From NCBI GenBank assembly GCA_963920575.1, contig OY986968.1, positions 6,069,485-6,133,484 of the forward strand: a stretch of 64,000 nt of DNA, given 5' to 3'. The DNA comes from Narthecium ossifragum (lineage: Eukaryota > Streptophyta > Magnoliopsida > Dioscoreales > Nartheciaceae). The notes beneath the pieces are model-generated. The model had not been told where the DNA came from, searched no databases, and worked only from the letters and a program-made list of their open reading frames with translations. The position numbers were made by a program, and so were the translations under genes. Shown here in pieces: positions 1-64,000 of this stretch (position 1 is its first letter; each line of letters starts with the position of its first letter).

Positions 1-796
1 CTTTCATATGGATTGACCAATACATTGATTGCATGTGTGATAACCTGAAAGTATAACATCATGTGATCCACACACGAATACTTTATGTGCAGTGGTAATT
101 ATACTCACTAGAGGAATGAGCATGCTATTGTCAATCGAGACCATGATTTCAACATTAGCTAGTGTTGAGTATTGCATGCAGAAAAGAAAAAAAAGAGAGA
201 AAAAGTTCTGGAGCTTGATCAAGCTGTACCTAAACAACTATTAAGTGATCTACTGAGTAACCGGGTGTTCTTGCCTCAGGAAACGGGGAGCTCGCGTAAA
301 AAGGTAGAACCACTTATAGCTATAAAAAAAAAAAAAAACTATTAAGTATTTTGCTAAGTAACCGGGTCTCTGTGCCTCAAGAAGCGGAGAGTGCTCGTGT
401 AAAAAGGCAAAATGTCTTATAGTTGAAAAGAAAAAAGAAAGAAAGAGCATGCTGTACTTAAAGTGCGAGGGTTAGATGATTGGTCATGAAGATAGTAGTG
501 TGTTTATACTAATGGTGGGTAGAAGTTGCTTCTGCACGTAACATTTATTTGTCACGTCACATGTGTTCTTCTGGATGGTGATTAGCATGTTTTGATGTGT
601 AGAAGTTGATTTCATATGTTGGTAGTATGTGTATGAGTATAAGAAGTTTTCATGCTCTGTACTGTATGAAACACTATTGACTTGATAAGGTAGAATTTTT
701 ATCATGCATGTCTACATCCTTGAACCGTTAGTATGCTTAATTATATTCTATGCGCTTTGAATTGCTAGAGACTAGCAATAAGCTGGTTGGGGGGTG

Positions 797-2597
797 TGAT
801 GAGTGCATGAAAGTGCACTCTGAACAACCTTAAAACCATCTCAATTGCTAGATTATTATCCTTAATCAGTATCTTTATTTCTATTTTTATATCTATATGT
901 TGCTTCACATGGTTGTTTGGAAAATGCAGGAAATTGGAGCTAAAAGAAGCTGAAAAGAGTATATGGATCAACTTCAACAATTAATTTGTACCTGCTCATG
1001 AAGAATCAGAAGATGTACCATATATGGTTGGAAAGCTCTTGAAGTCTAGATTCTGGAGAATTTTACGGTTCGTAATTCCGAGTTTCCTAGAAGAAGTTAC
1101 GGCAATTTCAGTATCAATGCGCAGTCTGAATGGCAGAAAGGAAAATAAGCTGGAAGTCCGAGCGAAGGTCCGATCGATCGGACCTGGCAAAATCGTGACA
1201 GAACATATAGTTTTTGGCTGAATATGGTTCGATCGATCGAACCATCACTCCTACTGAGCCCGATCGATCCGACTCCTAGAGTTGGATCTATCGGACTCAA
1301 AAATACCCAGAGCATGTGGATTTTTATGCATCTGATCGATCCAACACTCATAATTCGATCGATCGGACTTGGGAATTAAAGGGTGACAGAACGTATGCTT
1401 TTTAGAGGAGCAGAGTTCGATCGATCCGTCCATCGATCGAACTTGGGAAGAGCCAGAGACGAAGGATTTTTACGAAATCGATCGATCCAACTCCCTTAGT
1501 CCGATCGATCGGACACGGGCGAAGCTAGAAGATTGGAGATCTCAAGAGACCGATCGATCCAACATCCCGAGAAGGATCGATCGGACTTGCCCAGTGACGA
1601 AAATCAACGGTTTTGATTAATCCGAGTTTACTAATTCTTGGACCCTATAAATAGGAAACTTAGGGCTAATCAAGGAGGACTTCTTGGACGTTTTTGGAGG
1701 CTCTTTTCTGAGTGTTTCTCAAGGGAAGAAGATGAAGGAATCTTCATCCATGGCCGAGTAATCCACGGGCATGGCGGACGGATGATCTAGTGAGGATTAG
1801 GGTTTCTTCTCCAACGATGGTTCATGTTTTTAATCTTTATTGTTAAACTCTTCTTATGTATTGGATCTTCACAGATTGCTTTGTGGTTAAACATTATTAT
1901 AAATCCAGTCATGCTTCTTTTATGATATTGTGATCCCATAGTTATCGCCTTTGATTCTCCTACCGAGTCTCGTGAGACCTTTGCTATGCATTGCCCGTAG
2001 TGACAGCTGGTATTGTATATTCTTAGGGATCTGGTTAGATAAGGTTGGGGCTCTATACCGAGAGATCTTTGCTATGCATTGCCGATTGTGAGAGTTGGTA
2101 TTGTGTAATCTTAGAGATCCGATTAGAGTTAGGGCTTTGTCCCGATGAACTTTTGCTGCGCGTTGCCTGTAGTGACAGCCGGTATCGTGTATTCTTAGGT
2201 TTGGTTGGATGAAGTTAGGACTATAAAAAGGAAGAACCAATCATAGGAAGAGACATTTATATTTTATCATATTCATAATTCTATATCTTCCTGTTAAGGC
2301 GATTGGGATGTGAATCCCTTAACTGAGTATCATATGAACCATTGAGAAGAAAAGAACCTAAATCCGAGTGAAGTGATTCCTGAAGCCTAGCCTCATTCAA
2401 ATCTTGATTTCTTTCGTTAACTTTATCTTATCATCACATCTTCGATCTATTTTCTTAACTTTCATTGCTCTTGATTGTTTTCAACTCATTGTTATCTGTG
2501 TTTCTGGATCTTTCCTGCTTGTCTCTCTGTGGGATTCGACCTCTCTTATGCTGTACTGCACCGCGACCGCTGTGCGTGACACATTTGAGCGACATCA
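797..2597 (+). repeat. Athila-family-1 3' LTR (1.8 kb)
   Basis: It starts TGATGAGTGC after the polypurine tract and ends GAGCGACATCA, the same ends as the two LTRs at 42478-44308 and 47428-49259. A TATA box (TATAAATAG, 1646-1654) places 797 to about 1680 in U3. U3 carries an array of paired GATCGATC palindromes (about 1172-1582). The downstream part (1900-2250) holds three imperfect repeats of about 90 bp with a GCTATGCATTGCC core. This copy lacks at least one palindrome pair that the two other copies have. Confidence 0.9.
1172..1582. promoter_or_regulatory. Array of paired GATCGATC palindromes in U3 of Athila family 1
   Basis: Palindromes or one-mismatch versions begin at 1172, 1231, 1262, 1285, 1334, 1357, 1419, 1431, 1480, 1503, 1552 and 1575. 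Four pairs have starts exactly 23 nt apart (1262/1285, 1334/1357, 1480/1503, 1552/1575), and one pair is 12 apart (1419/1431). The array lies upstream of the TATA box. Boxes reading TGACAGAAC (1196-1204 and 1384-1392) lie between pairs. The function is unknown. Confidence 0.8.
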
Positions 2598-3096
2598 GTG
2601 CCCTAGAGTAGAACCCTATTAGGCTTTATGCTCACCCTACCCGGACTGCGTTTTGCAGGTGCAGGCGCCGCTCCTTCCACTTTAGTAGTCCCAGGCGGAT
2701 CAGTTCTTGGAGGCGCTTCTACTTCGGGTGGACTTTGAGGTTGTTGGCAGATTGAGGGCTTCCATTCAGTATTTTATAATTATTTGATGTAGTTAAATCT
2801 TGGAGACTATTGATTCGTATTTGAGGACAATTGTATAACTTTAAATTTGATATTAATGTGGATTGATGTTTATTTAAACGTTTGAATTGGGTTGTAATAA
2901 CGATAGTAGTTGTGAATCTTTATTTATGCCCTCATGACCAAGTATTTACATTTATTGTGGAATATAGAAATTATATAGGTTCATTGTTTATGAATTATAG
3001 AGGAGACTTTGTCAAAAATTTTGCGCCATTGATGATTTAACAGGTTTAGGTTGTCACTCCCCGATCTGGATGGGTTTTCTGGGTCGGGGCGTGACA
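2598..3096 (+). repeat. Tekay/Del-like LTR, 3' fragment
   Basis: The sequence resembles the end of the Tekay-type LTR at 50233-52402: the run around TAGAACCCTA and GCTCACCCTACCCGG, and the closing stretch GGATGGGTTTTCTGGGTC ending TGACA at 3096. Its 5' part was displaced by the Athila element on its left. No primer-binding site follows, so this is the 3' LTR of an element or a solo LTR. It is inserted into a Copia pol frame that resumes directly after it. Confidence 0.75.
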
Positions 3097-3716
3097 ATAT
3101 TGCGGATCTACTAACCAAAGCCCATGAAATGACTATCCTAATCAATGGCAACCCAACCTAACTGATCTGGCGGACCCAGGTTCTATGTTCAATGGGACAA
3201 TCGAATTGTGGGTTAGTCGCTAAGGTCACTCGGGAAAATTCCCTTACCTATTCCTATGATGCATGAGTGATAAACCTGCCTAGTGTGAAGAGTAAGCTAT
3301 GTTTTTAATGATCCGTATTACTGAAAGAAACGAGTAGGGGCAAGGTAGGATGCTCTTAATAAGTGATCACCTATATCGAGTGAGAAGAGATCGCTTCTAT
3401 GAGAACAATTCACTGGCTAGTTCTCTAAAGAACTCGAAGAAATCTACTAGGCATATTCCGGGCAAAAATGAACACAACAAATGAGCCATCAGTGATATAA
3501 GAAATGCATTGTGTGAGCACTGTTGTCTTGGTGTACATGAAAGCTAAACAATTCAAAATATTACGTTCACTGTTTAGCAAGTACATCCGATAGTGTGTTA
3601 CTAAGGAAGGTTCAAAGCGAAAAGCTACCTCTTCTGATGCAGCAAGTTTCTGTGGTACTCGGAAGTACATTAGGATCATACAGCATTTGATCAGTCATTT
3701 GATTCATATGGGGGAT
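3096..3716 (+). pseudogene. Copia element 3' internal end, with the last codons of RNase H
   Basis: Reading from 3096, the frame gives NIADLLTKAHEM and stops at TAA 3159-3161. An (N)(V/I)AD-LTK string is the usual carboxyl end of Copia RNase H. The upstream pol is cut off by the Tekay-like LTR. The remaining roughly 550 bp is noncoding and ends in a polypurine tract (ATGGGGGAT, about 3708-3716) immediately before an LTR starting TGTTGG. This shows a plus-strand Copia element whose 5' part lies outside the window. Confidence 0.75.
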
Positions 3717-3849
3717 TGTTGGATTTAAGGCTTTTAATAAGGTCCAAAACTCCATGGGTAAAGGAGTGGGCTAAGGGCCTGTTTGGTTGCTCAGGACTGG
3801 TTGGAGTGGAGTCACTTTCTGGAGTGCAGACTTTTGCAAAGTGAAGTCC

Positions 3850-4012
3850 TATGAAGTGGCATGTCAGTTTTTGCTGTTTGGTTGGTACTGGAGTGGAAGC
3901 TGAGTTGGCTGACTTCTGGACTTCCTGCTGTTTAGTTGGTGTTGGAGTGGAGGCTGAGTTAACTGACTTTGGGACTTTCTGTTGTTTGGTTGGTGCTGAA
4001 AGTGAGGATATG
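3850..4012. repeat. Subterminal repeats of the Harbinger element
   Basis: About three imperfect copies of a roughly 60-bp unit lie just inside the left terminus. Each contains TGTTTGGTTGGT or TGTTTAGTTGGT, resembling the terminal inverted repeat, followed by GGAGTGGA and a GAGTTGGCTGACTT-like segment. Such subterminal copies may be transposase binding sites, which is an inference. Confidence 0.6.
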
Positions 4013-4449
4013 GTCACCCCCGACTAGGGGGTGAGTTTAAACGCTTCAAAAAATGAATCTTAAATACATTTTAAAAGTATTAGATGTGTTTTTATAATAT
4101 ATAATAAATTATCATATCAAAAGGATTGGAAAATCGATGCAAATGTATTTTTAGCTATTGTTTTATATGGAGGTTTTTTTGGATAGATATGAGTGTTTGT
4201 TCTTTATTGTTTCCTTATTATTTTTCAGATGAACCTCATTATTTTTTAGGAAAAATTTGGCAAAATCTTCTTTATATTTTCAACACATAGAACCTGTTCA
4301 AATTGAAAATTTTAACATATTAACATACAATATAAATAATGTAACTTAGCTATTGTTTTAAACTCATTCTATAGCATTTAAAACTAGAAAGTATCACAAT
4401 CCGTCCACTTCAATAGATCTCGTCCAGTGTCCTCAAATTACGACTACCT

Positions 4450-5434
4450 TTAACATATTAACATACAATATAAATAATGTAACTTACAAGCAACACAATG
4501 AGTACAAAGACCAGTAAATGCACGACCTTTGACATCGTGATGTAGTAGATATTCGAAAGCCCTATCAAGATCTTCTTCCTCGAAGCCATCAACCTCCATT
4601 ACAGCTTTATGTATCTTGTCTCCGGCCTTACAGTTGCCAGATTCAATAGCCGCAGACATCCTTCCCAACACGGCCAGAATTGCTTCATCCCTCGCCACTC
4701 CTCTGGGCCTCTTACTCCCGGACCTTTGAGGCATCCTCATAGAGCTTTCACCACCAACGTTAGTGCTCATAGGGGTGGTTGGGGTGGCTTCATCAACCGG
4801 TGAATCATTATTAATCGGCGGATACGAAGCTTCATCATCAAGGTTGGTGGTATCTTTATTCACAACATGCTCATCATATACAGACTTAGAGCACTACCCA
4901 GTGGCCCTTTCCTCCCCACAACAGGTCATTAGCAAGTCGAAATTCTCTATAGGCTTGTTGAGTAAGGTCTTAGCCTTTGGATGAGCCTATATGCACAAAA
5001 TACGGGGCTTTCATATATATATAGTACACATAACGTTAATAAATAGACCAGTTTCATAAAAAACATACCGCAAGATATTCATCCGCCACAGCCGGTGGCA
5101 AGGTGATCCGCATGGACTCCTCGTTCCACCCAACCCCACTCAAGTCAAGCAATTTCTTGATCAAATCATGCTTGGATCGCAACCACGCCATGTGATGGCT
5201 TACATTGTTGCCGTCATAGGATGTGCCACAATTCTTATTGACCGCTTGAGCAGCGGATGTGAAATGGCTTCCTATAAACCATTTATCCCCTCGAGGCTTG
5301 TTTTTGGCAACTTCACCAAGGTAAGCAAGCAAGACAGCCTCGGCTTCAACACTCCATCTTTTATTCGGGGTACCCTTCTTACCGGCTGCCCGTGACACAC
5401 CATCGTCCTGGGTCATCGGTTGAGAGGAATCCAT
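4450..5434 (-). pseudogene. Harbinger Myb/SANT-like protein (ORF1), with in-frame stop
   Basis: Exon 1 runs from ATG at 5434 to 5069 and encodes KRWSVEAEAVLLAYLGEVA and later NVSHHMAWLRSKHDLI. This is the Myb/SANT-like DNA-binding domain found in plant Harbinger ORF1 proteins. A clean donor (GTATGT at 5068) and acceptor (TATAG ending at 4987) bound an 82-bp intron. Exon 2 starts at 4986 with AHPKAKTLL, in phase. An in-frame TAG follows within about 30 codons (near 4898). The acidic/Ser-rich tail and a helical end (AILAVLGRMSAAIESG, GFEEEDLDRAFEYLL) remain readable beyond it. In the family this protein partners the transposase in binding transposon ends. Confidence 0.8.
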
Positions 5435-5666
5435 ATCCTACATGCAATATTCATAACACACAAACAACAATATTTTCACACTAGCCACACAATCTTTACA
5501 AACAAGGAGCAAAGCCCATTCTAATAAAAGATAGGTAAAAACCTACAAAGTTTGTTACAAACTTGACTTGTAAATGTAACAGAGTTTTATAATAAAAGCA
5601 AACACAGCATATTCATGTGTTATAGTCTCCTCACATATGTTCAGCAATTCTATCACGAATTTCTAA

Positions 5667-6963
5667 CTAAACATTTTGCTCTTCTCGCTGCCTCCTCGCA
5701 GTGCGTGGTTGTGCAATTGGCGATTCAGCATCCACTGGGACGTCCGGATCAACATCAACCATCATTAACGGATCACTTGGAGACTCTTTTAGAATAAAGT
5801 TGTGTAAAATACAACAAGCGAGCACAAGATCAACTTGTGTTTCGAAAGGGAAAAAGGGATGAGACGCTAGAATCTTAAAACGATTCTTAAGCAAGCCAAA
5901 TGCTCGTTCAATTTTCGACCGAAGCGATGAATGCCTTAGGTTGAAGAGCTCTTGCTTATTGCGAGGTATATTGCCATAGTGCTCTTTCAAATGGTACCTT
6001 ACACCCCGGTAAGGCGCAATGAAACCATGCATGGTTGTGTATCCGGCATCAACAAGGTAGTACTTGCCTACAATTAATATCAATGGACACATCACCAAAT
6101 GCATTATTACGAAAAGCACGCATGTCAAAGATATTAGGTAGTGCTTGTACCTTCGATGGTTTTTAAACCACCGGGAGAGGGTCTCTCAACATAGTAAAGT
6201 CATTGGCTGAACCTTCCCAACCAGCTAATATATATGTAAATCGGAGGTCTGGGGTACAAGCAGCCAAAACATTTTGAGTCACTCCTTTCCGACCACGGAA
6301 CGGTAGGATTCTATTTGCGGGGACTTTCGCATGAATATGTGTGCCATCTATAAGGCCAATACAATCCTACATGTACATGAAGAAAGCAACATGTCATATA
6401 AGTCCATTGGTCATATAAGACGGATGCAACCCAAGGATGTTGCAAAAGCTAGTATTAATTATTACCTTAAAGTACGGATAATACGTGGGGATGTTCAAGA
6501 TTTCCGGATGCGTGGCTGATCCCGGCTGATGCATGTAGAGGTCCCGAAGTTTACATATTGCCTTCAAAACAACATTGAAATATCGACTGACGGTTTCCCC
6601 GGACAATAAAAACTCTGTCCGCATCACTCGATTTTTCGTGTTGTGACCAACAATATGTAAAAAAATACACAACTGTTCTTCGACGGTTACATGATCTGTG
6701 TCCTCTAGCAAATGTCGTAGTCTTATTTGCTTGGCAAGTTCTCTCAATGCATCCACATCCATACGGATGTAACTGACACAATAATCTCCACCGCCCCTCA
6801 TAATCCTATCCATGTGTCTTTTTCTAGTCTCCTCTCTATGCTCCAGGGGCATATCGCTAATGCAATCGCATGGTGCGTAGTAATTTTTAATTAAAATAAC
6901 TACGACAGCGTATACCACGGCGAGTACCCGCATCCTCTCCAATTCTTCATCGTAACCATCCAT
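5667..6963 (-). pseudogene. Harbinger transposase (DDE_Tnp_4 type), three exons, one frameshift
   Basis: Exon 1 (6963-6466) encodes the N-terminal helix-rich region (SGETVSRYFNVVLKAI). Intron 1 is 6465-6367 with GT/AG ends. Exon 2 (6366-6151) begins DCIGLIDGTHIHAKVP, carrying the first catalytic Asp, and contains GWEGSANDFTML with the second. Intron 2 is 6150-6068. Exon 3 (6067-5667) begins at KYYLVDAGY and contains RHSSLRSKIERAFGLLK with the catalytic Glu. The reading phase of exon 2 does not match exon 3 unless a one-base shift occurs just after the MLRD motif near 6185, so this copy is probably inactive. The length of about 370 residues suits the family. Confidence 0.85.
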
Positions 6964-6969
6964 CTAATA

Positions 6970-9038
6970 GTAAACATAACCAACTACCATATTTAATATT
7001 GGAGAATTCATATCTATAGATAAAAGCTTCTATAAACAACACACATGGGGAAGATCATGCCACCATTTTATAACATGAAATTTAAAAAGCAAAGATTTAT
7101 AGGAATATTGAAACACAGCTCTTCTACACAAGGAATTAACACAACACAATGAATTAAAAACACAATGAATTAGGGTTTCAGGATTATATGATCATTAAAC
7201 CTCATGGAGCACAGATAAGTACATTTTTTGGAGAGTAGAACTAGTATGATGCTACAGAATTAAATAGTGAAACAGTGAAACAGTGACTGCATCAATCTCC
7301 CAACATGCTATACATATAACAGAGACTGCATTTTCCTCAATCTCCCAACATGAAACAGTGAAACAGTGACTGCATTTACCCTGATGCTACAGAATTAAAT
7401 AGTGAAACAGTGACTGCATTTTGCAGCATGCTATACATATAGCAGAGTAGAACTAGTATGTCACCTAAGGCTCAACCCTGACAGCATCATCATGTTGCGT
7501 GTATGCCACTATATGCGTTCGCATCAGATATCGGCATGCTTGCTCAATCTCCCAACATCATGAAACAGAAAAATACTTAAAAAGAACTCAAGAACTAATA
7601 ATAGACTTCATAAACTCCAGTGAGCACGAATTATATGTCAATAAATATCAAGATTAATTCCAAGCCTTATAAGTTATAACTCTACTCAGAACAAGCCTTA
7701 TTACTCTACTCAGCTTATAGGGCAAACAAAGATTAGAGTTATAAGGCTTGTTCTGCGTGTGATCTACTGGTGAATGCTATATAGTATTGGTTTACAGATA
7801 AGGCCTACAAAGATTATTAACAATAAAATACATGTCCCTAGTTCACATAATCACATGTGCAAGATCAGCTTTCTCACAATAAAAGTTAAGGAAGCTGGTC
7901 CTCAAATGTGAAGCCCAATGCCAAGTTAGAACACAATCCAATGCGAAAGAAGGTAAACTTTAGTATGTTAGCACCAACAAATGCATGATCATGATATGTT
8001 TTACATGTTTGAATTCAGTCCATTTGACCCCCATCATCTTTGTTTATTGGTTCTGCCAGCATGCAGGATCTTATATATTGGAAAGGGAACGAAAGATACT
8101 ATCATGGATCCAAGAAAATCCATTGATCCAAGAAAAATGAAACAAAGATATCCCCTCTGGATGGAAACATTCTAGTTAAAATACTATTGTTGCAGTTAAA
8201 TACAAGAGGAACAAATCACTCACTAGAGGAGAGATTGATGCATACTGGAAAGCAAAGAATGAAGAGGAAGGGGGTGTAATTGAAACACCTGCTTCTTTGA
8301 TTAAAAACAAGGTGATCTTCTTCTGAGAAACTGCGTTTTGGTTCGAAATCATTTGCTGAGAAGAGAAAGGAAAGCTCACAGAACAGGGGTTTCCGCAGCT
8401 CTCATCCAAAGAAAGGTTCTAAGGACTGAAAACTATTAGATCCAAGAAAGGTCCAAGAAAAATCCATAGATCCAGGAAAAATCCATGGATCCAAGAAAAC
8501 CATCACGAGAAAAATCCATAGATCCAACAAAAATGAAACAAATTCATAGATCCAAGAAAAATGAAACAAATCCATAGATCTAAACAAATCTCGTTACATG
8601 GAAAAGGCTCAAGTAAAGAAGAAAATTCATAGATCCAAGCACATACACCGAAAAAAATGAAACAAAGCCATAGATCTAACCTGAGCAGATCCGGTGATGA
8701 GAGACGCCGGAGAGAACACACCGGATAGAGCCGCCAACGGAGAGGATACGGTGAGGAGAGACGCCAACGGAGAGGATATGCGAGCAAAAACCCCGGAGAT
8801 CGCCGCCAATGGAGAGGAGACGGTGAGGAAAACAACAGATCGGAGAGAGCCGACGGAGAGAAGATGGGCTGCTCATCGGAGAGACCCGATGGAGAGGAGA
8901 TGGTGAAGAGAAATGTCAGAGAGATCCGGCGGAGGGGAGATGAGGGGGGTGAGGAGAAACCCTAGCCCGAGATATGTTTTTGGACTCTCGGGACTGGTGT
9001 CTCAAGTGGGGGGCAAGTGGGGTGTTGAGTGGGGGACT
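6970..9038. other. Harbinger leader region, no gene; simple repeats
   Basis: No coding frame is convincing. At 7250-7460 short repeats with GAAACAGTGAAACAGTGACTG recur. At 8400-8600 a degenerate array of TAGATCCAAGAAAAAT-type units is present. At 8690-8960 is a GA-rich run of degenerate units containing CGGAGAGGA, which reads as CT-rich on the coding strand of the transposon and may be its 5' leader. Confidence 0.5.
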
Positions 9039-10290
9039 GGTTCTGTCACACCCCGACCCAGAAAACCCATCCAGGACGGGGCGTGAGGGTTCCTATCACT
9101 ATTCATCTTCCATCGGCGCGATACAAAGTGGAAAAGACGGATAATTTAAACAATTGTATTCCAGAGGCGAACGAATTCAATTCATATAACATCAAGTTGT
9201 ACAGTTACAAAATTCCATTCTAAGACTTCCAAGGTAAAGATATCATACATGATTCCATAATCCTCAAAGTGTTTACAACATATACATATATCAAAAAGTA
9301 CAACAGATAATCGTCCAGCAACCTCAAGCGCCTCAGGATGTACTCGCGCTGCCAAAGGCCGATCCTGCCGGCTCCACAGACGAAGAACTGTCGCCTGCAC
9401 CTGCAAACGTAGACCGGGTAGGAGTGAGCGATAAGCTCAGTAGGGTTCTACTCTACGACACACTGAAAGGAGGAAAACAACAACAGTGTTGTCTCCCAGC
9501 CTAAGTCTAACGGATGCCACGGGTCCCATAACCCAGTTGATGTCCCAAGGGCTCCTGTCATGAAACCTCTCTCCTGAACATGTTACCAGGAGGCCAAGGA
9601 ACAGTAACATGCAGGATCACCCTTATCCAAGCTGGAATACCAAGCTTTGGGGAAACACGTCAAGAACGCACCAACATCCATCCTTAGCACTTGGCCTTGG
9701 AATACAACACGACCTCTAAACCTCAAACAATGATCAGAGTCAACAATCGCAAATCCTCAACAACAAGAGATTTCGATTAATACAATCACACCCTAATCCT
9801 GACTACCCAGTCACGTCCCAAAGGCTAGATCCGAGCTACCCGAGAGCCTCGGATCGGCGACCCAAACCATCGCCCGCCTAACCTCAAATGCTTCTAATGC
9901 ATACAATGCATGAGCCTAGACAAACATCTCTCCTAGATGTCTCTATATGTCACATCATCTGTTACAAGTTCCACAGATATACAATAGCCCTCGGCACTCG
10001 CCGGCAAGAGGCTAAGGTTCCACAATTCCTCATTAGCTAGCACTCATAGCTAGCTAATGGCTAAGCACACCATTAAGCAGTTAACTACATCCAAACATGT
10101 ATTAAAGCAAAATGAAACCATAGATTTGCCCAAAAAGGGAAGTTACCCGAATCGATCCTCAAACCCGATGGAAATCCTTTGAAAACCCCATAAAATCCTC
10201 ATACATACTTCCCAACAGGTTTAGATACTAAACCCAAGTCAAATCCATCCAAGAAAACCCAGAAAATCAAATCCAAGGGCCCGCGGACGA

Positions 10291-10770
10291 TGTCACGGTC
10301 GATCCGGGGATCGACCGTGAGACCACGGACGATGTCACGGTCGATCCGGCGATCGACCGTGAGACCAAAGCGAAGAAAACCAAGGGCGATGGTCGATCCA
10401 CCCATCGACCTTGAGGAGCCCAAAACCAAACAGCGCCTGACGGTCGATGCGACAGTCGATCCGACGGTCAACCGTCAGGTAAATGGCGAAAAGGAGAAGA
10501 TCCCGCGGTCAATCGATCCAAAGACCGTGGGAGTCCAAAATCCCGACAGAGCCCGACGGTCGATGCGACGGTCGATCCGACGGTCGATGCGACGGTCGAT
10601 CCGACGGTCGATGCGACGGTCGATCCGACGGTCGATGCGACGGTCGATCCGACGGTCGATGCGACGGTCGATCCGACGGTCGATGCGACGGTCGATCCGA
10701 CGGTCGACCACCAGGCCCAGAAAGCGTAAAACAACACTTAACGGTCGATGCCCCGATCGACCGTCGAGCC
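10291..10770. promoter_or_regulatory. GGTCGAT/ATCGACC dyads in the Tekay-like LTR
   Basis: Short near-perfect palindromes of fixed 24-nt length begin near 10298, 10338 and 10390, each built as ACGGTCGAT..., a short centre, ...ATCGACCGT. The two half-sites start 12 nt apart. The array continues into the tandem expansion at 10554-10707 and a last dyad near 10741. The equivalent array in the other copy of this LTR is at 50820-51150. Confidence 0.75.
10554..10707. repeat. 12-bp/24-bp tandem array of CGACGGTCGAT(G/C)
   Basis: About thirteen copies of the 12-mer CGACGGTCGATN lie head to tail. The last base alternates between G and C, so the true period is 24 bp. The array is absent from the other copy of the same LTR (50233-52402), so it expanded in this copy or its lineage. 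The long frames with Arg/Ser/Ile repeats in several phases here are artefacts of this array. Confidence 0.9.
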
Positions 10771-11925
10771 TTAGGCACAGTTCATCAGAACAGTGCCGAA
10801 AATCCATTTCTTTGGATTTCAAGGATCAAATCAAGTTGGAATAAGATGAAATTTCACAAGCAAGTGTATTTAACAATGGGGAAGCTAATGGAATGAAGAA
10901 ATCTAGTTTTTGACGGTCAAATCTCCTATTTAGGTCCAAATGGACGAAAACCGACAAAACGGCGATAATACGGAAACCAACCGTTCAAATACCGAATTCA
11001 CAACGTAGGAATACAGGAGATGAGCTACACTACACATACAAAGAGTTACAAAGCATTCTAAAATGTATTCCTACAGCGAAAGTGCATAAAACCTATCCTA
11101 GGAGAACCCGATCCAAAGATCGAGGTAGAAACACCTACTTGAGTAAGTAGGGTAGCTCCTCCACGCGTCCAACTGGTCAAGCCGCCAAGATCCGCGCTCC
11201 GAAGCCCAAGCCTCCAAACCCTAGCTCAGCCAAAGGAGAGAGAAGGGAAGAAAATGACAGGAGAAGGAGAGAAGGAAAGAGAAGAAAGGAACAGGGCTTT
11301 TATAGAAAATCCAGATCTATCTCAGCCGTCCGATTCGATCTTTCCCGATCGAGCCCCGATCCTCCGATCGGACGCACCCTAGAGATTCTAATCAAACACA
11401 TACATCAATCCAATGCCGTGGGTGCAACGCGGGTGTGAAATTGACCACCAGAGGGCATATTTACCAAAATGCCCTCGGGGTCCAAACCACCACACGATCG
11501 CCCAATCGTGCCCGACGGGGAACCAAACCAACAGGAAAACGGCTCTCGACCCACGCGGTCGAGCCAGGTCTGAGGGACGGGCCCTCACAGGTTCGGTATT
11601 GTTTGAAGGGGTTTTTACATATCTATCCTTCAAAAGTTTCTAAATATCACAATTACCCCTATATTTTTTTGGCTTACTAAATTAGCCTTGAAATTTTGAA
11701 AAATTCGTAAACCTACCCCTCCGTCTACCTCCGTCTGTACATCTAACTTAACCATGGTTATAATCTAACTGGGGCATGTAAATTACTTAATCACCCAATT
11801 TTGACCGGTTTTTGTGTATTTTGACTGCTTTCCTTTATTTGCTGACGTAGGAGGGGGAGAGAGAGAATCAATTTTGACCAGCTTTTGCTATTTTGACTGC
11901 TTCCTCCCTTGATTTGCTGAACCAT

Positions 11926-12033
11926 TCCGAGGTCCGGCCGGTCCTTCTTCCTCAGCTCCGAGCACTTCAACGCAAGCTTAGCATACCCATGAGTCTCCTC
12001 CACCGGCCAATGCGGCATCGTCTGGTCGAGCAT
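11926..12033 (-). pseudogene. Captured U-box kinase fragment, carboxyl end of kinase domain
   Basis: The minus-strand frame reads WPVEETHGYAKLALKC and LRKKDRPDL, the closing region of the kinase domain (subdomain XI, with the R-P-D-L motif) of plant U-box-containing receptor-like cytoplasmic kinases. The piece is truncated and followed by unrelated sequence. A second piece of what may be the same gene lies at 12506-12670 in the same orientation, separated by the LysM fragment. Confidence 0.7.
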
Positions 12034-12036
12034 CTC

Positions 12037-12460
12037 TCGTCAGCGGCGGCGGCATTCACCTGCAACGCCACCTACGCCTCCACCTACGCCGCCGTCCAGT
12101 CCCTGTTCCAGGTCCCATCTCTCAGCTCCCTCCTCGGCGCCAACAACCTCTCCCTCTCCACCGCCTCGACCTACCTCATCCAGCCCAAAGCCTACATCCG
12201 CGTGCCCATCACCTGCGCCTGCGCCAGCGGAACCGGGGCCTCATAGGGCGGGCCGACGTACACCGTCAAGTCTGGCGACGGACTGGACGCGATTGCGAGG
12301 TACACCTTCGGCGGGCTGGTGACCTACCAAGAGATAGCGGCGGCCAGCAGGATCCCCAACCCCGACCAGATCAAGGTAGGGCAGAACGTGATGATCCCCT
12401 TGCCCTGCAGCTGCGATCCGGAAGCTGTGCACCTGGCCTACAAGGTCAATGTAACAGAAG
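12037..12460 (+). pseudogene. Captured LysM receptor (LYM/CEBiP-like) fragment
   Basis: The plus-strand frame contains FTCNATYAS, then VPSLSSLLGANNLSLST, an in-frame TAG (12244-12246), then TYTVKSGDGLDAIARYTFGG and GLVTYQEIAAASRIPNPDQI followed by VGQNVMIPLPCSCD. These are two LysM repeats with the Cys-rich linkers of plant chitin/peptidoglycan-binding LysM proteins attached to the plasma membrane. Compared with intact proteins there is a short gap after the first Cys motif. Signal peptide and membrane anchor are missing. The stop and the missing ends make it non-functional as a protein. Confidence 0.85.
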
Positions 12461-12505
12461 GTCCCGACGGTCGATGTCATCCGGTACTGCGTGACGGTCG
12501 ATGTC

Positions 12506-12670
12506 ATCCCGGTGAACCAGCGGCTCCGGCTTCGTCTGGTGGAGGAACAGCAGCGTGGTGGCTATCTCCACCGCAATCTTGAACCGGAGACTCCAGCTCA
12601 TCGTAGGAGTGTTGCCTCGCCGGAAAATCCTGTCTTCCAAGCTTCCGTTGTCCATGTATTCATACACCAA
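12506..12670 (-). pseudogene. Captured U-box kinase fragment, hinge to catalytic loop start
   Basis: The minus-strand frame reads LVYEYMDNGSLEDRIFRRG, then WSLRFKIAVEIATTLLFLHQ and KPEPLVHRD. This covers kinase subdomains V to the HRD of VIb in the style of plant U-box kinases. It breaks at HRD into a short GACGGTCGATGTCATC duplication. The NGSLEDR segment is partly repeated just upstream (about 12660-12700). Confidence 0.75.
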
Positions 12671-13226
12671 GCTTCCTGTCTTCCAAGCTTCCGTTGACAA
12701 AAGAGGAGCTAAGCTCTATTCCCTCACCGGAAGTTGAGGCCGGGTTGGAGCTCGCCGGAGATGCAGTGGCTGGCCGGCAAAGGGTGGCTGGCGGTGGGTG
12801 TGTGAAGTCACCGTCTCTCTCTCTCTCTCTTCTTTTCTCTCTCTCACTCCCGGCTCTCTCTATCTCTCTCATCTTCTACTCTGGTTCTCTCTCTTTTCTC
12901 AGCCACATGTAAATCACCCATTGGTCAAAAAAGTCTAAAGTAGATAAAAGGAAGTCAAAATTGTCTAAAGTAGGTAAAACGAAGAGATCTCTGTTATCAC
13001 CGTTGAGGACAATAAGGTCTTTTTACATTCCGCCATTAACGGCGTTAGGAATATTCCATGAAGATTCGCCGGTAAGTAACTCGAGGGGCAGGTTTACGGA
13101 TTGTTCAAAATTTGAAGGGTAATTTAGTAAGCCGGAAAAATATAGGGGTAATTGTGATATTTAGAAACTTTTGAAGGATAGATATGTAAAAACCCCTTGT
13201 TTGAATCATCTCCCACTCCACTCAGC

Positions 13227-13333
13227 CGACTCTGGCATTTTTTTGCCAGAGTCAAATGGCTGAGTAGAGGCTTTTAGTCCACCCACTCCCTCCACTTGAT
13301 GTCCAACCAAACAGCTTCAAGTGGAGGGAGTGC
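13227..13333. repeat. Two hairpins at the right end of the Harbinger element
   Basis: GACTCTGGCA is separated by a T run from its complement (about 13228-13252). A 16-bp arm CACTCCCTCCACTTGA is followed after about 17 nt by its exact reverse complement (13284-13332). Both lie just inside the terminal inverted repeat. Confidence 0.7.
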
Positions 13334-14447
13334 TGCTAGTCCAGCCACTCCACCCCCCACTTTTGTCAACCAAACAGGCCCTAAGCCTTAAAAAAATAGG
13401 TATTGAATCAAATGGATCTGCTAAAGCCCAATTTAGAAGAGAGCCATATGAAGCCCATATGAGTGTGCATGGAAATGCTTAGTCCCATATTGTTTGGGAT
13501 AAGAACATTTCTCTAGTTTATATAGAGCCTTGTGCATCTATAGTTTGAAAGTGTGTGAGAACTAGAGAGAGGCAAACACATATTCAAGCGCGTCTGCCAC
13601 CGGCCGCGGGACCGGCACCGGCGATGGTGACGTGTGCGTCCATGTGGGCGCCATGCAAGCGTATTTACCTACGTGGCAGGTGACTATTCATCTTCCAAAA
13701 GAGTCACAAGTGAGCTGAGCTACATTGAGTGAGCTGTTACTTCACCAGAAGTGGGCTAAGTTAGTTATGACTCTTGGTCTCCCCATGATACCCATGACTA
13801 GGCAGTTATGGATGAGGTGGCAGCCCATGTTCTCCAGAGTGGCTGTTACTGGAGACGTGATGCCTGTTCTCCCCAGTAAGTGGTTGTTACTGGTGATGTG
13901 GCAGAGTGGCAGCCCATGACTTGGTAGTTATTGATGACGTGGCGCTGACGTGGCAGCAGTTACTGATAACTTAACGAGTCTCTTCACCTTCCCACTAAGT
14001 GGCTGATCAATTAGCCTATCTAGCCTATAAATAGGACCCTATACCAGCCATTCTAGAGCTAGCTCATGCATACACATGTCACCACACCGCTTGCATAATA
14101 GAGGGTTCTGATTAAGAGTACTGTACCATCTTGGAGTTCGAAGGGCGATCAGACGGCCGGCTTCCCTCCAATCTTGGTGGACCTTTGTACCCGGGGAATT
14201 TTTTGTCTGGAAAACCAGAAGCAAGGGGTGGTGGGCAAATAGAGCTTAAGGGCACAGTGTGACACACTGGCCTCAATCAAGCGGATTTTCTTCATCGGTG
14301 TTGTCTTTATGATCTTTTTTTCTTTTTCCGGATTAACGATACGTGAAGTTTATTTATTTTGTTAAAACCAATTGTAAAGGATTCTTTGCTATTATTAATA
14401 AAAAGCAAAGATCCTAGATCCTAGATCCTAGTTCCTTATTTCTAACA

Positions 14448-15025
14448 TCCCCTCATTGGTCAACCGGAAAGCATAGACATCACTCGCCATGTCAACCACC
14501 TGTAACCGGTCCGACGTCCACCACAACCCGCCAACCTCCTCTCGAGGATGTCCAAAGAAACCCATCCACCTACGAATCGCTCAAAGAGGGCAAACTTCCA
14601 CTTCTGTGTGCTTTGCTTCATCGGCATCATCCAGGATGACCTCGTTGGCGTACAAAGAACCCACCCGTGCCATCTCCTCTGATGTCACGGTCGAAGACTT
14701 GGACTTCAACTCTGTTGCTGCCTCCACATACGACCTGCTCCCCCGCTAGCCAGCACAAGCAGATGAGCATTCTCCATACCGGTCATTCCTACATTCCAGC
14801 TCCGGTTGGCTAGAATCCGGTGGCCAGGGGTGAGATTCCCACCCCGGGGGATGCTCTTCGCCCCAGGCTCCAGAGCGTTCTCCATCCGCCACCCTTTACA
14901 AGCAAATAGTGGCGAGCTTAACTCAACTGATTTTCATGTTGACATAGTTCCAATATGCAAAAACTTATCAGGGAATAACCGCTCATTTCCTTTCAATAGC
15001 AGAAGTTTCTTCTTCTCCTTGTTGA

Positions 15026-15060
<35 letters not shown>

Positions 15061-15365
15061 TCAATACGAGTAAGGGAGAGTTTTTTTTTTGATTAATTGA
15101 GCCCAAACGGCTAAAGAACCCAGCTAGGGGTTGAGTACAAAAGAGGTTGAATATTTCTCTTTTTACAGGCTGTCATTGGCTTGGCAGAAGAGGTGGCAAA
15201 ATCTAGTGTGCAGCCTGGCTTCAAAAAAATAAATGGGAAATATATTCAGTCCCATATTGTCTCTCGATTACAAGGTGCCCATGTCTTCTGTCCACATGTA
15301 TAACTTGTGATGCCAATAGTCTAAATGAATCGAACATATCAACTTTTATCTATATGTATCCTAAC
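14448..15365 (-). pseudogene. Duplicated flank, copy 1, with remnants of a DUF4283-like gene
   Basis: This segment follows the Copia LTR and is about 90% or more alike to 17559-18395. On the minus strand both copies hold broken frames of the same gene. In this copy a 68-bp insertion (15080-15147) and an expanded AT microsatellite (15027-15055) are present that copy 2 lacks. The first five bases, TCCCC, would be the target duplication of the Copia element; the partner is out of the window. Gene identity is tentative; see copy 2. Confidence 0.5.
15076..15147 (-). mobile_element. Short 3' end of a LINE inserted in copy 1 only
   Basis: Relative to copy 2 (near 18170), copy 1 has an extra run starting with ten T residues. 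Read on the minus strand it is a short tail ending GGGCTCAATTAATC plus poly-A. The similar ending CTTGGGCTCAATTCATT plus poly-A closes the LINE at 18825. Candidate target duplication: GAGAGTT against AGAGGTT. It looks like a strongly 5'-truncated LINE insertion that postdates the duplication. Confidence 0.55.
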
Positions 15366-15373
15366 ACATGTAT

Positions 15374-17558
15374 AACATGGGTTGCCACCTCATCCATAAC
15401 TATCTAGTCATGGGCACCATGGCGATGGTGACGTGTGCGTCCATGTGGACGCCACGTGTATGCCATGAATGCGTTTTTGCCTACGTGGTATGTGACTGTT
15501 CATCTTCCTGAACAGTCACAAGTGGGCTGAGCTACATTGAGTGAGCCGTTACTTCACCAGAAGTGGGCTGAATCAGTTATGACTCTTGGTCTCCCCATGG
15601 TGCCCATGACTAGGCAGTTATGGATGAGGTGGCAACCCATGTTCTCCTAGATGGTTGTTACTGGTGTCGTGGTGTCTGTTCTCCCCACTAAGTGGATGTT
15701 ATTGGTGATGTGGCAGAGTGACAGCCCATGGCTTGGTAGTTACTGATGACGTGACGAGTCTCTTCACCTTCCCACTAAGTGGCTAATCAACTAGCCTAGC
15801 TAGCCTATAAATAGGACCCCATACCAGTCATTCAAGAGCTAGCTCATTGATGTGTTGCGAACGTGTCGTTAAAATGTTGCTAACCTCAATCAAATCTTAA
15901 ATTTATATCCTTATTCAATCACTAATACTACTACGTAGACTAGTGCTGAAATCCGGAGTCGAACCACAGGGAATTACCAGGAAAAACAAAATAAGTTCTC
16001 AAAACTCTAGATCTAAGCTAACAAATTCAATGATAGATTGATCTAACTGAAACTATTTAAAAAAGCAAAAGAAAATATTAATGTTTTAATCAAATGGAAA
16101 AGATGTCTTAGGAAATACACAATCCACCCTAGTTTCACCCTTAATCTTCCCTAGTTATCATCTTGATCACTTCTCTAACCATTATGGATCGTATGGCTAC
16201 AAGCTCACACGAATCCCTAAAAGAAGGTTTTATGTTTCCTACAGCATAATCTATCTTTGTTTGGCATAAATCATCTTCGGTCCTACCATTATCTTAAGTT
16301 ATTCTACTCCTAATAACCTTAGTATGACTTATCTTCATGTAGCATAGATTATCTCAAAGGCAAATCACAAAACCACATGAAAACTATCTCATGAATCTCT
16401 ATAATCAAGTACAACCATCATGTAGGACTAAGAATACGTCAACGGAACTTTGTTCCTTCAACTCTATAATCATTAAAAACATATTCATGAGATTATACGT
16501 AGAGAAGTTCACAAAAATTCAACTAACAAAGATCAAAAGTTACACCAGGGTTTCATGGTATTCCTAAGAACAATAAATCTAGCCACTCATCTCTTGGAAA
16601 TCATGAATCGATGTAGAAGATGAAGCCATTGATCCCCACAGAAAGATCGCCGTCTTCGGATTCTCCACCCTCTTCTCTCTCTATTATTTATCCAAAAGAT
16701 TCTCTGTCAAAAAAACCCCCAAAATTCGGCCAAAAAGACCCCTTTTATATGGCCCAAAACCCTAACTTAAAGTCTCCCTCGGATTAGATCTTAACCCTAG
16801 GTTTCTGCAGATCCGCCCAGACTCAGATCGATCTTCTTTGAGGGCTCAGATCAATCCGGTTTGTCCGTAGCTTCTTTCTTAGCACCTCTGTACTAAAAGT
16901 AGCATAACTTCCTCTACGAAACTCCAAATCTCGAACCGTAAAAACTTCCGGAATCTTAACTTCCCGAACTTTCCAACAATACATAGCACATTCTCTAGTT
17001 CGTTCTGAGAAGGTACAGATTTAATATTGAATACGACCTATCTTTGCTTATTTAGCTCCAAACTTGATCTAATCTTCACCGAGGACCCTAATATCTGAAA
17101 TAAACAAAAACTATTCAAAATAGCATTGCTCGGTGACTAACAAGACCTAGTTAAAAGGGTTATTTGTATACTTTTCATGACTTATCACTCATGCATACAC
17201 ATGTCACCACACCGCTTGCCCAATAGAGGGTTCTGATTGAGAGTACCGTACCATCTTGGAATTCGAAGGGCGATCGGACGGTCGGCTTCCCTCCAATATT
17301 GGTGGATCTTTGTACTTTAGGAGCTTTTTGCCTGAAAACCCAAAAGCAAGGGGTGGTGGGCATATAGAGCTTACGGGCACAGTGTAGCACACTGGCATCA
17401 ATCAAGCGGATTTTCTTCAACGGCGTTGTCTTTATGATCTTTTCTTTTTTTTTTGGATTAACGATACGTGAAATTTATTTATTTTATTAAAATCAATTGT
17501 AAAGGATTCTTTGCTATTATTAATTAAAAGCAAGGGTCCTAATTGCTTATTTCTAACA
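15374..17558 (+). repeat. Partial second copy of the Copia LTR, interrupted by a solo LTR
   Basis: From about 15415 the sequence repeats 13611-14447 (TATA box at about 15807, LTR end TTTCTAACA at 17558) without the first third of the LTR. At its left edge 15374-15422 is an inverted copy, with two mismatches seen, of 15595-15643 inside the same LTR. The Athila-like solo LTR 15848-17187 splits it. This is a rearranged tandem duplication rather than an independent insertion, because the right flank is also repeated. Confidence 0.75.
15848..17187 (-). repeat. Solo LTR, Athila-like family 3
   Basis: It is flanked by CTCAT on both sides (15843-15847 and 17188-17192). On the minus strand it starts TGATAAGTCATG and ends CGCAACACATCA. 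It is related to the solo LTR 33231-36325 (shared TTAGTGATTGAATAAGGA-like and TTTTAACGAC stretches), and the start resembles the LTR 53777-55415. It contains one GATCGATC/GATCAATC pair with starts 23 nt apart (16826 and 16849). Confidence 0.88.
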
Positions 17559-18395
17559 TCCCCCTCATTTGTGAAGCGGAAAGCATAGACATCACTCGCT
17601 ATGTCAACCACCTGTAACCGGTCCGACGTCCACCACAACCCCGCCAACCTCCTATGGAGGATGTCAAAAGAAACCCATCCACCTAGGAATCGCCCAAAGA
17701 GAGCAAACTTCTACTTCTGTGTGCTTTGCTTCATCAGCATCATCCAGGATGACCTCGTTGGTGTACAAAGAACCCACCCGTGCCATCTCCTCCGATGTCA
17801 CGGTCGAAGACTTGGACTTCAACCCAGCTGCTGCCTCCACATACGACATGCTCCCATGGTAGCCATCACCAGCAGACGAGCATTCTCCATACCGGTCATT
17901 CCTACATTCCAGCTCCGGTTGGCTGGAATCGGGTGGCCAGGGTTGAGATTCCCACCCCGGGGGGATGCTCTCCGCCCCAGGCTCCATAGCGTTCTCCATC
18001 CGTCACCCTTTACAAGCAAATAGTGGCGAGCTTAACTCAACTGATTTTCATGTTGACATAGTTCCAATATGCAAAAACTCATCAGGGAATAACCGCTCAT
18101 TTCCTTTCAATAGCGGAAGTTTCTTCTTCTCCTTGTTAATGAATATATATATTGTTTCAATACGAGTAAGGGAGAGTTGAATATTTCTCTTTTTACATGC
18201 TGTCATTGGCTTGGCAGAAGAGGTGGCAAATTCTAGTGTGCAGTGGCTTCAAAAAAATCAATGGGAAATATATTCAGTCCCATATTGTCTCTCGATTACA
18301 AGGTGCCCATGTCTTCTGTCCACATGTATAACTTGTGATGTCAATTCAAGTCTAAATGAATAGGATATATCAACTTTTATCTGTATGTATCCTAA
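17559..18395 (-). pseudogene. Duplicated flank, copy 2, with DUF4283-like gene remnant
   Basis: Minus-strand frames read SMSYVEAAAGLKSKSS, ARVGSLYTNEVILDDADEA (about 17999-17664), then in another frame LWWTSDRLQVVDIASDVYAF and RFTNEGD up to the LTR boundary. The last part resembles the strand-rich core of DUF4283, a domain of plant LINE ORF1 and related retro-genes, but the match is from memory of the family and partial. The gene is broken by a frame change near 17664, and at 17558 by the LTR. Confidence 0.45.
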
Positions 18396-18469
18396 CAAAA
18401 AGTCGGGAATTGCAGCTTACTTTATATGCACATTTATCATTGGATTCTTTATCTGATAATTAAATTGCC

Positions 18470-18825
18470 AAGAAATTGGAGTGGGAGAGGCTAAGGCAAC
18501 GGATGATTTCTATATCCGTAGCCGTTTTTGGCTCGACTAAAGGGAAGGGGCTGGTGTTGTGGATGTGATCAATGGACTCAAAAGTTTGGCAAAGAGGGAG
18601 GGAGTCACTTACCAAGCAGATTTGGAAGTTGATTTTTGGGTTTGAGTCAGTTTTATTTTCGTTTATACCGAGGTCTGGCAATGTGATATATTGCAGACCA
18701 AGTTGCAAAATGGTGTAGGCATGCCTGCACATGCTTTGAGTGGCAGCACGAGGATGGGATAACAGCCCCACACTAGTTGCCGTAAATAATTGATTAGCCC
18801 TTGGGCTCAATTCATTAAAAAAAAA
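18470..18825 (+). pseudogene. LINE (L1-type) 3' end with RNase H remnant and poly-A
   Basis: The plus strand gives GVVDVINGLKSLAKREGVTY, a stop, VSFIFVYTE, then after a frame change ADQVAKWCRHAC. This is the usual end of the RNase H domain of plant L1 elements (FVYRE..., ADQ-AKW). A noncoding tail ends CTTGGGCTCAATTCATT plus nine A (18817-18825). The 5' part is missing, as is common for LINEs. It is inactive. Confidence 0.7.
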
Positions 18826-19351
18826 GAGTGAAAATTAAGCATGCAAGAAGATGCTGTATGTTCTTGTCATGACAAATCAATGAACCACATATTGTTGTAC
18901 TATTCGGATGAATGAACACATCAATCCTAGTTATAATTTAATATACATGTCCTGTAACTGAATTTGCAACAGGGGTGATATCAGATTAAGATCAGCCTTG
19001 AAATTTGCACCAAGTTATTATGTTATATATGGTACAAAAATGCATGGTATGGACCTTGCATGGTAGTCTAAGTTATGATTTAATATAGGCTTTTACTTAT
19101 AAAATTTTGTTGACTGGAGACACGTGTTCTGTAGCTGAATTTGCGACGAAGGTGATAGCAGATTAAAAGAGCATTCTTGATATTTACACGAAGTTATCTC
19201 TATATGGTATGGAAATGCATGTTGAGGACCTTATTAGTTATGTTATACTGTCTGCCATGTGAAATCCCTCTTCGTACTGAATTTTGGTTCCACTTCTTTG
19301 AACTCAAATTGTGTTTCTAATCAAACATATATATAGTTATCAGTGAAATAA
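18826..19351. other. AT-rich intergenic stretch, no gene seen
   Basis: No coding frame or element ends were recognised. Two loosely similar segments (about 18940-19080 and 19080-19250, each with CTGAATTTGC and AGCAGATTAA-like motifs) suggest an old internal duplication. Confidence 0.5.
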
Positions 19352-20085
19352 AGGATGTTGATTTGATGCTATAAAAGTTGTGGAAGTCACATTATTCTGG
19401 GTTGGCATGGCTGAGGTAACTGCTGTTCTTTTCTGGATGAAATGTGATGTTGCATGTAGTAGGATGTTGATTTGATGCTATAAAAGTTGTGGAAGTCACA
19501 TTGTTCTGTGTTGGCATGGTTGAGGTAACTGCTGTTCTTTTCTAGATGAAATTGTGGAAGTCACATTGTTCTGGGTTGGCATGGCTGAGATAACTGCTGT
19601 TCTTTTCTAGATGAAATGTGATGTTGCATGTAGTAGGATGTTGATTTGATGCTATAAAAGTTGTGGAAATCACATTGTTCTGGGTTGGCATGGCTGAGGT
19701 AACTGCTGTTCTTTTCTAGATGAAATCACATTGTTCTGGGTTGGCATGGCTGAGGTAACTGTTGTTCTTTTCTAGATGAAATGTGATGTTGCATGTAGTA
19801 GGATGTTGATTTGATGCTATAAAAGTTGTGGAAGTCACATTGTTCTGGGTTGGCATGGCTGAGGTAACTGCTGTTCTTTTCTAGATGAAATGTGATGTTG
19901 CATGTAGTAGGATGTTGATTTGATGCTATAAAAGTTGTGGAAGTCACATTGTTCTGGGTTGTCATGGCTGAGGTAACTGCTGTTCTTTTCTAGATGAAAT
20001 TGTGGAAGTCACATTGTTCTGGGTTGGCATGGCTGAGGTAACTGCTGTTATTTTCTAAATGAAATGTGATGTTGCATGTAGTAGG
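19352..20085. repeat. Compound minisatellite (about 109-bp units with 56- and 65-bp short units)
   Basis: The segment beginning CACATTGTTCTGGGTTGG recurs eight times (about 19389, 19497, 19562, 19671, 19727, 19836, 19945, 20010). The steps of about 108, 65, 109, 56, 109, 109 and 65 bp show two unit types: a full one including GATGTTGATTTGATGC and a short one lacking it. Copies differ at few positions. Confidence 0.9.
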
Positions 20086-21606
20086 ATACCATATCTACCT
20101 TTGTTGTATTTTCTAATGGGATTATTTTTTAACAGCATAACACTACCAAAATAAAATTGACGGTGCTTGTTAAGGGGGCTGGGTCAAAACTACATAGCAC
20201 TTCCTAAGTTTAGGCAAATTGCTTGGTGAAGTGACCTAAGGGGTTATAGAAATACAAAAATACCTGTTTCTGTCTGCGAACCAGAAAACTATTAAAAACG
20301 TGGCGATCTCAAACTGCATCGAAAACCTAAAGCTGCTAACAATGGCACGAGCATTGTCAAGCTATAATTATGCTGCTAGAGAGAAAGAAGAAGGTAGAGA
20401 AGTGGGTGGTCTCGCTGATGCTCCAAGCAACAGACAACAGCGGCACGAGTGTTGCTGTTTTCAGCATCCAAGCCCCCCCATTGTCCAATAGCTCCACCAT
20501 GCTGCTGCTTAGGCCCTTTGCCAGCTCGTGATGGCAGTGCAGTAATGCTATACCACCTGATCATGCTCGTTGGGACTAAGTGTTGGTGATAGACACCCCG
20601 GCCGGTAGCGACGGCAATCACATAGAAAAAGCACAATAGGGACACGAAGGAGAAAAACGACACAGAGACACAAGATTTATGTGGTTCGACACGTCCACGG
20701 GAGGAGAGAGATCATCTTCTTTCACTATATAGAACAGGGTCACAATCTCTCAATCTCACATCCGCTCCAATATATCTTATCCTAAACCCTAACCCTAAGT
20801 TACATGAATATTTATACTTCTCCAGACATAACCTAATCCGGGTCGAGTCTAAAGACAAAATATACCGGATCCGTCAAAACAGATCCCATAATCCGTTTAG
20901 CTCTTGGGGCGCTACCCCCACACCTCTATCATGGGTGCTTCCACGTGATGTCATAGTCGAGATGGTGCCAGAATCCAAGGCATCCCAATATACAAATATA
21001 TCTTTAGCGATCTATTTGACATTTATTGATGTTGAAAAGCGAGAAAAAAGAGAGATATGATAATAATAGGTTGAAGGATGAAGCAAGGGTCAAGGGGTAT
21101 CCGAAACCAATTTGAAACCATCTTTCGATTTTACTGTATCTATCCTTTTGCATCCATCAATAGGGGTATATAGTTGGCATATAGATGCCTAAAGTTGTGC
21201 CGCATAGCTGTTAAATGACGATTGCAATTTTGTATCTGATTCGGTCAGAGTAGTCAGGTTTTAATCCTTTCAGTATTTATTGTCAAACTCTCAATATGCA
21301 TTATAGCATATGATTAATATCTCAGAAGTTTGGAAATGATAAGACCGCTGATAAGTGATAACAAAATACTATGAGCTCTATACACCTACTTAAATTAGAA
21401 GATATTCGAGTAGGATCCAAAAGTAACACTTCAGCCAAATCTTGCTTATTATTAGCTTGTTAAGGTGATCGAATTGAAATCCTATCTTGTTATTAGGTCA
21501 TCATACTTTGGAGTGAACCATTATCAAGTTTGGACTTGAACTGGTATTGAGCAATTTTCTTGTTTTGAGCTACATTGACAGCCCTAAACTCAAGCGATAT
21601 GCTGCA
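20086..21606. other. Intergenic; possible degenerate Copia-like LTR at about 20583-20921
   Basis: No gene was found. Positions 20583-20921 begin TGTTGGTGATAG. On the minus strand they carry a promoter-like GTTCTATATAGTG and a segment ending in CCACATAAATCTTGTGTC, reminiscent of Copia LTR R/U5. No matching target duplication was found, so the call is weak. Confidence 0.3.
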
Positions 21607-21609
21607 TTA

Positions 21610-21806
21610 GCCCCTGTTTGGTATAGGGTTAAACCCCCTTTATCCCCATTCCTACCCCAAATACCAAAATTAATCATTACTATTTTATGTTCATTTCACC
21701 TATCACCATCACTCTATTTTTTCCTATCTCATTCCTTAACCCCACATTTTCTAATCATATTCCCCCTTAACCCCACTTTTTCTAACCCCATACCAAACGG
21801 GTCACC
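21610..21806. mobile_element. Tourist-like MITE
   Basis: 197 bp with inverted ends around TGTTTGGTATAGGGTT and its counterpart (AACCCCATACCAAACGG at the right), flanked by TTA at 21607-21609 and 21807-21809. Length, target and ends fit Harbinger-derived MITEs. Confidence 0.75.
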
Positions 21807-22287
21807 TTAGTGGCCTAGCGTCCACATTGTTCAAGTGCTTTTGACAGCTAAAATCATGGTAACCAGGAGATAATCTGTCGTCACAAAGATTATGTTGATT
21901 TTATTCATAGTGCTAGATGGCCGTGAAAGTCTCAAAAAAGTGTTCGACTCGTGAAAGCAGTTATATGTCATTAAACAACACCCGTGACATGAATCTGGAG
22001 AAAGATGAAAATAAATACTGAAAGGATTAAAACTGAATTAACAAGGGTAAGGGTATTATTGTCATTTTTATGTGTTTTTGAGTTATTCATATGAAAACAG
22101 TTAAGGTGGGGTTTCTAGCAAGATGTATGGGACTCTGGACAATGAAGGGGCTAGATTTTGGGCTATGGCCTAATACCCCTTTTAAGGCTTCAACAACTCA
22201 TCCTATTACTAATTACTGTCCATTTTGATTGTCTTGTAGAATGTGCAGTTGATGGGCTCCTTCGACGGTTGGCCACATGTATACAGT

Positions 22288-22500
22288 GTGAGTTTGGTAT
22301 GGGGTTAGAAAAAGTGGGGTTAAGGAGGGATATGATTAGAAAAAATGAGGTTAAAGAATAAGGGTAAGAAAAAGTAGAGAGGAATGGGATAAGTAAAATA
22401 ATAGTAATCCCGTAATCATTACTTTAATGTTTTAGTAAAAAATGAAGATAAGGGGGGATAAAGCGGAGTTATCCCCCTTATCCCTCAACCAAACGAGAAC
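22288..22500. mobile_element. Second, more degraded Tourist-like MITE
   Basis: The left side GTTTGGTATGGGGTTAGAA and right side TTATCCCTCAACCAAACG form inverted ends like those of 21610-21806, in the opposite orientation. The interior shares AAAAAGTGGGGTTAAGG. A target duplication was not established. Confidence 0.55.
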
Positions 22501-22836
22501 GGAAGGTATTGTAACCTGCATATTCTGCGCCACAGATATAACATATATACGATCTTGATGTGCCCTTACACATTACTTTGCATTTGAAGGTATGAGATCA
22601 AGTTCTTGGTTGACAGAAATTGGTCCTTATCGCCCGAGTTCCCAATCGTAGGGTAAGGAATGCTGAAGAATAATCTACTAATTGTGGTTGTGGAATAACT
22701 TCATCAAGGTTTGCCAGTGTCACTGTCGCTAACATGCTGCAAAAATCATGATATCTGCATTCTTGATTGTAAATTGTTGACTTTTCCTCCCATGAGATGA
22801 CGGCAGTAAGAAAGAGTGAAATTGTTGACTTCAGAG

Positions 22837-23074
22837 GATCGATCCTTCTCTCCAGGTGATCGATCCTCTTCAGGAGGTAGCAGCTCTATGGATATATAGG
22901 ATCGATCTTCAATGGAATAGAAGATCGATCTTACTTTGTAAACAAAAGTGACAGAGAGCATATTTTGTAAAGATCGATCATTCTCTATAGTAGGATCGAT
23001 CCTCTTCGGGATACTGGAATCCATCGACGCCCGAGCATACAAGGATCGATCATTCTCTTTCAATAGGATCGATC
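22837..23074. promoter_or_regulatory. GATCGATC pair array in U3 of the Copia LTR (left copy)
   Basis: Palindrome starts are 22837/22858, 22900/22923, 22973/22995 and 23044/23067, giving distances of 21, 23, 22 and 23. The array lies upstream of the TATA box. A box GTGACAGAGAGCATATTTTG follows the second pair (about 22948). The right LTR holds the same four plus one extra pair. Confidence 0.8.
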
Positions 23075-23543
23075 CTTTCCTATTGGATGGACAAATCCGA
23101 TGGCTCAGATCTAATCCGAATTTGGGTTTATTGGAGGCTATAAATAGAGTGCTTTTAGGATTTCTTTTGTGTGGTTGAGAGTTTGAGAGGTGAGAAAGTA
23201 GGCAACCGTAGAGAGAGATCTATTTGTCTCTGCTAAGGATTTGGGCTTTGTAATCTCTCTCTCATAGTGAAAATTCCCTCTACTGCCCGTGGTTTTTTTT
23301 TCTTTCCAGTTGTTGCTGGTAGGTTTTTCCACAAAAATCCTTGTCTCCACTATTTTCTTTTCTTTGTGGTTTGGTTGTATCTCTTCCACTGCGACATCCC
23401 CGTCATTATCTGGTGCATCTCCGGCATCGTCGGGACCCCTCAGATTACCAACAAGTGGTATCAGAGCTGAGGTTCTGAGATTAGGAGGATTCAAATCCCT
23501 GATCAAGATTCTACGTCCCTAATCAAGATCTGAAGCATCTGGG

Positions 23544-24335
23544 TTGGATTCTGGCAGAAGCAAGATGGACGTCAATGTTGGACGAATGGTTTTACTCAAT
23601 GGAAACAACTGGAACCTATGGAAGACAAAGATGGAGGTTCTTTTATTCTGCAGGGATCTCTACGAGCCTCTGCATGGAATAGAAAAGAAACCTAAAGAGA
23701 TGGAGGAAGGAGAATGGAACAAGCTTGACAGGAAGGCCTTGACAACTATCCGACAGTGTTTGGAAGATTGCGTCTACCACCACGCGTCGACGACGACGAC
23801 AGCGAAAGATCTTTGGGAGAAGCTTCACGAGCTTTACGAGAGAAAGTATGTTGGAAACAGAACTTTCGTGATCCGACGGCTCGTGAATCTGAAGTAACTG
23901 GATGGACAGTCGATATGCGAGCACCTGAATGAGTTCCAAAGCATCGTCAATCAACTTGCAACTATGAAAATGGTTTTGGATGACGACCTGAAGGCATCTC
24001 TCCTGCTTAGTTCTTTGCCAGATTCTTGGGAGAGTCTGGTAGTCTCACTCAGCAACTCAGCGCCTAACGGAGCAGTATCTCTGAGCCAAGTTACAGGTTG
24101 TTTGCTGAACGAAGAGACCAGACGGAAGGCCGCTGGAGCAAGCCAGATAGATTCAGAGTCTATGGTGGCAGTGAACCAAGGGAGAAGGAAAAGCGTCACT
24201 TGTTATTACTGTGGCAAAGTAGGCCATGTAAAGAAGCAGTGCAGGAATTATAAGAAGGACGTCAGAGATGGCAAGGTTGATGATGGTGAAGATGAGAGCA
24301 CCGCGAACGTCACGCTAGACCCAGCTGTCTGGTGA
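23544..24335 (+). pseudogene. Copia gag with one in-frame stop
   Basis: The frame from ATG 23544 contains LLNGNNWNLWKTKMEVLL and CLEDCVYHHAS, then DLWEKLHELYERK: the UBN2/Copia gag domain that forms the particle shell. TAA at 23895-23897 interrupts it without changing frame. The second half carries LLSSLPDSWESLV and a canonical CCHC zinc knuckle CYYCGKVGHVKKQC, ending at TGA 24333-24335. In total about 263 codons, the normal size for Copia gag. The sequence stops being coding where protease would begin, so the deletion junction lies near 24340. Confidence 0.85.
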
Positions 24336-24639
24336 CGGGGGAGCTTCCGTGCTAGGAGTACGACGAGGTGTATCCCGTCGATCGAAGCGACCGAGGATAT
24401 CTGAGTTACAAGCCCGGAATGTACTATGACTTGAAGGCAAGAAAGCAACCGAGAAGATCAAGACTTGACGACGACATCCAAGTTTTGGTGGACAGTTCTC
24501 GATGATGGTGATCTGAATCCGATGGGAGATCCGGAGTTCAACGACATATCCAAGGTTGATGGTGTCATCAAACCTCGACAACAACATAAAAGCGACTAGC
24601 TGGTAGCACTGGAGGTGGCATGACGACGGCGCAATTTCA

Positions 24640-24710
24640 AATTCGATGGTGTATCCGAGTTTGATGGAGTTTCCGAGCTTGATGGAGTATCCAAGTTTGA
24701 TGGCGTATCC
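24640..24710 (+). repeat. 18-bp repeat encoding (E/K)(F/L)DGVS
   Basis: Four consecutive 18-bp units (consensus near AAGTTTGATGGAGTATCC) lie between gag and the right LTR. In one frame they give the hexapeptide (E/K)(F/L)DGVS four times, with a diverged earlier unit near 24552. This frame is not joined to gag. Confidence 0.7.
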
Positions 24711-24773
24711 TCATGTGTCAGACGGGAGAGTTTGTTGACTTTTCCTCTCATGAGATGACGGCAGCAAGAAAAG

Positions 24774-25082
24774 GATCGATCATTTAGGGCCTAAATGATC
24801 GATCTTTCTTTGCATTATTCCAGACAGAGAGCACTTTATCAGAGGATCGATCCTTCTCTCCAGGTGATCGATCCTCTTCAGGAGGCAACAGCTCTACGGA
24901 TATATAGGATCGATCTTCAATGGAATAGAAGATCGATCTTACTTTGTAAACAAAAGTGACAGAGAACACATTTTGTAAAGATCGATCCTTCTCTATAGTA
25001 GAATCGATCCTCTTCAGGATACTGGAATCCATCGACACTCGAGCATACAAGGATTGATCATTCTTTTTCAATAGGATCGATC
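24774..25082. promoter_or_regulatory. GATCGATC pair array, right LTR, with one extra pair
   Basis: Pairs start at 24774/24797, 24845/24866, 24908/24931, 24980/25002 (one mismatch) and 25052/25075 (GATTGATC first). The first pair forms an almost perfect 31-nt hairpin with 15-bp arms and has no counterpart in the left LTR of this same element. Confidence 0.8.
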
Positions 25083-25468
25083 CTTTCCTATTGGATGGAC
25101 AAATCCGATGGCTCAGATCTAATCCGGATTTGGGTTTATTGGAGGCTATAAATAGAGTGCTTCTAGGATTTCTTTTGTGTGGTTGAAAGGAGTTTGAGAG
25201 GTGAGAAAGTAGGCAACCCTAGAGAGAGATCTCTTTGTCTCTGCTAGGGATTTGGGCTTTGTAATCTCTCTCTCATAGTGAAGATTTTCTCTGCTGCCCG
25301 TGGTTTTTTTCCCTTCCAGTTGTTGCTGATAGGTTTTTCCACGTAAATCCTTATCTCCATTATTTTCTTTTCTTTGTGGTTTGGTTGTATCTCTTCCGTT
25401 GTGACATCCTCGTCATTATCTGACGTATCTCTGGCATCGTCGAGACCCCTCAGATTCCCAACATAAAT

Positions 25469-28400
25469 AACAAGCATAGATTTTCGAAACCATATGCCGC
25501 TGACTTCAAACCCAATACTCTTTATAAGTTTTTCTTTTTTTTTCACAATGCAATATATTACTTCCTCAGATCAACAGAAAGACAGCAAAGATGGCGGAGT
25601 TCAGCCTATTCGTCCAGAAGGTTCCGGGCTTTAGAAGACCTATTATTAGTGCTACAAAATACTGAAAGCTGCTTGCACTGGAATTCAAAGAATTCACGAG
25701 CAGGATTCAGCCACCTGGAATGAAGCCAAAGTACTCGTCTAAAGCCTCCTGCTTGCGACGATGTGCTTGCAAAAATGATTGCAAAATAGTCATGTGCTAT
25801 GCTTGGATCGGGCATAGTTCTACTGGCAGTCTTCTCTTCCTACAAGAGAGCATGGCGTACATGGACCTCCAACCGCAAAGATGGAGTGTATAGGTTAATC
25901 AATTGGTTCATGGCGTTCTCTCTGGCCGAGCAGGCGGCAGACACTCCCTTCTCTTCCCTCCCGTTTCTCTTTGAAAACATTAGCTCTGTCCTCCTTTGAT
26001 CCTATGAGCATTTGAGTCTTTGAATGGTTGTGTCGGAGAGATGCCCCTGCGTTTTTGAAGATTGTTTGAAGTTCTAGCAGCTAGGGATCCAACTGAGCTG
26101 AGCTTGACCGTGCCAGAAACCTGGTCCCGATCAAGTTTGGTCTGAAGTTAATTTCAAGCCTAACATTGATGATCGATCAAGCTCATCTTAATTAATTTTT
26201 AAATCGAGCTTGAATTTGTGCTCATTCGAAACCTGTAGCTCCGGTCAAGCTTGGCTTGAAAGAATTTTGCCCATATAATCTCATCAAAATTGGCTCGTTT
26301 ATTATACTTGCAATCTCTTTTCCAACCAAGCATGAGTCATGAGGAGCTCAGCGATAAAAACTACCGATATAGCTTCAAAACGCACTTGAAATCAAGTTAG
26401 CTCAAGCTTGATTCAAAATCTTCAATTCAATCAAGCTTGAAGATTTTGGTTTGACTTGGTCAAAATTCACGCTCAATTTTGAACGATCGTTCAATTGAAA
26501 CACGCCTGAAGTGAGACCCTACTCAAATTTGGGTAGAAATCAAAACAAGAATAAGAATTAGAGCTCACCTAGATGTATAAATGACATTAGATAAGTTACC
26601 TAACAATTGTTACATGTATATAAATGGTTTCGGGTCTTAACTAGCCAGCTAAATTAAGCCAAGCCCTGCTCAAGCTCCTCATTTAGGTTGGAGTCGAACT
26701 TAATAGAGCCTGATAGCTTGAGCTGCATGATTACTTTACCAGTCCTACTGGCAGCCAAGCTCCAATTGTTGGCAGACATATTGTACATCACTCTCTGAAG
26801 TCCATGCCATCTTCCATCTATTCAATGCAATAACAGAGTCTAGTTTTCCACTTACACGTTCTATGCCATATGTGTTTTTAACTGTGTTACTAGTCACTCT
26901 GATCATTTCTGAATAGTCGAGAAGTATGCGGCCAACAAGAAAAGATAATTCTTAGCTATGCAATAATGCCGACTGATCACAATAGGACTATATGCAACAC
27001 CAAATCTCCAGCATCAACAAGATGTTTGTTGTACATTCGAAAACAACAGCTTGTGAGATTAACCTTTTCAAATGTTAAACTAGGAGAGCACATTGGATAA
27101 TAACCCCATGTTGTAGATTTAGAATAAGTGGCTGAAAAAGTTACAGACGTCATAAGGTCACGCAAATAGATTACAGTGGCTGCAAAAGCTTTACTCAGCA
27201 TCGCATGCATTGGTTAACACAACACCAAATTCATACCTTTTTGATCCTTAGCTAACTACAAGTTACCCACAATAGATTAATAGCAACCTCCGCTTAGCGC
27301 TTTAGATCGTCACAAAATCTTCCCCTAGGGTTGGAGAACACCGCAAGCTCAATGATAAATTCTCTTCATTGACAAGGAAAACATAGGTTCCTATTTGAAC
27401 CGAATGCAAGCACGTTTTTATTATGAATCAAAGTCTTACCCAGACTTTGACTAGACCAATCAATAAAGCCAACAAACAAACAAACAGATAACAGCTCCGC
27501 TATCCTACCGCAGGATATAAGAGAAAAAGAGAAACTATATCATGTACCCTTTTGCAGGTTAGCTCTGTCGCATTATATTCTAAACTAACCATTTAACATG
27601 TAATATTGCCTAAATTTGCACTTATATACTTCCCACAAGAGAAATACATGAAGCAAATAGGGCAACAGGATAGATTAGAAACATCCTATTTTGGACCACA
27701 ACACAATGTATGGAAGGATGGAAATAAGAAAACACTAAAGAGGAATCATCGGCATGTCAATTCTAGTTTATATGAATAAAAACCTAGCAGCCACCTATAT
27801 AAGGCAATAAGCATCATTGAACAGCATGGATGGGCAAGACCAATTCATTGAGGATATTCAGCCTAAGTAAATATAAATGCATGTGTCAAAGATAGTTATC
27901 GTGTCTGTTTTTTTCCCGATTAGTTACGCATTTTACCCTGGCTTAGGGGGTGCAAATGCCCTGCATTTAAAAAATTTGATGGCTTGGGGATTGGTCCCCA
28001 AGACCAACCTCAGTACCACCACAGGGTCCTAACCACTAGAGCTATTCAAGGGTTGTAAGACAGTTATTTTGTCAATAAAAGATATCCAACAGAACATTGT
28101 TATACAAAATGTCAATCAAGGTCATTAAGTTTTATTAAGATATCTCAACCATCATTCTATCTGAAATACCAACTATAGCAAGCTTTAAAAAGTGTCCTCT
28201 TCCAATGCATGTTAACTTGGAGAACGATATGCTCCCACAAAGGCAAAAACATCTCTAAGAACAACATGACCTTAGCATTATAAGGATATTCAGCCGCTAA
28301 GAGGTTTCGTACTAAACAAACTCAGGTGCATGTGTGGTAAACAAAGCTATATCAGCAGCAGCATTTCAAAACAAAGCACATATTAACGTGTTTCACAATC

Positions 28401-28811
28401 TCAGACAGTCATTGCCGAAAGCATCTGCCAACCACCATCCTATCAAAAGGAACTGCTTTAGGCCATAAGTAATAGCTATAGAATGTCATGCAAATTATTT
28501 TCAAGAGTGGCGTCCAACGAAAGCATATTTAACTGACAATATCGAAAACAAAAAACACTGATGATTTCCAAACCAAGTAATAAACTACCACATGTAGCAG
28601 TACAAGATAGCATCCAAGAACCACCAACTTATTAGAGACGTTCGGACCACAATCCACGAAAATATTATCCTAGATACCAGGTAAAATTCAGCATTATTAT
28701 CTCAAATAGTAAGCCCACCAGGAGGAACCAAAAAGGACGGTAAATATGATATCCCCACCAGACAACCAACCTGGACTCAGCTCTTGTCCAAAGGGAACCC
28801 TAAACCAGGTC
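25469..28811. other. Intergenic region downstream of the host gene, no gene recognised
   Basis: AT-rich with only short frames. Positions 26080-26740 contain many copies of AGCTTGA/TCAAGCT-like words, which look like a degraded transposon, but no ends were found. The rest, up to the stop codon of the DUF7054 gene at 28812, shows no repeats or coding signals I could support. Confidence 0.5.
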
Positions 28812-29451
28812 TCAGTGAGAAGAGATCTTGAAGCTGAGGGACTTGTCCAGCCATGACTTCCAAACCCCTTTCTTGCTTAGCTGCTGCGACATCTTCGGCT
28901 TTTCCTCCACTGACGCGCTGTGCTTGCAAAGAAGGAAGTTTCTGCTGCCCTGCAATCCGATCGGCTCCATTGGGCTCAACGCTGCAAATCCATACACCCA
29001 AATCCACAAAAAATCAAATCAATAACTCCACATCTATGATTAATTATAGACACTAGAAACACAAATTAAATAGACATTAGGAGATTCCATCACCGCTGCC
29101 AAACCGCAGCCTCAAAATTCGATATCTTGATGGACTACTCGATAGTTGACAACAAACACGCAAATTAGATGAAAATAGAGGAGAGTTCGAACAATTACCA
29201 TCAGGGCCAGAGTAGAGAATGAACTCGTGGAGATTCGAGCCGAGGACGGGGAGGCGGCCCTGGCGGGAATAGGAGCGGAGCGCAGTGGCAATGACGGAGC
29301 CGACGAGGTCTCCCTCGCTGACAACGAACCGGATGGGCCCGGCGCTCCCCAGCACATTCACCGTTATCAGCAGCCGGCCGCCCTGCGTCGCAGCGCCATG
29401 ATTACCAACCTTCTTCGCCAACAGCCTCTGCATCGGCGGCTCCGGAGTCAT
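28812..29451 (-). CDS. DUF7054-domain protein (At4g22758-like), two exons
   Basis: Exon 1 runs from ATG 29451 to 29199, intron 29198-28982 (217 bp, GTAATT donor, TTTGCAG acceptor), exon 2 28981-28812 ending in a stop. Spliced length is 423 nt, 140 residues. The domain covers about residues 27-105: LLITVNVLGSAGPIRFVV, then VIATALRSYSRQGRLPVLGS, EFILYSGPDA across the splice, LSPMEPIGLQGSRNFLLCK. This pattern, including the final FLLCK, is the conserved core of plant DUF7054 proteins. Their biochemical role is not established. A lysine-rich tail ends KISSH. The start is the first Met in frame; an upstream extension is possible. GC-rich exon 1 and clean splice sites indicate a live host gene, the only one here. 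Confidence 0.9.
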
Positions 29452-30006
29452 CCCTCCGTCTCTTCTTCTCCTCCTCCTTTTACCTCAACTAATGGGCTTC
29501 CTTTCCAACCGATGGGCGTACAACCACCCAAACACGAACAGAAAAAAGATGGCGGGGCTCAGGGATCCAGGCCGAGGCAGCGGTAGTGCCAACCTTGCAT
29601 GCAGGAAGCGAAGAACGGGGTGGCCGCCCTCTTCTGGGACGAAGACGGCGAGGAGGAGGAGGAGAATGCTTGGCGATAGTCCACCATTCACAACGGGTTC
29701 TTGCTTCGATGGGATTGCGATCGCAGGCTGGGAGGAGACCAGATGCTCCTGATCGGAGCTAGATAGAGGGATGATGATGATGATCTCGATAGAGATGAGG
29801 TCGGAGGAGTCCGCCGCCGCCGACGGTGTTCTAGGTTTGGGTGGGAGATGGAGATGGGGAAAGGAGGCAAGGAGACGAGATCTATAGAGCGGCTAGGAAT
29901 AGGGGTAGGGTTGACGATAGCGTAGGATACGTAGGGCAACCGGAGAATTTAAACGGGTCGGATCTTTGCTCTAGCAGTGGGTCGGTTTCTACAGTATTAA
30001 GACCCG
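29452..30006 (-). promoter_or_regulatory. 5' leader and promoter region of the DUF7054 gene
   Basis: A GC-rich leader with TC/AG-rich runs (29460-29900) carries short upstream frames but no domain I recognise. A Mutator-like transposon begins 565 bp upstream of the start codon (at 30016), so the proximal promoter is short or includes transposon sequence. Confidence 0.45.
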
Positions 30007-30015
30007 TTTGATTTT

Positions 30016-31880
30016 GGAAAATTGTTTTAAATAATATTATTTTAATAAAATATTATTAATATATACCTATGGAGAAAGTATTGACGTGGATATGTCTGCT
30101 TTGGCCACGTCAGCGTCACGCAGACGTGCCTTTCATTTTTTTAATCCTGTCAATAAAGTCGTAACTACAAGTTACATCTATATTATTAAAGACGTAACTT
30201 TGAGCTATGTCTGTAATAAAGACGTAACTTGAACATATGCCTTTCACCTTTTGACCATTCCCCACCGCAGGGAGGCTAAGGGCGAATATAAAAGTGGTTC
30301 TTATAAGACGTAGGTTGAAGTTACGTCCATATTAATAAAGACGTAACTTCAACTTACGTCTATAGTCATCATCTACCCCCGACCGCGAGCCCTCCTCCTT
30401 CCCCACCTGACCTCCCACTCGGGCCCTCCTCCTTCTCCTCAGACGGCAATCTCCGACGCATCTCCTCGGCGCGCGGCCTGCGAGTCTCCTCCTCCTTCCG
30501 CGTCCATCCACTCGTTCAAGATGAGTTATATCTTGAAACTTTTCATGTGATTTTCCGGCGATCTTCCGTCCAAATCCTCCAAGATCCTTTGGCCATTCTC
30601 CATGTTACTTTCCAATGAGTTTTTATCTTGAAATTTTAGTTGTATGCTTGTTGTGTTGAGATTTAGGGTTTATATAGTCAAATTAGGGTTTTTTTATAGG
30701 AATTGAAATGCCTATTTTTCATTAGAAAATTCTTTTTTTAATCATTCTGGTATGGTGATTTGGGTAGCGACATTATTGATAAATTTCGTAAATTTCTATT
30801 ATTAATTCAATTAGATTATATGAAGCATGTTTTCCATAGGAATTTTTACTATTAACTTGTAATTTCTTTCTAATCGACTCATAATTGTCATCATATTTTG
30901 TGTTATTTATAGTGATGAATAGTGGCATTGTTCCACTATTGTGTCGGATGGACGAAAAGGTGAAGTTAAAGGGTAATGCAGGTGATATTGAGTACATAGA
31001 TGGCCGAATTAAACCAAATAGGATAGGAAAAAAATGCAAGTTATGCGGATTTAAAGGCTTTAATGTTTGATTTAACCGGATATAATCCAAACTATTTCGA
31101 CATTAGCATAAATTGTAGATATCCAATGGGAGAAAGCATGTATTGTGGTGTAGACATAAACGATGATAGTGATACTGGTGGCATTCTTAGCCTTTATCCA
31201 GTCATTCCAAGTATACAGTTGTTCTTGGTGAAAATTGGTGTCGAAGTCAACAATAACCCTCCAAATAACATGGCATTTGGTGAATCTACATGCCTACTAC
31301 AACGAGAAGACGACTCAACGGATAACGTCTCTCTTGGGTCTTATGGCACTCCCATATTCGGACACCAGACATCACAGTAAGTAATTTATTGTCAAATATG
31401 TAATGCTACATCTTGGTTTGCCCCATGTTCATGAGTTTGCTTGTGTATGAACATGCAGGCCTTATCAGCAGGAGGATAGATGGTTGACTCTTGAATACAC
31501 GGAAACTTGTGTGGTTGAATGTTTGTACACAGAGTGGCAAAAAAAAACAAAAGTGTTGCTCTCCTGCTGGTTCTCTACTAAGACGTAACTTAATCTTTAA
31601 TGAAGACATAACTTAGAACCACATCTTAATAAGACTCACATTCTCTTCTCTGCACTTGGTCACGTGGCTCGGCATAATAGTCAAAGACGTAACTCAAAGT
31701 TATGTCTTCAACATGAACACGTAGCTTGGAGTTACATCTTCATTGGCAAAATTAAAAAAATGAAAGATCACGCCAATGTGACGCTGACATTGTCAAACGA
31801 GGCATATCTTCATCAATACTTTCTCCACATGTATATATTACTAATATTTTATGAAAATAATATTATTTAAAAAAAATTCC
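30016..31880. mobile_element. Mutator-like element (MULE) with about 200-bp terminal inverted repeats
   Basis: Ends start GGAAAATTGTTTTAAATAAT (left) and GGAATTTTTTTTAAATAAT (right, reversed) and stay alike for about 200 bp. They are flanked by an exact 9-bp duplication TTTGATTTT (30007-30015 and 31881-31889). The arms contain several small palindromes built from GACGTAACTT and its complement. The interior holds only the start of a MULE transposase. It sits in the promoter-side flank of the DUF7054 gene. Confidence 0.93.
30914..31380 (+). pseudogene. N-terminal part of a MULE transposase
   Basis: A first frame (to 31070) is followed after a frame change by a second (31063-31380) with YFDISINCRYPMGESM, then INDDSDTGGILSLYPVIPSI and FLVKIGVEV. 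This is the PB1-like amino-terminal region of plant MULE transposases (ISxxCRYP, DD--GM--). The catalytic DDE part, zinc finger and MULE domain are absent, so the element needs help from a relative. An intron instead of a frameshift between the frames cannot be excluded. Confidence 0.6.
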
Positions 31881-31889
31881 TTTGATTTT

Positions 31890-32256
31890 ATGCTATTGGA
31901 TTGGAGTTTCACATAGAAAAAGGATTCACAAAAACAAATTATTAAGTAGGAATGCTCGATTAGGAAAAATGATGCCGATCTTATGTGGCGCATTGAGAAG
32001 CAGCCACATGTACAGTAAGTTGGGCTAAGTTGCCATGTCATCCTAAATTTATTTTTTTCACCTTTTTTGTTCTTCCCCACCACTCTCTAATTTATGATCC
32101 AAACTCCCGCCAGGATGCTGATTTTGTTGGGGAAAATGAACATGATCTCCTTTACCATGGCGACATTGAGGAGCATCATATGACACTTTCTTTAAGGTAA
32201 TATTCACCCTCCACTAGTTGTTTCCGGGTTGAAAATGAATCACTTCAGGATATAAC
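31890..32256. other. Short intergenic stretch, nothing recognised
   Basis: AT-rich, without coding potential or element ends. Confidence 0.5.
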
Positions 32257-32892
32257 TAGGGATGGCAATGGGCCGAGTTTGCCCCGTAACCCGCTTGAGC
32301 CGCCCCACTTGGGATGGGGAAAAGGGGCAATGATCGAGTTGGCGGGGTGGGTCGAATTCAACAGGGCGGGTTAATTGTGGGGATGGGGCGGGGATGAGTT
32401 TTGGTCAACCTGCCCCGCTTTCGATCCGGCCTGAATATAACTCTAAGTATTTTTACAGAAATATTATTTTTAGTGTCATATTAAAACATTTTTTTAAAAT
32501 TATGTGGCGCTTGAAAGTTGAAACCGACATGCTTTTGGATAATTTGGTTGTGATCGGTTGCATTTTGATAATTTATAGTTGTTTTGTTCATTCATTTTCT
32601 AATCTTTTAGAGCTACTATAGTTTGCACTATTGTATTATTCTATATGATACTTGACAGATTTGTGGCTGAAATTGTCTCTGTTTTTAATTTTGTTAACTT
32701 AAATGAGAAAATCCCAGACGGGGCGGGGTAAAGGCGGGGCGAGGCAGGGACGGGGAAAATACAGATTGGCGGGGATGGGATGAACTTCTTGCCCCGCAAC
32801 AGGGCACGGGACAGGGATGGGCAAGATAAATGTTTTTCGGGTGGGGATGGGGTGTGTGAAACCTGCCCCAACCAGCCCCATTGCCATTCCTA
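32257..32892. mobile_element. hAT-type non-autonomous element
   Basis: Ends read TAGGGATGGCAATGGG and, reversed, TAGGAATGGCAATGGGG, a typical pair for plant hAT MITEs. The interior next to both ends is G-rich (GGCGGGG). Candidate 8-bp duplication: GATATAAC (32249-32256) against AATACAGC (32893-32900), 5 of 8 alike, so old if correct. The 636-bp interior has no transposase. Confidence 0.7.
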
Positions 32893-34344
32893 AATACAGC
32901 AAAGACATCCAAAATATGCTCACAACAAATATGAAGGTTTCCCTTCAGAATTTGTCGGATGAACTTGTATAGTAGGTTAAGGAAAAATAGATTAGAACGC
33001 CAATAGTTTGGATGGGATCTAGGATCTCATATTTATAAGAAACGAAAAGATCTATTTACGAACAGATACTAGATGCATTTTTTGAGAGAGCATCATTTTC
33101 TTTCATCTGAAAACTAGATCTCAACAGATACTAGACGCATTTGTCGAGAGAGCAAAAGATTGTGTTGCTCTCTAAAAGTCGCGACACTTCGAGCCGCCAT
33201 TTGAATCATGACTGTTTGTTTGTGCGTATGTGATAAGTCACTAAATGTTCATGATTCAACCCCTTAACTTAGCTTTGTTATGCTTAGAGTAGTTGTATTT
33301 GATAGCTTGTTAGTTGATTTCAGGTTTAATCATGCTTTGAGAAGAAATGCAAGAAATTCGGTTAATATGCTGAAATACACTGCTCTGTCGACTGTTAGCA
33401 TAATATTCACCAGAAATTATTCTTATTTTCAAATATTCTGAAATTTGGATAACATCTAATAGACATCAAGACGTACAACTTTCATGTTGGACACTTTCAG
33501 AGATTCCTGATGGATGGATAGCAGTTTTGAAGAAGATGAAGATATTTAGCTGCTGGAAGACTGGTCCGTCGACGCTCGGGAGAATATTCGGAAAATATTC
33601 TAGATAAGTCCAAATATTGCAAACTCTTCGAGAGAGGACAGAAGACTTCCAAATCTACATATTTCGTGTTGGACACATTTCCAAATTCCTGATGGGTTGA
33701 ACCCAGTCGCGACCAGAAGAGGCAGTCAGAATTAAACTAGGAATTCCGAGTTGCACTAGAGGTCCAACTCAACTTAGCCATAACCCTAATTCCGGGATTA
33801 AGGGTTTTTATTATATAAAGGGGTTATTCCAGCAAAACTTATCATCTTTTTGTCAATCTTTGGAGGAGGAAGAAGAAGAAGGAGAGGATGTGGATGGTGA
33901 CAGCTTCCTACTCCAACCCGATGGCTTTCATCCAAAAGATGAGTTGCTAATTCTTATACTTAGGATTATTCATGAAACCCTAATGTAGTTTTCTATCTTC
34001 TTTGGTTTGAATCTTGTAATCTTCTCAAGACATGATCTTATGAATATGATTTTTAATGTTAATAAAGTTGAGGGAACAGAGTTCCTTGACGTATTTTCAG
34101 TCCTACATGATTTCTGTGATTGATTGTAGAGATTCATAGGATGGTTTTCATGTGGTTTTTGGTTTACCTTTGAGATAGTCTATGCTACGTGAAGATAAGT
34201 CATGCTAAGGTCATTAGGAGTAGAATAATTTAATGTAATCATAGGACCAAAGATGATTTATGCTAAACAAAGATAGATTATGCCGTTGGAAACATAAACC
34301 TTATTTTAGGGATTCATGTAAGCTTAAGAAGCTGTGAATTCTTA

Positions 34345-35990
34345 CGGCATGTTTGGTTCGCACAAGGAATGGGAGTGGGAATGGGAATGGGATTAGGAAT
34401 GGATTATTACCAAGGTGATTTTGTGATATCATGATTGGGAATAGGAATGAAGCATTACCGTGTTTGGTATACAAATAAAAACCCGGGAATGGAATGGGAA
34501 TGAAGTACAAATGACTAAAATACCCTCATTTTCTTTTCTTTCATTTGTTGTTTTTACGATGAGAGAAAATTGTAGATACAGGTGAATTAAGCTGGATAAA
34601 TTATACAATACACATATCTTTAAATGTGTCACGTATTAATAAAGAAACAACGAAGGAAAGGTAGCAGCTAAATCTATATAGTAGCAGCTCTAATTACTAT
34701 CTAAAAATATTTAAAACAAAATTGCCAACATAAGAAATCCATCTCTATTCATATAAAAACTCTGTTATGTCTAGCCCATTAATCAGTGAAATCAACAAAC
34801 CCACAACCACTATTTAGATTTATAACAAAATGAACACCTCTGCACCTAAACCCAACCCCATTAAAAAAAAAGTATCAAGAGCAACACACATATTGCATGA
34901 TCCAATATAAGCTACCCATCACCCACTGCTGTGGGAGTGGGGCCTTCATTTGTCGGGCAACCCATCCATGCTTGTCTTCCATCGCCACCATCCGTCCATT
35001 CAAAGTCAGAACTACAGCCGTCCCTTCCCCCTACCTTATTCATCAACTGCGGCGGAGCCCCTTTCGGCTCGCCGTCCGTCGAATCCCAACTACCTGTCTC
35101 TCGTAGCACTAACAGAGAAGAAGAAAGGTGCTCGTGGTGGTGGTGGTGGTGGTGGTGGACACCGGGAATGCCATAAGGGCTGCACGTACGTCGACGTAGG
35201 AAGGCGTTCAAGTGTGTGGATTTACAGTGAGCTCTTTTAGGGCGGCAATGGAGATGCGCTTCTCTGGGTCGGCGATGAGGAGGCGAGAGACAACACGCCG
35301 GGCGTCCGGCGAAAACCACGGCGGGATTTGGTACTCTGCTTTGAAGATCCGTGCGAGCCCCGTCGTATCCCCGCCGGCGGAGGCTGAAGAGCAGCGGGAG
35401 GAGAAGAGGGAAGAAGGGGTGCGCGTTCGAGGCGGCCGGAGGAGAGAACAGGGGAGGAGAAGAGGGAGGGAGGGAGAAGAAGAAGAGATGCGCGTACCAT
35501 CGTCCTCGTCGAAGCCCGTCACTAGCCCCCGCAGCGGCGGAGATGCGCCGTCCCTCTCGGCGTCGGTCAGCCGGAGGCTGAAGAGCAGCGGCAGAGAGAA
35601 GAAGAAGAGAAACAGGGGAGGAGAAGAGGGACGCGGAAGAGAGAAGGGAGACGGGGAAGAAGAAGAGGGAAGAGGGAAGAGGACGGGTAAGAGAGAAGAG
35701 AAGAAGAAGAGGGAAGAGGGAAGAGGACGGGGAAGAGAGGAGAAGAAGAAGAGGGAAGAGACCCGACAAAGACCTGGTGAGGGTAATTTAGTAATTTAAT
35801 TTTCTATTCCCTTCATTGTTGGGAACGGAATGAACCATTCCGGGGTATGAGATGGGAATGATCTATTTCCAAGTTGTCAGGAATGAAACATTCCATTCCT
35901 GACATTAAGTCCCAACCAAATATGGGAATGTGATTTGACTTGGGAATTGACCATTTCATTCCCAAGTTTTTTGCCCAACCAAACATGTCG
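34345..35990. mobile_element. Non-autonomous Harbinger-like element with a captured gene piece
   Basis: Ends CGGCATGTTTGGTT and, reversed, CGACATGTTTGGTT are flanked by TTA (34342-34344 and 35991-35993). Both subterminal regions contain GGAATGGGAATG-like repeats typical of this group. No transposase is present. The GC-rich interior (about 34900-35780) is unlike the AT-rich arms and holds a protein-kinase fragment, CT-rich runs and a short CAC microsatellite (35137-35160). Confidence 0.85.
35215..35360 (-). pseudogene. Captured protein-kinase C-lobe fragment (CIPK/SnRK3-like)
   Basis: The minus-strand frame gives ARIFKAEYQIPPWFSPDARR and VVSRLLIADPEKRISIAAL, kinase subdomains X-XI in the form seen in CBL-interacting protein kinases. 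Sequence upstream is low-complexity and downstream is unrelated, so only this exon piece was captured. It lies inside the Harbinger-like element and cannot encode an active kinase. Confidence 0.75.
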
Positions 35991-36545
35991 TTAATGTTTA
36001 GAGAAGGGAACAAGAGGATAACTAGAGAAGATTGAAGGTGAAACTAGGGCGGATTGAGTAATACCTAAGTAACCTACCCATTGATTCAAATTGATCAACA
36101 TTTTATTTCTTTTCTTTATTAGTTTAGATAACTCTATCCTATCTTTGATCCTTTTGCTTAGTTTTAGGGTTTTGAGAATTGATTTTGATTTCCAACGTTT
36201 TCTCTGTGGATCGATTCCGAACTTCACCGCTATATCTACCTAGTAGTTTAGTGATTGAATAAGGACATAAATTTAATATTTGATTGAGTTTGCAACGTTT
36301 TAACGACGACGTTTGTAAGCGATCACTATGCATCACATCAATGCTTCATCCGATTAAGTCACAGTTTGTTTACTAAGCATCGCTCCGCATCGTTCGTTCA
36401 TCCCTATCCCAATCCCGATCTGGTAAGAATGTATGAGTTCACGTGTTACATGAACTCACATATTCTTCTTACTTTCTTTTGAGTATATCCTCTCCTTATA
36501 CCCACTTTAATATTCAAAGCTATGCATGCATATCTACATATATAT

Positions 36546-36579
<34 letters not shown>

Positions 36580-37242
36580 CTAACAATCCCCCACTTAGCT
36601 TAGAATATTAATATTCTAATAAGTATTCTATCATACACCAATAATACTATACATAGTAGAAGGTATCTTTCGACTTAAACCTCCTATTAGTAGGTATATC
36701 AAAGTTCTAATAGAACCAATGGTGGTCTAAGCTTAAACCCAGATCCTTTTATTTTAAAACCGGAAATGCCACCCACATAATATTATTTAATTCTATGAGA
36801 AATTCTCCAAATTCCTGTTAGCACTATTATGGCCATGTGCTATATCCTAGGTCCGTGAACATTTGCAAAAGTAAAACCATAACTTTTGCTAGAAGCAACA
36901 CCCCTTCTTATATTCATATAGATGAAGTTACTTTCATGTCTCTATTGTCCAAGACAAATTTTATAAACTTCATTAAGAGTAAAATACTCATCCTTTCACA
37001 ACATGTTATGTGAGGGCCCGTCCCTCTGACCTGCCTTGACCGCGTGGGTCGAGGGCCATTTTCCTATTGATTTATTTCCGCGTCGGGTACGATCGGGCGA
37101 TCGTATGGCAATTTGGGCCCCAGGGGCATTTTGGTAAATATACCCTCTGGTGGTCGGTTTCACACCCGCATTGCACCCACGGCCTTGGATTGATGTATGT
37201 GTTTGATTAGAATCTCTAATGTGCGTCCGATCGGAAGATCAG

Positions 37243-39663
37243 TGTCGCGCCCCGACCCGCAGACGCCAAACCGGGCCGAGACACGAGGGGGAAAGACCTA
37301 CAACTATTAGCTTCAACTGGCGGAAACAGTTGAAACTAATAGACAGCTGGCAGAAACAGCTGACAACAAGAACAAGGCAGAAGCAAACGTATTAACATCT
37401 ATTACCATCTATTACAAGACAAATATAATAGAGTTAACAAGAGTTCTAGTACAACAGGTTTACAAGGGATCAACTAAAGTCCCCAAAAGCTACGACACCC
37501 ACCAGGGTCTCCGCGAAGGCACAAACAAACCCATCCTGACCCTCAGACATGGCCAGGAGCCGGCGCGCTACCACGAGACGACCGACGGGGAAGCACCGGA
37601 GAGGAGCTGGGACCCGCACCTGCAAACAACACAGTCCAGGTAGGAATGAGCACCAGCTCAGCAGGGTCCTACTCTACCACTCTCGCAAAAAAGGCAACAC
37701 CAAACGAACCAACTCTGAAGCCAAGTACTGAGGCTTGCCAAGGATCCTATAAATCCCGTCAATAACCCGAAGGGCTCCTGTCCCAAGTACGCCCCTCTGA
37801 CAACCACTGCTCAGGGATGGGCAACTCCGACAATCCCTGACACATGGTGGACATGGCGCTACTAGTAAGACACCCTTCTCCAAGCGGGATCTCCACACTT
37901 GGCGGAACAACCGTGGTTAAGACTACCATCTCTCAGTACTCCAAGCAGCAGAGCCAACACGACCCCCAACAACCGACCAACAACTAAGTCTAGCCAAGGA
38001 GTCCATTGATCCCATCGATGGTTCTCCCCCCCATCCAGGGTTCCTGTCCAACATACGTCCCTCCGACAGCCACTGCTCGAGGACTGGGCTACCTCCGACG
38101 GTCCCTGACACAGGGTGGGCAAGTCGATACCTGTAGGACACCCTTACCCTTGCTGGACACCAACAAGGGGACACGAGTCGGGGTAACGGCATCCACCACT
38201 TAGCCTTTGATCACCGAAGTTCACGGGTCGACCCCACCCAGTGTAACCTAGCATGTCTAATGCACAGGAAGCAGGGCAGGATATGAATAAGGAAAACAGT
38301 AACAAACAACACAGCAGGGGCACACCTTCGGCCCATTTAAACTAACCACTCCCGAGGGTCATGACTCCTTCGGTTCACCACAAAGCAGTAAAGGGCATAC
38401 CGTCAGCCCATTTATCCTACATATCCCGAGAGGCATCATCCTCTCGGTTCAACCACATAGCAGTAAATATTCAAGCATGGTGAGCAACATGATAAGCCCC
38501 AAGGGCAGAACCGTCAAAACCACCTACATGCGAAGCCCCACGGGCAAAACCGCATTTAAACAAGTAAAATTCTTCCCTGCATCGAAGGAGATCGATCCTA
38601 TGCAGCAATGGGATCGATCTTCCTCGAGGCTAGCAGTACCTGTCCTGGTCACCCAAACGGGATTGATCCCCACCCATATGGGGATCGATCTCGTATGTGA
38701 CGTAAGGGACACCTCAGCTGACCGCCAAGAGATCGATCTCCCAACCCCAGGGAGATCGATCCCGCTCGGGCGGGGCGTGCCACCCCCAAAGAGATCGATC
38801 CCAAGCTATATGGGATCGATCCCAATGGGTGCACCGGCGGCCGATCGGCGAAGAATACCGCCGGAACCGCAACCATTCCTCATCAAACTTGATGGACTGG
38901 TAGATCTAAGAACCACGAAGCTACTCATGGCTTCAAAACCGGAAAACATCAACTATGCAAGGAGATCTATTGAAATCAAAACTGGATTTCAAAATCCTTA
39001 AAACAAGCCGGCGTCTTTGAGTGGGATCCCTACCTCCACAGAGCTGCTTCGATCCACGAAGCCTAGCCTAGGATCTTCCTCACGCCGTCACGGTTCCAAC
39101 GAGCCTTCAAGCTCCAAGAACGATGGCCGGAGGAGGGAGAACGGAGGAGGAAAGGGGGCTGCCGGAACAGGGGAAGAAAACAGAGCCGGGAGGAAGAAGA
39201 GGGAAGAAGAGAAAGAAAGGGAGGAGGAGGGGAAGGGGATAAGGCCGGGGAAAGCCGGCGAAAGCGGGGGAAAGGCGAAGGAGGGGAGCAAAAGTCTCCC
39301 CTCCCCTGACAGGGGAAGCGACGGCCATTGCCGTGGCCGTCCTTCGAACTCCACCGCCAACGACTTCCAGGGCAAGTGAGATCGATCTCCATTGCATGCG
39401 GGATCGATCCCTAGCAAACGGGATTGATCCCCCTTGACAAAGGGATCGATCTCCTATGCCCAGAAAGGCAAACTTGGGCTGAGATACAAGCCCAAGCCCA
39501 GATCTTTCGATCTCGGGTCCACCTAACCTTTCTAAACAAACACAAGCACCAAACAGGGTCTGTGTGTGCACACCCAGTGTGAAACGACTGCTAAGGCACA
39601 ATTTCCCATATTGCCCTTGTGGTCAACCACAAGTCAAGGGAAAAAGAGGGGCGGGTCCTCACA
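37243..39663 (-). repeat. 3' LTR of the gag-only Tekay element (uninterrupted copy)
   Basis: This intact copy shows what the other LTR looked like before insertion: GTATGTGACGTAAGG at 38694-38708 runs straight through the site where the Athila element entered the sister LTR. It contains a GA-rich block (39108-39290) and two groups of GATCGATC pairs. Confidence 0.92.
38590..38821. promoter_or_regulatory. GATCGATC pair array in the Tekay LTR
   Basis: Pairs start at 38590/38612, 38661/38683 (first is GATTGATC), 38731/38754 and 38793/38814, with distances of 22, 22, 23 and 21. A second group lies at 39380/39402 and 39422/39444. Several sites differ from their partners in the sister LTR by C-to-T at the CpG, as expected from cytosine methylation decay. 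Confidence 0.75.
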
Positions 39664-39858
39664 TTCTAAAACCCTTAAAAGAAATCTCGTCCTCAAGATT
39701 CGATCAAGGTAGGGGTCGGAAACGAAAACAACGCCTAACAGGATACTACAAAGCGGTTAAAGTTACCTCTGGAGGTGGGTGGTGCTACGGTCAGTGGAAG
39801 CGGGTGCTGAGACAGGTAGTCCTGATAGGACGGCTGCACCTCGTCTGTGTAGGGGTGG

Positions 39859-40848
39859 TCAGGTAGGGCGAACACATGTCCCCCACCATCCGCTCTGGCT
39901 CTGCCTCCGCTGCGGCCTTGCCCGGCTCCACCTCTCTGCCCACGCCCAGCCCAGGCCTCTCCGCCTCGACCTCCCGACGGTGCCGCACCCTGCGAGCTCC
40001 GCCGCGGACAGTCCCTGCGGAAGTGCCCCGGCTGCTAGCAGTGGAAACACAGCGCTGGCCCACGCTCGGACTGCTGTCCTCGGCCTCCCCTGGCAACGAG
40101 GCTCCACCGCCAATGCAGCACCCAGAACCGCGGAGTAGGTGGTCGCCTGGCGCGCGGCGATCAACCTCCTGAGCTCTTCCCGGAGCCCCCTCTCAAAGTG
40201 CAGGGCTCGGGCGGTGGGGTCGGCTGCCATTGGTCCAGTGTACCGGACCAGGTGTGTGAAGGTGGTGGCATACTGCTGCACCGTAAGAGAACCCTGAGTG
40301 AGACTGAGGTACTCCTCAGCCAATGCCACCCGCGTACTGTAGGGGAAGAACGCGTCAAGGAAAGCTGCACGAAAGCCCTCCCAGGACAACTGCTCTCCTC
40401 CTGCTCTGGTGACCTGAACGATGCGCCACCAGTCCCGGGCATCTCCCACAAGCTGGAGTGCCGCGAGTCTGACCCGGAGGGGGTCGCTCTCGTCAAACAA
40501 GAGGTCGAGCAAACTGGTGACCCCGCCGAGCCACTCCTCTGCCGCTGACGGATCCCTGCTTCCGCCGTTGAACCTCGGCGGGTCCAACCGGCGGAACTCG
40601 AGGACCTTAGACGATAAGGAGCGCCTGGCGACGGGCGGGGGGACCTCCCTACGGCGGAGGGGAACCTCTACATCGCCGCCCACCGCAGAGTTTGTCTCTG
40701 TCGCTGGTACGTAGGGCTGGTGCTGACGCTCCTCAGCCTCGGAAGTCTGCCGGACATCCCTCGCCTCAGGAGGATCGCCACGGCCCAACCCGCGAGGACT
40801 GCCAGACTGCCCTGCCATCTGTACCAACAACAGAAACACGAGTTCCAC
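39859..40848 (-). pseudogene. Damaged Tekay-type gag
   Basis: The likely start is the Met at 40818 (MAGQSGSPRG). The capsid domain reads LEFRRLDPPRFNGGSRDPSA, EEWLGGVTSLLDLLF, WEGFRAAFLDAFFP and QYATTFTHLVRYTGP, the retrotrans_gag fold. Toward the end the frame is lost: the zinc-knuckle residues CFHC...GHFRRDC are visible near 40005-40050 in another frame, and that frame has a stop inside the knuckle. So this gag has a frameshift plus a stop and ends without a usable nucleic-acid-binding domain. Confidence 0.8.
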
Positions 40849-42477
40849 TCGTCAAAGACGAAAACAGACTGCACTCAGCAAAGAGATACAAACACACTCA
40901 GCGGAAAAGAAGGCAAGCAAACAGGGATGTTCTAACCCTAGAACTACCCCAACCCATGCATGTCTCCGCAGAGACCCGATCCAGTTCCATGGGGTCTACA
41001 ACCTATGCTCTGATACCAAGCTGTCGCGCCCCGACCCGCAGACGCCAAACCGGGCCGGGACACGAGGGGGAAAGACCTACAACTACTAGCTTCAACTGGC
41101 GGAAACAGTTGAAACTAATAGACAGCTGGCGGAAACAGCTGACAACAAGAACAAGGCGGAAGCAAACGTAACAACATCTATTAACATCTATTACAAGACA
41201 AATATAATAGAGTTACCAAGAGTTCTAGTACAACAGGTTTACAAGGGATCAACTACAGTCCCCAAAAAGCTATGACACCCACCGGGGTCTCCGCGAAGGC
41301 ACAAACAAACCCATCCTGACCCTCAGACATGGCTAGGAGCCGGCGCGCTACCACGAGACGACCGACGGGGAAGCACCGGAGAGGAGCTGGGACCCGCACC
41401 TGCAAACAACACAGTCCAGGTAGGAATGAGCAACAGCTCAGCAGGGTCCTACATTACCACTCTCGCAAAGAAGGCAACACCAAACGAACCAACTCTGAAG
41501 CCAAGTACTGAGGCTTGCCAAGGATCCCATAAATCCCGTCAATAACCCGAAGGGCTCCTGTCCCAAGTACGCCCTCCGACAACCACTGCTCAGGGATGGG
41601 CAACTCCGACAATCCCTGACACAGGGTGGACATGGCGCTACTAGTAGGACACCCTTCTCCAAGCGGGATCTCCACACTAGGAGGAACGACCGTGGTTAAG
41701 ACTACCATCTCTCAGTACTCCAAGCAGCAGAGCCAACACGACCCCCAACTCCCGACCAACAACTAAGTCTAGCTAAGGAGTCCATCGATCCCATCGATGG
41801 TTCTCCCCCTCCAGGGTTTCTGTCCAACATACGTCCCTCCGACAGCCACTGCTCGAGGACTGGGCTACCTCTGACGGTCCCTGACACAGGGTGGGCAAGA
41901 CGATACCTGTAGGACACCCTTACCCTTGCTGGACACCAACAAGGGGACACGAGTCGGGGTAACGACATCCACCACTTAGCCTTTGATCACCGAAGTTCAC
42001 GGGTCGACCCCACCCAGTGTAACCTAGCATGTCTAATGCACAGGAAGCAGGGCAGGATATGAATAAGGAAAACAGTAACAAACAACACAGCAGGGGCACA
42101 CCTTCGGCCCATTTAAACTAACCACTCCCGAGGGTCATGACTCCTTCGTTTCACCACAAAGTAGTAAAGGGCATACCGTCAGCCCATTTATCCCATATAT
42201 CCTAAGAGGCATCATCCTCTCGTTTCAACCACAAAGCAGTAAATATTCAAGCATGGTGAGCAACATGATAAGCCCCAAGGGCAGAACCGTCAAAACCACC
42301 TACATGCGAAGCCCCGCGGGCAAAACCGTATTTAAACAAGTAAAAGTCTTCCCTGCGTCGAAGGAGATTGATCCCATGCAGCAATGGGATCGATCTTCCT
42401 CGAGGCTAGCAGTACCCGTCCTGGTCACCCAAACGGGATCGATCCCCACCCATATAGGGATCGATATCGTATGTGAC

Positions 42478-44308
42478 TGATGTCGCTCAAATGTGTCACG
42501 CACAGCGGTCGCGGTGCAGTACAGCATAAGAGAGGTCAAATCCCACAGAGAGACAAGCAGGAAAGATCCAGAAACACAGATAACAATGAATTGAAAACAA
42601 TCAAGAGCGATGAAAGTTAAGAAAATAGATCGAAGATGTAATGGTAAGATAAAGTTAACGAAAGAAATCAAGATTTGAATGAGGCTAGGCTTTAGGAATC
42701 ACTTCACTCGGATTTAGGTTCTTCTCTTCTCAATGGTTCATATGATACACAGTTAAGGGATTCACATCCCAATCGCCTTAACCGGAAGATATGGAATTAT
42801 GAATCTGATAAAATATAAATGTCTCTTTCTATGATTGATTCCTCCTTTTTATAGTTCTAACTTCATCCAGCCAAACCTAAGAATACACGATACCGGCTGT
42901 CACTACAGGCAACGCGCAGCAAAAGTTCATCGGGACAAAGCCCTAACTCTAACCGGATCCCTAAGAATACACAATACCAACTCTCACAATCGGCAATGCA
43001 TAGCAAAGATCTCTCGGTATAGAGCCCCAACCTTATCTAACCAGATCCCTAAGAATATACAATACCAGCTGTCACTACGGGCAATGTATAGCAAAGGTCT
43101 CACGAGACTCGGTAGGAGAATTAAAGGAGATAACTATGGGATCACAATATCATAAAAGAAGCATGACTGGATTTATAATAATGTTTAACCACAAAGCAAT
43201 CTGTGAAGATCCAATACATAAGAAGAGTTTAACAATAAAGATTAAAAACATGAACCATCGTTGGAGAAGAAACCCTAATCCTCGCTAGATCATCCGTCCG
43301 CCATGCCCGTGGATTACTCGGCCATAGATGGAGATGTATCCTTCTTTTTTCTCTTGAAAAACTCCTGAAAAGAGCCTCCAAAAACGTCCAAGAAGTCCCC
43401 TTTGATTAGCCCTAAGTTTCCTATTTATAGGGTCCAAGAATTAGTAAACTCGGATTAATCAAAACCGTTGATTTTCGTCACTGGGCAAGTCCGATCGATC
43501 CTTCTCGGGATGTTGGATCGATCGGTCTCTTGAGATCTCCAATCTTCTAGCTTCGCCCGTGTCCGATCGATGGACGGATCGATCGAACTCTGCTCCTTTA
43601 AAAAGCATACGTTCTGTCACCCTTTAATTCCCAAGTCCGATCGATCGGATTATGTATGTTGGATCGATTGGTTGAGTAAAAATCCGCTGTTTTTGACTTT
43701 TTCCGAGTCCGATCGATCAGACCATTGGTGTCGGATCGATCGGACCCTATGGGAGCGAAGGAGGGATCGATCGGATCATAAAAATCCACATTCTCTGGGT
43801 ATTTTTGAGTCCGATAGATCCAACTCTAGGAGTTGGATCGATCGGGCTCAGTAGGAGTGATGGTTCGATCGATCGAACCATATTCAGCCAAAAACTACAT
43901 GTTCTGTCACGGTTTTGCCAGGTCCGATCGATCGGACCTTCGCTCGGACTTCCAGCTTATTTTCCTTTCTGCCATTCAGACTGCGCATTGATACTGAAAT
44001 TGCCGTAACTTCTTCTAGGAAACTCGGAATCACGAACCGTAAAATTCCCCAGAATCTAGACTTCAAGAGATTTCCAACCATATATGGCACATCATCTGAT
44101 TCTTCATGAGCAGGTACAGATTAATTGTTGAAGTTGATCCATATACTCTTTTCAGCTTCTTTTAGCTCCAATTTCCTGCATTTTCCAAACAACCATGTGA
44201 AGCAACATATAGATATAAAAATAGTAATAAAGATGCTGATTAAGGATAATAATCTAGCAATTGAGATGGTTTTAAGGTTGTTCAGAGTGCACTTTCATGC
44301 ACTCATCA
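42478..44308 (-). repeat. 3' LTR of the gag-only Athila element
   Basis: It starts (minus) TGATGAGTGC, ends GAGCGACATCA. Palindrome pairs start at 43493/43516, 43639/43662, 43711/43734 and 43813/43836 (all 23 apart) and 43565/43577 (12 apart). A box AAAAACTACATGTTCTGTCA lies at 43890-43909. Confidence 0.93.
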
Positions 44309-45549
44309 CACCCCCCAACCAGCTTATTGCTAGTCTCTAGCAATTCAAAGCGCATAGAATATAATTAAGCACACTAACGGTTCAAGGATGTAGACAAGCA
44401 TGATAAAAATTCTACCTTATCAAGTCAATAGTGTTTCATACAGTACAGAGCATGAAAACTTCTTATACTCATACACATACTACCAACATATGAAATCAAC
44501 TTCTACACATCAAAACATGCTAATCACCATCCAGAAGAACACATGTGAGATGACAAATAAATGTTACGTGCAGAAGCAACTTCTACCCACCATTAGTCCA
44601 AACACACTACTATCATCATGACCAATCATCCAACCCTCGCACTTTAAGTACAGCATGCTCTTTCTCTATTTTTTTCTTTTCAACTATCAGACATTTTGCC
44701 TTTTTACGCGAGCACTCTCCGCTTCTTGAGGCGCAGAGACCCGGTTACTTAGCAAAACACTTAGTAGTTTTTTTTTTTTTCGCTATAAGTGGTTCTACCT
44801 TTTTATGCGAGCTCCCCGCTTCCTGAGGCAAGAACACCCGGTTACTCAGTAGATCACTTAATAGTTGTTTAGGCACAGCTTTATCAAGCTCGAGAACTTT
44901 TTCTGTTTTTTTTCTGCATGCAATACTCAACACTAGCTAATGTTGAAATCATGGTCTCGATGGACAATAGCATGCTCATTTCTCTAGTGAGTATAATTAC
45001 CACTGCACATAAAGTGTTCGTGTGTGGATCACATGATGTTATACGTTCAGGTTATCACGCATGCAATCAATGTATTGGTCAATCCATATGAAAGCAACAT
45101 ATAGAATAAGCATAAAAATTTCAGCTCATGTACAATTTCTAATATCATATTCAATTCAACACTATTAAGCTCAATAAGGTAGCATGCATAAGGTCATGCA
45201 TGCCTACACCCCCCAACCTGAAATTCACATTGTCCTCAATGTGTGCTAATCGTGTAAATAAGCAGAAGGGTATTGGCTGAATTTTCATATATGACAGAAA
45301 TAAAAATAGGAAATCGAAATAAGAGCGAGGCCACCTGACAGATTAAGCAAATATCTCCTCAAGGCTCCTCATGGTGGCCGAAATCTTCATCTCAATGATG
45401 GCTGGCCAAAATCTCCAACGGAAGGCAGGGACTGCTCGAGCACCTAAAAAAAAAAAGCAAAACAACCGAAAACAAAAGCAAACATGCAAGCACACAATAT
45501 AAAAATAACTCAAGCATTCTCAAGCATACAAGAAAGCAAATCGAGCAAG
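44309..45549 (-). other. 3' noncoding region of the gag-only Athila element
   Basis: No coding frame. It contains two direct copies of a segment of about 80 bp (about 44690-44760 and 44785-44860) with GTAACCGGG and GTAAAAAGG on the minus strand. The same region occurs at 230-420 and, in a single related copy, at 56130-56200 of the other Athila family. The conservation suggests a function in the RNA, which is an inference. Confidence 0.6.
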
Positions 45550-47202
45550 CTAAACTACTGTATACAAAACAAGGATTTTTAACCGCGCCCTTGGCGGCCG
45601 TGCCCTAGCACGATGATATGCAAAATCAGTAAGTGCCATGGCCTGGAAGGTTAGCGATAGTAATATCACCAAGAGTAGTTTACCATGTGAATCCAAGTGA
45701 CATATGACAAGTAGGAGAGCTAACTTTTGCATTCCAACTCCAATAAACAAGATATTTGGATCTCTCAAATCGAAATGTGTGTCATCATTATGCTCAAGTG
45801 TCAGTGACTTATCCAATGACCTATCAATAATGTCATCATGCTCGTGGTCAAGGATGGTAAGATCACAAAATCTGAAATAAATCTGTCGAAGTTTAAAAAT
45901 ATCTATCAAGGTCATGTTCTTCCTGACTATCCAAGGAGATGAAATAAACACTGGAAATATACCTTGCGGCTTAGAAGCATTGACTTGAAGTTCAGCCGAT
46001 GGAGGTTCAACAAATACCTGGTCGTGGTGGTCTTGGAAATCTTCCAGATCTTCCTCATTGCTGGCCGGCCCGTACTGGAGTACTTCGTCTTCTTCCATAT
46101 GATGTGTCCATCCGAGTTCGTGCACGCTAAAAGATGTGATTACCTCGTATAGTTGGCGTGCTTTTTTCTCGTCCTTCATAAGTAACTGCAGAAGGAAAGA
46201 GTCAAAATTAGGCTTTGTTTTAGCCTCCTTAAGTAAGTCCGAAATCTCTGTCATAGAAAGCTGAGCAGAAACATGTGCATCTTCAGCATCAGAAGCATGA
46301 ACATGTGCATTACTAACATTGGAATCATGAGTATACGCATAGTGAATGTTAGTATCATGAACATGCGTATGAGCGCTAAAATCATGTACATATGCATCAC
46401 ACATACTAGAATCAATAGCTTGTGCATCAATAGGACTAGAATTTTGAACATGCACACTAGCACTACCGTCATGAGCATATGCATCATCAACATGAACATC
46501 TTCAGCATGTGCACCATAAGCATTAAAATCATGGATGTATGCATCAGAAGCACTAAAGTCATTGACACATGTATCATACGTGTTAGGCTCATCAACATGC
46601 ACATCATGGGGAGTAGCAACATAAGTATCATGCACATAATCATCATAAGCACTAGGATAAGAGTAGAAAGGCTCATTGTGTTGCAGATAGCTGTTGGACG
46701 TTGAGGCGACAATGGGATGCTTGTAGAATTTGGCAGTGATATGGCCATGATAATCATCCCAACGCTCCGGAACTGTCTGTGTACGAGTCATCTCAACAAG
46801 CTCATCCAAGTGCTTCATAGCTTCATCAGGATCAATCTGCAAAAACTCACCCTTGCATCTTGTTTCAAGAACTTGACGTTCATGCTTAGTTAATCCATAA
46901 TAAAAATAGCTAACTAAACGCAAATTAGGATAACCATGTTGAGGGCATGAAGCTATTAAACTGGTAAATCGCTGCCATGCATCACATAATGACTCATTAT
47001 CCTTTTGTGCAAAGGATGAAATTTTTGTTTTCAATGCATTACTCATATAAGTAGAACGATACTCATTGACAGAAACATGACTCGCTCTATTCTCCTCTCT
47101 CAATTCGTATATGCTTTTCTTACGAACTATTGTTTGAGACATTTCATCTCTCGACTTCATAGAACATGATCTCAAATAGTATTGATATAATCCATTTTCC
47201 AT
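45550..47202 (-). CDS. Athila-type gag with His/Asp-rich repeat region
   Basis: An intact frame of 550 codons. Residues about 55-145 hold the gag core (ISSFAQKDNESLCDAWQRF, GYPNLRLVSYFYYGLTKHER, DPDEAMKHLDELVEMTRTQ), as in Athila capsid proteins. Residues about 185-320 are replaced by a degenerate repeat of 9-14 residues built on HVHD, AYVHD or DDAYAHD, very rich in His and Asp. No CCHC knuckle is visible. The carboxyl third (about 330-550) contains MKDEKKARQLYEVITSF and a hydrophobic end. Gag is the only product of this element, so it may be the part needed for packaging its own RNA. The start codon lies 203 nt downstream of the primer site. Confidence 0.8.
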   Translation of the reverse strand: MENGLYQYYLRSCSMKSRDEMSQTIVRKKSIYELREENRASHVSVNEYRSTYMSNALKTKISSFAQKDNESLCDAWQRFTSLIASCPQHGYPNLRLVSYFYYGLTKHERQVLETRCKGEFLQIDPDEAMKHLDELVEMTRTQTVPERWDDYHGHITAKFYKHPIVASTSNSYLQHNEPFYSYPSAYDDYVHDTYVATPHDVHVDEPNTYDTCVNDFSASDAYIHDFNAYGAHAEDVHVDDAYAHDGSASVHVQNSSPIDAQAIDSSMCDAYVHDFSAHTHVHDTNIHYAYTHDSNVSNAHVHASDAEDAHVSAQLSMTEISDLLKEAKTKPNFDSFLLQLLMKDEKKARQLYEVITSFSVHELGWTHHMEEDEVLQYGPASNEEDLEDFQDHHDQVFVEPPSAELQVNASKPQGIFPVFISSPWIVRKNMTLIDIFKLRQIYFRFCDLTILDHEHDDIIDRSLDKSLTLEHNDDTHFDLRDPNILFIGVGMQKLALLLVICHLDSHGKLLLVILLSLTFQAMALTDFAYHRARARPPRARLKILVLYTVV

Positions 47203-47404
47203 CTTTTCTTATTTTTCAATTTTTTTTTTGGTCAGTTTTTTTTTAGCAAATAAAAATAAAACGAAAAATCAAAATAAAACTAAAAAAGAAAATAAAGAAA
47301 ACTAAGGAAAAAGAAATAAAAATCCAAACAAAAAGGGACAAAGTTACCGCCTTCGATGTCTTCAATCATCATGATCTATTGATTCTGGCGCTTTTCTGAA
47401 CCGT

Positions 47405-47422
47405 CTCCCCGGCAACGGCGCC
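47405..47422 (-). promoter_or_regulatory. Primer-binding site for Asp tRNA
   Basis: The minus strand reads TGGCGCCGTTGCCGGGGA, separated by a few bases from the end of the 5' LTR (47428). This is the complement of the 3' end of plant Asp tRNA and the characteristic primer of Athila elements. Confidence 0.93.
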
Positions 47423-47427
47423 AATTT

Positions 47428-49259
47428 TTGATGTCGCTCAAATGTGTCACGCACAGCGGTCGCGGTGCAGTACAGCATAAGAGAGGTCGAATCCCACAGA
47501 GAGACAAGCAGGAAAGATCCAGAAACACAGATAACAATGAATTGAAAACAATCAAGAGCGATGAAAGTTAAGAAAATAGATCGAAGATGTAATGGTAAGA
47601 TAAAGTTAACGAAAGAAATCAAGATTTGAATGAGGCTAGGCTTTAGGAATCACTTCACTCGGATTTAGGTTCTTCTCTTCTCAATGGTTCATATGATACA
47701 CAGTTAAGGGATTCACATCCCAATCGCCTTAACCGGAAGATATAGAATTATGAATCTGATAAAATATAAATGTCTCTTTCTATGATTGATTCCTCCTTTT
47801 TATAGTTCTAACTTCATCCAGCCAAACCTAAGAATACACGATACCGGCTGTCACTACAGGCAACGCGCAGCAAAAGTTCATCGGGACAAAGCCCTAACTC
47901 TAACCGGATCCCTAAGAATACACAATACCAACTCTCACAATCGGCAATGCATAGCAAAGATCTCTCGGTATAGAGCCCCAACCTTATCTAACCAGATCCC
48001 TAAGAATATACAATACTAGCTGTCACTACGGGCAATGTATAGCAAAGGTCTCACGAGACTCGGTAGGAGAATTGAAGGAGATAACTATGGGATCACAATA
48101 TCATAAAAGAAGCATGACTGGATTTATAATAATGTTTAACCACAAAGCAATATGTGAAGATCCAATACATAAGAAGAGTTTAACAATAAAGATTAAAAAC
48201 ATGAACCATCGTTGGAGAAGAAACCCTAATCCTCGCTAGATCATCCGTCCGCCATGCCCGTGGATTACTCGGCCATAGATGGAGATGTCTCCATCTTTTT
48301 TCTCTTGAAAAACTCCTGAAAAGAGCCTCCAAAAACGTCCAAGAAGTCCCCTTTGATTAGCCCTAAGTTTCCTATTTATAGGGTCCAAGAATTAGTAAAC
48401 TCGGATTAATCAAAACCGTTGATTTTCGTCACTGGGCAAGTCCGATCGATCCTTCTCGGGATGTTGGATCGATCGGTCTCTTGAGATCTCCAATCTTCTA
48501 GCTTCGCCCGTGTCCGATCGATGGACGGATCGATCGAACTCTGCTCCTTTAAAAAGCATACGTTCTGTCACCCTTTAATTCCCAAGTCCGATCGATCGGA
48601 TTATGTATGTTGGATCGATTGGTTGAGTAAAAATCCGCTGTTTTTGACTTTTTCCGAGTCCGATCGATCGGACCATTGGTGTCGGATCGATCGGACCCTA
48701 TGGGAGCGAAGGAGGGATCGATCGGATCATAAAAATCCACATTCTCTGGGTATTTTTGAGTCCGATAGATCCAACTCTAGGAGTCGGATCGATCGGGCTC
48801 AGTAGGAGTGATGGTTCGATCGATCGAACCATATTCAACCAAAAACTACATGTTCTGTCACGGTTTTGCCAGGTCCGATCGATCGGACCTTCGCTCGGAC
48901 TTCCAGCTTATTTTCCTTTCTGCCATTCAGACTGTGCATTGATACTGAAATTGCCGTAACTTCTTCTAGGAAACTCGGAATCACGAACCGTAAAATTCTC
49001 CAGAATCTAGACTTCAAGAGCTTTCCAACCATATATGGCACATCATCTGATTCTTCACGAGCAGGTACAGATTAATTGTTGAAGTTGATCCATATACTCT
49101 TTTCAGCTTCTTTTAGCTCCAATTTCCTGCATTTTCCAAACAACCATGTGAAGCATCATATAGATATAAAAATAGTAATAAAGATGATGATTAAGGATAA
49201 TAATCTAGCAATTGAGATGGTTTTAAGGTTGTTCAGAGTGCACTTTCATGCACTCATCA
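47428..49259 (-). repeat. 5' LTR of the gag-only Athila element
   Basis: Nearly identical to 42478-44308, including the palindrome array (about 48440-48890) and the TATA box near 48375 (minus strand). Its outer end abuts the GTGAC duplication at 49260-49264. Confidence 0.93.
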
Positions 49260-50821
49260 GTGACGTAAGGGACACCTCAGCTGACCGCCAAGTGATTGAT
49301 CTCCCAACCCCAGGGAGATCGATCCCGCTCGGGCGGGGCGTGCCACCCCCAAAGAGATCGATCCCAAGCCATATGGGATCGATCCCAATGGGTGCACCGG
49401 CGGCCGGTCGGCGAAGAATACCGCCGAAAACCACAACCATTCCTCATCAAACTTGATGGACTGGTAGATCTATGAACCACGAAGCTACTCATGGCTTCAA
49501 AACCGAAAAACATCAACTATGCAAGGAGATCTATTGAAATCAAAACCGGATTTCAAAATCCTTAAAACAAGCCGGAGTCTTTGAGTGGGATCCCTACCTC
49601 CAAAGAGCTTCTTCGATCCACGAAGCCTAGCCTAGGATCTTCCTCACGCCGTCACGGTTCCAACGAGCCTTCAAGCTCCGAGAACGGTGGCCGGAGGAGG
49701 GAGAACGGAGGAGGAAAGGGGGCTGTCGGAACAGGGGAAGAAAATAGAGCCGGGAGGAAGAAGAGGGAAGAAGAGAAAGAAAGGGAGGAGGAGGGGAAGG
49801 GGATAAGGCCGGGGAAAGCTGGCGAAGGCGAGGGAAAGGCGAAGGAGGGGAGCAAAAGTCTCCCCTCCCCTGACAGGGGAGCCGACGACCATCGCCGTGG
49901 CCATCCTTCGAACTCCACCGCCAACGACTTCCAGGGCAAGTGAGATCGATCTCCATTGCATGCGGGATCGATCCCAAGCAAACGGGATCGATCCCCCTTG
50001 ACAAAGGGATTGATCTCCTATGCCCAGAAAGGCAAACTTGGGCTGAGACACAAGCCCAAGCCCAGATCTTCCAATCTCAGGTCCACCTAACCTTTCTAAA
50101 CAAACACAAGCACCAAACAAGGTCTGTGTGTGCACACCCAGTGTGAAACGACCGCCAAGGCGCAATTTTCCAAATTGCCCTTGTGGTCAACCACAAGCCA
50201 AGGGAAAAAGAGGGGCGGGTCCTCACAATCAGAGCTCGATGGGGAAAGATCGAATCGGACGGTCGAGAACGATCTGGATCTCTATATAAGGCCTGTCCCT
50301 TTCTCTCTCATTCTTTCTCTTCTCTCCTGTCGTTTTCTCTCTCTCTCTCCTACGGTTGTGCTAGGGCTTTAGAGCGTGGCTTTCGTGGCGCGGATCTTGG
50401 CGGTTCGATTGGTTGGACGTGTGGAGGAGCTACCTTACTTGCTCAAGTAGGTGTTTCTACTTCGATCTCGTCATCGGGTTCTCCTAGGATAGATTTAATG
50501 CCTTTTCACTGTAGGAATACTTGTTAGAATGTTATGTAGTTCATTGCACATGTGTTGTGGATGGTTTGAAGTATTCCTACCTTACGATTTCCGTATTTTA
50601 ACGGCTGGTTTCCGTATTATCGCCGTTTTGTCGGTTTTCGCCTGTTTTGACCTAGATAGGAGATTTAACCATCAAAAATGTAATTTCTTAATACCATTGA
50701 ATTCCCCATCGTTATTTACGTTTGCTTGCAAAATCTCATTGATCTCCAACAAGTTTTGATGTTTGAAATCCAAGGAATTGGATTTCCAGCACTGTTCTAA
50801 TGAACAGTGTAATAGGCTCCA

Positions 50822-51150
50822 CGGTCGATCGGTGGATCGACCGTCAAGCGTTGATACGCTCTTTCTGGGCCCGACGGTCGACCGTCGGATCGATCGTCAG
50901 GCTCTGTGTGGTTTTTAGTCTCCCAGGGTCGATGCATGGATCGACCGCGGGATCTTCTCTTTTTCCGATTTGCCTCACGGTCGACCGTCGGATCGACCGT
51001 CAGGCTCTGTTTGGTTTTGGGCTTCCCAGGGTCGATCTCCGGATCGACCGTCGCCCAAATGGTTTTCCTCGTTTTGGTCTCACGGTCGACCGTGGCATCG
51101 ACCGTGACATCAACAGTGGCCTCACGGTCGACCGTCGCATCGACCGTGGG
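50822..51150. promoter_or_regulatory. Array of 24-nt GGTCGAT/ATCGACC dyads
   Basis: Six or seven palindromes of constant 24-nt length (for example at 50821-50844, 50874-50897, 50978-51001, 51122-51145) share ACGGTCGA and TCGACCGT ends with variable centres; half-sites start 12 nt apart. They lie about 540 bp downstream of the TATA box, so within the transcribed leader of this element. Boxes AGGCTCTGT(G/T)TGGTTTT follow two of them. Confidence 0.75.
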
Positions 51151-52404
51151 CCCTTGAGCAGTGTTTTCTGACTTTTCTTGAATGGCTTTCATTTGAGATT
51201 GATATCTAAACATGTTGGGAGGTTTGCATGTTGTTTTCATGAAGTTTTCAAGGGATTTCCATTGAGATTAAGGATTGAATCGCATGTATATCCCTTTTGA
51301 GTAAATTGATGGTTTGACTTGCATTTAAATACATGTTTGGTTGGTAATTAAATGCTTAATTGATTGCTTAGCCATTAGCTAACTATGAGTGCTAGCTAAT
51401 GTGGAATTGTGGAACCTTAGCCTCTTGTCGGCGAGTGCCGAGGGCTATTGAATATTTGTTGAACCTATAATTGATGTGTGGTATTTAGAGACATCTAGGG
51501 TAGATGTTTGAATAGGTTCATGCATTGTATGCATTAGAGGCATATGAGGTTAGGCGGGCGATGGGTTTGGTCGCCGATCCGAGGCTCTCGGGTAGCTCGG
51601 ATCTAGCCTTAGGACCGAGGCTGGGTAATCAGGATTAGGGTGATTGTTTAATGGAATCTCTTGTTATTGAGGATTTGCGATAGTTGACTCTGATCAATGT
51701 TTCGAGGTTTAGAGGTCATGTTGTCTTCCCAAGGCTAAGTCTTAGGAATGGTTGTCGATGTCCCTGACATGGTCCCCAGGCAGTGGTTTCCTGTTGGGTA
51801 ACGGTGTTCCTACTGGTTCTTGTTCTTTTCCTCCCAGCGTGTTAGTTGATGTTCCCAGCGTGGTCGGTTGAGAAGAGTAGGATCTCTTGGGGAATCGACA
51901 TGGGTTGTGGAATCCCGTGACATTCCTTAGGCTTGAGCGGGGAGAAAACACTGTTGTTGTTTTCCTCCTTTCTGTGTGTCGTAGAGTAGAACCCTACTGA
52001 GCTTATTGCTCACTCCTACCCGGGCTGCGTTTGTAGGTGCAGGCGACAGTTTTTCTTCTGTGGAGCATGCGGGATCGGCCTTTGGTGGCGCGAGTACGTC
52101 CAGAGGTGCTTGAGGTTGCTGGAGGATCGACTGTTGTACTTTTTGATAGTTTGTATATTATAAACATATTCGAGGGCTTTTGGGATTATTGTATAATATC
52201 TTTCCTTTGGAGAAGTTTGATAAAGCATTTTGTATCAGTACAACTTGATGTATATATATGAATTGGATTACTGTCTCACCTTTGGAATATAAATTGTTTA
52301 AATTATCTGTCTTTTCCGCTTTTATCGTGCCAGTTGCAGATGAATAGTAATAGGAACCCTCACGCCCCGTCCTGGATGGGTTTTCTGGGTCAGGGTGTGA
52401 CAAC

Positions 52405-52419
52405 TTGGTATCAGAGCAG
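52405..52419 (+). promoter_or_regulatory. Primer-binding site for initiator Met tRNA
   Basis: TTGGTATCAGAGCAGG lies two bases after the LTR end (52402), the usual site in Tekay/Del-type Gypsy and Copia elements. Confidence 0.9.
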
Positions 52420-52582
52420 GTTGTAGGTCCTAGGGATAGGATTAGGCTTGCGGTTAAGGTTTTGAGCGCGGATTGGGATAGTTCTAGGAGTAGAGCATCC
52501 ATGTGTGCTTGTTCGTGCTCATGTGTGTTATGCTTTTGCTTTATTGATTGCTGTTGTGTTTTGATTTCTTACGGGTGGACAC

Positions 52583-53779
52583 TTGTCGTCTCTGGTAAAC
52601 GTGCAGATGACAGGGAGTCGGGCTAGCTGTCCAGTCTTGAGTCGTGGTAGTGCGCGCGAGGAGCGCGCCGCCCGACGAGCCTTAGGGGCCAACACAGCCT
52701 TGCCCCGGGGATCTGCACCAGAGCCAGAGCCGAGGATTGAGGTCGTGATGGAGGAGGATGCTTCTTTCATCGCCGAGGAGGTCTCTCCTCCACTCGACCA
52801 GCGTGCTGTTGTGACAGCGGTGGTCGACTTCCAGAGGCTGAACCCGCCTATGTTCAGCGGTGCTGGAGGCAATCCAACGATTGCGGACGACTGGCTGGAG
52901 GGAGTCAGTCGCGTCCTTGACACTCTGTTCGTCCAGGATGATCGGGTTCGGGTCAAAATTGCCACGTTCCAGCTCGACGGGGATGCTTTTTACTGGTGGC
53001 GCTCTTTCCAGGCCGCCAGGGACGGGAGTGACCCATCTTGGGCCATGTTTCGTTCGTCGTTTCTTGGCGCGTTTTTTCCCTGCAGCGCGCGCTCGGCCCT
53101 TGTCCGTGAGTACCAGACCCTTTCTCAGGGTACTCAGTCGGTAGTACAGTACGCGGCTAGGTTCACGAGACTTGCCAGATTCGCCGGTGCGGTGTCGACG
53201 GACCCTCTTGCCAGAGCGGAGCAGTTCCAGTGGGGGCTTAGGCCCGAGCTCAGGCGGCTGATCACGGCACAGCGCGCTAGCACGTACGCAGAGGCGATGG
53301 ACTATGCCTTAGCTGTTGAGGCTCAGTTGCAGGAGCCGGGGCCCAGGGCAGTCCAGCCGGCGTCGTCTGCGAGTGCCAGTGGCAGAGGACAGCCGCAGAG
53401 AGCAGCTCAGGGCAGAGGACGCTCGTGGAGGCCGCGGCAGAGGTACCCACGACGCCAGCAGCCATACCAGCGTCACCCACCCCAGTACCAGCAGCAGCCT
53501 AGGCAGGGAGGCCAGCCACTTCTTCCGGCTGGGCCTCAGGGGCAGATGTCCGGAGGAGGTGGCCAGAGCCAGCAGCTAGCGCTTGGACCTCCTGTGTGCT
53601 TCGAGTGCCGGCAGACATGGCACTTTCGCCAAGACTGTCCGACGTTGAGGGCACAGTCAGTTCGTGGCGGAGCAGGCGGAGGTTGGCGGACACCAGGAGC
53701 CGGGAGAGGCAGAGGTCGCGGCGGAGGTCGAGGCGAACCCAGAGGGGGAGTTTACGCACTTCCAGACCGCGAGTACTGA
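52583..53779 (+). pseudogene. Tekay-type gag, truncated by an Athila insertion
   Basis: The frame is open from 52583; the likely real start is the Met at 52607 (MTGSRASCPV). Capsid core: FQRLNPPMFSGAGGNPTIAD, DDWLEGVSRVLDTLF, MFRSSFLGAFFPCSARSAL, VVQYAARFTRLARFAGAV, LRRLITAQRAS. An Arg/Gln-rich linker is followed by a zinc knuckle CFECRQTWHFRQDC, with Trp where Gly is usual, and a Gly/Arg-rich tail ending YALPDREY. The stop TGA at 53777-53779 is not its own: it is the first three bases of the Athila LTR. In the intact family gag continues into protease, so this is a truncated product of about 390 residues. Confidence 0.88.
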
Positions 53780-54708
53780 TACGTCTTGAAAAGTGTCGTG
53801 ACTTAACAAGACTGACCAAAATTACAATATATTCCGGTGCTCTACTTTAACTACTAAGGACTAGTAGATAGTGGAGAGTCCGAATCGAGTCCACAGGGAT
53901 TTCAGGGATTTAAATCAAATACTTAGCAAATCTCCTACTAATAAGTTGAGAAAAGATTGCAAGTTGAAATTAAACTAAAACTATACTAAAGGATTGAAGA
54001 ATATGAGAGAAAGGACCATAGGATTCTTAATCAGTAACTAAGGATCTACCAGGTCTTCCAAAGATCAGGGCATGCAGACACGATAAATGGCTCCCTAAAA
54101 GTTGATAAAGAAATGGCTAGTTCTCATTATCACTCGACAAGTTTTGTTTAGGATTCCTTGTCGGCAAGAACAATCAACGAAATATCAGTGACCGAATGAT
54201 TAGTTACGTTCACTGCTAATGAACCCTCTTACTCAGATGAGTTTATCGCAAGCAATGCCATAGAAATGGATTTAGGTGTAATATCGAGATGACTTCGCAT
54301 CTCGATGGCCAAAACTACAAAGATAAGATGCATGAGAGATTAGGGATGGAACGTAGTGGGACTAGCACTACTATAGTGGGACTAGCACTATACAATCCCT
54401 AATCACGAACAAGATTCCATCCGAGATATCATGGGACTAGCATGATCCTTTTATTTAGATGAATCCAATCCACGCCCTAACATACACAAGCTCTAGAATC
54501 AAGTGCAAGCAAGAACGATCCAAACATCCAGCAAGAAATCAACACCAAGATATAGGCAAATATAATCAATCCATAAAACCAAATAATCGTGTATACAAAC
54601 CCTAAATCTAAGAAATCCCTAGCAAAAACCCTAGTTACATCATAAGAATCCCATGGCTAGGGTTTTAGCTACTCATCTTCAGGGGATAATCCATCGGTAG
54701 AAGTTGAT

Positions 54709-54786
54709 GATCTCCTCCCGCCATGGATCTCCTCCCGCCATGGATCTCCTCCCGCCATGGATCTCCTCCCGCCATGGATCTCCTCC
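54709..54786. repeat. 17-bp tandem repeat GATCTCCTCCCGCCATG
   Basis: Four identical copies and a partial fifth, head to tail. They lie downstream of the presumed promoter of the Athila LTR. Frames with repeated GGDPWREEIHGG-type peptides here are by-products. Confidence 0.92.
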
Positions 54787-54950
54787 AAAGAATCGTCGAA
54801 GAAAAGATGTAGAAAAGATAGGTAAACTCTCTCCAAAAACGTCTGGAAAAGGCCCCCCCAAAAATCCCTAAACAATGACTACTTATAGTCCAAGAGACAA
54901 CCACCCTCGGATTAGATCAGAGCCGTCGATCTTTGCTTCTGGCCGCGTCG

Positions 54951-55248
54951 GATCGATCCAACCTTTGAAGCCCGATCGATCCGACTCCTTAACTCCCTTA
55001 ATATTGTGAGCAACGCCCGAGCAGGATCGATCCAACTCTTGGAGTTCGATCGATCCTACGCCTTTATTGCTGGTAACTCTCGAGCTGGATCGATCGGGCT
55101 TGACTTGATCGATCGATCGAACCACCGTTGTTAAGCTACATCCCTTGCTGGATCGATCGGGCACTTGAAGTTCGATCGATCCAGCCGTTATTGATCGTTC
55201 CCTTGTTGGTTGAGTTGGATCGATCGAACCTATTGAGGCCGATCGATC
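54951..55248. promoter_or_regulatory. Five GATCGATC pairs, all with 23-nt spacing
   Basis: Starts are 54951/54974, 55025/55048, 55088/55111, 55151/55174 and 55218/55241; every pair is exactly 23 apart, while pair-to-pair steps are 74, 63, 63 and 67. The 15 nt between the palindromes differ from pair to pair; outer flanks are often complementary (GTCG/CGAC, GCTG/CAGC), so each unit can fold. Located in U3. Confidence 0.88.
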
Positions 55249-55424
55249 TAACTTGTCAGAATCGCCAAAATATCATTCTTTTAGCTCCAAAGATGATCTA
55301 ACTCGTAGCAGGACCTGTTATACCTGAAATGAAAAAAAGTAGTCAATCCAGCATTGCTCGGGGCCCAACAAAGTCAAATTACAAGGGTGTTTTGTGCACT
55401 TTTCAAGTCTTATCACACCCCCCA

Positions 55425-57198
55425 ACTTGATCTTTGCTAGTCCTCGAGCAAAGCAAACAAAAATTAAAAGTAAAGCAGTAAATCTAACTAGCCACTTTCG
55501 TAGGTCTCACGATTGCACTTAGCATGTGCAACAAGCCTTTAAACCTCTGGGTGACCCCAGTGGAGGAGTTATAGTCTCCTGAGGGTTTCCAGCGATGATA
55601 CCCACAAACATCTATACATCCCCTTGAAACATGTCATCATAACTCCATTAAGATCCTCATTAATTCCAATGCATCAACCAGAACAAATATCCATGAATAT
55701 ATTCTTTAATTCATAGTCATATAAACATAAAGTAAATGAGAACAATTCATAGCACACTTCTAGCACTTCAACATATTTAATCATGGTTCAAAAATAACTT
55801 TGACTCTCTTGTGTGTGAATTTGGGTTTACACATGCTTCAGAGTATCAATTATATCTAAACACTTCAACTATTCAAGATCACAATGCTATCCAAGCACAT
55901 ATCTTCCACTTATCACATAGCAATATCCATTTTTTTTTTCAATGACCTGTGCAATGTTATGATTTCTTAAGCTTTCTTCATGGTCCATGTAACGAGGTTC
56001 AAGCCAGTGACTCCCAAACCAGACGGTTTTAGGACACTAAGTGTAGAACACTCTTCAGACTCTAATGCTCAAACCATGGAGGCTACAAATCATAACTAGT
56101 CATTCATTTATTTTTATTTTTTTCATTATAGGAAATTCAACCTTTTTACGCGAACACCTTGCTGGCTAGGCACACTGCCCGGTTACTAAGTTTAAAATCC
56201 TTTCTTCTTCTTTTTCTTGTTTCTTTCTTTTTACTCAGATAATTGCATGTGTTCATGTATTTTCTGTGTCAAGTCTAGAATCATAAATCCATCGTAGTAT
56301 CAGGTTCAGAATCTAATTTCAACTCATCCACATGTAAACGTGCTCAAGTGCAGTAAGATCTGTCAAGTCATCCCTAAACCATGGTAAAAGTGTTAAAGTA
56401 CAGAACTCATGCCATGCATAGTTAAATTTACTGAATTTTACATGACATTCGAATTTCTGAACAATTCATAGGATAAATTTCTAAATCAAGCATCTTCATA
56501 AATAAGTCTCTTCATTTCGTTCTTCTGACATGATCTCAGGGACGTATAATAGTTGGTTATCATGAATTCCTAGATTTCTACCCCCAACTTAAATGTAATT
56601 GTCCCCAATTACACTAAGTCATAAAAAAAACAAGAATATAGGGTAGAGATAACCTGAGATGCTTCATACGAAGAAGTAACCTTGATGATAAAAAGACAAC
56701 AAAATTGCAGATCAAGGTTAGGTGTGAAAACCAAGAAAATAGTGATGGCTCCCAGGTGTGCATGCGACCGCATAGATGCCCTGTAAAAATAAAGAAGCAA
56801 TACCCCGTGATGCATTAATGGAATATAAGGAATAGGCATGGAAAGTGGAGAAAAATTCGGCAGCATTTCCTCTATTTATGCAAGAAGCCCATGGGCTGTA
56901 CAAACATTCATCACAATGACAGAAAGTGAAAAACTACAATCCTGAGCTTCCACCTGCAAGACACACAAAGCAACCACATTCATCCACATACACACAGAAG
57001 ACCAGCACAATCAGCTTCCCTTTTGTCCCCGAATACACCCCCCCCAAAGCCAAAAACTATGTATATTGCATGCCAAGCAAGTACAAAAATGAGTCCATCC
57101 ACTACACAAGTCACATCAAAACTAGCCAGCAGACGGCCGTAGAAGCAAGAAATCTAAAAGATATACAAGTAATGTAAGCAAGCATCTACGCACGAGGC
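55425..57198 (-). other. 3' noncoding region of the large Athila element
   Basis: No supported gene. At 56130-56200 a segment with GTAACCGGGC and CGCGTAAAAAGG (minus strand) matches the repeated segment in the other Athila family. Short frames near 56600-56900 show no domain. Confidence 0.5.
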
Positions 57199-58608
57199 TC
57201 AAGGCCGAGGTGGTGCCTCAGGGACAGGTGGCGGACAAAAAGGTACGATAGTAAGAACCGGCGCAGGAGGGTGAAGGTCGTCAAGACGCGCCCGAATGTA
57301 CGAAAGGTCTGCTCGGAAGGCCGCATCTCTCGCGTCGACAGCGTCCAAACGCTGGTGTAACTGTACCAACTCACCGTGGAACTCTCGGTACATCTCGCCC
57401 AACGTAGGATGGTCGACTGGCCCGTACTCCGGTGCATGGTGTGATCGGCTGGGCCGCGGCTGACTGAGCAAGACACCCGCCCTCCTCATGTGACTGAGGA
57501 CCTTGCTCCAAGTAGGGGAACGAAACCGTGCTGCCAGAAGTGCCTCCAGCGACACGGTCGGCTCCCCCTCTGGAACGCACTCCTGGCGCTGTAGAACTGT
57601 GGAGATAAGCCGAGGATGTGGGCAGGCAGCACCGTCGTAACTGGGCCGTATATCCAGCACCATCATCCGATAGAACTGGTCGATGTCCTCCAAGATCATC
57701 TGCGGAATACTCATCGCCCAGTCCTTGGCCAACAGCCAGAGCATGCGGAGCTAGTCGCCGGTCCGATACTGAGCATGCCCCATCTGAAAAACGTTACGTC
57801 GCAGGACATCGTCGATCAGCCACATGTGCGGCGGCAGCTCAGCGCGAGAAAAGGTGTCGGAGGGATAACGGTTCGGCCGAAGAAACATGTAAGAATCGAA
57901 CTCCTGGGCGTAATACTCGTCAGGCGTCGCTCGGTGGAGGTCGCGGCAGCGTTTCGGAATTGACAATGCATCACAGACCGCCCGGAGATTCAAAGTTACC
58001 TCAACTCCGTCGATCATGGAAGTGAACCCACGGGACTGGTACCGGTGGGATGTATCCTTGTCGCGCGCGTCCCCAAAAGGAATAGGCTGCATGTTCTGAT
58101 AGAACATGCACACCAACCGCGGATAGACAGTAGAGCTGGGCGTGCACACAGGTAGAAGGCTCCGTCGCTCAAGGGTCGCAATGGCATCTTTGGCGTGCTC
58201 GACCGTGCGGAAAAACTCAACGTCGAAGGTGTACTCCAAGTTGAGCTCACGCTGCCAGCGAGGGTGGAGGTCGCGGACATCGGTCGGAGCGGTCGACGAA
58301 TGGGATTTCTTGCGCTTTGTAGGCCGTTGAGCTTGCTGGGAAGAAGAAGCCACCGCCGCAGCCTTCCTCTTGCCGGACGACGGAGTGACGGCCTTCGAAG
58401 AGGAAGGTGGAGCTCGCGAGGCTCGGATCGGTCGTGGCGGAGGTGGGGAAGATGAAAAAGCCGGCGAAGAGGTAGATGTGGACGGAGAAGACAACGCCGG
58501 CGTCGTAGCTAATGGCAGCCATCGGGCCGGAGGGGTGGAAGAAGAAGCGGCGGCCGCTTTTCCTTTTCCACCGACACCCTTCTTGGTGACGTTCTTCGTG
58601 CGTACCAT
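57199..58608 (-). pseudogene. Athila env-like ORF ('putative plant transposon protein'), amber stop
   Basis: The frame starts MVRTKNVTKKGVGGKGK at 58608, followed by a Ser/Pro/Ala-rich basic region with NLS-like RPTKRKKSHSS. From about residue 95 comes a globular part (DLHPRWQRELNLEYTFDVEF, TSMIDGVEVTLNLRAVCDAL, AELPPHMWLIDDVL) that fits the domain found in the ORF downstream of pol in Athila elements. An in-frame TAG at 57753-57751 interrupts it after 285 codons; the same frame stays open for another 183 codons (LAKDWAMSIPQMILEDIDQF, then a coiled-coil-like HQRLDAVDARDAAF). No membrane segment or signal peptide is evident, so an envelope role is doubtful. Function unknown. Confidence 0.75.
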
Positions 58609-58925
58609 GGTAGGGATGAAGATGAAGGACGGCGCCGGCGACGATCAACGGAGCGCAAGGATTCTCGGGTTGAGATGGTGGAATGGGTTTGGACGAAATG
58701 GAGAGGTCGTGAGTGGGGAAGGAGGCCGGAGGAAGGGAATGTGGGGCGGTGGAGGATGATGGTGAGGAGGTCTTGTCGGAGGGGAGACCGACGACCTGCC
58801 GGGAGGATGATCGCGGAGCGGCGGAAACCAAGTGGAACGGGGAGGAAGAAAAAGGGGGAGCGATCAAAGGGGATAATCCCTAGGATCGCTCGGACTCCGC
58901 TTATAACCCCAAGCCTCACGACTTC

Positions 58926-59041
58926 GATCGATCCAGCCCTGGGCGTTGGATCGATCGAAGTCCAAGCGCCACTCAGCCCAAGCACCACGACACACCAAGT
59001 AAGTGAGGAGGATCGATCAAGCGCTATAAGCCCGATCGATC
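58926..59041. promoter_or_regulatory. Two GATCGATC pairs ahead of the env-like ORF
   Basis: Starts 58926/58949 and 59011/59034, both 23 apart. On the coding strand they lie 320-430 bp upstream of the env-like start codon, in the gap after the acidic ORF. Confidence 0.75.
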
Positions 59042-59277
59042 CAACTCTTGCCCCCATGCTAACGCAGTGGAACTACGCAGAACATAGTATCCAACAAGGT
59101 ATCCATGCAACACGAAAAATCCAAGCAAACCGGAGTCCACTGATATTGATGAACTAACAAAACACCGATGCCGAAATAAAATCTGAAGTGCAAAAAGAAA
59201 AACTAGCAATTAACAACCTCAACCTAGACATGCAGCAAGCAAAAGTCCTAGAAAGCAAAATACGAGAGTCCTAAATT

Positions 59278-59799
59278 CTAATCATCGTCGTCCATGTCGT
59301 CCTCGTCCTCGTCCTCCTCGTCGTCCTCGTCGTCCTCGTCAGAATCACTCTCGCTTGACTGTCGGAACAGTGGGCGATCAGGGTCATCCGAGGCATACGG
59401 GGATCCTGGGGGCGAAAGTGCTGGCGATAGAAGCCCCGGATCAATCAGAGATCGTGGAGGCACCACAACAGAGGACCCGTCGGGCAATCGGAAAGCGACC
59501 CATGGATCCTTGAGACCAGGGTCGTGCTCAATAGCATAAACAAGACAGGCAAAGAGATCAGGATCCGAGAACGGCCCAAAAAACTCAACACCGACAGGAT
59601 GGTCGATAACCGAACCGGCAGGATAAATAGGGATGGGGACATCCCAAGGATGGTAACAGTAGACTACCGGTGGCGACGGTGGCCGGCTAGAATCGGCTGA
59701 GTCGGCAAGGTCATCATCAGATGAAAAAAATGAAGCTTGAGACACCGGAGAACCTGGCTCAAACTCATGATCCGACGACGCATGGCTGGAAGTCGACAT
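59278..59799 (-). CDS. Extra acidic ORF of the large Athila element
   Basis: 173 codons, uninterrupted. Residues 1-45 are Ser/Asp-rich; 46-120 form a compact-looking segment (VVYCYHPWDVPIPIYPAGSV, GVEFFGPFSDPDLFACLVYA, DPWVAFRLPDGSSVVVPP); the end is a run of about 25 Asp/Glu residues encoded by a GTCCTC-type microsatellite (59290-59340). I do not recognise the family. It lies between pol and the env-like ORF, where extra ORFs are known in some plant Gypsy elements. An acidic tail could bind basic proteins such as histones or gag, which is speculation. It may be a chance frame in part, but the varied central composition argues for real coding. Confidence 0.5.
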   Translation of the reverse strand: MSTSSHASSDHEFEPGSPVSQASFFSSDDDLADSADSSRPPSPPVVYCYHPWDVPIPIYPAGSVIDHPVGVEFFGPFSDPDLFACLVYAIEHDPGLKDPWVAFRLPDGSSVVVPPRSLIDPGLLSPALSPPGSPYASDDPDRPLFRQSSESDSDEDDEDDEEDEDEDDMDDDD

Positions 59800-60446
59800 T
59801 GAGAGTAACCCTGCATCCGAGATAATTGGTAAGAGAAACCGAAGTAGAATGACTTGACCGTGTAGGATCGCTCGAACCTACAGGTGCCGATCGATCCAAC
59901 ATGGGTGGAGGGAAGAACAAACACCCATAACGGAACAGAGGAGGGAGAGAGATGCAAGAACGGTGGTAACTGGTGAAGAGAACAGCGAAGACAAGCATGC
60001 ATAATGGAAGGTGAAAAGAAACCGAAAACAACAAGAGGAAGGCGACGGCCAGCGGTGATGGAGGCCGGCGTCGTTGGTCGGAAACCATGGCACAAACCAT
60101 GGGTTCGCATGCAAGGGAGAGGTGAAGAAGACACACACACAAGGGATTATCACACTGGCATGGGAGAGATAAAAAGGACGCGTCGGACTCTTACCGGAAA
60201 GTTGCAATTGCCTGGAAGGACACACCGGAAGCCGGGACGACGGTGTTCGCCTAAGCTGGACGCCGATGATTGGAGGAACTCCGGCAACCACGAAACGACT
60301 TATGTAGTTCGCTAGGCCTCGTAGTTGAGGTATGGAGGGGAATAAATAGGCGGCTAAGAGATATGGATTAACTCGGAATGGAGTCCGAGTTGGAGACGGC
60401 GAGGCAGAGGCGCGGAAGATCGGAAGTTATCTCAAGGAACCAGCAG

Positions 60447-61057
60447 GATCGATCGGCCTAGCGAGGATGGATCGATCGAACGCCACGTGGTTGCATCAGG
60501 TGGGCACCGATGAACAATAGCTACTAAAGGCGCCCGATCGATCGAACATGGTGTGCCCGATCGATCGGACCAACTCAAAGAGCACAACCGATGGATGGAT
60601 CGATCGCACGGTGTAGGGCCAAAAACACCACGCTCTGTCACCAATAAATACCTAGACGGATCGATCGAACCCGCTAGGACGGATCGATCGAACCCGCTAG
60701 GACGGATCGATCGAACTCGCACACTTAGTTTTCTCAAAAATGTTGGAGCGAAGGACGGATCGATCGATAGGTTTAGTGTCAAAAACACTACGTTCTGTCA
60801 GGATTACACGCACAAGACGGACCGATCCCGCTCTCAAGCCCCGATCGATCCATTTAGAGCCAGGAATAAAGACAAGATGGAGCGAAGAGCCGATCGATCG
60901 GGTGCTTGTGAGGCAAAAACACCATGTTCTGTCAAAAATAAAGCCACAATTTGGATCGATCGGCCGACATGGGACGGAGCGATCCAACTCCGGAACGAAG
61001 AAAAGTAATGCTAGATGTAAAGAAGGATCGATCGGTCCTTCTATAGCTCGATCGATC
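60447..61057. promoter_or_regulatory. GATCGATC array between pol and the acidic ORF
   Basis: Starts 60447/60470, 60536/60559, 60659/60682/60705 (three in a row), 60820/60843 and 60954/60977 are all 23 apart, allowing one or two mismatches in some; 61026/61050 is 24 apart. Singles occur at 60598, 60758 and 60892. Three boxes like AAAAACACTACGTTCTGTCA (60621-60640, 60781-60800, 60915-60934) lie between them. Confidence 0.82.
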
Positions 61058-61373
61058 GGTCGGACCAAAATGCGAGAAAATCCAAAAGAGAGCTTAAAAA
61101 TGAAGCCGCCACGACCCTGTAAAAATATGGACCTCTCCAGGCCAAAAGAATTCAAGTACGGACATCCCCTAATTCACCATTAACACGATCAGTCACAGAC
61201 ATCGACGACAGAATTATCAGACAACCAAAATCAACAACGCATTAAGCAGAAAATACGCAAGCATGCAAAAAAAACATGAAAGAAACCAAAACAACAGAAC
61301 ACACACAACGGATGGGTTGCCTCCCAACAAGCGCTTGGTTTAACGTCTCGAGCTCGACGACATGAAAGCGCAA

Positions 61374-64000
61374 CTACGCAGAAAGTGGTTCATGCAACCT
61401 CTGTGTGGCTTCTAAGGTCAGAGGATTTTTTATGTATCTTTTTAACCTTTGGCCATTCACTTTGAAGGTGGAATCAGAGTTAGGATTGCGGAGTTCAACA
61501 GCCCCATGAGGAAAAACTTGAGTAACTTCGAATGGAGCAGTCCATCTAGATTTCAATTTCCCTGGGAAAAGCCGTAATCTAGCGTTAAATAACCACACCC
61601 TATCTCCCACATTAAAAGTTCTTTGATGAATGAACCGATCATGGTATGCCTTAGTTCGAGCTTTATAGATAAGAGCATTATCATAGGCGTCATTACGTAT
61701 TTCCTCCAATTCATTGAGTTGGAGCAGGCGAGCGCTCTGACCCATAGGTAACCAATTAACCTCTTTAATAGTTAACCACACTCTATCCATGAGATTTACT
61801 GGTAAGCGGCAATGCTTACCGTAGACCATCCGATATGGGGACATCCCTATGGGTGTTTTAAATGCCGTTCTATATGCCCAGAGTGCTTCATTCAAGCGCA
61901 TAGATCAGTCCTTTCTATCCAACCGCACGACTTTCTCCAGGATGCGTTTGATCTCCCTATTAGACACCTCTACCTGCCCACTGGTCTGAGGGTGATATGG
62001 TGTGGCAACCTTATGGGAAATATTATACTTATGGTGTGACGGAAATATCGATTCATAAAGTGTGATCCGCCATCACTTATAATAGCTCGAGGATGACCAA
62101 ACCGAGAGAAAATGTTAGAATGAAGAAATTTAACGACAACTTGGTGATCATTGGTCTTAGTCGCTATGGCTTCAATCCATTTCGAAACGTAATCAACGGC
62201 TAATAAAATGTAGATGTAGCCATTTGAAGGAGGAAACGGGCCCATAAAATCAATACCCCAAACATCAAATACTTCACATTCAATAATCGGGTTTTGAGGC
62301 ATTTCATTTCGATGTGAAATACTCCCTAACTGTTGACACCGCACACACGCTTTTGAAAAACTGTGAGCATCACGAAAAATCGAGGGCCAATAAAAACCAG
62401 ATTGAAAAATCTTGGTTGCGGTTCGACGGCCTGAAAAGTGTCCTCCACATGCATGAGAGTGGCATGAAGTAAGAATGGAGATTATTTCAGATTCGGGTAC
62501 ACAACATCTCATAATCTGATCCGGACAGTGTTTAAAAAGGATCGGATCATTCCACACATAGGATTTAACTTTCGAAAAGAATTTATCTCGATCTAGTTTA
62601 TTCCAATGAGCAGGAGTGAATCAAGAAACAAGATAATTTACGATGTGTGCAAACCACGGTTTTGGTGCTTGATCAACAGCCAATAAATATTCATCAGGGA
62701 AGGTATCATCGATCGGGGATGAATCATTAATGACATCGACAGGAAGACGCGACAGGTGATCGGCGACCACATTTAAAGCTCCCTTTTTATCTCGTAATTC
62801 CAGATCAAACTCTTGGAGAAGTAAAATCCAACGAATTAATCGAGGTTTAAGCTCTTTCTTGGAAACAAGATACCTAAGGGCTGAATGATCGGTAAAAATT
62901 ATGACTTTGGATTCAAGAAGATATGACCGAAACTTTTCTAAGGAAAAAATCATAGCCAGTAACTCTTTCTCAGTAGTCGTGTAATTCACCTGAGTTTCAT
63001 TCAACGTCTTACTAGCATAGTAGATGACACGAGGTAGTTTATCAATAGTTTGTCCCAACACAGCACCTACTGCATGATCGGATGCGTCACACATGATTTC
63101 AAAGGGATGATTATAATCAGGACAATGGACAATCGGTGCTGAAGAGAGTGAATCACGCAGGACATGAAAAGCATGAAGACAAGATTGATCGAACACAAAT
63201 GGAACATCTTTAACCAATAGAGCACATAACGGTCGGGAGATTTTACTGAAATCCTTAATAAACCTCCGATAGAAACCTGCGTGGCCCAGGAATGATCGAA
63301 TTTGATGCACCGACGAAGGAGGTGGAAGTTTAGAAATAAGCTCCAACTTAGCTTTATCTACCGCAATCCCCCGACTTGAAATGACGTGGCCGAGAACGAT
63401 ACCTTTCGTAACCATAAAATGGCTCTTTTCCCAACTCAACACCAGATTAGTTTTCTCACACCTAGCAAGGACTTTGGATAGGTTCACAAGGCATGAGTTA
63501 AAAGATTGGCCAAACACAGAGAAGTCATCCATAAATATTTCTAGAAACTGTTCAATCATATCCCCGAAAATAGCAAGCATGCAACGTTGAAATGTCGCTG
63601 GAGCATTGCAAAGGCCAAAAGGCATGCGACGATAAGCGAATGTTCCATATGGACATGTAAAGGTTGTCTTCTCCTGATCATTAGGATCGATGGCGACTTG
63701 ATTATACCCAGAGTAGCCGTCAAGGAAACAATAATAGGCTTGGCCTGATAGTCGTTCTAAAATCTGGTCAATGAAGGGCAATGAAAAATGATCTTTTCGA
63801 GTTAAAGCGTTAAGACGCCTATAATCGATACAAACTCTCCACCCTGTGGTCTGTCTAGTTGGGATATCCTCCCCTTTGTCATTTTTAACCACTGTGATAC
63901 CAGATTTTTTAGGAACGACCTGAGTAGGACTAATCCATTTAGAGTCTGAGATCGGATAAATGATCCCTGCGTCTAAAAGTTTAATTACTTCCTTCATTAC
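61374..64000 (-). pseudogene. Athila-type pol: reverse transcriptase, RNase H, integrase; broken
   Basis: The first frame (from beyond the window to 62621) holds reverse transcriptase ([39 protein letters not shown], catalytic FMDD) and RNase H ([46 protein letters not shown]). After an in-frame stop (62623-62621) the same frame continues as integrase: zinc-binding HACGGH...CVRCQ, then GIDFMGPFP and ISDGGSHF with the first two catalytic Asp. Near 62050 the frame changes, and a TGA near 61904 precedes the last part (LWAYRTAFKTPIGMSPYRMV, VGDRVWLFNARLRLFPGKLK). At least three lesions make it inactive. Pol processes the element's RNA into DNA and inserts it in nuclear chromatin. Confidence 0.92.

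What the first reader, a model, noticed from the sequence alone, without database searches (positions are those of the whole stretch)
54951..55248. Paired GATCGATC palindromes with a fixed 23-nt register, shared by unrelated LTR retrotransposons
In the LTR at 53777-55415 all five pairs start exactly 23 nt apart (31-nt unit, variable 15-nt centre), while the steps between pairs vary. The same 23-nt register recurs in Athila family 1 (1262/1285, 1334/1357, 1480/1503, 1552/1575; 43493/43516, 43639/43662, 43711/43734, 43813/43836), in a third Athila-like family (16826/16849), in a Copia LTR (22900/22923, 23044/23067, 24774/24797, 24908/24931, 25052/25075), once in a Tekay LTR (38731/38754) and nine times inside the large Athila element. 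Centres differ, so simple tandem duplication does not explain it. A fixed register suggests two bound protein subunits, a folded RNA hairpin, or self-complementary loops for RNA dimerisation. These are inferences.
Basis: seen in the sequence. Interest (0 to 1): 0.9.

Follow-up and report, generated by a model that had tools for sequence, protein, structure and literature searches.

The report
Shared promoter module of plant retrotransposons
Paired GATCGATC palindromes in this plant's jumping genes are the outer part of a rigidly spaced promoter that at least two unrelated kinds of retrotransposon share, probably because the same unidentified plant proteins bind it.

Summary
The pairs are real: 97 GATCGATC in the window against 1.4 expected, and 23 exact pairs at 23 nt against 0. 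The genome (379 Mb, plant, species not identified) holds 78,353 pairs at spacer 10-20, against 53 for the reversed control. The register is not fixed at 23: it is 20-24 nt by family, commonest at 22.

The last pair sits 62-65 nt upstream of a TATA box in 97 of the first 100 places listed by a search of spacers 48-78. Whole-genome counts are 7,022 at spacer 48-78 against 176 at 17-47. The full module (pair, 62-66 nt, TATAAATAG) occurs 5,295 times, reversed control 0. Between them lies a conserved core. Between LTR groups, including Copia-type and Athila-type, it averages 0.57 identity, against 0.24-0.28 in the blocks tested upstream.

I read it as an LTR promoter/enhancer bound as DNA by host protein dimers. 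RNA folding is disfavoured: no G.U preference (57 G.T, 68 A.C), and these arrays lie upstream of the TATA box. The binding protein, and whether it activates or silences, are unknown.

The parts
53777..55415 (-). Target LTR (3' LTR of an Athila-type element lying to its right; TGATAAG...TATCA when read on the minus strand)
   Evidence: sister LTR at L049:3464-5052, 95.4% over 1641 columns; polypurine tract GGGGGGTG directly beside it at 55416-55423 on the minus strand
54951..55248 (-). Array of five GATCGATC pairs (starts 23 nt apart), 168-465 nt from the 5' end of the 1639-nt LTR
54906..54926 (-). Core element ACGGCTCTGATCTAATCCGAG, 24 nt after the last palindrome
54879..54887 (-). TATA box TATAAGTAG, 63 nt after the last palindrome
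1172..1582 (+). Palindrome array in an Athila family 1 LTR copy
1646..1654 (+). TATAAATAG, 63 nt after the last palindrome
16778..16833 (-). Third Athila-like family: palindrome 16826-16833 (its pair partner at 16849 is GATCAATC), core at 16798-16778, weak TATA (ATATAAAAGG) near 16749, which is 76 nt from the palindrome, not 63
22837..23074 (+). Palindrome array in the Copia 5' LTR copy (spacings 21, 23, 22, 23)
   Evidence: PBS at 23456; copia gag PF14223 at 23898-24335
23100..23147 (+). Core element (23100) and TATAAATAG (23139), 64 nt after the last palindrome
24774..25082 (+). Palindrome array in the Copia 3' LTR copy
25108..25155 (+). Core element and TATAAATAG (25147), 64 nt after the last palindrome
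38590..39451 (-). Arrays in the Tekay-like LTR 37243-39666 (mostly 20-22 nt, one pair at 23); no -63 TATA found
43493..43933 (-). Array in Athila family 1, 3' LTR (42478-44308)
43421..43429 (-). TATAAATAG, 63 nt after the last palindrome
48444..48884 (-). Array in Athila family 1, 5' LTR (47429-49259)
48372..48380 (-). TATAAATAG, 63 nt after the last palindrome
58858..61057 (-). Arrays inside the large Athila-type element, between the integrase ORF (61970-62620, minus) and the 3' LTR; no core and no TATA found beside them
22950..22955 (+). Second motif, GACAGA, in a linker 16 nt before the next palindrome; also starting at 1197, 1385, 24823 (+) and at 60639, 60799, 60933 (-), each on the sense strand
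   Evidence: positions computed from its offsets

Best explanation
The paired palindromes are the distal, repeated part of a U3 promoter/enhancer module that Copia-type and Athila-type LTR retrotransposons of this plant share. The order, read towards the gene, is: one or more units, each a GATCGATC pair 20-24 nt apart, the units often about 63 or 71-72 nt apart and sometimes with (T)GACAGA between them; then a core like ACGGYTSAGATCTAATCCGAG, starting 24-27 nt after the last pair; then TATAAATAG 62-65 nt after the last pair. Mechanism (inferred): a host DNA-binding protein binds each palindrome as a dimer, and two dimers sit on one face of the helix two turns apart. This complex stands at a fixed distance and helical phase from a core-bound factor and the TATA-bound initiation complex and drives LTR transcription. 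Shown here: motif, register, dyad symmetry, orientation, TATA distance, and sharing across superfamilies. Inferred: protein binding, that the protein is the host's, and that the effect is activation.
For: (1) Distance to TATA. In the window, L001 and L009-L048, 66 TATAARTA were found; 17 have a palindrome (up to one mismatch) within 200 nt upstream and 15 of these 17 lie 63-65 nt from it. Copies of one family are included; three DNA-similarity groups are represented. Whole genome: 7,022 at N48-78 (control 4) against 176 at N17-47 (control 5). Of the first 100 places listed, 97 are at 62-65 and the others at 53, 53 and 74. (2) Full pair plus TATA: 5,295, control 0. (3) With palindromes masked, 29 cross-group pairs of promoters average 0.57 identity at -47 to -20 and 0.49 at -20 to 0, against 0.25, 0.24 and 0.28 in three blocks upstream and 0.32 downstream. 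Target-Copia is 0.78 in the core and 0.12 in the block just upstream of it. All 9 core hits in my data have a palindrome 24-27 nt upstream. (4) GACAGA occurs in 19 of 78 deduplicated linkers (1.1 expected) and TGACAGA in 11 (0.4 expected); 17 of the 19 lie 15-16 or 27-28 nt before the next site. All 13 in arrays of assigned direction are on the sense strand. (5) No G.U bias. (6) Family-specific symmetric extensions of the palindromes.
Against: No expression, binding or accessibility data exist here, and the binder is unknown. Arrays also occur without the -63 TATA: the Tekay-like LTR, the internal arrays 58858-61057, the 16826 family (76 nt), and L029, L016 and L022, where a different TATA lies 22-23 nt after a site. 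One GACAGA (L029 near 730) is on the strand opposite to the TATA of that locus, if both belong to one element. Pair-level flank covariation survives within-array shuffling, and 227 doubly changed but still complementary pairs exist genome-wide; the matching non-compensatory count did not complete. In local data complementary doubles are not in excess (4 of 27). L043 and the Copia LTR are 80% alike over 66 nt from core to TATA, which also fits exchange of promoter DNA. Genome counts are not corrected for descent within families, and the 100 listed places are the first on contig 1.
Confidence: 0.66

Rival explanations
1. The same DNA module is a docking site for a host silencing or chromatin factor (RNA-directed DNA methylation or heterochromatin recruitment) rather than an activator.
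For: The sites are abundant, shared by unrelated element families, and each carries a CpG. CpG transitions are 24 of 62 single-arm variants, as expected if the sites are methylated. DNA binding alone does not tell activator from repressor.
Against: Elements would be expected to lose such sites rather than multiply them (inference). The strict, one-sided distance to a TATA box suits transcription initiation better. The GACAGA motif is directional.
Confidence: 0.17
2. The pairs are RNA hairpins or self-complementary loops in the element's transcript (dimerisation, packaging, processing).
For: Each pair can fold into a stem. Inner and outer flanks are complementary (z 5-11 at positions 1-4 against shuffles across families), a remainder persists within arrays (outer z 4.1 at n=131, 2.5 at n=42), and 227 compensatory double changes exist genome-wide.
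Against: Most of the complementarity is a family-wide extension of each site. No G.U excess on the sense strand (57 vs 68; 21 vs 26). Local double variants: 4 complementary, 13 identical, 10 other, of 27 (10 of the 13 are GGTCGATC tandem repeats). In the LTRs with the -63 TATA the arrays lie upstream of it, so they would be in the transcript only through the 3' LTR.
Confidence: 0.08
3. A common promoter segment spread among LTR families by recombination and tandem duplication, and its spacing is inherited rather than selected.
For: Several families are related in DNA: L035 and L030 are about 70% alike to the Copia LTR, and L036 is tied to that group mainly through L030, L041, L046 and L052; L001, L040 and L043 are about 73-90% alike in parts to Athila-type LTRs or to each other. 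L043 and Copia are 80% alike over 66 nt. Steps of 71-72 nt recur as in a degenerate tandem repeat.
Against: Across groups the stretches between and outside the motifs average 0.24-0.32 identity. Inheritance with decay would not be expected to keep 62-65 nt in 97 of 100 listed places and move the three exceptions by about one helical turn.
Confidence: 0.09

Closest known systems
ONSEN/ATCOPIA78 LTR with heat-responsive elements (PMC3907296, passages seen)
   Same: Host transcription-factor sites in a plant LTR; several boxes in the promoter
   Different: One family and one stress factor. Here several families of two superfamilies share sites, spacing and core. GAAnnTTC/TTCnnGAA boxes are not enriched (2 observed, 1.5 expected in 10 promoters), and GATCGATC holds a CpG, whereas the passage says the ONSEN promoter lacks CG
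Plant snRNA promoters with upstream sequence element (USE) and TATA at fixed helical spacing (recalled)
   Same: Rigid, helically phased distance between an upstream element and TATA
   Different: The USE (TCCCACATCG, recalled) has at least 2 mismatches in all 10 promoters; the distance here is about 63 nt and the element is a paired palindrome
VANC-recognised motif arrays in VANDAL transposons (recalled)
   Same: Dense, family-specific short motif arrays in non-coding transposon DNA
   Different: VANDALs are DNA transposons that encode the binder (recalled); here the motif is shared by unrelated LTR elements and no encoded binder was recognised among the ORFs scanned
U3 enhancer boxes such as the Tnt1 BII repeats (recalled)
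   Same: Tandem boxes upstream of the TATA box in U3
   Different: Single family; no shared cross-superfamily register or core known to me

Membership tests
LTR U3 promoter/enhancer | Lies inside an LTR upstream of a TATA box, in the orientation of the element | tested here: met
   Target, Athila 1 and Copia LTRs; not met for the Tekay-like LTR or the internal arrays
LTR U3 promoter/enhancer | Drives transcription from a start site about 30 nt after that TATA box | not testable with these tools
   no RNA data held
ONSEN-type heat-responsive LTR | Clusters of nGAAn / GAAnnTTC heat-shock boxes | tested here: not met
   2 in 10 promoters of 241-250 nt, shuffled mean 1.5
snRNA-type USE/TATA promoter | USE TCCCACATCG (recalled) upstream of TATA | tested here: not met
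   best match has 2-4 mismatches in each of 10 promoters
VANC-type anti-silencing motif array | The element encodes the motif-binding protein | tested here: inconclusive
   20 ORFs scanned with Pfam: 10 of the 90 window ORFs of at least 110 aa, and 10 of 26 ORFs of at least 90 aa in L050-L053. Only gag, zinc-knuckle and integrase domains were found, in 5 of the 20; many ORFs are broken or unscanned
RNA hairpin / dimerisation element | Compensatory changes with G.U tolerance on the sense strand | tested here: not met
   G.T 57 vs A.C 68; 21 vs 26. Weak pair-level covariation remains; the whole-genome arm test is half finished
Simple tandem duplication / minisatellite | Repeat units alike along their whole length | tested here: not met
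   Palindromes, short extensions and linker motifs recur within arrays while most spacers differ; some arrays (L038, L039, L047) do hold near-identical neighbouring units

The most novel reading that the evidence does not exclude
One host DNA-binding complex, a dimer of dimers with paralogues or variants tuned to different palindrome extensions, licenses transcription of a large share of this plant's LTR retrotransposons. Ty1/copia and Ty3/gypsy elements have independently converged on, or traded, the same rigid enhanceosome of about 100 bp, with 5,295 places matching its pair-and-TATA pattern exactly. The genome's mobile DNA would then hang on a single host regulator.
Probability: 0.36. Interest if true: 0.87.

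Novelty: new variant of a known kind. Interest (0 to 1): 0.72.

Why it matters
LTR promoters are usually treated as family-specific. A promoter grammar with defined motifs, spacing and orientation that crosses superfamilies gives one testable cause for which retrotransposons a plant expresses and when. It also gives a bait for finding the protein, and a ready pattern for scanning other plant genomes to date when the grammar arose.

Tried and rejected
RNA hairpin: entertained first because flanks looked complementary. Rejected as the main reading after within-array shuffles and the sense-strand G.T/A.C counts. A residue of pair-level symmetry is unexplained.

Universal 23-nt register: rejected; 20-24 by family.

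Assembly artefact: GATCGATC is also the ligation junction of Chicago libraries (PMC5288721). Rejected, because the arrays recur in both LTRs of one element (99.1%; 95.4%) with a fixed distance to TATA.

Heat-shock boxes and snRNA USE: not found.

Species identity: not found. A gag protein search gave nothing at E 0.001 among the 7,983 candidates scored, and a paper search on '379.4 Mb' gave nothing.

Literature. Listings: GATCGATC with retrotransposon, 17 papers; hairpin/tandem/palindromic LTR, 20 papers, 15 listed; U3 motif search, 0; ATCGATC with LTR, 17; core strings, 10; regulatory LTR terms, 14; ONSEN, 23, 5 listed; convergent LTR regulation, 0. By titles and abstract starts none describes this module. 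Passages seen: PMC12786077 and PMC3907296; in PMC5288721, PMC10211496, PMC3116503 and PMC7112179 the string is a library junction, a made-up example or a primer. The other papers were not opened. Motif names marked recalled come from no call.

Rows dropped: pairs were deduplicated from 216 to 173 and to 131, 42 and 11 (where the last setting is too small and the script stopped on a division by zero in its final row); linkers from 125 to 78. Oriented tests used only arrays whose direction I assigned by TATA, gag or similarity. The core scan uses a motif drawn from the same promoters and a threshold that misses 4 of the 10 representatives (Ath1, L030, L036, L040).

Corrections made on checking: one search counts each k-mer twice per linker (once per strand), so its printed 22 for TGACAGA is 11 linkers. 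Two of the 54 rows typed are identical.

Unanswered: the helical side-peak search, the non-compensatory arm count GATTGATC..GATTGATC and GATCAATC..GATTGATC.

Full report
What was checked. The window is G000:C6:6069485-6133484 of a 379.4-Mb genome. I take it for a plant by its Athila- and Copia-type elements and a plant snoRNA match; the species is not identified. The window holds 97 GATCGATC against 1.37 in dinucleotide shuffles and 23 exact GATCGATC-N15-GATCGATC against 0. The five pairs at 54951-55248 are as described. Genome-wide, GATCGATC-N10..20-GATCGATC occurs 78,353 times; the reversed pattern occurs 53 times. In 20 samples of 10 kb at preset places on contigs 1-8 (L009-L028) there are 91 sites, and the pair spacing is commonest at 22, then 21, then 23. 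So the peak is real but is 20-24 nt, with a preferred value per family: 23 in the Athila-type families of the window, 22 in most of the other arrays fetched, 20-21 in the L039/L044/L047 group.

Grammar of the arrays. Steps between sites often repeat as about 22, 49-50, 22, 49-50, 22, 40-42, 22 in arrays whose spacers are not alike. Many arrays carry their own symmetric extension of the palindrome, such as ATGATCGATCAT, AAGGATCGATCCTT, TTTGGATCGATCCAAA, GTCCGATCGATCGGAC or GGAGATCGATCTCC. The longer linkers hold a second motif: GACAGA is in 19 of 78 deduplicated linkers (1.1 expected) and TGACAGA in 11 (0.4 expected); one search prints twice these counts because it scores both strands. Of the 19, 11 lie 15-16 nt and 6 lie 27-28 nt before the next palindrome; the other two are at 18 and 25. 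In arrays of assigned direction (seven linkers in the window, one in L031, two in L035, three in L036) all 13 are on the sense strand; L029 near 730 may be an exception. The target array lacks this motif. A third string, CGCCCGA, is in 7 of 78 linkers (0.1 expected, halved likewise).

The arrays point at a TATA box. Of 66 TATAARTA in the window, L001 and L009-L048, 17 have a palindrome (up to one mismatch) within 200 nt upstream. Of these 17, 15 lie 63 (10), 64 (3) or 65 (2) nt from it; the other two are at 107 and 192. The target LTR is one of the 15 (TATAAGTAG at 54887, minus strand), and its sister LTR has the same distance (L049 palindrome 4587, TATA 4523). The 15 include copies of the same families. 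By DNA similarity they fall into a Copia group, an Athila group and the L047 group, whose lineage I could not assign. Whole genome: GATCGATC-N48..78-TATAAATAG 3,668 + 3,354 = 7,022, control 4; N17..47 83 + 93 = 176, control 5. Larger distances were not searched. The first 100 places listed, all in the first 10.5 Mb of contig 1, have 62 (3), 63 (24), 64 (47), 65 (23), and 53 (2) and 74 (1). The exceptions are about one helical turn away, but they are three places and two look like sister copies. GATCGATC-N12..16-GATCGATC-N62..66-TATAAATAG: 2,731 + 2,564 = 5,295, control 0.

Shared core. Ten representatives anchored on the TATA box show a conserved block from -47 to -20 (target-L047 0.85, target-L001 0.81, target-Copia 0.78 identical). 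With palindromes masked, the 29 cross-group pairs average 0.57 there (range 0.22-0.85) and 0.49 at -20 to 0, against 0.25 (-200 to -150), 0.24 (-150 to -105), 0.28 (-63 to -47) and 0.32 after the TATA box. Exceptions in the upstream blocks reach 0.62 (L036-L040, -63 to -47). L043 scores low in this ungapped test, probably because its core is one base out of register. A BLAST match joins L043 and the Copia LTR from core to TATA (80% over 66 nt). TAATCCGA is present in 8 of 10. A scan with ACGGYTSAGATCTAATCCGAG (at least 17 of 21) gives 9 hits; all 9 have a palindrome (up to one mismatch) 24-27 nt upstream and 8 of 9 a TATA-like string 18-28 nt downstream; a base-shuffled control gives 0. This scan is drawn from the same promoters and misses 4 of the 10 representatives, so it does not prove that cores never occur alone.

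Element identity. Copia: gag PF14223 and TGGTATCAGAGC at 23456 right after the LTR (its assignment to the initiator-Met primer is recalled). Athila family 1: gag PF03732, LTRs 42478-44308 and 47429-49259 at 99.1%, PBS TGGCGCCGTTGCCGGGGA (its link to Athila-type elements is recalled). Target: sister LTR at L049:3464-5052, 95.4% identical, and an integrase ORF at 61970-62620. Tekay as a name for 37243-50230 was not tested.

DNA or RNA. Flank complementarity is strong when partners are shuffled across families (z 5-11 at positions 1-4) but largely vanishes when they are shuffled within arrays, so it is mainly a family-wide extension of each site. A pair-level remainder stays (outer flanks z 4.1 at n=131, 2.5 at n=42, 1.0 at n=11; inner z 2.1, 0.8, 1.0), while single-site symmetry within arrays shows none. 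The pair therefore behaves as a weak dyad. Sense-oriented mismatches are G.T 57 and A.C 68 (p 0.37), and in a second, hand-copied set 21 and 26: no wobble preference. In the LTRs with the -63 TATA the arrays are upstream of it. The spacer centre is C-rich on the sense strand (of 89 oriented pairs 51 C>G, 19 G>C, 19 equal). A whole-genome arm test is half done: GATTGATC..GATCAATC 227 places, control 1, counterpart unanswered; locally 4 of 27 double variants are complementary. CpG transitions make up 24 of 62 single-arm variants, which fits methylated, decaying copies.

Interpretation. The simplest account is a U3 promoter/enhancer read as DNA. Two protein dimers sit two turns apart, repeated in units of about 63 or 71-72 nt, at a fixed phase from a core factor and TATA. 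That Copia and Athila LTRs keep the motifs and distances while most other sequence differs points to a common host requirement, reached by convergence or by exchange of promoters. Activation is inferred. A silencing dock is the main rival. The protein is unknown.

Limits. No expression or binding data; one genome; counts not corrected for family descent; arrays without the -63 TATA exist (Tekay-like LTR, internal arrays 58858-61057, the 16826 family at 76 nt, and a second class with TTCGTTTGCCTATAAA 22-23 nt after a site in L029, L016 and L022). Literature was seen only as listings and passages.

Noticed in passing
window 46931-47037 (+): Rfam match to the plant snoRNA snoR71 (46.2 bits, gathering score 40) on the strand opposite the Athila family 1 gag ORF 45550-47208: a captured snoRNA or a chance match.
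   Followed up: no
window 10570-10697; L025 5568-5695: GGTCGATC, one base off the palindrome, six times in a row at exactly 24 nt; in the window it overlaps ORF 10194-10844. A different 24-nt repeat, possibly coding.
   Followed up: no
L029 220, L016 3450, L022 2290 and 4908: A second promoter class: TTCGTTTGCCTATAAA 22-23 nt after the last GATCGATC of a run.
   Followed up: partly
window 58858-61057: Palindrome arrays between the integrase ORF and the 3' LTR of the large Athila-type element, with sense-strand GACAGA motifs but no core or TATA found; could be an internal enhancer.
   Followed up: partly
G000, several contigs, e.g. C2:24370153-24370200: A class GATCGATCGGTCCCTGGAGCGATCGATCGGACTCGAGCCTATAAATAG in which the second palindrome ends only 11 nt before TATA.
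   Followed up: no
window 42478-49259 within 37243-50230: Nested insertion: the Athila family 1 element sits inside the 5' LTR of the Tekay-like element.
   Followed up: partly
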